32,318 nucleotides of DNA, taken from Candidatus Bathycorpusculum termitum (lineage in GTDB: Archaea; Thermoproteota; Bathyarchaeia; Bathyarchaeales; Bathycorpusculaceae). The translations under genes and the position numbers were made by a program. The stretch lies in the NCBI GenBank assembly GCA_031254875.1, contig JAIRTW010000115.1, forward strand, positions 1 to 32,318, written 5' to 3'. Below, piece by piece: positions 1-32,318 of this stretch (its first letter is position 1; each line of letters starts with the position of its first letter). The notes under the pieces are model-generated. The model was not told the DNA's origin. It saw only the letters and a program-made list of their open reading frames with translations, and did no database searches.

Positions 1-59
1 TCGCCACGTTTTTTTGCTTCGATTATTAGTTCTCTTTTTTCGTTTGAAATCGGCCTCAT
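1..59 (-). CDS. N-terminus of a transposase-like helix-turn-helix protein (cut by window edge)
   Basis: Nineteen codons are visible on the minus strand, from an ATG at 59 to the window edge. The peptide starts MRPISNEKRELIIEAKKRG, which resembles the opening of IS630-type or orphan helix-turn-helix proteins common in archaea. A ribosome-binding site (GAAGGTG) lies about 8 bases upstream of the ATG, which supports a real start. The rest lies outside the window, so whether it is a full transposase, a short HTH protein or a relic cannot be told. The family assignment rests on a short match from memory. Confidence 0.45.
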   Translation of the reverse strand, partial: MRPISNEKRELIIEAKKRG

Positions 60-617
60 TAAACACACCTTCTTTAATGAGACTATACACATGGATTAAT
101 TTAAAGTCAACTTGCTATAGCAACCCTTTGGAAGTTATCCATTAAATACAGTTACGACAGTGCGGTAGTCTCAGGGTACGGTGTATTTGAAGCTGTTTAG
201 CAACAAGCAACAGCCTCAGTGTCAAACTGTGCTTGGCATCATCAGGTAAACTCGCAGTCAAGAAAGGGTATACAAAAAATTGCAATGCAGCTGTTTTCAG
301 CGGATGGTTAGCTGAGCTACTTATAGGGATCTGTTGTCTGTATGAGATAATAAGCAGACAGAGAAGAGTGTAAGCTCATTAAAAGAAAGGTGAGACTGTT
401 CCTACTCGGCTGTCTCAGATATGTTGTTCGGTGTATTATTGTATAAGTTTAAGAGACAGTTTCACAGGCACTCCTCACCAGCACATATATTATGTCTTGC
501 TAAACTTAAGAAGTTAACGGTATAAAGAAATGGTAAACCATCCCCACTGGGCAATTTAACACTTCAGTCGCGTTATTTCCACGCCTGCGGGAGACTTGGC
601 ATGCGTCAAGGTTCAAT
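60..617. other. Intergenic region without a recognised gene
   Basis: No convincing coding frame, tRNA or known RNA was seen. It contains a perfect 12-bp palindrome at 112-123 (TTGCTATAGCAA). A short stem-loop (arms 610-616 and 625-631) overlaps the stop codon of the tRNA endonuclease gene and may mark its 3' end. The sequence between the transposase-like start and endA could be remnants of an insertion sequence, but no terminal inverted repeats were identified. Confidence 0.4.
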
Positions 618-1181
618 TCAAGCCTTGAACCATTTGAACATAAGATACTTTATCTGCTTAGAAGCCAAATCGGGCACCGCTATGATGAAACGTTTACGCA
701 CTGTTGTTGCCAGCCGGCCGTTTTTAACTATTTCAGTGGCAGAAATATCGGACCCTGCCTTTTTGACAGTTACCATATAGGGTGCATGCTCCACACCGGG
801 CCCATACTTGTAGACAGCAAAATCACAGCCAAACTTGATACCGGGCGTCACGATTAAGCCGCTGTCACGCATATCTCGATAGACAGCATATTTTTCTTCA
901 AATTCGTCATAAAGCCGCTTGGCTTTCTGGCGCAGTTTTTTGAGACTAACTTTAACTTCGTTTGGGTTCTCAAAAATTTCGATTTTTTGAGTTTCAGCTA
1001 GATAGAGCCCCTCCATCAGATCCAAAACTAAGGGTACATCGAATTCGGGGACTTTGGGTTTGGGGATACCTACAGGTTTGCCGTAGTAGGCGGTTTTGTA
1101 GAGTTGAGCGCCTTCTGGGGGGTTCCAGACGACTAAAAAGTTTTCGATAAGTTCAACCTTTGTCTTATCCATCAGGGTCAC
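618..1181 (-). CDS. endA: tRNA-splicing endonuclease (EndA)
   Basis: This enzyme cuts the bulge-helix-bulge motif at both ends of archaeal tRNA introns, leaving 2',3'-cyclic phosphate. The 187 residues match the length of the single-domain archaeal form that works as a homotetramer. The catalytic C-terminal half has the family signature: TPGIKFGCDFAVYKYGPG, with Tyr124 as likely general base, His132 in VEHAPY, and Lys163 in VRKRF, followed by the closing beta strand at the C-terminus. The start is a GTG inside a 4-base GTGA overlap with the stop of the DUF47 gene, so the two are probably translationally coupled. An ATG three codons in is an alternative start. Substrate tRNAs are not visible in this window. 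Confidence 0.93.
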   Translation of the reverse strand: MTLMDKTKVELIENFLVVWNPPEGAQLYKTAYYGKPVGIPKPKVPEFDVPLVLDLMEGLYLAETQKIEIFENPNEVKVSLKKLRQKAKRLYDEFEEKYAVYRDMRDSGLIVTPGIKFGCDFAVYKYGPGVEHAPYMVTVKKAGSDISATEIVKNGRLATTVRKRFIIAVPDLASKQIKYLMFKWFKA

Positions 1182-1837
1182 ATGATAAAGGAGAGCAATC
1201 GGGCTACGTCTGCGGCGTCTTCGGCTTTATCGGCAGAGTTTTCGAGGAGTTGTAATACGTCACGCATGAGCATAAGTGCGGGGGTGTCGAGTTTGTTGCT
1301 TAGGATTTTTATGGCAAGGGCACGGTATTGATCATCGACGATGCGTTCGGCGATTTCGACGTCTTTGGCTCGTTCTAGGGCTTTTTGTGAGCCATAATTG
1401 AGAACCAGCATGGTTTCGCGGAGTTTGAGCACGGTGTCCAGTACGGCTAGGCTGAGTTTTAGGAGGTCTTTTTTGATTTCGGGTGGAACTGACCAGTTGT
1501 GTTCCATAATTTCCACAAGGTAGTAGGCAATGCCTTCTGAGAAGTCGGCTATTTCGCTTGAGAGGTTGGTGAATCGGAGAAAGTCTTCTCGTGCAAAGAG
1601 GATGGCTCCTATTTCTGCGAGTTCTTGGCTGACCATGCGGCGTGATGTAACGACTTCTTCTTCGCCGGCTTTGATTTCGCTGAAGAGTTTGCGTGCGTTT
1701 TCTTTGTCTCCGCTTGCAAAGTATTCGACGAGCTGTGGGATTTTCCTTGATACGTCTACCACTTTGCGCAGGTTATCCTGACAAGCGTTCAGTGCTCTGC
1801 GCTTTACGCGCTCTTCTGTTTCTGATGGAAGTACCAT
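1178..1837 (-). CDS. DUF47 / PhoU-like helical protein
   Basis: This 219-residue, almost fully helical protein fits the DUF47 family (TIGR00153), relatives of the phosphate-signalling protein PhoU. Typical features are the N-terminal region with repeated acidic and basic helices (IKAGEEEVVTSRRMVSQEL), the central VEIMEHNW-type segment and the C-terminal ENSADKAEDAADVARLL, which ends in the Asp/Glu-rich metal-binding helix of the fold. Family members often sit next to PitA-type phosphate transporters, but none is nearby here. Instead its stop overlaps the start of endA by four bases, suggesting one transcript. The exact role is unknown; regulation of phosphate or metal transport is inferred from the family only. 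Confidence 0.85.
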   Translation of the reverse strand: MVLPSETEERVKRRALNACQDNLRKVVDVSRKIPQLVEYFASGDKENARKLFSEIKAGEEEVVTSRRMVSQELAEIGAILFAREDFLRFTNLSSEIADFSEGIAYYLVEIMEHNWSVPPEIKKDLLKLSLAVLDTVLKLRETMLVLNYGSQKALERAKDVEIAERIVDDQYRALAIKILSNKLDTPALMLMRDVLQLLENSADKAEDAADVARLLSFIM

Positions 1838-2202
1838 TTCATTTTATCCCCCGCTGTATCTACCCTCGTTACTCTTCTACTTCGCGAGGTATATTAAAAA
1901 GATAGCCCTTAGGTTTTAATTATGTTCCTTGTTATTTGACTAAATATCAAAAGCCTTACAGCTGCAATACGTAAAAGCGGTTTCTACTGCAAAAAAGACC
2001 ACAACCAAGCGCAAAGGATATCATTTTACACACACAACACAACAGCCATAGCAAGGGCAGGTTAATTTTATAAGGCTAAACCAATATACAAGCTATCGTG
2101 AGAGGGGCCGCTGACTACCCATATAAGCGCACCTCATAAATCACCCCACCCCTCTCACAATCAACCCCAAGGACCGGCATACTAATCCGACTAAGTAACC
2201 AT
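1838..2202. other. Intergenic region with a long-range inverted repeat
   Basis: The 365 bases separate the end of the GlyRS gene from the start of the DUF47 gene, both leftward. No coding frame was found. The notable content is a 10-bp inverted repeat at 2098-2158, listed separately. The segment 1890-1990 is AT-rich and should hold the promoter of the DUF47-endA pair, but no clear TATA box could be singled out. Confidence 0.4.
2098..2158. repeat. 10-bp perfect inverted repeat, possible structured RNA or terminator
   Basis: The arms GTGAGAGGGG (2098-2107) and CCCCTCTCAC (2149-2158) are exact reverse complements and enclose 41 bases. The GC-rich stem would be stable if transcribed, and it lies about 45 bases beyond the GlyRS stop on the minus strand. 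It could stabilise or end that transcript, or belong to a small RNA. No box C/D, T-loop or other known RNA signature was recognised. Confidence 0.4.
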
Positions 2203-4008
2203 TTATTGAAGCTCAGCGGTTCGGGTTATTATGTCGCCTAATGCTTCAAAGGCGACTTTGTCCTCAAAGTATTTGTGCAACAGTATGGGTAAATCGTTGA
2301 CAGCAACGCGGATCTGCTTCCAGGTGTCTCGGTCACGGATGGTCACAGTTCCCTCGTTTAGGGTATCATAATCGATGGTTATGCCTAGTTGTACGCCTGC
2401 TTCGTCTGCACGTGCATAGCGTCTGCCGATGCTGCCGGCATCATCAAAGTCGGTCATGAAGCCTTCGCAGGAGAGTAGCCGCTGGATTTCTTTAGCTTTG
2501 ATATCTAGGCCGCCTTTGTTCATTAAGGGGTAAACGCTGATTTGTATGGGTGCAATGCTTTTTGGGAAGCTAAGTACGACGCGGTCATCTTTTATGCCAT
2601 ATGCGTACTCTAGGGCAACATAGAAGAGGCGGTCGCAACCAAAGCTGGGTTCTACCACATGGGGCACAAACCGTTTGCCGCGTATGGTGGTTTTCTGTTT
2701 GCCTATCTCGACTTGTTCTTTGAGGATCTGATAGCCCTCAACTGTGATGCTACCGTCTTTTTCCATGGCGTCTGCAACTTGCTGGGCAGGTATTTTGGCG
2801 AGTGCCTCGGCGGCTTTGCCGGCTTTGTCTTTGTAGACGGGGCCCAATTTTGCCATAATCGGCTTCACAACTAGCGCTTGGGTTTCGAGGGGGTTTGGGT
2901 ATTCTTTGTAAACGGTCATGTCGACGCCGCTGGCTTTCATGTGGCAGGTTAGGTCGTAGTCGGTGCGATAGGCATGCCCCGACACTTCAATCCAGCCCCA
3001 GCGGTCAACTAGCACTTCTTGATCAAAGCTTTGGCTGCTGTAGTGTGCTTTTTCCCAGGCGAGTTTCTCAATGAAGCGTTGATTCTCTGCTGGCACCCCC
3101 AGCGCGGTTAGGAGCTGTTTGGCTTGCGCCATGAAATAAGCTTGCCACTCACATCGAATAATACCTCTGTCAAGCGCTTCACGCACCGTAAAGTTTGTTA
3201 TGGTTTCAGAGTCTTTTAGACGGGTATCGCAGAGTAACAGGGGGAGAACCTCGTTTTCGACCTCACCGATGCGCTCGCAGGTGGATTCTTCGGGGTCAAA
3301 GAAGAACTCTAGGTCTGCAATGGTAAATTCGCGAAGCCGAATTAAGCCCTGACGCGGTGAGATCTCGTTGCGAAGAGCTTTACCGATGATTATGCATCCA
3401 AACGGTAGACGTTCGCGGGCAACGTTGTAGAGGCGGCTAAATTCAACAAATATGTTTTGTGCCGCTTCAGGTCGGCCATAGCCCACTGAGCCAGCATAGG
3501 GACCGATGGTGGTTTCAAACATTGTTAAGTAGCGGGTGGGTTCGCCAAAGGCGCCTTTGCAGTCCGGACAGATGACCTCGTGGTGTTGTAATTCGGTTTG
3601 GATTTCATCCAAGCTCATTTTTTCTGCCTCCGCACTGTTGATGCCTTTTTCCTCAAGGAGGTGATCGGCGCGAAAGCGTGTGTGACAGTTCTGGCATTCC
3701 ACCATAGGCTCTTTAAAATGGGCCACATGCCCTGAAGCCTCAAAAACTTTACCCGGCACGATAACAGATGATTCCAGCTCATAGATACCAATTTTTTTAA
3801 CCATAAATTCACGGAGTTTAGCTTCAATGTTTTGCTTCAAACGAGCGCCCAGCGGGCCATAAGTGACAAACCCACCGCTCCCACCATAGATTTCAAAGCT
3901 ACTCCAAAAAAATCCTCTGCGTTTTGCTAACTCGTTGACTGCAACAAACTTGTCACATTCTGCTTTACTGCATTTAGCGCCGTTACTCAATATAATTACC
4001 TGCTTCAA
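2203..4008 (-). CDS. glyS: Glycyl-tRNA synthetase, archaeal/eukaryotic type
   Basis: Class II enzyme that charges tRNA-Gly. The protein (up to 601 residues) opens with the GlyRS signature VNELAKRRGFFWSSFEIYGG, has a zinc-binding insertion with two Cys pairs (CQNC near residue 103 and CPDC near 147), motif 2 in ALRNEISPRQGLIRLREF and motif 3 in VVEPSFGCDRLFYVALE. The anticodon-binding domain follows from about residue 480 (IAPIQISVYPL). The reported start is a TTG at 4008; another TTG at 3990, preceded by AGGT at 7 bases, is equally plausible and removes six residues. The gene stands alone, with intergenic gaps on both sides. Function is secure; only the start is uncertain. Confidence 0.95.
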   Translation of the reverse strand: MKQVIILSNGAKCSKAECDKFVAVNELAKRRGFFWSSFEIYGGSGGFVTYGPLGARLKQNIEAKLREFMVKKIGIYELESSVIVPGKVFEASGHVAHFKEPMVECQNCHTRFRADHLLEEKGINSAEAEKMSLDEIQTELQHHEVICPDCKGAFGEPTRYLTMFETTIGPYAGSVGYGRPEAAQNIFVEFSRLYNVARERLPFGCIIIGKALRNEISPRQGLIRLREFTIADLEFFFDPEESTCERIGEVENEVLPLLLCDTRLKDSETITNFTVREALDRGIIRCEWQAYFMAQAKQLLTALGVPAENQRFIEKLAWEKAHYSSQSFDQEVLVDRWGWIEVSGHAYRTDYDLTCHMKASGVDMTVYKEYPNPLETQALVVKPIMAKLGPVYKDKAGKAAEALAKIPAQQVADAMEKDGSITVEGYQILKEQVEIGKQKTTIRGKRFVPHVVEPSFGCDRLFYVALEYAYGIKDDRVVLSFPKSIAPIQISVYPLMNKGGLDIKAKEIQRLLSCEGFMTDFDDAGSIGRRYARADEAGVQLGITIDYDTLNEGTVTIRDRDTWKQIRVAVNDLPILLHKYFEDKVAFEALGDIITRTAELQ

Positions 4009-4160
4009 CCCCTAGAGACACTAAGAATTAAAACATTACCGTACAACCCTACGCTACAGACTTACTAACCCGCTAGTTAGGTTAGGTATGTTAGATAAAG
4101 GCAACAACCTCAGCGAGTTTTGCACTTCCAAAGATCAGGGATATTGTCAAGTTTCTATTA

Positions 4161-5540
4161 TTATTGTTTTTGTTGTTTGGGTTCAATGTGTACTGTTACG
4201 ACTGCGTTGGCGAAATGTTCTTTGGTTTCTTTTTCAAGCAGTGAGGCTAGGTTATGGGCGTCTTTTATTGGAACATTGTTGGTAAAGCAACAGTCTATGT
4301 TGATATAGCGTTTGTTCTCAGCGGTGTAGGTCATCACTCGTTTAATTTGCAGGTTGTTTCCGATGTTCATGGCGGCATCGGTGACGATTTTTTGCATGCG
4401 GGTTTCATTTATCTGTTCTTGGGGGATAGTGATGCTTGTGGGTTCCATGTGTACGGTGACGTTTTCAAGGGGCGCAATCTCGTGGTGGAGGCGTTGTTCT
4501 ATGACTTCGGCTAAGCGGTGGGCGTCTTCTACGGATAGTTCTGAGTTAACGCATGCGTGCAGGGTGATGTAGAGTTTGCCGTCCACATAGCTAACAGCGA
4601 TTTCATGGACTTCTCTAACGCCTTCAACTGCTGCGAGTTTTTCGATTAATTGCTTTATCGTGTGCTCTTTGTCGGCAGGTTCGACGTGTATGGTTGCATC
4701 AACGTTGCCGCAGGCATCTTTTAGACAGGTTTCAATTTTGGATGCTGATGCGTGGGCGTCTTCGAGACTCATGACGTTGGGAACCTGCACTGAAACATCA
4801 ACAAACACTTTGGAGCCTACTTTGCGAACTTTGAGACACTCAATTTTTATCACGTTGTCGCATGATTGGATGACGCGACGGGTTTTTTCCACCAGTTCTT
4901 TTGAGGCCGTGTCGCTTAATTCCATGATGCTGGATTTGGCTAATTTAATGCTTAAATAGATAAGCATAACGCCAAGAAAGATCGAGGCTAGAGCGTCTGC
5001 GTTTGAGAAACCCAACAGCGCTAAAGCAAACCCAAACAGCGCAATAAGGGTGGAGCCTAAATCAGAGATAGCATCATAGAAGCCGGCTTTCATGGAGGCC
5101 CCTTCAACATGGCTGTTTCTCTTGAAAATCGTAACTCTCAAAATAGAAATACACAGCGCATACCCGATGGCGACAAAACCAACATAGCTTATGCCGTCGG
5201 AGAGTTGCGCATTCTCCATCAGTCGGAGAGCCGCTTCGTAGAAGATCAGAACCGCCACAGCTATGAGGATTATACCGCCGATTAAGCCACCTATGGATTC
5301 AAACTTTTCATGCCCATAGGTGTGTTCTTCATCGGGTGGCTTAAGCGATTCGCGCACAGTAAAAAACAGCATCACACACGTAAACGCATCGAGCATAGCG
5401 TGTAGGCCGTCGCTAATTATGGCTAAGCTGTTAACGTATAAGCCCACGACGAGTTCAACGATTACAACACTAGAGATGGCTATCGCAGAAATTTTTAACG
5501 CCTTGAGCTTTGTTTGCCCATCATCATTGTTGCTCGGCAT
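4161..5540 (-). CDS. Cation diffusion facilitator with three tandem cytosolic domains
   Basis: A proton-coupled divalent metal exporter of the CDF family. Residues 12-205 hold the six-helix membrane part, with the typical TYGHEKFE loop after helix 2. Metal-site candidates are His47 and Asp51 in TM2 (HxxxD) and Asp156 and Asp160 in TM5 (DxxxD), a mixed set that leaves Zn, Fe or Mn open. The rest is three copies of the roughly 75-residue cytosolic dimerisation domain (about 215-288, 292-368 and 375-455). Each contains a DAHxxA segment (LEDAHASA, VEDAHRLA, IKDAHNLA) and ends in V-x-HxEP. Most CDF proteins have one such domain and about 300 residues, so this is an expanded member. The gene appears monocistronic. 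Confidence 0.92.
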   Translation of the reverse strand: MPSNNDDGQTKLKALKISAIAISSVVIVELVVGLYVNSLAIISDGLHAMLDAFTCVMLFFTVRESLKPPDEEHTYGHEKFESIGGLIGGIILIAVAVLIFYEAALRLMENAQLSDGISYVGFVAIGYALCISILRVTIFKRNSHVEGASMKAGFYDAISDLGSTLIALFGFALALLGFSNADALASIFLGVMLIYLSIKLAKSSIMELSDTASKELVEKTRRVIQSCDNVIKIECLKVRKVGSKVFVDVSVQVPNVMSLEDAHASASKIETCLKDACGNVDATIHVEPADKEHTIKQLIEKLAAVEGVREVHEIAVSYVDGKLYITLHACVNSELSVEDAHRLAEVIEQRLHHEIAPLENVTVHMEPTSITIPQEQINETRMQKIVTDAAMNIGNNLQIKRVMTYTAENKRYINIDCCFTNNVPIKDAHNLASLLEKETKEHFANAVVTVHIEPKQQKQ

Positions 5541-5840
5541 TTTTGTAGTCTATCTATGCTCATTGCAGGGGCGATTTAAGAATTGTGGATTTCCACGCTA
5601 TTTTCATGGTGTTTACAGCTTGCTTGCGCCTACTCAAATAAAATCAGACAAGCAGGGTAATTTTTTCTTGGTCTATTATTATACAGAAATACCAAGTCTA
5701 ACCACTGCCGCCAGTCACAGGGTGAAAAATCACACAACTCCTAACCTCAACATATAGGGGTGTACGGCATTGGAAAAGAAGAGAAGAGAAAAGAAAAAAA
5801 GAGCCCCATGGAGAGAGAACTTGTCAAGTGTCAAGAGGGT
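5541..5840. other. Intergenic region between AsnRS and the CDF transporter
   Basis: Both neighbours are leftward. The right part carries the purine-rich tract listed as a terminator for AsnRS; the left part should contain the promoter of the CDF gene. An open frame runs rightward across 5320-5757 but overlaps the CDF gene antisense and has no family resemblance, so no gene is called here. Confidence 0.4.
5772..5802 (-). terminator. Oligo-pyrimidine terminator after AsnRS
   Basis: On the minus strand this stretch reads as an almost pure C/T run with a block of seven T, starting about 40 bases past the AsnRS stop. Archaeal RNA polymerase ends transcription at such T-rich tracts without needing a hairpin. 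Confidence 0.55.
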
Positions 5841-7130
5841 TTAGGGGTAGAATCTTCGGGTTGTTCGGGGGAATGGAATGGCATCAATAATGTTGTCGAG
5901 GTCCAACATCCATACCAGCAACCGCTCCAAGCCCATGCCAAAGCCCACATGGGGTACTGTACCGTAACGTCTTAGGTCTAAATACCATTCGTAATCTTCG
6001 GGGTTTAATCCTTGTTCTTTCATGCGTTTGGTAAGAGTGTCTTTGTTGTCTTCTCTTGCGCCGCCGGTGCTTATTTCGCCGATACGGGGCACCATCATAT
6101 CCACAGACATGGCCACTTCAGGATGGTCTTGGTAGGTTTTGCAGTAGAACGCCTTGATGGCTGTTGGGTAATCGTAGACAAAAAAGGGCTGGCCAAAGTC
6201 TTCGGCGAGCACTTTTTCATCCTCATAACCCAAATCGCTACCCCAGTCGAGCTGGGGATTTTTAGGTTTGAGACGTTCTATGGCTTCTTTGTAGGTGATA
6301 CGGGGAAACGGTGTTTTTATGGCTTTGAGTTTTTCTATATCTGCCCCGAGCTCTTTGAATTCTTTTTCGCATTTAACCGCAACTGCCTGGCATACATGAG
6401 CCATCAAGCCCTCCTCAAATTTTATGAGGTCATCCATATCGGCAAAAGCCCACTCGCCTTCTATGTGCCAGTATTCTGTTAGGTGCCGAATGGTGCGGCT
6501 TTTTTCAGCGCGAAACGAGGGGGCAATGCAGTAAACATTTTCCAGGGAGTACATTAAAATTTCCAAATAAAGCTGGCTACTCTGGGTTAAGTAGAGCTGC
6601 TGGTCGAAATATTTCAAACCAAACAAAGTGGAGCCGCCTTCCACGGCTGCCGAGATAAACATAGGGGGAGAAACTTCGGTGTAGTTCTGCTTGCTAAAGT
6701 ATTCGCGGGCGGCTTCTAGGGTTTCTGCTCGGACTTTCATGACCAAATTCATTTTGCGGCTTCGAAGCCAAAGATGTCGCATATCACGAATGAATTCTTC
6801 GCTTTTGTCTTTGCTTATGGGAAAAGTTTCGGCTAAACCGATAATTGTGAGACTATCTGAGCCGATTTCAAAGCCGCCGGGGGCACGCGTATCCGCTTTA
6901 ACACTGCCTTCCAGTGTGAGGCTGGATTCGATCGTGAGTTTTTGGGCTTCGCTCCAGCTTGGGCTGGACTTTTTGATGGTTGACTGAATTACCCCTGAGG
7001 AGTCACGGATTAAGAGGAATATGAGATCCTTCCCTTCACGTTTGCGGTAGACCCAGCCGCGTACAGTGACTTTTTGGTCTGTACATTTGCCCTCTAAGAT
7101 TTGACTAACCTTCACCAGCGCCATATGCAT
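5841..7130 (-). CDS. asnS: Asparaginyl-tRNA synthetase
   Basis: Class IIb synthetase of 429 residues. The N-terminal OB-fold anticodon-binding domain (about 1-105) includes VTVRGWVYRKREGKDLIFLLIRD. The catalytic domain has the flipping-loop region, ISAAVEGGSTLFGLKYFDQQLYLTQSSQLYLE, motif 2 in APSFRAEKSRTIRHLTEYWHIEGE, and motif 3 GFGMGLERLLVWML. The ending AIPFPRTTRRFYP with IPFPR favours AsnRS over the related archaeal AspRS, which usually ends in LFPRD. If correct, this organism charges tRNA-Asn directly. The ATG at 7124 (MALVKVSQIL) is a likely alternative start two codons in. A T-rich terminator follows the gene. Confidence 0.92.
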   Translation of the reverse strand: MHMALVKVSQILEGKCTDQKVTVRGWVYRKREGKDLIFLLIRDSSGVIQSTIKKSSPSWSEAQKLTIESSLTLEGSVKADTRAPGGFEIGSDSLTIIGLAETFPISKDKSEEFIRDMRHLWLRSRKMNLVMKVRAETLEAAREYFSKQNYTEVSPPMFISAAVEGGSTLFGLKYFDQQLYLTQSSQLYLEILMYSLENVYCIAPSFRAEKSRTIRHLTEYWHIEGEWAFADMDDLIKFEEGLMAHVCQAVAVKCEKEFKELGADIEKLKAIKTPFPRITYKEAIERLKPKNPQLDWGSDLGYEDEKVLAEDFGQPFFVYDYPTAIKAFYCKTYQDHPEVAMSVDMMVPRIGEISTGGAREDNKDTLTKRMKEQGLNPEDYEWYLDLRRYGTVPHVGFGMGLERLLVWMLDLDNIIDAIPFPRTTRRFYP

Positions 7131-7272
7131 TAACTCGCAGGTATATCAGGGCTTGTAACCTAAATGCCTATCGATTAGCCAGACTTACGCTTTTGGCGCA
7201 CCATCCAACTATTCACGTACGCGAGTTCATAAACAACATCAACAAAACAAAACAGTTATTCTGTTGGAAAAA

Positions 7273-7971
7273 TCAGGTGTAACCTGTGAAATATTCCAGT
7301 TTGAGTTGTTCCTTTGGCAGTCCCAAATTTTCAATCAGGATCTGCATGGCTTTCACCATCCCCGGCGGTCCACAGGCAAAAAAGATGTATTCTCTATAGT
7401 CGGGCAGTTCCTGTTTAATCAGGTCAGCATTAATTACTCCGGTTCTGCCAGTCCAGTTTGGTGTGGCTTCGTTGACGACTAGAACTACCTTTAAGCGGTT
7501 GTTTTTTTGAGTTGATTCCCATTCGTCTCTAAACACGATATCAACAGGTGTGCGGCAACCATAGAACAATGCAATATGACTGTTTAGAGATTTGTCGGCG
7601 GCATATTTGATCATGCTTCTAAAGGGCGTTATACCGATGCCGCCGGCCAAAAGAGCAACTTTTGGGTATTCGCCTTCGAAGGTGAATTTACCGTAGGGTG
7701 CATCGATTTGTACCCCGGCACCCGGCTTAGTGCCCCAGAGAACTGTGGAGTATTCGCTGTCACTTAGTTTTTTGGTGAACTCGATGTAGTCTGGTTCGGT
7801 GGGACTGCTGCTAAAACTGAAGTGTTTACGGATTTCTTTGCCTTGGTGTTGCAGGTTTACAAAGAAAAATTGCCCCGGTTTATAGTTAAGCCCCTCTGGA
7901 CGGATAAACCGGAAGCTGGTCACATTGACTGTACGCGGTATGATACTTTGCAGGGTGATTTCGTACTTCAT
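7273..7971 (-). CDS. Ferredoxin-NADP reductase family flavoprotein
   Basis: A 232-residue two-domain oxidoreductase module. The FAD-binding barrel contains the RxFSxSS-like motif, here KHFSFSSSP at about 49-57. The NAD(P)-binding domain has LLAGGIGITPFRSM (about 107-120), the FACGPPGMV motif near 199-207 and the C-terminal EYFTGY aromatic end. No iron-sulfur or globin domain is attached, so it must hand electrons to a separate partner (a ferredoxin, hydroxylase or similar). No such partner is adjacent, and the next gene to the right is divergent. The electron acceptor is therefore unknown. Family assignment is firm. Confidence 0.88.
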   Translation of the reverse strand: MKYEITLQSIIPRTVNVTSFRFIRPEGLNYKPGQFFFVNLQHQGKEIRKHFSFSSSPTEPDYIEFTKKLSDSEYSTVLWGTKPGAGVQIDAPYGKFTFEGEYPKVALLAGGIGITPFRSMIKYAADKSLNSHIALFYGCRTPVDIVFRDEWESTQKNNRLKVVLVVNEATPNWTGRTGVINADLIKQELPDYREYIFFACGPPGMVKAMQILIENLGLPKEQLKLEYFTGYT

Positions 7972-8095
7972 CTATCCACCTACAGTTTCTATATAATGCA
8001 TGATTTATGTTTTAGACCTTTGCATTCACTCAGATATATGAGGCTGAAAAGTAATATATGGAAAAACCACTTAGAATAGCACAGACGATCTGTCC

Positions 8096-8638
8096 ATGAA
8101 CCAAAACGTCTCTCTGCACCGTATAGCTGGTTACATAGCTGATCATAGGTTCTCTTTGGGTTTATTTTTGGCGGCCTATGGTGTCTTCTTTCTCTCAGCG
8201 GTAATCATGGGCGGATGGACCCCTGCCGACTGGGGCAAAGATACCTTTGATGTAGCGCCTTTTGCTGTTCAGGCCCTCATACCCCGCAGTGCAGTCAGCC
8301 CCATATTCTTCGTCACCAGTTTCCCCGCGTTGCTTGCCGGCGTTGTTTTGCTCTGCAACAGTGCCATACGAGGACTTCGTTCCTTAGCGGCCGAGAGTCA
8401 GTATGCAGCGATACTTTTAACCGCATTTGGGTTTGCATACACTGTGGTGGGAGCTTGGCCGCTTCAGAATAAAGTTGATTTTCCTTGGGAGTGGCAGAAA
8501 CAGATTATGAGTTACGGCTTACCGTTTGCTTGGATGCTTTATCTGCTTAGTCTTTTTGTGCTTGCGGTGGGCGTTATTTCACTCTATGTTCACAGCAACG
8601 CTTATCGTCAACGGCATCCTGAGTTTTTGTATGGCTAA
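8096..8638 (+). CDS. Four-helix membrane protein of unknown function
   Basis: 180 residues with four hydrophobic segments at about 18-40, 64-88, 102-122 and 139-165, and a short basic C-terminus. I recognise no family. The loop after helix 1 carries several Trp and Asp residues (GGWTPADWGKD), and the one before helix 4 has FPWEWQKQ; such aromatic loops lie at the membrane surface. It is divergent from the flavoprotein gene across a 124-base gap, so the two may share a control region. Four helices could suggest a membrane electron carrier, but there are no paired His residues of a cytochrome b type, so no function is proposed. Confidence 0.72.
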   Translation: MNQNVSLHRIAGYIADHRFSLGLFLAAYGVFFLSAVIMGGWTPADWGKDTFDVAPFAVQALIPRSAVSPIFFVTSFPALLAGVVLLCNSAIRGLRSLAAESQYAAILLTAFGFAYTVVGAWPLQNKVDFPWEWQKQIMSYGLPFAWMLYLLSLFVLAVGVISLYVHSNAYRQRHPEFLYG

Positions 8639-8810
8639 CAAGGGTGCAGTTTGTAGGGGCGGGTTTGTTCTTTTTGTAGAAGTATATCCGATGTATAAAT
8701 GAGCGTCATTGTAACGTTATTGTTTTTGTCTATAGTTTCCTTATAAAATAAATGCAAATTTCAGTTTTTTGAATAAAGGTTATTATTTTGTCTATTAAAC
8801 AATGAAGTAC

Positions 8811-8826
8811 TTAAAACCTATATACC
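8811..8826 (+). promoter_or_regulatory. TATA-like promoter of the first P-type ATPase gene
   Basis: The segment TTAAAACCTATATACC contains a TATATA core at 8819-8824. Initiation about 25 bases downstream would give a leader of about 15 bases containing a purine-rich GGGAACGGGA site before the TTG start at 8861. The spacing fits archaeal promoters. Confidence 0.45.
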
Positions 8827-8860
8827 TTGACAGTGAGCGTATAGCAGGGAACGGGAAAAA

Positions 8861-11647
8861 TTGGTTAAGCCCTGGCACAGTGAAACGCTTGAAGCAACAA
8901 TGGATGAGTTAAAAACAGGTAATAGCGGATTAACTGCCCAAGAGGCAAAACAGCGGCTCATAACATATGGACCCAATGAACTCAAAAAAGAAAAACGCAA
9001 ATCCCCGATAAAAATTCTACTCGAACAATTCACCGATATACTTATGATTATTCTGCTTTTCGCTGTAGCACTCTCCATAGGAGTTGGCATCTATCAGAAT
9101 TCCAGGGAGGAAATGATAAATGCCGCAATCATTCTCATAATTGTCATCGTCAGTGCAACTTTGGGTTTCATTCAAGAGTACCGCAGTGAAAAAGCTGTGG
9201 AAGCCCTCAAAAAAATGACGACTCCCACCGCCAGCGTTTTGCGTGACGGCAAAGAAGCCCGAATCCCCGCGGCTGAATTGGTTCCTGGTGATGTCTTATT
9301 GCTCTATGCGGGCGATAAAGTTCCGGCTGATGGCAGAATCATAGAAGCCTTCACACTCAAAACCGATGAGGCCCCATTAACCGGTGAATCTTCTCCGGTG
9401 CAGAAATCAATTGAAGTTCTGCCGGAGCAAACACAGCTAAACGATCGGAAAAATATGGTTTTCACCGGAACCACCATTGTCTATGGCAGGGGTAGAGCAA
9501 TTGTAACCGGCACAGGTATAACCACTGAATTTGGCAAAATTGCCAGGATGGTTCAAGTAGCTCCCCAGGAACAGACGCCGCTTGAAAAACGCTTGGCCGG
9601 TGTAGGTAAATGGATAGGCATCTTGGCCATAACCGTCGCCATAAGCGTGGGGATCATCGGCATAGTTGTTGAGCAACGTCCCATCCTTGACATGATCTTG
9701 TGGTCTATTAGTTTAGCAGTTGCCGCTGTACCTGAAGCTTTGCCCGCTATCGTTACCGGGGCACTCGCCATTGGCATGTACCGCATGGCTAAAGGCAACG
9801 CCATCGTCAAACGTCTGCCTGCCGTGGAAACATTGGGCAACACAAGCGTCATCTGTAGCGACAAAACAGGCACCATGACCAAAGGCGAAATGACCGTCCG
9901 CAACATCTACGTCAACGAGCAATCCATCAAAGTCACAGGCATCGGCTATGCACCTCAAGGTGAATTCCAAGTTGACGACAAAAAAATCGAACCCCACAAC
10001 GACATAAAAACGCTCCTCAAAGTCGCCGTACTCTGCAACGACTCCAGCCTCGAACAAGACAACCAATCGGGCAAGTGGATAGTTAAAGGTGATCCCACCG
10101 AAGGCGCCTTGGTTGTCGCCGCAGAGAAAGCAGGCATACAAAAAGAAGAACTCAACACAGAAGAACCACGTTACAATGAAGTGCCGTTTTCCTCAGAACG
10201 CAAACGCATGACCACCATCCATATCAAAGCAGGCAAAAAAATCGCCTACATGAAAGGCGCCCCCGAAGTGGTCATTGAACGTTGCAGTAAAATCCTAATC
10301 AACAACAAAACAGAGCCCTTCAACAAAGAAGACCACATCAAACACTTCAAAATAACCGAAGCGCTTGCCCTTCAAGCATTACGCAATCTCGCTTTTGCCT
10401 ACAAAGAACTCCCAAACGAAGAGGAAGAATTCACAGAGGAAATGGAAAAAGACTTTGTCTTTGTCGGCATCATGAGCATGATTGACCCACCCCGCCCAGA
10501 AGTCAAAGACGCCATAGCCGTCTGCAAAAAAGCCGGAATACGCGTCGTTATGATTACAGGCGACCATAAACTCACCGCCACCGCCGTAGGCAAAGAACTC
10601 GAACTCATCAACGAAGACGCCCCAAAAAACCAAGTGCTGACGGGACAGGAACTTGAAGAAATGACAGAGGAACAACTCGCCAGCATCGTAGAAAACGTGG
10701 TGATTTATGCCCGTGTCTCACCAGAACATAAAGTACGCATCGTTAAAGCTTGGAAACAAAAAAATCATATTGTCGCAATGACCGGCGATGGTGTCAACGA
10801 TGCCCCTGCACTAAAGATGAGCAATATAGGCATTGCCATGGGCATCAGCGGCACAGAAGTCTCCAAAGAAACCGCCGATATGGTGCTTGCCGATGACAAC
10901 TTTGCCAGTATCGTCAAAGCCGTGCGGGAAGGCAGAGAAATTTTTGAAAACATCAAAAAATACCTCACATATCTACTGCAATGTAACATCATGGAAATCA
11001 TAGTGATGTTTTGCGCGGTTGTGTCAGTGCCCTATCTTGCTCAACTCTTTGCACCCGAGAGTTTCCTTGCAACCGCAGCAGGCAAAGAAGCAGTTAACAA
11101 CGCCGCAATCGCGCTCACTGCAGTACAGTTACTATGGCTGAATCTAGTTACAGACGGTTTACCCGCTATTGCATTAAGTGTGGATCCAGGTGACCCCGAC
11201 CTGATGGAGCGCAAACCCCGCAAACCGACCGAGAGTATCTTTAGCAGAGACGTCAAAATCTACCTTACTGCAATGCCGGTGCTTATGTCAGCTCTGTTGT
11301 TGTCGGCGTTCTTTCTACATCAGCCATGGATGGGCGAGTATCAGCTCCTTGAAGCTCGAACCCAGCTGTTAACCGCCATGATAGTGATGGAGCTGATAAT
11401 AGCGCTCTCTATGCGGTCATTGAAATATCCAGTGTTCAAAGTCGGCGTCTTCAAGAACAAGTATCTATGGTATGCAATACTGGGCTCCTTCGCGTTGCAA
11501 TTAATAATTCTCTATGCGCCGGGTCTGCAGACCATCTTTGGTGTTCACATGCCAGAGCTGATCGATTGGGGTGTAGCGGTACTGTTTGGAGCTATAGTGT
11601 TCGCCACCTTAGAAATCGGTAAATGGATTACAAGCCGCCAAAAATAA
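8861..11647 (+). CDS. P2-type cation-transporting ATPase (Ca2+-ATPase-like)
   Basis: A 928-residue P-type ATPase with every core element in order: N-terminal cation ATPase domain (WHSETLEATMDEL), actuator motif TGES at 174-177, M4 motif VPEALPAIVTG at 290-300, phosphorylated Asp334 in SDKTGTMTKGE, nucleotide-binding KGAPE, hinge motif TGDGVNDAPALK, and ten expected membrane segments. M6 has LNLVTDGLPA. The Glu of PEALP plus N and D in M6 match Ca2+ site II of SERCA/PMR1-like pumps, so Ca2+ export is most likely, though Na+ or Mn2+ pumps share this layout. The TTG start fits the conserved WHS position and follows a purine-rich site. It is not in an operon with its neighbours. Confidence 0.94.
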   Translation: MVKPWHSETLEATMDELKTGNSGLTAQEAKQRLITYGPNELKKEKRKSPIKILLEQFTDILMIILLFAVALSIGVGIYQNSREEMINAAIILIIVIVSATLGFIQEYRSEKAVEALKKMTTPTASVLRDGKEARIPAAELVPGDVLLLYAGDKVPADGRIIEAFTLKTDEAPLTGESSPVQKSIEVLPEQTQLNDRKNMVFTGTTIVYGRGRAIVTGTGITTEFGKIARMVQVAPQEQTPLEKRLAGVGKWIGILAITVAISVGIIGIVVEQRPILDMILWSISLAVAAVPEALPAIVTGALAIGMYRMAKGNAIVKRLPAVETLGNTSVICSDKTGTMTKGEMTVRNIYVNEQSIKVTGIGYAPQGEFQVDDKKIEPHNDIKTLLKVAVLCNDSSLEQDNQSGKWIVKGDPTEGALVVAAEKAGIQKEELNTEEPRYNEVPFSSERKRMTTIHIKAGKKIAYMKGAPEVVIERCSKILINNKTEPFNKEDHIKHFKITEALALQALRNLAFAYKELPNEEEEFTEEMEKDFVFVGIMSMIDPPRPEVKDAIAVCKKAGIRVVMITGDHKLTATAVGKELELINEDAPKNQVLTGQELEEMTEEQLASIVENVVIYARVSPEHKVRIVKAWKQKNHIVAMTGDGVNDAPALKMSNIGIAMGISGTEVSKETADMVLADDNFASIVKAVREGREIFENIKKYLTYLLQCNIMEIIVMFCAVVSVPYLAQLFAPESFLATAAGKEAVNNAAIALTAVQLLWLNLVTDGLPAIALSVDPGDPDLMERKPRKPTESIFSRDVKIYLTAMPVLMSALLLSAFFLHQPWMGEYQLLEARTQLLTAMIVMELIIALSMRSLKYPVFKVGVFKNKYLWYAILGSFALQLIILYAPGLQTIFGVHMPELIDWGVAVLFGAIVFATLEIGKWITSRQK

Positions 11648-11788
11648 ACAAATATAATCAGGAATCTGCCTACTAGAGAAACAATAAAAAATCCACCAGT
11701 GTTTAGGGTCATATCCTTTTTACTTTCCTTTTAGGGCCCGCGAAAGATGTTTAAACGGGTAAGCAACGAATAGACAGGCATGTGAGAA

Positions 11789-12130
11789 ATGTATATGCAC
11801 ATATTACAAGTTTATACACATGCTCCAGAAAGTTGTCCGATAGGTAATCCAAATAATCTGCAGATAACTATGGATTGGCTAAAGAAAATAGATACACTAG
11901 CGGCTAAACATCATATCAAGATTATAGGGGTGTGGACTGACCGCTGGGGGCATCAAGCTTGGGCCGTCTATGATACGCCCAACATGGAGGCTTTTGAGGC
12001 TTTTGAGCAGGAACCAGAGCACCTCAAAAGAGTCCCTTTCACCGATACCCAAACTAAAACTGTGACCACCATTGCTGAAACAATTGCCTTTTTTAATAAA
12101 ATACAACAAAACACTGACTTGCTGAAATAA
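11789..12130 (+). CDS. Small alpha-beta barrel protein (DUF3303-like)
   Basis: 113 residues, or 111 if the second ATG at 11795 is used. The pattern HAPESCP near the N-terminus, a central KIIGVWTDRWGHQAWAVYDTPNMEAFEAF, and a C-terminal beta strand followed by TIAETIAFF resembles small stand-alone ferredoxin-like barrels found in many archaea (DUF3303 and muconolactone-isomerase-like groups). Such proteins dimerise through beta sheets. No catalytic residues can be named, though the conserved His and Cys in HAPESCP could bind a ligand or metal. It is preceded by its own intergenic gap and looks monocistronic. The family assignment is from pattern memory and is moderate. Confidence 0.7.
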   Translation: MYMHILQVYTHAPESCPIGNPNNLQITMDWLKKIDTLAAKHHIKIIGVWTDRWGHQAWAVYDTPNMEAFEAFEQEPEHLKRVPFTDTQTKTVTTIAETIAFFNKIQQNTDLLK

Positions 12131-12779
12131 ACAGAACGCGACATAGCAAAAACCCCTCTTCGGCGGCGTAAACGTTAGCCGACCTTGTTCAGCCGGACAG
12201 GAACGGGTCACAAATCAAACACGCCAAAAAGAACATCACCTAAAAAATAGTGCCGCACCCAAGAAAACATTTTTTTCTGGTTAAATGTACTTCCAATTGA
12301 TTGGGTAAATGTTATTGGTAGTGGGTTCATGACTATTTAGAAAGTTGATTAAAGCTGTTATAGAGGCTTTTAAGCTATTTGGGTGATACGCTATCCTTAC
12401 CAAATATCTTCGATGCCTACATCCAGATTGATTGTAAATGATCTATTTCCGTTCGATCCGTCGCGTATCCTCGGTTTGAACTGTTGTAAATTTTGCAACA
12501 GTTGCCGATTCAACCAATTTTCCATCATCAACACATTTGAGTGACGCGAAATTGTTGGCCTATTCCGCTCAAACCGCACACCATTGGCAGGGGAAATGGT
12601 AAGGAGACAAAAAACAAAATTTTCCACTAAAGAGGTTGTGTAAATCAAAATTAGATTTAATAAGTTATATTCATAAAGGAGCCTCTTATAATTTATTATA
12701 AACACACATAATGCGGTTATATAGATTTATTTGTCTTTATCAATGACTGTTACAGCTCCATCACAAACCAATAAAAAAT
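12131..12779. other. Gene-poor region, possibly a decayed gene
   Basis: No recognisable gene. A minus-strand open frame of 102 codons (12397-12705) has a plausible composition in its C-terminal half (NRPTISRHSN, ENWLNRQLLQNLQQF), but its N-terminal half is low-complexity and no family is recognised; it may be a relic or chance. Within it is an 8-bp inverted repeat (AACTGTTG at 12479-12486 and CAACAGTT at 12496-12503). The part near 12150-12215 is unusually GC-rich compared with the AT-rich remainder. Confidence 0.35.
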
Positions 12780-12812
12780 ATGATTTTACGTATTCTACTT
12801 CACGGGATTATT

Positions 12813-13151
12813 ATGGTAGCTATCCCAGAAAATAAACCTCTCCAAAAAAACGTAGCCGAGGTCTCATTCGAGCGAGGCTTCCACTTCTGCACTCACGGAG
12901 GCAGATACACAGGAATATCAGCGGTGAGCCTTGCAGATTTAGCAGAGATACTCAAAACGATAGATGATGCGGCAATTACTTTCCATCTTGAACGCAATGA
13001 TTTTCAGAAGTGGGCAACCGATATTCTCTTAGATGAAGAATTAGCATGGAAAATCGACAAATTAAACGTAGAAGACACCGATACAAGAAAAAAACTCATA
13101 GACATAGTGAGGTCCCATTTGAATTTAAGCTCAAATATAACCGCGTTATAA
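12813..13151 (+). CDS. DUF5752 family protein
   Basis: About 112 residues from the ATG at 12813; the frame stays open to an ATG at 12780, but the extra eleven residues (MILRILLHGII) look like noncoding sequence. The body matches DUF5752 as I know it: an N-terminal F-HFCTHGGRYTGISAVSLADLAEILKTID, then AITFHLERNDFQKWATDILLDEELAWKI. The family is found in archaea and bacteria, sometimes fused to or beside sugar-active enzymes. Here a GT4 glycosyltransferase begins about 190 bases downstream on the same strand, consistent with a loose association. The biochemical role is unknown. Confidence 0.72.
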   Translation: MVAIPENKPLQKNVAEVSFERGFHFCTHGGRYTGISAVSLADLAEILKTIDDAAITFHLERNDFQKWATDILLDEELAWKIDKLNVEDTDTRKKLIDIVRSHLNLSSNITAL

Positions 13152-13341
13152 AATTCAACTATTTTTCAGTGACTTACCGATAACGGTATTATTTAACCAA
13201 CTACGACTATCTTCATTTGCTACTTGAGATCTACATCAATCGGGTGGACTGTGTTTAGCCGCTTTAAACGGGTTAAAGCCATTTATAGTATGCTTTATCT
13301 TAGCCAAACTAGCTATAGGACATAGCATCGGAGTGCGCTAG

Positions 13342-14526
13342 ATGACAAAATTCCGCTTAGCAGTCCTAAACACGCAACCGCCGCATCTCTACTTTGGCGG
13401 TGTTGAACGGCGCATAATGGAGACGGCTAAGCGGCTACAAACTCGGGTAGATATCGCGGTTTACTGTGGAACTAAGGCAGGTTTTAAAGCATCCGTTGCC
13501 GTTGAGGGCGCAACTCTCATTCCCTGCAGCTCAACAGATGTTATTTTTCCGCTGGATAATTGGTGTTTTAACCGAAGTCTCATAAAAACTGCGTCATGCA
13601 TCGGTGTTGATGTCTTTGAGGCTCATGCTGTAAGTGGGTATGGGTTTGTCAGAAAGCTCAGGCATCTTGGCATCAAAAAGCCCTTCATCCACACTATCCA
13701 TGGTGTTCTTGCAGATGAGTATGAGCAGGCAAAGCTAAACGGGCATCAAACATTAAGAGACCGCGTAGCGAATAATTTTATGCGGCAACTCGCTGGATTG
13801 GAAAAGCAGATGGCTCAAGATGCCGACTTAATCGTGACTATAGGGGACTATTCGCTTGGGAAAATTCAGCAACACTACGGGATAGATTCCGACAAAGTCA
13901 GGATTGTGCCAAACGGGGTGGACACGGAGAGATTCAAGCCTGCAGATACAGATACAGTCAAGCGACAGTTTGGGTTAGGCGCTGAGCCTTGTGTGCTTTT
14001 TGTGGGCAGTTTGATTCCCCGTAAGGGCTTACCGTTTTTGGTTGAAGCCGCAAAAGAGGTGGCGGCCAAGCAGGCGGATATCAAGTTTCTTATTGCAGGC
14101 GACGGTCCGCTTCGAGGAAGCCTTGAGGAAACTATAAAATCTGCAGGTTTAGCAGCTAACTTTTTGTTTCTAGGCCGCGTTGGCGATGATGTGCTTCCTT
14201 TGCTCTATAACTGTGCGGATGTGTTTGTTTTGCCCTCAATTCAGGAGGGGCAGGGAATTGTTTTGCTTGAGGCGCAGGCATCGGGTAGGCCGGTTGTTGC
14301 TTTTGATGTTGGCGGTGTTAATGAAGCTGTGTGCCGTGGTGAAACGGGGTTGCTTGTGGGTCGGGGTGATGTTGGGGGGTTGGCGGGAGCGTTGCTAAAG
14401 CTTTTAGGGGATAGTGCTTTGCGTGTGAGAATGGGTTTAAATGGGCGCCGGTTTGTTTCTGAGAACTATACGTGGGATCTATGTGCGCAGAGAATGTTTG
14501 ATGTTTATCGGGAAGTTAGGTGTTAG
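13342..14526 (+). CDS. GT4-family glycosyltransferase
   Basis: A 394-residue GT-B fold enzyme that transfers a sugar from a nucleotide-sugar donor with retention. The N-terminal acceptor domain has the GGVERRIMETAKRL start typical of GT4. The linker IVPNGVDTERFKP near residues 190-202 and the C-terminal donor domain follow: FVGSLIPRKGLPFLVEA, FLIAGDGPLRGSLE, and the E-x7-E motif in EGQGIVLLE at about 303-311, then ASGRPVVAFDVGGVNEAV. It probably acts at the inner membrane face on a lipid-linked glycan or glycolipid. Its 3' end overlaps the tail of the convergent zincin-like gene by 11 bases. The acceptor and sugar cannot be told from sequence. Confidence 0.92.
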   Translation: MTKFRLAVLNTQPPHLYFGGVERRIMETAKRLQTRVDIAVYCGTKAGFKASVAVEGATLIPCSSTDVIFPLDNWCFNRSLIKTASCIGVDVFEAHAVSGYGFVRKLRHLGIKKPFIHTIHGVLADEYEQAKLNGHQTLRDRVANNFMRQLAGLEKQMAQDADLIVTIGDYSLGKIQQHYGIDSDKVRIVPNGVDTERFKPADTDTVKRQFGLGAEPCVLFVGSLIPRKGLPFLVEAAKEVAAKQADIKFLIAGDGPLRGSLEETIKSAGLAANFLFLGRVGDDVLPLLYNCADVFVLPSIQEGQGIVLLEAQASGRPVVAFDVGGVNEAVCRGETGLLVGRGDVGGLAGALLKLLGDSALRVRMGLNGRRFVSENYTWDLCAQRMFDVYREVRC

Positions 14527-15043
14527 ATGCGTTGACTGATTTTACGAGTCGTTCAAAGTCAGTATCGTTCATCCATTCTGTGCGCAGGTAGCGTCGGATA
14601 CGTTCTTGGCTAAATCCCAGTCGACGGGCTTCTTTTATGCAGTAACGGTAGGCTTCAATTTCGGTGGGGCGGTCTACGTAGGCATAGCGGGGGTCAAAGA
14701 GTTCTTTACCGTCCATAAATTGTTTCACATGGCAGAGTTCATGGATTAAGTCGAGGTATATTTCGGTTCGGTTGCCGCTGTTTAGGTATTTTTTGCTTAT
14801 GACGAGGTGTCCGTCGTTGCCGTCTACATACATGTAGCCGTTTAGCCAGCTTAATTCCACTTTTAGTTGGCTTAGCACTGCAGTGGTTTTGTCGCCAAAG
14901 ATGGCCTGCACCGCAGGCACTTTATCGAAGGCTTTAAAGTATTCAAGAAAAGTTTTCGTTTGGCTACCGAGGCTTAATGGATTTACTGGGAGGCAATTGA
15001 ATATGCGCATTATGCGGAATAGATAGTAGTCTATGCTCGGCAA
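14516..15043 (-). CDS. HExxH zincin-like protein
   Basis: 175 residues from a TTG at 15043. The start is chosen because AGGAG (15052-15056) lies 8 bases before it and directly follows the upstream stop; a longer frame to 15097 would run into the preceding gene. DLIHELCHVKQF places a zinc-binding HExxH at residues 101-105, and TEIEAYR about 25 residues later offers a Glu as third ligand, the layout of SprT/ImmA-like and other small metallopeptidases. The C-terminal part is helical and basic. It is the last gene of the acetyltransferase-unknown-zincin operon. Peptidase activity is inferred from the motif only; the substrate is unknown. Confidence 0.75.
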   Translation of the reverse strand: MPSIDYYLFRIMRIFNCLPVNPLSLGSQTKTFLEYFKAFDKVPAVQAIFGDKTTAVLSQLKVELSWLNGYMYVDGNDGHLVISKKYLNSGNRTEIYLDLIHELCHVKQFMDGKELFDPRYAYVDRPTEIEAYRYCIKEARRLGFSQERIRRYLRTEWMNDTDFERLVKSVNASNT

Positions 15044-15057
15044 GATGGTTGCTCCTG

Positions 15058-16419
15058 TTATTTGAAGGCGGAGAGGTACTCGAGTTTCATGCCCCAATGC
15101 GTCAAGTCTGAGAGGTTTTCTATGCTACCTATGCTGGCGTCGATGTTGTTGTGAATGGGGTGTCTCCAGAGATTTTCGGGGACTAGGTTGAATTGTAGAG
15201 GTACTTTCGTGTTAAGATGGTACGTTTGGTTTAAATCTTTAATCAATCTGCCCGCCTGGCAGGCGTTTCGTGCGTTGGCGTAGCTTTGTAGCAGTTGGGA
15301 GGAGCCAAATACGCCTACACCATGCCAAACGGCGGCGTCTTCGGGGGAAGCCATCGAGTAGAGAAAGAACTGGGGGGAAGAAGGCATCTCAGCAAAACTG
15401 TAATCGGCGAGTTGCTCACCTGCTATATTGAATTTGTCGTCGCATACTGCTATAGCTATATCTTTTGGGTCTACACCATTTGGGTAGAGGGCTGTCGTTT
15501 TGTATGTGATGGTTGCGTTGTGGAATTTGCCGTTTTCAAAATGCAGTTTGCCTCGAGCTACTCGTTTGGAGCCATAGCCTTTTTTGGAGTGGGGTACAGT
15601 TAAAAGTGTGGTGCGTTTATTCATGCTTCGCCCCATGCACTTGTAGGCTTCCTCTATTGAGGCGTAGTCTTGGTTGCTTTCTCTTATTATGTAGTGGAGT
15701 AAGCCGTTTTTGTCTTCGGCTTTTAGGGTTGAGAGGGGCATGCGTAAACTGTATAAAGAGAGGTCCATGTCGAAAAACTTGGAAAGGTGGGGCAACTGTT
15801 GGTACTTGATTGAATCTACAAAATCAAGATAAGAGCTCCCGCTTGAGTTGAGTGTTTCAGAGATTAAGTCCGTTTCTTTTTTTGAAATCAGCGAACCGGT
15901 ATATTTCTTGGTGTATGCTTCATCGATTTTTAGCCCCTCAGTTGTGGCGTTTGCGGCGGGAATTGCGCTTTGTCCGCTGTCTATGATGGATTGTTTGAGG
16001 GGATTCATAGAGTAACGGTTGAGTTCAACATCGTCAGTGTTTAACAGAAAAGGCACGATATAGCCCTTTGGAGGTTTTTTAAGTGCCTCCAAGAGTGCGG
16101 CAGTATCATCTTGAGTGGGAGTGTGTAGGCCATATTCGAAGTAATAGTTGGCACATGCCGCAAGCATACGGATTCCAATGATTCCTTGGACTTCCTCAAC
16201 GGTGAGCTGGGGATTGGCGTATTCGACAGACCCGCGGAGATAAAACTGTTCATCCTCAAAGGGTACCGATATTTTTTTGCCGTTAACATATTGAAACAGG
16301 GTAACCTTGCGGTTTAGGCTCTGCCCCTTCACAGCCAAGACGCCTTCAACAATCTTTTTCACTGTAGAAAAAGATGATGCTAAAAAATCCTCAAGCAAAA
16401 ATTTACAGTAATCTTCCAT
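15058..16419 (-). CDS. Unknown 453-residue protein
   Basis: I recognise no family. The protein is soluble in appearance, with mixed alpha/beta composition. Visible segments are a helical N-terminus (1-30), an acidic strand-rich region near 40-70 (ISVPFEDEQFYLRGSVEY), an alanine-rich helix, and a second half with short hydrophobic strands and Ser/Asn-rich loops. It starts only three bases after the stop of the acetyltransferase gene and is followed closely by the zincin-like gene, so all three are likely co-transcribed and co-translated. No signal peptide or membrane helix is evident. It could be a substrate, partner or scaffold of its operon neighbours; nothing in the sequence decides this. 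Confidence 0.7.
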   Translation of the reverse strand: MEDYCKFLLEDFLASSFSTVKKIVEGVLAVKGQSLNRKVTLFQYVNGKKISVPFEDEQFYLRGSVEYANPQLTVEEVQGIIGIRMLAACANYYFEYGLHTPTQDDTAALLEALKKPPKGYIVPFLLNTDDVELNRYSMNPLKQSIIDSGQSAIPAANATTEGLKIDEAYTKKYTGSLISKKETDLISETLNSSGSSYLDFVDSIKYQQLPHLSKFFDMDLSLYSLRMPLSTLKAEDKNGLLHYIIRESNQDYASIEEAYKCMGRSMNKRTTLLTVPHSKKGYGSKRVARGKLHFENGKFHNATITYKTTALYPNGVDPKDIAIAVCDDKFNIAGEQLADYSFAEMPSSPQFFLYSMASPEDAAVWHGVGVFGSSQLLQSYANARNACQAGRLIKDLNQTYHLNTKVPLQFNLVPENLWRHPIHNNIDASIGSIENLSDLTHWGMKLEYLSAFK

Positions 16420-16422
16420 AAA

Positions 16423-17262
16423 TTATCCACGTTCTAAAGATTCAGCGAGATATATACAATTTTTTGCGGGGTTTTTCCCTAAAAACATTCTTGAAACAAA
16501 AAAGTCTTTTCTAAAGCCAACCTCAAAAAATAGGCCCAAGAGAACGGGATCATTTTTGGGGATCACGGTGTACACACTTTTTGCCTCTAGTTCGGTTAGC
16601 ACTGATTTAACAAGAGAAAGGGCTATATCACTTCTTTGTGGCTGGCAGATTAAGGGTCCAATCCATGCGGTCTTCTCGTAAACTGTAGCGGCAACATACC
16701 CCAAGATTTTGCTGTCTTCGGTTACATAGCAACTTGTGTTGGTTTCATCGAGGAGGATGGATTCAAGCAGTTTCTGCCGGTTGCCGCCAAAAAAACAGTT
16801 GTCAAATCTGACTATGGCAGGCAACTCAGATTTATCGATTCGGGGCAAAGATTTTGCGCTAACAGGGGGAAGGTTTGGAGTGTGGAGAACAGAGAAGTCT
16901 ATGTCAGGTCTAAAGCCTAATCCGTTATAGAAGCGTAAAAGATGAGGGTAGGCATAGAGCCCGATGGTTTCTACGTTTTTAGTGTTCAGATAGTTTACTG
17001 CGTGAGTGACAAGTGCGCTTCCTGCGCCCCTTTTACGGTATTCTTCTTTAACAACGAGGTTACCAAACCAACCGACTTTACCATAACTAATACAGGTAGC
17101 TATGCCCACACATTTGGCGTCATCAAGTAGAAGAAAACAGCCTCCAGATTCCAATGAAGCCATAAATATGAAATCTTCATCCGCCATATTCCAGTTCATA
17201 GTGTTAGCTAATTCCACAGCAAAACCATAATCGGACTCGGAGAGCGGTTTGATCTCAAACAT
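16423..17262 (-). CDS. Two-domain GNAT acetyltransferase
   Basis: 279 residues: an N-terminal GNAT domain (1-135) with the acetyl-CoA binding loop EEYRKRGAGSALVTHAVNYL near 72-91, and a C-terminal second GNAT-like domain (about 145-279) of the YitH/Acetyltransf_18 sort. Substrate unknown. The gene is first of a three-gene operon. Its ATG (17260-17262) and first codons lie inside the 17-bp left repeat of the mobile element, so the element has replaced whatever lay upstream. The integrase stop is now only 33 bases before the start, on the same strand, so the gene may be read from the element. The coding frame itself is intact. Confidence 0.88.
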   Translation of the reverse strand: MFEIKPLSESDYGFAVELANTMNWNMADEDFIFMASLESGGCFLLLDDAKCVGIATCISYGKVGWFGNLVVKEEYRKRGAGSALVTHAVNYLNTKNVETIGLYAYPHLLRFYNGLGFRPDIDFSVLHTPNLPPVSAKSLPRIDKSELPAIVRFDNCFFGGNRQKLLESILLDETNTSCYVTEDSKILGYVAATVYEKTAWIGPLICQPQRSDIALSLVKSVLTELEAKSVYTVIPKNDPVLLGLFFEVGFRKDFFVSRMFLGKNPAKNCIYLAESLERG

Positions 17263-17264
17263 AC
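17248..17264. repeat. Left attachment-site repeat
   Basis: The sequence TTTGATCTCAAACATAC recurs exactly at 27650-27666. On the minus strand it reads GTATGTTTGAGATCAAA, that is the ATG and first codons (MFEIK) of the acetyltransferase. To its left the two copies share nothing; to its right similarity continues imperfectly. Confidence 0.85.
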
Positions 17265-17295
17265 CTGAAACAAACCAAACATGTACAGAGATACG

Positions 17296-18510
17296 TTATT
17301 TGCGTTTCCTATAAACTGGTTCCCCACGCTCAGTATCATAACGTATGAATTGATACCCCGCCGCTATCAATGAATCCTCGTCTTCTTTGGTTTGTGGACG
17401 CCGTACAATATACTCCTCCACTGTGAAGGTGCTGTGCTCATAGACTGCGGTAGCATTCAAATTACGATGACCCAACAGCTTCTGTACTTGTCGTATGCTT
17501 CCTGTTAACTCGTATTCGCGGGTGCCTCTCCAGTGCCTGAACGAATGTAGGGATATTTTCATAAAGTTGCTGTTCCCAGTTTTCTCTGCAAGGCGTCGGC
17601 GTACTGCACGAAAGTTATTCTGTTTTACATTATAGGGGCTAAATATGTAGCCGTCCTCTCGTTTTACAAGTTTATTTAGCATATAGATGGTTTGTTCAGT
17701 GATTCGGACTGTACGGTTTAGACTGTTCTTTTCAGCATAGTTTATGGCGGCTGTAAGTTGGTGTTTGTCAAGTTCTGTCCAGCGGATTTTGTTTGCTTCA
17801 CCAGCTCGGCAACCCGTGTCTTTGAGGACTTGTAGATAAGCGGCTAAGGTGTTGCCGCTGGCGGCTATGAGTTGGTTTAGTTCCTCCTCTGTGGGGAGAT
17901 ACTTCTGTTTGGGTTGATAGCGTCGTTTGGGTGCTGTGAAGGGTAAGTGATGTTTACGTGCGTATGCACTGTAACTGCAGATTATAGTGTAGTAGGTAGG
18001 TTCACGCCATCTTTGACGTTCAGTGTATAGTACTGTTAGGACAGATTCGGGGTTCATCAAGTCCGCGCCATACTTGACGAGTTGCTTGAGGTAGTTGATG
18101 CGGCGTTTGATGGTTTGTTCTTTTAAGCCATGTTTTTGTAGAGTCCAAGCGTAGCTTGTGAGGTAGCCATTTTGTGTTTGATGTTCGCTTGTCTGTTGCT
18201 CAGTGAGTGCTTTGTGTGTTCCTGCACCCAAGTTTTGCGTTGCATGCTCTGCTTGAGCATCTTGTTTGTTGGATGCGGCCAATAGTTCACTATCCGTTGT
18301 AGCGTTTTGTTGGCTGTTAAGGTAGTGTTTTTCACGTAAACTTATGCTTGTTGGTTGATGAGTACTGAATTTATGTCTACATGTTTGACATTGATAGCGT
18401 TGTTGCTCCCAGCCGTCTTTATGGACTCTATATCCAGCATGAACCACACGCTCACTTTTTTGACATACGGGACATATGGGTAGAGCTTGCGCTATATCAG
18501 TAGTTGTCAT
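17296..18510 (-). CDS. int: Tyrosine recombinase (integrase) with N-terminal zinc finger
   Basis: 404 residues. An N-terminal four-Cys finger (Cys13, Cys16, Cys41, Cys44; CPVC and CQTC) resembles those of IS1-type InsA proteins and many archaeal integrases. A polar linker (about 55-110) leads to a SAM-like core-binding domain (115-190) and the catalytic domain (200-370). Candidate active-site residues are Arg235 (DTGCRAGEA), Lys261, His322 and Arg325 (HSFRH), His348 (GHRN) and nucleophile Tyr357 (AVYEHS), a complete set. A clear GGAGG lies 8 bases before the ATG, 32 bases after the helicase stop. It should catalyse integration and excision between the 17-bp repeats. The ending YRKRK matters for the relic near 27.7 kb. 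Confidence 0.93.
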   Translation of the reverse strand: MTTTDIAQALPICPVCQKSERVVHAGYRVHKDGWEQQRYQCQTCRHKFSTHQPTSISLREKHYLNSQQNATTDSELLAASNKQDAQAEHATQNLGAGTHKALTEQQTSEHQTQNGYLTSYAWTLQKHGLKEQTIKRRINYLKQLVKYGADLMNPESVLTVLYTERQRWREPTYYTIICSYSAYARKHHLPFTAPKRRYQPKQKYLPTEEELNQLIAASGNTLAAYLQVLKDTGCRAGEANKIRWTELDKHQLTAAINYAEKNSLNRTVRITEQTIYMLNKLVKREDGYIFSPYNVKQNNFRAVRRRLAEKTGNSNFMKISLHSFRHWRGTREYELTGSIRQVQKLLGHRNLNATAVYEHSTFTVEEYIVRRPQTKEDEDSLIAAGYQFIRYDTERGEPVYRKRK

Positions 18511-18542
18511 TATAGAAGCCTCCGAAAAAATATAGGGTATGG

Positions 18543-20891
18543 CTAAGTTTGGTAGCCTATATCGCCGAACTCAGGTGATTGATGTTGTGGTGTGCCTTCT
18601 CGCCACTCACCCTGATATGACGATTTACGTGTATCAAACTCTGTTTGTGTCCAAAACCAAGGGTCTCCGCCATCGTGCGGCACAACTTCTATGCGTCCGT
18701 CAGCTTGTTTTGTCCAGGTGTAGATTTTAGGTTTAGCGAAGGGGGGAGTAAAAGTTTCTTGTTTTGTATGGGGTGTTGGTTGTGGTTCTATTGTGGGTTC
18801 CTTAAAGATTGATTGTTGTGGGTGTGGCTCTACAGGACACTCTGGGTTTATGATGTCTGGAGGCTGAGTTGTTGGTGTAATAGCTTGTTTTGTAGATTCT
18901 TTTGAATTATCAGTAACACGTGTAATATCAGTAACATCAGTGACATTAGTAACAACGGTAACAATAGAAGTTTGTTTAGCTTTAATGTTTTGTAATTTAG
19001 GAATTACACCATATTTCTTTATTATACGATTTAATTTAACTACATTAAAGTGCCAATTCACACGTGTTTTACCACTATCAACATCTCTTCTTTTTTCGCT
19101 GCAACCATTAAACCGTGTCCCTAAACGATCACCCACCTTCTTTTTAGATACAAACCCAAACTCCACCGTCTCCATAGCAGTCTTAATCTGTTTCTTCAAT
19201 TGCTTATCGTCGTATTCACCATCTAAATCGTCTTGCAAAGCATCCCAAATAGTCTCAAACCAAACATCCCCCGAACCAGCATCAACCGTCTCATTCAAGC
19301 ACTTAACGATGTGGTACTCCAAAGTTTTCTGACGTACCAACAACCGATTATTTACAGCCTGATCCATCAACCTAAACATATCATCATAACAAGATAGTTT
19401 AGAAGCTGTCTGAAGGATAGGTAACCATAACTCCTTAAACCGGCCTCGCACATTAGCCGGTAAATTAAGTTCTATAGCCGACGGAAACTTTTGTTCTTTC
19501 ACCGACAAACGATAAAGTAAAAGCTGATTACGAATGTACCGCCATCTCTCCCGGTCGACATCGTCTATGTCGCCCCAATCCTTCTCGGGGTAACCGGTAG
19601 TCATAGCGATAAAGATGCAGCGCTCGTTAAATCCCTTACATTTGTTAGGATCTTGCGCGTCCTCAGATGCGAAATATTTTAATCCGAAGCAAGGATAAAA
19701 CCGCATCTCCCGAGTGCCAGGCCCAGTTATAATACGGGGAACTTTGGCTCCCTTTTGATATCCCCCCTTATAGATAGTCATTTTGGCGTTGTCTTTATCT
19801 AAAAGGGTTAATTCGTCTTCGCAAATTGTCGGTATACAATCCTCATCCTCGTAGTACTGATAGATGTTTGCGCCATTCAAGTTTTGACCATGCAACGGCC
19901 GATAGTCAAGTTCTCGATGCAGTCCAATTGTAACGGTTTTGCCCGATTCGTTATCGCCTTCATGGTAGAGGTAGGGGGTAGAGTTTGCTTTATCCTGCAG
20001 GTAACTAAATAGTGTGCAAATTGCTTCGAGTTTAATGTATTCATCTTCTAAATCGAGGAACTTCTTAAACTCGGCATATACAAGGTCATAAAGTTCCTGC
20101 AAACTTAAAGGCGTAATTCCTGTTTGGAATTCAGGGAATTTGTATGTACCCATCATGATTTTATCAGTAATGGGAGCATACTTTTGATCGCCAAACTTGA
20201 CGTTACTATAAGTTTTAAACTCACCCTTTTGATAAACCGCAAATATTGGTTTACCGGCTAAATATATCGATTCATAATAGCCTTCTTCGCTATAACCGCA
20301 AGCCTTCATTGGGTATTGTTTTTCTTTGTCTTCCTTGTTGTCTTTTTTGTCTTGTTTTTTTATTTTAAGAATATCAGCTATAACTTCTTCGTCTTTTTGT
20401 GTGATTTGCTCCCGCGGCGGCTCAGGGAAACTTGATACTGTGACTTCTTCCACTATGGGGTTTTCTTGCTTGGTCGTTGTGGTTGCTTCGGTTGTTTGGG
20501 TCTCTTGTAATTCTTCAGTTATATTGAGGGCGTCGGCTTTATTGACATACTCTTCTCTAATCTGTTGTTCTATGGGGTTGCTTGCTTTTGCGGTTGTTAT
20601 GAATTGGAATTGTAATGATGTTTGGTTTGGGTTTGTACTGGCATCGATTAACGTTTCAGGTCGTCGGGTTTTGCTTTGTGTACGTTTGATTTGACTGCGG
20701 AGACTCTTTGGCGTTTTAAAGTTTGGGTTGGGAGGATTAATTATTTTAGACTCGTCACCCATACCTTTATTGACTACGTTTGTATCTGGATTAGTGTCTG
20801 TCTTTGAGACAGGTACTTTCATTGGGATTGCGCCGTTCTCTTGGTCGGGCCCGGCGCTTTCCTCAATTTTATTCGGTTGTGTTGGTTCCAT
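18543..20891 (-). CDS. P-loop replicative helicase-like protein of the element
   Basis: About 782 residues from the ATG at 20891 (MEPTQPNK); the frame extends to 20939 without a good ribosome site. Residues 1-190 are a polar, Thr/Glu/Lys-rich disordered tail. The ATPase core has Walker A GDNESGKT at about 312-319, a Walker B-like IPTICEDE near 353-360, and a later GPGTREMRFYPCFGLKYFASE segment, as in helicases that partner phage and plasmid primases (DUF927/DUF3631-like or SF3-like). A winged-helix-like region follows, then a VTD-repeat segment near residue 640 and a Pro/Thr-rich tail. With the upstream primase it forms a split primase-helicase. The start overlaps the zinc-ribbon gene by 23 bases. 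Confidence 0.82.
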   Translation of the reverse strand: MEPTQPNKIEESAGPDQENGAIPMKVPVSKTDTNPDTNVVNKGMGDESKIINPPNPNFKTPKSLRSQIKRTQSKTRRPETLIDASTNPNQTSLQFQFITTAKASNPIEQQIREEYVNKADALNITEELQETQTTEATTTTKQENPIVEEVTVSSFPEPPREQITQKDEEVIADILKIKKQDKKDNKEDKEKQYPMKACGYSEEGYYESIYLAGKPIFAVYQKGEFKTYSNVKFGDQKYAPITDKIMMGTYKFPEFQTGITPLSLQELYDLVYAEFKKFLDLEDEYIKLEAICTLFSYLQDKANSTPYLYHEGDNESGKTVTIGLHRELDYRPLHGQNLNGANIYQYYEDEDCIPTICEDELTLLDKDNAKMTIYKGGYQKGAKVPRIITGPGTREMRFYPCFGLKYFASEDAQDPNKCKGFNERCIFIAMTTGYPEKDWGDIDDVDRERWRYIRNQLLLYRLSVKEQKFPSAIELNLPANVRGRFKELWLPILQTASKLSCYDDMFRLMDQAVNNRLLVRQKTLEYHIVKCLNETVDAGSGDVWFETIWDALQDDLDGEYDDKQLKKQIKTAMETVEFGFVSKKKVGDRLGTRFNGCSEKRRDVDSGKTRVNWHFNVVKLNRIIKKYGVIPKLQNIKAKQTSIVTVVTNVTDVTDITRVTDNSKESTKQAITPTTQPPDIINPECPVEPHPQQSIFKEPTIEPQPTPHTKQETFTPPFAKPKIYTWTKQADGRIEVVPHDGGDPWFWTQTEFDTRKSSYQGEWREGTPQHQSPEFGDIGYQT
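18909..18962. repeat. Six 9-bp repeat units inside the helicase gene
   Basis: Six consecutive 9-mers in exact register: ATCAGTAAC, ACGTGTAAT, ATCAGTAAC, ATCAGTGAC, ATTAGTAAC, AACGGTAAC. The minus strand encodes Val-Thr-Asp-type triplets. The same 9-mer recurs in the noncoding array at 27387-27440, so the repeats may be DNA-level binding sites as well as a protein linker. Confidence 0.6.
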
Positions 20892-21045
20892 AGTTATCAA
20901 CTCTGACAAAGGGTTTTCGTATAGGTGCACCATATGCATGTTGGCATCTGGGGCACCTTCGGGGGTTGCTTATTCGGCTTATTGATAGGTAGCCGCATCG
21001 CTCACATTTGTGTGCGATTGTTTTTATTTCGATTGTTGTAGACAT
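20869..21045 (-). CDS. Small zinc-ribbon protein
   Basis: 58 residues from the ATG at 21045; an in-frame GTG at 21054 is possible but the ATG has GAAGTGA five bases upstream. Two Cys pairs, CERC and CPRC, separated by about 17 residues (HKCERCGYLSISRISNPRRCPRC) form a classic zinc ribbon, followed by a basic AYGAPIRKPF tail. Such proteins bind DNA, RNA or protein partners. It is the first gene after the promoter/operator at about 21.13 kb and overlaps the helicase start by 23 bases in another frame, so it probably shares a transcript with the helicase and integrase. A role in replication or regulation is inferred from position only. Confidence 0.7.
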   Translation of the reverse strand: MSTTIEIKTIAHKCERCGYLSISRISNPRRCPRCQHAYGAPIRKPFVRVDNYGTNTTE

Positions 21046-21122
21046 TTGTTTCACTTCTTTTTTTGGGTCGTGTGTAGGGTTAGTCCTTTCACACTATTAC
21101 AAATACTTGTGATATCGCTCTT

Positions 21123-21151
21123 TATAAGCTTATATTCTAATTTAGAATATA
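21123..21151 (-). promoter_or_regulatory. Promoter with two palindromes upstream of the zinc ribbon-helicase-integrase operon
   Basis: A 12-bp palindrome TATAAGCTTATA (21123-21134) is followed by a perfect inverted repeat with arms TATATTCTAA (21131-21140) and TTAGAATATA (21142-21151) around one base. On the minus strand it offers a TATA box (CTTATAAA) about 80 bases before the zinc-ribbon start. The element AAGCTTATAA is also found before the rightward operon at 23623-23632. A dimeric repressor such as one of the element's RHH proteins could bind here. Confidence 0.55.
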
Positions 21152-21222
21152 CCACACTCCAAACCACAAACACCATCAAACTTTATATAAGTATATACTT
21201 TATTGCATCGACCGCAACACAC

Positions 21223-21244
21223 AAAAAAAGAAAGAAAGAAAAGA
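21223..21244 (-). terminator. T-rich terminator after the primase gene
   Basis: The minus strand reads T-rich (TTCTTTCTTTC and a run of seven T) starting directly after the primase stop. This suits archaeal termination and, with the promoter just downstream, separates the primase operon from the zinc ribbon-helicase-integrase operon. Confidence 0.5.
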
Positions 21245-21245
21245 A

Positions 21246-22331
21246 CTAAACCACCAAACCATCCAACTTGAGCGCTTTCAACCCACCAATCCCCAGCAAC
21301 TCATCGACGGGCTTAACACACACAAAATACTGATGATACACAACATCGAGAAACTCTTGACAATCCCCCAATGTTGCACCCGAACGTTCACAAAGCACCT
21401 CCACCACACGACAACAAGAGCGATAATCTATACCTCTCTTGCGAAAGTAGCCGCATAACGCCAACACAAACCTTTGCCGCTGACCCACAACAAACCCATC
21501 ACCCCAAAAATCAACAACACATTTTATACCCCTATCAGTTAACCCGCCGGCAACCTTTGGTGCTTGAAATATCTGAGTGTTCACTCTTGTATATCTCTGA
21601 CTTAATCTTTGCTCCGTACATTGCCGCAGTAGACTTATCGATGGCCAATCCAAAGTTAAACCCTGCTTATTCCACAAAAGATCAATAGGTTGCGGCGCCC
21701 AGCTATCCAAATCTAACATGCGGCTCCACAACTTGTGCTTCTGATTAAAGCCAAACGGCAACTTGCAGTACTTTCCATAAGGCGTATGCTTAGTGACACC
21801 TTCCCCATCAGGGAACAATTCCACCTTATCAGGGTGCCCGTTTTTGATGTAGCCGCATTCTTTTAGAATCTTTAACCCCCACGTTTTAATGTACTTGGCG
21901 GGGTAGGCTTCATCGAATAGCACCCAAAGATGATAATTGTCAGATGGGTAACGTGATGCCTCTAAAACAATGTGTTTGTCTCTGATCTTGAGTTTCTCAC
22001 GCAAATAACTCAGCACTTTACTACAAGCTTGCTTAGCAGACTCATCTTTGAAGTGGTCATCATCGAAGTCAAAAACCATCACACGCACCGTGCTGTCGTT
22101 ACAAATTATTGGCACACCCACAGTTTGCAAGCCTGTTAAATGCCGCAACAACAAAGCATCAGAGACTGGGACATCCACGCCTTTCGTGTCATTTGAGTAG
22201 TCTTTGACGAGCCTGAACTTGTGTTCAGGGTTTTGTGTCCAATAGCAATCTTGGCGGTGTACAAAGAGTTGTTTGAGGAGGTCTAAGGTTCTGTTTAGGT
22301 TGCCGTTTGGATGTGAAGGTTGAATTGACAT
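21246..22331 (-). CDS. Archaeo-eukaryotic primase (AEP superfamily)
   Basis: 361 residues from the ATG at 22331, chosen because it sits in a TAATG overlap with the previous stop and follows GGTGGAG at about 8 bases. The AEP catalytic signs are visible: VMVFDFDDDH with metal-binding acidic residues at about 87-92, then SDNYHLWVLF with the motif-2 His near 134, and KVELFPDGEG...YCKLPFGFN near 170-195, as in primases of plasmid, phage and TOTE-type systems. A C-terminal helical PriCT-like region (GQRQRFVLALCGYFRKRGI) follows. It likely makes primers, and possibly extends DNA, at the element's origin, with the separately encoded helicase downstream. Confidence 0.85.
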   Translation of the reverse strand: MSIQPSHPNGNLNRTLDLLKQLFVHRQDCYWTQNPEHKFRLVKDYSNDTKGVDVPVSDALLLRHLTGLQTVGVPIICNDSTVRVMVFDFDDDHFKDESAKQACSKVLSYLREKLKIRDKHIVLEASRYPSDNYHLWVLFDEAYPAKYIKTWGLKILKECGYIKNGHPDKVELFPDGEGVTKHTPYGKYCKLPFGFNQKHKLWSRMLDLDSWAPQPIDLLWNKQGLTLDWPSISLLRQCTEQRLSQRYTRVNTQIFQAPKVAGGLTDRGIKCVVDFWGDGFVVGQRQRFVLALCGYFRKRGIDYRSCCRVVEVLCERSGATLGDCQEFLDVVYHQYFVCVKPVDELLGIGGLKALKLDGLVV

Positions 22332-22810
22332 TAGCTCTCCACCGCCATTCGTTGTCGTTTGCATAATCTTAAGCGCCGCACAACACACCCGCGGCTGGTG
22401 CTATACTCATAAAGATAACAAACTTCGCTATACCACCGGTCAGCCTCCACCGTGAACCGTACTGAAGTTAGGAAGTCATAGAACCAAAAGCTATCCTTAA
22501 ACCTGGGGATATTTACTGATTTATAGTCACAGGCGTAAACGTATGCTTGATCGTAGGGTTTATGACATACAATGTTCCAGGGGAGGTTGTGGAGTTTCTT
22601 TTCTGGGATGTAGGTTTTGATTTCGCATCGGTTGTAGCGGCAGGTGTGTAGCGTGTGTTCTCGGCATTGTGTTCTTGTGCATACAAAGCTTTTCAAATCA
22701 AGAACATACTTATGCTCGCAACTGGATTTAGAGAGGGGGGTGGGAGACTTTCGTCTCTTAGGCGGAGTTGGTTGTTGTGTTGGGTAGTGGCGAACGATTA
22801 TTGACTGCAT
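22331..22810 (-). CDS. Cys-rich unknown protein of the replication operon
   Basis: 159 residues, no family recognised. After a Pro/Lys-rich N-terminus comes a Cys/His cluster (SSCEHKY, CTRTQC, EHTLHTCRYNRC at about 30-64), suggesting one or two structural zinc sites. Residues 70-130 are rich in Trp, Tyr and Phe (DSFWFYDFLTSVRF). The C-terminus is basic and Arg-rich. Its ATG overlaps the stop of the preceding gene (TGATG) and its stop overlaps the primase ATG (TAATG), so it is translationally embedded in the primase operon. That placement and the zinc-like cluster make a nucleic-acid-binding replication accessory role reasonable, but this is inference. Confidence 0.68.
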   Translation of the reverse strand: MQSIIVRHYPTQQPTPPKRRKSPTPLSKSSCEHKYVLDLKSFVCTRTQCREHTLHTCRYNRCEIKTYIPEKKLHNLPWNIVCHKPYDQAYVYACDYKSVNIPRFKDSFWFYDFLTSVRFTVEADRWYSEVCYLYEYSTSRGCVVRRLRLCKRQRMAVES

Positions 22811-23298
22811 CAGGCAATGCCAACCTTATAGTTGGTTTTTTTGATTGGTTTACGGCAGTACAATGTTGGTTCTGTGGATTTGAATGGAATTGTCCACCAA
22901 CAGAACCCAAGCCTGAACTCACCGACGTATGACTGTAACAGCAGGCGTGTGGCTTCGTTAAGTGACGTGGCTGTGATTTGTTCACAAGCTTCCCCTTTAC
23001 TGGTTTTAGATGGCTGCCAGGGGAGGCTGTTGACATCAATGACAGAGTTGTTTGTGTCATTTAGGGCTGGCTTTTCTGCTGTAAAAACGTCAGGTGTCGA
23101 TGATGGTTTAGCATACCCGGGCTTTAGTGATGCGGCGACTTCGATTTGCTGAGTTGTAGCTTGCCATGTTAGGTAGGTTGGGTCTATGCTGTTAATGAGG
23201 TTTGACAGCTGTTCGGCGTGTTCGACTGTGATGTCAAGTTGTCGTTTGAGGCGGTCGAGTAGTACCGATTGACTTATCTGAGTGACTTGTGTAGTCAT
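22810..23298 (-). CDS. Unknown 162-residue protein of the replication operon
   Basis: The start is the ATG at 23298 (MTTQVTQISQS), which overlaps the stop of the RHH gene by four bases (ATGA); a longer frame to 23322 would extend into it. Residues 1-55 look helical and amphipathic (LLDRLKRQLDITVEHAEQLSNLI). The middle is polar, and the end has TSLNEATRLLLQSYVGEF followed by an aromatic GFCWWTIPF strand and a Lys-rich tail. No family recognised. As second gene after the RHH regulator and upstream of the Cys-rich protein and primase, it is probably part of replication control. Confidence 0.65.
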   Translation of the reverse strand: MTTQVTQISQSVLLDRLKRQLDITVEHAEQLSNLINSIDPTYLTWQATTQQIEVAASLKPGYAKPSSTPDVFTAEKPALNDTNNSVIDVNSLPWQPSKTSKGEACEQITATSLNEATRLLLQSYVGEFRLGFCWWTIPFKSTEPTLYCRKPIKKTNYKVGIA

Positions 23299-23492
23299 GG
23301 GTTGTTCACCTCGTGTGAGCATTGCAGGGAGGATGCGAGCTCTACTTTTGCGGGTGAGGCTTGCATTCTCTCAAGTTTCTCTTGGATGGCTTCTCTGAGC
23401 CAGTCAGCTTTTGATGTCTGTCTGGTTTGGTCGATTTGTTTTACAATTTCAGTGTCGACCGCTACTGAGATTGTTGTTTTGTATGCTTTCAT
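23295..23492 (-). CDS. Ribbon-helix-helix regulator (CopG-like)
   Basis: 65 residues with the RHH layout: a short strand (KTTISVAVDTEIV), helix 1 (VKQIDQTRQTS), turn, and helix 2 (KADWLREAIQEKLERM). Such proteins bind DNA as dimers through the paired strand, often repressing their own operons, copy-control genes or antitoxin genes. It heads the leftward replication operon (RHH, unknown, Cys-rich, primase) and faces a second RHH-containing gene across a 164-base palindrome-rich spacer. Self-repression and copy-number control are the natural guesses; no toxin partner is evident. Confidence 0.82.
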   Translation of the reverse strand: MKAYKTTISVAVDTEIVKQIDQTRQTSKADWLREAIQEKLERMQASPAKVELASSLQCSHEVNNP

Positions 23493-23656
23493 AGGATATC
23501 ATTTATAGTTTATAGTAGACGTGTTATTTATATGTCCCTGTTTGTGGCATATGCCAAATCACTTCCCTGAGCAACGTTGCGTGTGCCACACAACCCATCA
23601 ACACCCAAGTATCAAACGATTTAAGCTTATAACGCACAATAAGATAATATCTTACT
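23493..23656. promoter_or_regulatory. Divergent control region between the two RHH genes
   Basis: This 164-base spacer drives the two arms of the element. It holds TATA-like repeats (TTTATAG twice, 23502-23515) for the leftward operon and AAGCTTATAA (23623-23632) 27 bases before the rightward ATG, the distance expected for a leaderless transcript. Palindromes are TGGCATATGCCA (23545-23556), GCAACGTTGC (23571-23580), GTGTGCCACAC (23581-23591) and TAAGAT-AAT-ATCTTA (23640-23654), the last ending just before the ATG. RHH binding and autoregulation are likely; an origin is also possible. Confidence 0.65.
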
Positions 23657-24208
23657 ATGACAAAACAAACAAAAACACAAACACACGGCTCAGTGAAGTA
23701 CACCGTCACCGTACCCCAACACATGCATAAAGAACTCAACAGCCACATCAAAGCATACAAAGAAACCAACATAAGCAAAGTCTTCCAAGATGCACTTAAC
23801 AGTTACCTTGTCAACGCACGCATCAATGAAGTCAAGCGTTCACACAGCCGAATCACTCAAGACCAGGTTCCCGCATCCACCAACCCACCCTATCGTAATG
23901 ATGGCAAAGACTTTGTACAACCCAACGGCAAATGGTACCCCGACAACGTCACCGCACCCACTTCGTTTGGTGGTCCGCAAACCGGCGGCACATTCTTCAT
24001 TGACGCTGAAGCTAAACAACGCATGCAAGCTCAAGAGGAACGTAACTTGCGATCTCAAATCATTCATTGTCAAGACGAGTACAACCAAGCAGAAGCACTC
24101 TACAAACAAGGCAAAGTGGACTATCAATATTGGACAGCCGCACAGGAATTGTATGAAGCATCAATGATGTTGTTGCAGGCTAAACTCAAAGCACTACGAG
24201 GCAACTAA
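23657..24208 (+). CDS. Ribbon-helix-helix protein with a helical C-terminal extension
   Basis: 183 residues. Residues 12-60 form an RHH domain (KYTVTVPQHMHKELNSHIKAYKE then NISKVFQDALNSYLVN). A Pro/Gly-rich linker with KWYPDN and SFGGPQTGGTFF (about 75-115) leads to a Glu/Gln-rich coiled-coil region (about 118-180, AKQRMQAQEERNLRSQI). The coil may mediate oligomerisation or contacts with other small proteins of the operon, several of which have similar helices. There is no ribosome site before the ATG, and a TATA box at 27 bases supports leaderless expression. As first gene of the rightward operon it may regulate that operon or partition the element; the latter is speculation. Confidence 0.78.
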   Translation: MTKQTKTQTHGSVKYTVTVPQHMHKELNSHIKAYKETNISKVFQDALNSYLVNARINEVKRSHSRITQDQVPASTNPPYRNDGKDFVQPNGKWYPDNVTAPTSFGGPQTGGTFFIDAEAKQRMQAQEERNLRSQIIHCQDEYNQAEALYKQGKVDYQYWTAAQELYEASMMLLQAKLKALRGN

Positions 24209-24209
24209 G

Positions 24210-24353
24210 ATGACTGACATAAAGCAAGGCTGGAAAACCAAAGATACACAAGGCACACGCTGGAACCCAACAGATGTTACAGGCTGTCCCACTTGCGGTG
24301 GTCCTAAGAATGATTGGAAAATGTTGATGCCGCAGGATAAACGGAGCTGTTAA
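24210..24353 (+). CDS. 47-residue protein with a CPTCGG knuckle
   Basis: A short frame beginning one base after the stop of the RHH/coil gene and ending one base before the next ATG. The peptide contains GWKTKDTQGTRWNP and then GCPTCGGPKNDW, one zinc-knuckle-like Cys pair with a further Cys at the very end (KRSC). Its perfect fit between two genes, with no free space, argues that it is translated. No family recognised. It may bind zinc as a dimer or only in complex with a partner. Confidence 0.6.
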   Translation: MTDIKQGWKTKDTQGTRWNPTDVTGCPTCGGPKNDWKMLMPQDKRSC

Positions 24354-24354
24354 A

Positions 24355-24543
24355 ATGACGAATTATTACTATCACCGCAACCACGCGCCCCTCTCACAAA
24401 TAGAACGCGAGTTAGAGACCGCGTTAGCCAACGCTGAAGAAGCTTTTTGGCAGAGTAAATGTTTGCTGCATCAAGTGTGTGTTCAATGCTTTGACAGTGA
24501 AAAGCAGGCGTATTACTATAAAATAGACTCTCGGAGCAGATAA
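24355..24543 (+). CDS. Small helical protein, unknown
   Basis: 62 residues, with GGAG about 8 bases before the ATG. A Tyr/His-rich start (TNYYYHRNHAP) is followed by an amphipathic helix (SQIERELETALANAEEAFWQSK) and a Cys-containing segment (LLHQVCVQCFDSEK). No family recognised. It lies within the rightward small-gene operon, with one base on each side separating it from its neighbours. Confidence 0.58.
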   Translation: MTNYYYHRNHAPLSQIERELETALANAEEAFWQSKCLLHQVCVQCFDSEKQAYYYKIDSRSR

Positions 24544-24544
24544 C

Positions 24545-24967
24545 ATGTTATCATTAAAGAGACAGAAACCGAAAGAGCAAACCAATGTTTACGCCATGCG
24601 CAACCCCTCAGACATGATACACCCCGTCCTCAACAACGCCGCAAACACATGCCTATTCATAAACTGCAAACACAACCTTGGCAACCCCGGACTTAATGAT
24701 ACTCAGCATCGTATCCCTGAATGTGAAATGTGTCATTATTTACCTTCTATGTACATTCATGACCAGAGTCGAGCGGACACATATGTTTCAGCGGGGGAAG
24801 CATATGCTCAAGGTATAGTTGAGGCATCGCGTAGACAGGCTGAGCTGGTTCAGAAAGAACTTGAAGCTATACAGAGCAAGATGGATGTAGTGTTAGAGGG
24901 AAAGATGGAAGCGTTCCTCAAACGACGAGCCGCTAAAGGCAACAAAACAGGGCTTGAGGGCACCTAA
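24545..24967 (+). CDS. Unknown 140-residue protein with Cys cluster and coiled coil
   Basis: GGAG lies about 8 bases before the ATG. After a basic N-terminus, residues 36-64 hold a Cys/His set (CLFINCKHNLGNPG and IPECEMCHY) that could coordinate one zinc. From about 80 the chain is a long helix rich in Glu, Gln and Lys (ASRRQAELVQKELEAIQSK), probably a coiled coil, ending in a basic tail. No family recognised. The combination of zinc site and coil recurs in neighbouring genes, suggesting that these small proteins work together. Confidence 0.62.
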   Translation: MLSLKRQKPKEQTNVYAMRNPSDMIHPVLNNAANTCLFINCKHNLGNPGLNDTQHRIPECEMCHYLPSMYIHDQSRADTYVSAGEAYAQGIVEASRRQAELVQKELEAIQSKMDVVLEGKMEAFLKRRAAKGNKTGLEGT

Positions 24968-24969
24968 CC

Positions 24970-25179
24970 TTGTTTCGCAAAGCCGAAGTTAAAGCCAAAG
25001 AAGCACGCCGCAATCAATACCACTTTGCTGTCTTTGAAGTAGAGCGTTTGCAGAGGGATCTTAACATATTAACCGTGGGGTACCAGGCACAGAAACAGGC
25101 GTATGAACAGTCTATCGATGCAAGCCAAGCTATGATTAATTATCTCAAAGTAAAGTACCCCGCGGAGTTCGAGCCATAG
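24970..25179 (+). CDS. Small coiled-coil protein, unknown
   Basis: 69 residues from a TTG two bases after the previous stop. Nearly all is helix: a basic N-terminus (FRKAEVKAKEARRNQY), a heptad-like middle (FEVERLQRDLNILTVGYQAQKQAYEQS), and an aromatic/acidic end. No family recognised. It resembles the helical part of the preceding protein in composition and may pair with it. Confidence 0.55.
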   Translation: MFRKAEVKAKEARRNQYHFAVFEVERLQRDLNILTVGYQAQKQAYEQSIDASQAMINYLKVKYPAEFEP

Positions 25180-25181
25180 AC

Positions 25182-25364
25182 ATGTCAAAGTTAACGGCTT
25201 ATAACCCCTACTCTTTTAGTGACAAGAAGCCATGTAACAATGTACAGAAACAGCCCAGGTTTTATGTTGCGGATCCAAATCATAGAGAGTTAAAGTGTCA
25301 ATCGCGTGTTCCCGGTGAAGTGAAGTGTTACATTATACACAAACGGAAGCCGCGCAATGAGTAG
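25182..25364 (+). CDS. Small basic protein, unknown
   Basis: 60 residues, two bases after the previous stop. It is rich in Lys, Arg, Asn and Tyr with three Cys (KKPCNNV, LKCQSRV, VKCYII). Its end overlaps the next gene by eight bases. No family recognised; the composition would suit nucleic-acid binding. Support is mainly its place in the chain. Confidence 0.48.
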   Translation: MSKLTAYNPYSFSDKKPCNNVQKQPRFYVADPNHRELKCQSRVPGEVKCYIIHKRKPRNE

Positions 25365-25578
25365 TAACTGTTACGTGGATGAACCCTGCATGCTTAAAGC
25401 ATGCTGTCCATGTGGCCGCTTCCTTACGTTGCCGCTTGAGATTCAAAGACGCCGCCGGCTTAGTCATGTGATGCGGACACGCAACATCATAGTAACGTTA
25501 GATGTAGAGACTCATATTGTTACAGCTGAGGAGTTGCCGCGGCAACGACGAGCTCAACAAAGGAAGAGCCAACAATGA
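25357..25578 (+). CDS. Small Cys-rich basic protein, unknown
   Basis: 73 residues. The N-terminus has five Cys in the first 20 residues (SSNCYVDEPCMLKACCPCGRF), a possible zinc site, followed by an Arg-rich segment (LEIQRRRRLSHVMRTR), a short beta region (NIIVTLDVETHIVTAEEL) and a basic Gln/Arg tail. It overlaps the previous gene by eight bases and the next by four (ATGA), so coupled translation is likely. No family recognised. Confidence 0.55.
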   Translation: MSSNCYVDEPCMLKACCPCGRFLTLPLEIQRRRRLSHVMRTRNIIVTLDVETHIVTAEELPRQRRAQQRKSQQ

Positions 25579-25853
25579 GTGACAGTAAGTGTACTTATAA
25601 TACAGCTAAACTCGACCGAGAAAGCTTAAAACAGTATTTACAACGCACCATAAGCTTCTGTGACCAAAAAATCCATGCTCCAAACCGGGTTGAGTTGAAG
25701 GATAAGTTTGAAGCTGGACGTTTGCTTGCAACATGTATTGGTCATTATACGGCACTCATTAAGGATGCTCAGTTGGATGATCATGAGCGGCGCTTAGCTA
25801 AGCTTGAAGAGCAACCTAAAGAGAACAAGGCAGTGGGGGATGAAACGTATTAG
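25575..25853 (+). CDS. Small helical protein, unknown
   Basis: 92 residues from the ATG in a 4-base overlap with the previous gene. It is predominantly helical (KLDRESLKQYLQRTISFCDQKI, then VELKDKFEAGRLLATCIGHYTALIKDAQ) and ends in a charged coil (DDHERRLAKLEEQ). No family recognised. Its end overlaps the start chosen for the next gene by 14 bases. Confidence 0.58.
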   Translation: MSDSKCTYNTAKLDRESLKQYLQRTISFCDQKIHAPNRVELKDKFEAGRLLATCIGHYTALIKDAQLDDHERRLAKLEEQPKENKAVGDETY

Positions 25854-26544
25854 TCACAAAACCAGATTAGCCAAGTTAGAGCATAAACAGGGTGTTAAAC
25901 CCCTGTCTGTCTATAGTCAGAGCTTACCGTTTAAGGAGTGGCTTACGTATCAGCATCAGCAAAGCACATGTAACTTATTCCGGCTGAAACTCGCCCGCTT
26001 CAAACAGAAACTCACTGAATGCAGTGACTGGACAGACAGTACTGAAGACTATGAAGTAATACTTAGCTACCTCAGATATGCTGAAGACAATCATGCTTTA
26101 CGCTGGAGCACCAAGTTGTTTCCCTGCATGCATAGCCTTGATCAAACATCATCTTTAATGATGCTTTACTATCATCAAACCAGCACCGACAATGCAGAGC
26201 ATCCGGCACATGTTAAACCCGTCACATGTAAGGATAGCGACATCAGCCACACTGACCATTCAGGCACGCCGTTAGCGTGTACAGCCGCAAACTTTGATGT
26301 GTGTAGCAGTGAATGCTGCCGTTCAGAGACGCTTAGCATGATATGTGCGCGGCCTCAGAATCCTTGCGGCTTCAATAATCTTGCTGTGTACCCGGCGGAG
26401 TGTGTTTGTTTCAGTCAACCGTTACCCAAATGGTATAGGTTGGTTGAGGCTGAGGTTTGGCGAGTCACAGCAGGCAGGGAAGGTGATATGACGCCGAACC
26501 GGCGGTTGCGGGCATCTAAATGTAGTGTTGATCAGAATTATTAG
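25840..26544 (+). CDS. Unknown Cys/His-rich protein, last of the small-gene operon
   Basis: 234 residues from the ATG at 25840 (MKRISHKTRLAKLEHKQ); the frame is open to 25804 but the later start overlaps its neighbour less. The N-terminal 100 residues are helical and basic (FKEWLTYQHQQSTCNLFRLKLARFKQKL). The second half is rich in Cys and His (VCSSECCRSE, CARPQNPCGF, YPAECVCF), suggesting several zinc sites, and ends in an Arg-rich segment. No family recognised. It closes the tightly packed rightward operon; 344 bases without a gene follow. Confidence 0.6.
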   Translation: MKRISHKTRLAKLEHKQGVKPLSVYSQSLPFKEWLTYQHQQSTCNLFRLKLARFKQKLTECSDWTDSTEDYEVILSYLRYAEDNHALRWSTKLFPCMHSLDQTSSLMMLYYHQTSTDNAEHPAHVKPVTCKDSDISHTDHSGTPLACTAANFDVCSSECCRSETLSMICARPQNPCGFNNLAVYPAECVCFSQPLPKWYRLVEAEVWRVTAGREGDMTPNRRLRASKCSVDQNY

Positions 26545-26888
26545 TTACTTGGCTGGTGTTCTCTACGGTGCCTCAAAGTGGACACTTCACTATGTTCATC
26601 CATTCGACTTTGGGGAATCCGGGCACGAACATCAGCCAAACACCTTTCTTTAACATTTAGGCTGGCTTTTCTATGATAGAGTTCATGAGGTGACTGTGTT
26701 TGTTGATGTGTGATTGGCTGTGTGATTATGAAGTGTTAAGTTTACTGTGTGAGTTGTGGCTCTTAACGCAGTGAGCGTAGAGAGTGTATGTTGTGTATGA
26801 CACGCGACATACACTATGAGAGTGTAGTAGAGCAAAAACTTAAATCCACAAGCCAGGAAATGTCTGGTTAGATAGAGAGGGAAAACTT
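26545..26888. other. Intergenic region inside the element
   Basis: No gene seen. The region contains a 9-bp inverted repeat near 26.8 kb, listed separately, and just before 26889 a purine-rich GAGAGGG that can serve as ribosome site for the membrane protein. A promoter for that gene should lie near 26830-26860, but no clear TATA box was picked out. Confidence 0.4.
26783..26815. repeat. 9-bp inverted repeat before the membrane protein gene
   Basis: The arms AGTGTATGT (26783-26791) and ACATACACT (26807-26815) are exact reverse complements around 15 bases. It could be a hairpin ending the small-gene operon or an operator for the next gene. Confidence 0.4.
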
Positions 26889-27200
26889 GTGGATAAAGAA
26901 GAACAGAAATTCTATGAGGCACAGGCAAAAGAACAGAAGCTTTTATTGAGAATTCAAACAGAAGTACAGATAGCACAAGCCGCATTTTTGGCGTATCTTG
27001 CTTTAACTGCGGCGTTTACTTTCGGCATCTGGCAGATTGCAGCGGCTTTTCCTACAGGAACTGGAATACTCATAACAGTTCTTAGGTATATGGCGGGCGG
27101 GATACTTTTTGCGTTGACTTTAGGGGCGGCTTATTCAACTTATATGAATTATTGTAAAATGAACCGGTTACGTGTAAACCTGAATAACTTATGTTTATGA
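26889..27200 (+). CDS. Small two-helix membrane protein of the element
   Basis: 103 residues from a GTG preceded by GAGAGGG. A charged cytosolic helix (DKEEQKFYEAQAKEQKLLLRIQTEVQ) leads into two hydrophobic segments at about 30-52 and 60-84, then a basic C-terminal tail. No family recognised. Small membrane proteins of this form are common in archaeal plasmids and viruses, where they may act in membrane anchoring, lysis or exclusion, but nothing here decides between these. It is the last gene before the right end of the element. Confidence 0.62.
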   Translation: MDKEEQKFYEAQAKEQKLLLRIQTEVQIAQAAFLAYLALTAAFTFGIWQIAAAFPTGTGILITVLRYMAGGILFALTLGAAYSTYMNYCKMNRLRVNLNNLCL

Positions 27201-27261
27201 CGGGGGAGAAACGCTTAGATGGTGTTTTATGGATAAGTTTTCAGTAACAAGAGTGTAAAGG

Positions 27262-27440
27262 GTAACATCGGTGATGTCAGTAACTTCAGTAACCACCCTG
27301 AGTTACCGATATCTAAAGTGTTTTACAGTCCGATTTAAGCTTGTTTCTATGAATAGAACTGATAAACAACTTGGTTTGGCTGTTTTGTTACCGATGTTAC
27401 TGATGTTACTGATGTTACTGATAAAACCGATATTACTGAT
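27262..27440. repeat. Facing arrays of 9-bp repeats (candidate iterons)
   Basis: The right array, 27387-27440, has six 9-mers in register: GTTACCGAT, GTTACTGAT three times, AAACCGAT with one extra A in front, and ATTACTGAT. The left array, 27262-27297, is four units with the same period in the opposite sense (GTAACATCG, GTGATGTCA, GTAACTTCA, GTAACCACC), plus single units at 27240-27248 and 27302-27310. Between them lie about 75 bases of AT-rich sequence. This is the layout of a replication origin recognised by an initiator protein. The region does not look coding. Confidence 0.65.
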
Positions 27441-27475
27441 ACTTCGTATTTTTTCTTTCTTCCCTATTCTACAGC

Positions 27476-27551
27476 AAAAAAGCCTATACTATAACGTATA
27501 CTATACGTTGTATTAAAAAAGCCTATATTGATATTTCTCGTGTGTATACAC
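27476..27551. repeat. Repeat and palindrome cluster near the right end of the element
   Basis: A 13-bp direct repeat, AAAAAAGCCTATA, occurs at 27476-27488 and 27515-27527. Between the copies is a perfect inverted repeat with arms AACGTATA (27493-27500) and TATACGTT (27502-27509) around one base. A 10-bp palindrome GTGTATACAC follows at 27542-27551. These may be integrase arm sites, an AT-rich unwinding zone or regulator sites. No gene is seen from 27201 to the repeat at 27650. Confidence 0.5.
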
Positions 27552-27649
27552 GCTCGGACTGTATAGAGTGGTATAGAAAAAAGGGTGAGTTAGGATGCAG
27601 GAACAATATTGTTTAGGGAGTCAACCGAGTACATAGACAATCAGCATGT

Positions 27650-27666
27650 TTTGATCTCAAACATAC
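27650..27666. repeat. Right attachment-site repeat
   Basis: Exact copy of the 17-bp repeat at 17248-17264. On the minus strand it again reads as ATG plus the first codons of the acetyltransferase (MFEIK) but then runs into a stop a few codons later, as expected where the gene's start was duplicated by integration. Confidence 0.85.
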
Positions 27667-27693
27667 ACAAACAAACTAACATGCACTATTGGA

Positions 27694-27840
27694 TTATTTA
27701 CGTTTCCGATACTGGTTCACAAGTATTTGTGCAAACATATAAGCATACCCGCGTTTTTTAAGCGCGGGATATTTTGGATGTTGTATATGTAGGTAACAAC
27801 AAAGGATTTTATTTTCCAGTTCCCAACGGGTATTGATTTG
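27694..27840 (-). pseudogene. Relic of the 3' end of a second integrase
   Basis: A minus-strand frame without a start codon, opened after a stop at 27841-27843, encodes 48 codons ending ALKKRGYAYMFAQ...NQYRKRK. The final YRKRK and stop match the end of the intact integrase (GEPVYRKRK), and the DNA around both stops and the following acetyltransferase-like ATG aligns over about 75 bases with small gaps. A GY-aromatic segment 18-20 residues from the end is shared as well. The stop lies 29 bases before the duplicated ATG, against 33 in the left copy. This fits the scar of an earlier related element; the upstream part of that integrase is not recognisable. Confidence 0.5.
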
Positions 27841-27884
27841 TCATCTGTTTCTAAAATGGGAACAGTTAGGAGACGAAGTATAGG

Positions 27885-28658
27885 TTGTTTTTTGAGAAAA
27901 AAATCAGGAAACGTATTATCATTCTACCAGTGGTCTGGGTTATGCTACTGGTATTGGTGTTATCGGCCATATCACTGCTTGAAGAAACATTGACCAATCA
28001 TCCCGATAGAAATACACTTACAAGTTTAGGCTGGGCAGGATACATTGTTTCAGGCAGTTATAACCAACGGGAAGTCACCGGCATCAGTGCTTCATGGACT
28101 GTGCCGCAGGTTAATACTGGCGCAGGAGATGGTTACTCTTCAGCTTGGGTGGGCATCGGCGGACAGCTGGATAAAACTTTGATTCAAATTGGAACAGAAC
28201 ACAACGTTCACCGGGGAACGGAAATGTATTATGCATGGTATGAGATGCTCCCCGATTACTCAATTCGAATCGAGAATTTCACATTGGCACCAGGCGATAG
28301 CGTGACCGCGTCGATAACGCTTGTAGATTCAGAAACCAACGAATGGAACATGCAGATAATGGATCTAACCAACGGTAAAACCTTTGATCGAAACTTTGTC
28401 TACAACTCAACCCGATCTTCGGGTGAATGGATTGTGGAACGAGCAATGGTGAATGGACAAATCTCGTCGCTTTCAGATTTTGGATCCATAACCTTCAGCG
28501 ACTGTCAGGTGGATGTAAGAAACGATAAAGGCGTCATCAGCAACTTTACGCACTCCCGAGTTCATATGACAAACCAGCAGTTCAGCACCTTGGCTTCTGC
28601 CTCAATACTTAATAACAATGGCGAAGGCTTCACCGTTAGTTACGCCACACGCAACTAA
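27885..28658 (+). CDS. Membrane-anchored G1 (eqolisin-like) glutamic peptidase
   Basis: 257 residues: a basic N-terminus, one membrane helix at about 11-31 (signal anchor or cleaved signal), then a beta-rich domain with the G1 family pattern: GWAGYIVSG, VTGISASWTVP (65-74), SSAWVGIGGQ with the likely catalytic Gln94, LIQIGTEH, YYAWYEMLPD, and SSGEWIVERA (178-187), where a Glu of EWIVE is the expected catalytic partner. Eqolisins are mostly known as acid-active fungal and bacterial secreted peptidases. Here the domain would face outside the cell. The start is a TTG with AGGAG about 12 bases upstream. The gene lies in the chromosome just right of the element. Confidence 0.82.
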   Translation: MFFEKKIRKRIIILPVVWVMLLVLVLSAISLLEETLTNHPDRNTLTSLGWAGYIVSGSYNQREVTGISASWTVPQVNTGAGDGYSSAWVGIGGQLDKTLIQIGTEHNVHRGTEMYYAWYEMLPDYSIRIENFTLAPGDSVTASITLVDSETNEWNMQIMDLTNGKTFDRNFVYNSTRSSGEWIVERAMVNGQISSLSDFGSITFSDCQVDVRNDKGVISNFTHSRVHMTNQQFSTLASASILNNNGEGFTVSYATRN

Positions 28659-28960
28659 CCATTTGACTAGGCACTCTTTGGACAACAGTGTAAGTGCAGA
28701 GGTTAACACAAATATAATATAAGCACAATGGTATGTATGTATTTAGTGCTACGGGTTTTAGTGCTACAAAAAAACTATACCCTTACAAAGATACTGTAAC
28801 AGCATCCATAAAATTTTGACAATAAGGTATTACCTCAAAAATTTGTCGGTTCACAATGCAGTTTTATCTCTCAGAACTCAGAACATGCTGTTGCATGCAA
28901 TCAAACCAAGCATACTAGCACTATCTGAGTACGTCTAAAAGGGAATCATAGGTAGTCAAT
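28659..28960. other. Intergenic region before the second P-type ATPase
   Basis: About 300 bases with no gene. It contains a short direct repeat (TTTAGTGCTAC twice near 28741-28767) and AT-rich stretches that could include the ATPase promoter. Nothing else was recognised. Confidence 0.35.
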
Positions 28961-31495
28961 ATGACAACCTGCAAGCCTACATCTGACGGTTTAACTACCA
29001 ACGAAGCCAAAGCCCTCCAGTTGAAACACGGCAAAAACGAACTCTCCCCACAAAAAAAAGAAAGCACTACAAAAAAAGCACTACACACCCTCTCTGAACC
29101 AATGTTTTTACTCTTAATTATCGCCGCTATCCTCTATTTTATTCTCGGCGAACCACGCGACGGAACAATATTGCTCATATTTGCCATCACCATCATCAGT
29201 ATCGACATTATTCAAGAATGGAAAACCGACAAAACACTAAACACCCTAAAAGACCGCTCCACACCCCCCATCACCGCCATACGCGACGGAAAAGAAACCC
29301 AAATCGCAAGTCTCAACCTTGTTCCCGGCGACATTATACTAATCCAAGAAGGCACAAAAATTCCCGCAGACGGCTTTATAATCAACTGCAACGACTTATA
29401 CATCGACGAATCCTCGTTAACCGGCGAACCCGAAGGAATCTGGAAAACTCCAACAGAAAAATCAAACAAAACACAAGAGCACTGGCGCAAAGACTACTGT
29501 TACGCTGGAACCCATGTAATACAAGGCTCAGCAGTTGTATACGTCGATAAAATCGGCCAAGCCACCGAATACGGCAAAATCAGAACCCGTATAGCCCAAA
29601 TACACAAAGAAAACGCGCCCCTTCAAAAACAAACCGGCAACCTTGTCAAACTATGCGTCGGCATTGCCGCGGTTCTATTTGCATTAGTAAGTGTGGTAAC
29701 TTGGCTCAATATTCCCAACACCCCCTTCCAGGATAGATTTATCGAAAGTATACTCTCAGGTATCACAATAGCAATGGCTATGATACCCGAAGAATTTCCA
29801 GTTATTTTAACAGTATTTCTCTCTATGGGTGCATGGCGGCTGGCAAAGAAAAAATCCCTAGTGCGTAAACTACCTTCTGTTGAAACCCTTGGCGCAGTAT
29901 CAGTGCTATGTGTGGACAAAACTGGAACCGTCACTATGAACCAAATGACTGTACAAGAAACTTGGGCTATCGATGGGAACAAAGAAAACCTCGCTAAAAT
30001 GGTGGGGCTTGCATGCAAAACCAACACCTATGACCCTGTGGAAAAAGCCATGCTTGCTTACTGCGAAAAAATAGGCAGTAACATAAAGCACCTTTTCGGC
30101 GGCGAGCTGATTAGCGAATATGCCTTTACCAACGAATTAAAAATGATGGGCCACATTTGGCGCCACAACGGCGAAATCATCATAGCGGCCAAAGGCGCTC
30201 CAGAACGTATTCTTACAATTTGCCAATTAACCGACAATAAACGCGCAACAATAGAGCAGAAAATCCGTGCGATGAGCGAACAGGGGTTGGGGGTTATCGC
30301 GGTAGCAACAGCTAATCTGAATGGTGAATCAGGTATTCCAAAAACCCTCACAGACTGTACATTAGTGTTCTGGGGGTTAATTGGGCTTGCTGATCCGCCC
30401 CGCGAATCAGTTGAAAACGTCATAGCGGCTTGCAACAAATCTGGTATCCGGGTGATTATGGTTACAGGTGATAATGGTATAACTGCGGCGGCTGTTGCGA
30501 AAAAAATTGGTATGAAAAACTCGGATAATATAGTCACTGGCGATATGCTTGAAAAAATAACTGATGACGAGTTGTGTGAGAGTATCAAAACTGTTAGTAT
30601 ATTTTCCCGGGTCGTACCGGAACATAAAATGCGCATCGTTAAGGCGTTTAAAGATAATGGCGAGATTGTTGCGATGATGGGTGATGGTGTGAATGATGCG
30701 CTCGCACTAAAATATGCTGACATAGGTATCGCCATGGGTAAGCGGGGTAGCGAGGTATCCCGCGAGGCGGCCGATTTAATTCTTATGGATGATAATTTTT
30801 CTACTATTATAGGCACGATAGAGGATGGACGCCGGATATATGATAATATCCGTAAGGCAGATGGCCATGTTTTTGCTATTTATTTGTCCATTTTATTGGC
30901 ATCTTTGCTTGCGCCTCTGTTAGGGATATATCCTGCGAGTTTGATGTTGCTTCCTTTACATGTTGTTTTGTTGAAATTAGTTATTGATCCGGCTTGTTCG
31001 GTTGTGTTTGAGCGGCAACCGGCTGAAACAAGTATCATGGAGTACCGACCACGCAATCCAAAGGAGAAAATACTGGATGTAAAGACGTTAGCCAAGAGTG
31101 TTACTCAAGGTTTAGTGATATTTGCGGTGTCTTTTGGGGTTTATTATTTTATGTTGTCACATAATCCCAATAATGCGGCTGTGGCACGGTCTATGGGGCT
31201 TGCTGTTATCATGTTGGCTAATTTGTTTTTGGTTCAAGTCAACAGTTCCAACGTAGACAACATTTTCTCTTCAATTAAACGTTTGACTAAAGATAAGGTC
31301 ATGTGGGCAGTAAATGTTTTCACTGTATTAACGTTGTTCGTTATTTTATATACCCCTCTGAATGTTTTTCTAAAACTTGCACCGCTCTCAATAGGGCAAA
31401 TTTTAACTGTTTTAAGTTTGGCCGCGGTCTCGGTGTTATGGTATGAAATAGTAAAATTAGTAAAGAAAAACCACATAGACATCTTGCGAATTTGA
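28961..31495 (+). CDS. P2-type cation-transporting ATPase, short PEEFP subtype
   Basis: 844 residues with the complete P-type core: actuator TGEP at 154-157 (usually TGES), M4 motif MIPEEFPVILT around 275-283, phosphorylated Asp319 in VDKTGTVTMNQM, KGAPE, TGDNGITAAAVA, and the hinge GDGVNDALALK. In that hinge Leu replaces the usual Pro. M6 reads LLKLVIDPACSVVFE instead of NLVTDGLPA. PEEFP plus IDP marks a separate group of P2 pumps found in bacteria and archaea whose ion is not well settled; Ca2+ or another divalent cation is possible. The nucleotide-binding domain is short, explaining the length. It is monocistronic and differs clearly from the pump at 8861. Confidence 0.92.
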   Translation: MTTCKPTSDGLTTNEAKALQLKHGKNELSPQKKESTTKKALHTLSEPMFLLLIIAAILYFILGEPRDGTILLIFAITIISIDIIQEWKTDKTLNTLKDRSTPPITAIRDGKETQIASLNLVPGDIILIQEGTKIPADGFIINCNDLYIDESSLTGEPEGIWKTPTEKSNKTQEHWRKDYCYAGTHVIQGSAVVYVDKIGQATEYGKIRTRIAQIHKENAPLQKQTGNLVKLCVGIAAVLFALVSVVTWLNIPNTPFQDRFIESILSGITIAMAMIPEEFPVILTVFLSMGAWRLAKKKSLVRKLPSVETLGAVSVLCVDKTGTVTMNQMTVQETWAIDGNKENLAKMVGLACKTNTYDPVEKAMLAYCEKIGSNIKHLFGGELISEYAFTNELKMMGHIWRHNGEIIIAAKGAPERILTICQLTDNKRATIEQKIRAMSEQGLGVIAVATANLNGESGIPKTLTDCTLVFWGLIGLADPPRESVENVIAACNKSGIRVIMVTGDNGITAAAVAKKIGMKNSDNIVTGDMLEKITDDELCESIKTVSIFSRVVPEHKMRIVKAFKDNGEIVAMMGDGVNDALALKYADIGIAMGKRGSEVSREAADLILMDDNFSTIIGTIEDGRRIYDNIRKADGHVFAIYLSILLASLLAPLLGIYPASLMLLPLHVVLLKLVIDPACSVVFERQPAETSIMEYRPRNPKEKILDVKTLAKSVTQGLVIFAVSFGVYYFMLSHNPNNAAVARSMGLAVIMLANLFLVQVNSSNVDNIFSSIKRLTKDKVMWAVNVFTVLTLFVILYTPLNVFLKLAPLSIGQILTVLSLAAVSVLWYEIVKLVKKNHIDILRI

Positions 31496-31818
31496 CGCTA
31501 TTGCTTCATAAATACATCCCGAGGCAGCTTTGTAGTAAACGCCCTTTGCCAAACCACCCTTCTAAAATTTGAACAACACCGCCCTTTGAGAAAAGCGTTC
31601 CCCAAATGGAACCCGCCTACAATCTGCCCATGACACCGGTCACCGCCTTTGACATAACCCAAAGAGTAAGCCAAGGGTTAACACCTCAATATGCCGCCCT
31701 AAGTGCACATTCGTCCAAATGAGAAACAACCACAGCCTTGCTTGGACAAAGAGCTAAATACACACACAATGGTATCTTTTTATAGTCTTTTGGTGTATTT
31801 TGCGTTACGGTAATAGAT
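31496..31818. other. Intergenic region before IleRS
   Basis: No gene recognised in about 320 bases. A TATA-like segment (TTTTTATAG near 31777-31785) lies about 35 bases before the TTG taken as the IleRS start and is its likely promoter. Confidence 0.4.
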
Positions 31819-32318
31819 TTGACTGCCCAAACTGAAGCTGGCCAAACCCAAACTGCTTTGCCTCCAAACTATACACCGCTTGAGCTTGAAAAAGAAATCC
31901 GTGAATTCTGGATTAAAAATCAGATACGGGAAAAGCTTGAAGCTCTTCAAAACTCCCCAAATATCAAAGGCAATCTTGGATATGTCGAAGGACCCCCCAC
32001 ATTAAACGGTATTCCTCATATCGGGCACGCCCGGGGACGTATCATGAAAGATATCCGTTATAGATGGAAAACTATGGAAGGTTACTACATGCCGTTTTGG
32101 GCTGGATGGGACTGTCAGGGTTTGCCAGTTGAGCTTGAAGTTGAGAAGCTCTTGGGGGTGCGCAATAAGCGGGAATCCATCGAGAAGTACGGCATGGAAC
32201 GCTTCATTGAGGAATGCAAAAAGGCGATTATGCGCTATCATACGATGTGGCTTGAGGCAGACAGTAGACTTGGTATATCCATCAAACAAGACAAAGCGTA
32301 CTGGACCTACACGGATAG
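31819..32318 (+). CDS. ileS: Isoleucyl-tRNA synthetase, N-terminal part (cut by window edge)
   Basis: The first 166 codons of a class I synthetase. After a polar N-terminus comes YTPLELEKEIREFWIKNQI, then VEGPPTLNGIPHIGHARGRIMKD with the HIGH motif at about 67-70, and YYMPFWAGWDCQGLPVELEVEK, which matches archaeal/eukaryotic-type IleRS. The editing domain, KMSKS motif and anticodon domain lie outside the window. The start is uncertain: a TTG at 31819 is used here, with another TTG 13 codons later. A TATA-like box about 35 bases upstream suggests a short leader. IleRS is preferred over ValRS because of GPPTLNGIPHIGH. Confidence 0.92.
   Translation, partial: MTAQTEAGQTQTALPPNYTPLELEKEIREFWIKNQIREKLEALQNSPNIKGNLGYVEGPPTLNGIPHIGHARGRIMKDIRYRWKTMEGYYMPFWAGWDCQGLPVELEVEKLLGVRNKRESIEKYGMERFIEECKKAIMRYHTMWLEADSRLGISIKQDKAYWTYTD

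Follow-up and report, generated by a model that had tools for sequence, protein, structure and literature searches.

A mobile element, probably plasmid-like, integrated at an acetyltransferase start codon in Candidatus Bathycorpusculum termitum

The chromosome of Candidatus Bathycorpusculum termitum carries a mobile element of 10.4 kb, inserted at the start codon of a GNAT acetyltransferase gene. The element lies in contig C123 of a 2.3-Mb genome (93% complete), which is the window analyzed here (32,318 nucleotides), and is bounded by identical 17-bp direct repeats, TTTGATCTCAAACATAC, at 17248–17264 and 27650–27666. We consider it highly probable that this is an integrating plasmid-like element carrying its own replication genes, i.e. 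a "cryptic integrated element" (CIE). The broad kind is known (integrated, with its own replication genes and no recognizable virus genes); the insertion site is unusual, and the proteins are mostly unknown. The border features are:

17248..17264, unstranded: attL, a 17-bp repeat; exact, unique pair in the genome, single core-like copy in relatives without the insert
27650..27666, unstranded: attR, the second 17-bp copy; exact repeat
16423..17262, minus strand: target gene, GNAT acetyltransferase of 279 aa (PF18014, E 1.7e-15), open over its full length
17296..18510, minus strand: tyrosine-recombinase integrase of 404 aa (PF00589, E 7e-20; phrog_1, E 4.7e-28)
27667..27771, minus strand: probable integrase 3'-end remnant of an earlier element; non-host DNA, with a DNA alignment and a weak profile score

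The two 17-bp repeats are the attachment sites of the element. The earlier note had reported them as exact, which holds, and they are the sole sites of the 17-mer in the genome when up to one mismatch is allowed. A first-order Markov model of the 11.4-kb region produced any repeated 17-mer in 3 of 300 simulations. Specifically, attL covers the first five codons of the acetyltransferase (minus strand), ATG included, plus two bases in front of them, and it lies 31 bp past the stop codon of a whole integrase gene. At the other border, attR and the four bases preceding it form a candidate dyad with 6-bp inverted arms (ATGTTT/AAACAT) and a 7-bp spacer, TGATCTC (27646–27664), while no inverted arms of at least 5 bp around a comparable spacer were found at attL. 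A tyrosine recombinase site is expected to have arms that flank 6 to 8 bp. A start-codon att site with a one-sided dyad around 7 bp adds one example to the question of dyad symmetry in protein-gene att sites, as raised in the accessible text of a review that covers pTN3-like integrases (PMC8371274).

The same locus in related genomes provides the empty site. Acetyltransferase matches were present in 35 of 61 genomes, including its own, and 20 of these loci were compared (19 relatives and the window itself, each 2.5 to 3.8 kb), with 10 taken into a base-by-base alignment. In the four closest relatives, the left flank of the window is conserved as far as the core; the right flank, on the peptidase A4 side, is at least partly within the same locus in 11 of the 19 relatives and was not found there in 8. 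In three genomes of the same genus (G004, G014, and G028), the acetyltransferase and its upstream host DNA are contiguous, with one core-like sequence (3 mismatches each to the 17-mer) followed by host DNA; i.e. the insert is absent from all three. The earlier note had stated that finding no empty site anywhere would count against an insertion, and that objection thus fails. None of the 19 relative loci, searched with up to 1.5 kb of flank, has a significant integrase match beside the acetyltransferase (best E 2.3). A full element at the locus of a further genome, G023, was considered and dropped, as the contig stops about 700 bp past the gene with no integrase found there. Bathycorpusculum genomes derive from termite guts, peat soils, sediments, and digesters, according to the available portion of their description (PMC10684969).

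The acetyltransferase stays whole because the left repeat holds its start codon and the next four codons. Its reading frame is unaltered, and it is now preceded by the integrase end of the element. With the start codon in the core, 33 bp past the integrase stop and in the same reading direction, integration therefore preserves the acetyltransferase yet puts it behind the gene row of the element. The integrase would recombine attP with attB at this start codon, and in the integrated state the acetyltransferase, directly behind the primase–helicase–integrase row, is possibly the last gene of one transcript. The start-codon att site lends itself to testing whether an archaeal integrase can exchange a promoter. 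The full reading, in which an archaeal integrase targets a protein-gene start codon, leaves the protein intact, captures the acetyltransferase into its replication–integration row, and shares a site re-used by successive elements, is put forward tentatively, as plausible and somewhat doubtful at once. If true, it would parallel, for protein genes, the pTN3-like integration on the 5' side of tRNA genes, and it could allow the element some regulatory control over its host.

Known integrations differ from this one in several ways. In a survey of Thaumarchaeota, the text available gives 14 of 68 mapped insertions, over all element classes, in protein genes, and these are 3'-distal, whereas the target here is the 5' end of a protein gene (PMC6563490). 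The pTN3-like integrases, in the part of the source consulted, also insert on the 5' side and leave the restored gene behind the integrase side, but their target is a tRNA gene and their integrase is split, whereas here the target is a protein gene, the integrase is unsplit, and no element protein matches PF16795 in Pfam (PMC8371274). A suicidal integrase element (SSV/pTN3-type) was rejected on these grounds, the att site also lying outside the integrase gene. The bacterial elements SXT (in prfC) and IMEVchUSA3 (in dusA) likewise insert at the 5' end of protein genes; their insertion exchanges the N-terminus of the target, and the text accessible to us reports a new promoter for SXT/prfC as well as for dusA, where it was shown (PMC8409611); pTN3-like integrases are likewise reported to bring one to tRNA genes (PMC8371274). 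By contrast, the present element keeps the first five codons inside the core and has no recognized conjugation gene.

The site was probably used before, as an integrase-like remnant lies directly outside attR. By comparison with the relative loci, the 105 bp after attR are not host-like, and host DNA restarts at 27772. The minus-strand frame of this stretch reads ...RGYAYMFAQILVNQYRKRK-stop, ending YRKRK-stop; among 29 integrase C-termini compared, 23 end in RKRK, 5 of those in YRKRK. A 56-column DNA alignment between the remnant and the left inner end of the element scores 37, and 2000 shuffles, which preserve base content only, reach at most 32. With a profile of the 29 C-termini, the remnant frame scores 7.4 bits and the element's own integrase end 60.3, and one frame among 3000 shuffles, again with base content alone preserved, reached 10.6 bits, above the remnant. 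We regard the remnant as probably, though not certainly, the scar of an earlier element at the same site; it could also be a chance likeness or an unrelated insertion. In G023, the core is followed by non-host DNA that gives only a doubtful hint of a second remnant: 4 of 2000 shuffles match the left inner end equally well, 660 of 2000 do so with the window remnant, and its frames reach at most 0.9 bits with the C-terminus profile. The earlier note was silent on both the overlap of attL with the start codon and the remnant outside the right repeat.

Inside the borders, the genes form two rows, as follows:

18543..20939, minus strand: AAA+ replicative helicase of 798 aa, by predicted fold; relatives in other genomes
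20869..21054, minus strand: small zinc-ribbon-like protein of 61 aa (Pfam zinc-ribbon matches below cut-off)
21246..22388, minus strand: archaeo-eukaryotic primase (AEP-TOTE/PrimPol) of 380 aa (PF22548, E 8.4e-15)
22331..22810, minus strand: orphan of 159 aa, an ORF overlapping the start of the primase gene; 0 families in Pfam, PHROGs, NCBIfam, and PADLOC
22810..23322, minus strand: orphan ORF of 170 aa; 0 families in the same four libraries
23295..23492, minus strand: small RHH-like regulator candidate of 65 aa (RHH_1, E 0.017, below cut-off; phrog_17095, E 0.001)
23657..24208, plus strand: orphan of 183 aa, RHH-like by eye only; 0 PHROGs families
24210..25364, plus strand: five tightly packed small ORFs, no Pfam or PHROGs family at E ≤0.001, namely
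24210-24353, plus strand: 47 aa
24355-24543, plus strand: 62 aa
24545-24967, plus strand: 140 aa
24970-25179, plus strand: 69 aa
25182-25364, plus strand: 60 aa
25357..26544, plus strand: small ORFs of 73, 92, and about 234 aa, including
25575-25853, plus strand: 92 aa, weak relatives at two same-genus loci
25840-26544, plus strand: largest orphan ORF, about 234 aa (ATG at 25840 preferred over the listed TTG at 25804)
26889..27200, plus strand: ORF of 103 aa in which two hydrophobic stretches are seen by eye; Pfam, PHROGs, and NCBIfam give no family at E 0.001

The minus-strand row runs towards attL in the order RHH-like candidate, 170-aa and 159-aa proteins, primase, zinc-ribbon-like ORF, helicase, and integrase. 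The integrase, expected from the earlier note, has its 3' end towards attL, a candidate zinc ribbon at its N-terminus (weak matches only), and, by eye, the residues R, HxxR, H, and Y, which we take to be the catalytic set. Integrases of the same broad family occur in 95 of 120 genomes, including its own. A casposon was rejected, as the element has a tyrosine integrase and direct repeats, not Cas1 and terminal inverted repeats, with no Cas1 match in Pfam.

The split primase–helicase of the earlier note is borne out: the helicase is a separate gene, and the small zinc-ribbon-like ORF lies between it and the primase. By the fold of its predicted model (pLDDT 88), the 798-aa protein is an AAA+ replicative helicase. 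The model matches MCM, the SaPI5 primase-helicase, PriRep1, and the NrS-1 and SCCmec Cch helicases, with Foldseek TM-scores of 0.2–0.4 over the whole model among the matches listed. It shares the AAA+ replicative-helicase fold with these proteins, but no solved structure matches it at the sequence level (best E 0.21), and its family has conserved motifs of its own (GDNE[SC]GK[TS] and ILEDE). The conserved core spans about residues 200–660. The helicase falls below every cut-off in Pfam, and neither PHROGs nor NCBIfam gave a match; this replicative helicase family is nameless in the libraries searched. Relatives of the helicase are found in 26 of 120 genomes and matches to the primase in 10, the source genome counted in both. 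PADLOC, applied to 9 of the 17 element proteins and one host protein, matched the primase alone, as PrimPol. No helicase match was found in plasmids, and no replication initiator besides the helicase and primase was recognized in the element.

The remaining proteins are mostly without family. The plus-strand row consists of the 183-aa protein, small nearly overlapping ORFs up to 26544, and then the 103-aa protein. Of the 17 element proteins, 12 are orphans or close to it. The curated Pfam cut-off is passed by two, the integrase and primase, and these are also the only ones below E 0.001 in PHROGs, where the RHH candidate just reaches that value; NCBIfam was searched with 10 of the 17. Two RHH proteins had been predicted in the earlier note: the 65-aa protein keeps a weak likeness, and the 183-aa protein has no RHH model match. 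When 14 small or unknown proteins were joined as one query against 120 genomes, five besides its own gave weak matches, three to the zinc-ribbon-like protein (at same-genus loci) and two to the 92-aa protein, and an ORF search in 57 loci matched the same two proteins. The 103-aa protein has no relatives in the 120 genomes, the predicted structure of the 234-aa orphan (pLDDT 39) is too low for use, and Rfam gave nothing at gathering scores over 17000–28000.

These features agree with published CIEs. The element has an integrase and att repeats verified against the empty site, and, as the earlier note had it, none of its 17 proteins is a recognizable virus structural or conjugation protein by Pfam and PHROGs profiles. 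As far as the survey text at hand goes, CIEs of Thaumarchaeota have the same combination of integrase, short att repeats, and no recognized capsid or conjugation genes; att repeats there have a median of 17 bp, CIEs are mostly <20 kb, several carry a primase and a helicase, and CalSub-E1 has these as separate genes, as here (PMC6563490). The present element differs in its archaeal class and in a helicase family without library match. The integrative element proposed in the earlier note therefore stands, and its class, then called open, is less so given this fit and siblings in the same archaeal family.

Archaeal viruses commonly have small orphan genes in rows next to their replication genes, and the insert might instead be a provirus or virus satellite whose capsid is too diverged to recognize, encoded e.g. 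in the plus-strand row 23657–26544 or by the 103-aa protein. We consider this unlikely. In its favor, the helicase model finds its best viral matches in phage replication proteins (E 6e-16 and 3e-15), an IMG/VR contig carries one sibling helicase, one sibling-locus ORF has a very strong match to phrog_26785 (E 5.7e-240), a virus family without assigned function, and Huangdivirus, a spindle-shaped provirus of Bathyarchaeia, has a tyrosine integrase, according to the accessible text (PMC10848311). However, beyond the lack of structural matches in the element, no capsid was found among 50 of 81 sibling-locus ORFs (with 25 of the 29 families in Pfam and 25 of the 47 in PHROGs listed), where a "tail needle" family was matched by a single protein, and tblastn of the helicase and the primase against 50,697 phage records gave no match. 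IMG/VR scans with the 159-aa, 183-aa, and largest orphan proteins and the primase gave no confirmed relative, such scans detecting close relatives only.

A mobilizable or conjugative integrative element (ICE/IME) is extremely improbable. Replication modules of CIEs and ICEs are alike in Thaumarchaeota, in the survey text available (PMC6563490), but the 17 proteins have no relaxase, coupling-protein, or VirB4-like match in Pfam and PHROGs, and the size is just 10.4 kb. It is also very unlikely, if a little less so, that an integrated element has decayed here into an immobile leftover. The probable older scar at the same site would fit such decay, as would the DNA search of 300 related genomes, which found no second copy: 18 genomes, its own included, had a match at E ≤0.01, and the best outside its own covers 76 bp of the helicase gene at 78%. 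Against decay, the att copies are identical, the integrase, helicase, and primase frames are open, and the presumed catalytic residues of the integrase are present.

Siblings extend the plasmid-like reading beyond one genome. Two have clear borders and share the order primase, helicase, integrase, att: L105 (10.85 kb) has 22-bp repeats at tRNA-Phe and a primase adjacent to the helicase, and L109 (8.2 kb) has 24-bp repeats at an intron-containing tRNA-Ser and a primase fused to the helicase. Other integrases adjoin tRNA-Cys, -His, -Asn, and -Val. Among 12 loci with helicase and integrase, att repeats of at least 13 bp were the two tRNA repeats and one meaningless 13-bp match, with none in nine, several of them on short contigs; six further stretches, L161 and L162 among them, were searched down to 12 bp and gave a single 13-bp match, which lay far from the end of the integrase. 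Outside its own genome, the six best integrase matches include L159 at tRNA-Val and L160, L095, L161, and L162 without a tRNA, in a search that left introns out; the contigs of L161 and L162 end just behind the integrase. We do not assign 5' protein-gene targeting to the integrase clade, because L159 lies at tRNA-Val and no att repeats were found for L160 and L095. Overlapping (circular) ends were seen in none of 22 whole small contigs, and no CRISPR-spacer-like matches to the element were found by eye (300 genomes, two candidates per genome, at which depth spacers could be missed).

For Bathyarchaeia, the accessible text of one study counts 56 virus contigs, 54 of them with capsid genes (PMC10848311). 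Our literature search, mostly short of subscription papers, returned virus and general papers and none on plasmid-like elements of the group. Together with its siblings, the element suggests that a widespread archaeal family has a second, plasmid-like layer beside the viruses.

The iteron-like arrays of the earlier note are present:

27238..27445, unstranded: candidate replication origin, two opposed 9-bp arrays (repeats, with function inferred)
18904..18964, unstranded: 9-bp array inside the helicase gene, coding VTx repeats

Fifteen of the 19 GTTACTGAT sites (≤1 mismatch) of the 32-kb window are inside the element, two of the 15 outside the arrays. Units near GTTACTGAT make up arrays at 27238–27302 and 27385–27445 in opposite orientation, and on the excised circle the primase and AAA+ helicase would start replication, possibly at these arrays. 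No mention of VTDVTD in archaea was found in the literature search. The array in the helicase gene is 84% complementary to 27385–27445 over 61 bp, and a VTx triplet like the one it encodes occurs in one of 24 sibling helicase ORFs (L082).

Directly outside the right repeat (attR, 27650-27666) of the integrated element, positions 27667-27771 probably hold the 3' remnant of a second integrase. Locus comparison by base-by-base alignment reveals that approximately 60 bp of host DNA present in G004, a same-genus genome with the acetyltransferase locus lacking the insert, are missing at these positions. Further out, the flanks of the element and its acetyltransferase neighbor carry the following genes:

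15058-16419, 453-aa protein, adjoining the acetyltransferase gene
28961-31495, ATPase gene downstream of the element, candidate P-type (type read by eye)

The G004 match to the window skips from ~28646 to ~31774, spanning ~150 bp of the fetched locus L033, and, judging from sequence, the ATPase gene seems to be absent from the corresponding place in G004. The 453-aa protein has no match in Pfam, PHROGs, or PADLOC, and shares 84% identity with its counterpart in another same-genus genome (G023).

The sole confirmed IMG/VR contig carrying the helicase family of the element (L123), which may or may not be viral, is 33.6 kb long, of which 14 kb was examined, and its ORFs were scanned solely as part of the pooled ORF set.

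Relatives of the element's 92-aa protein (25575-25853, plus strand) are found in two same-genus genomes:

L147:2018-4445, locus with a relative
L148:7692-9984, locus with a relative

There, the genes adjoining these relatives appear, by eye, to encode a ParB-like protein, an ATPase of the P-loop type, and a member of the GNAT family, and the two loci are possibly another mobile cassette.
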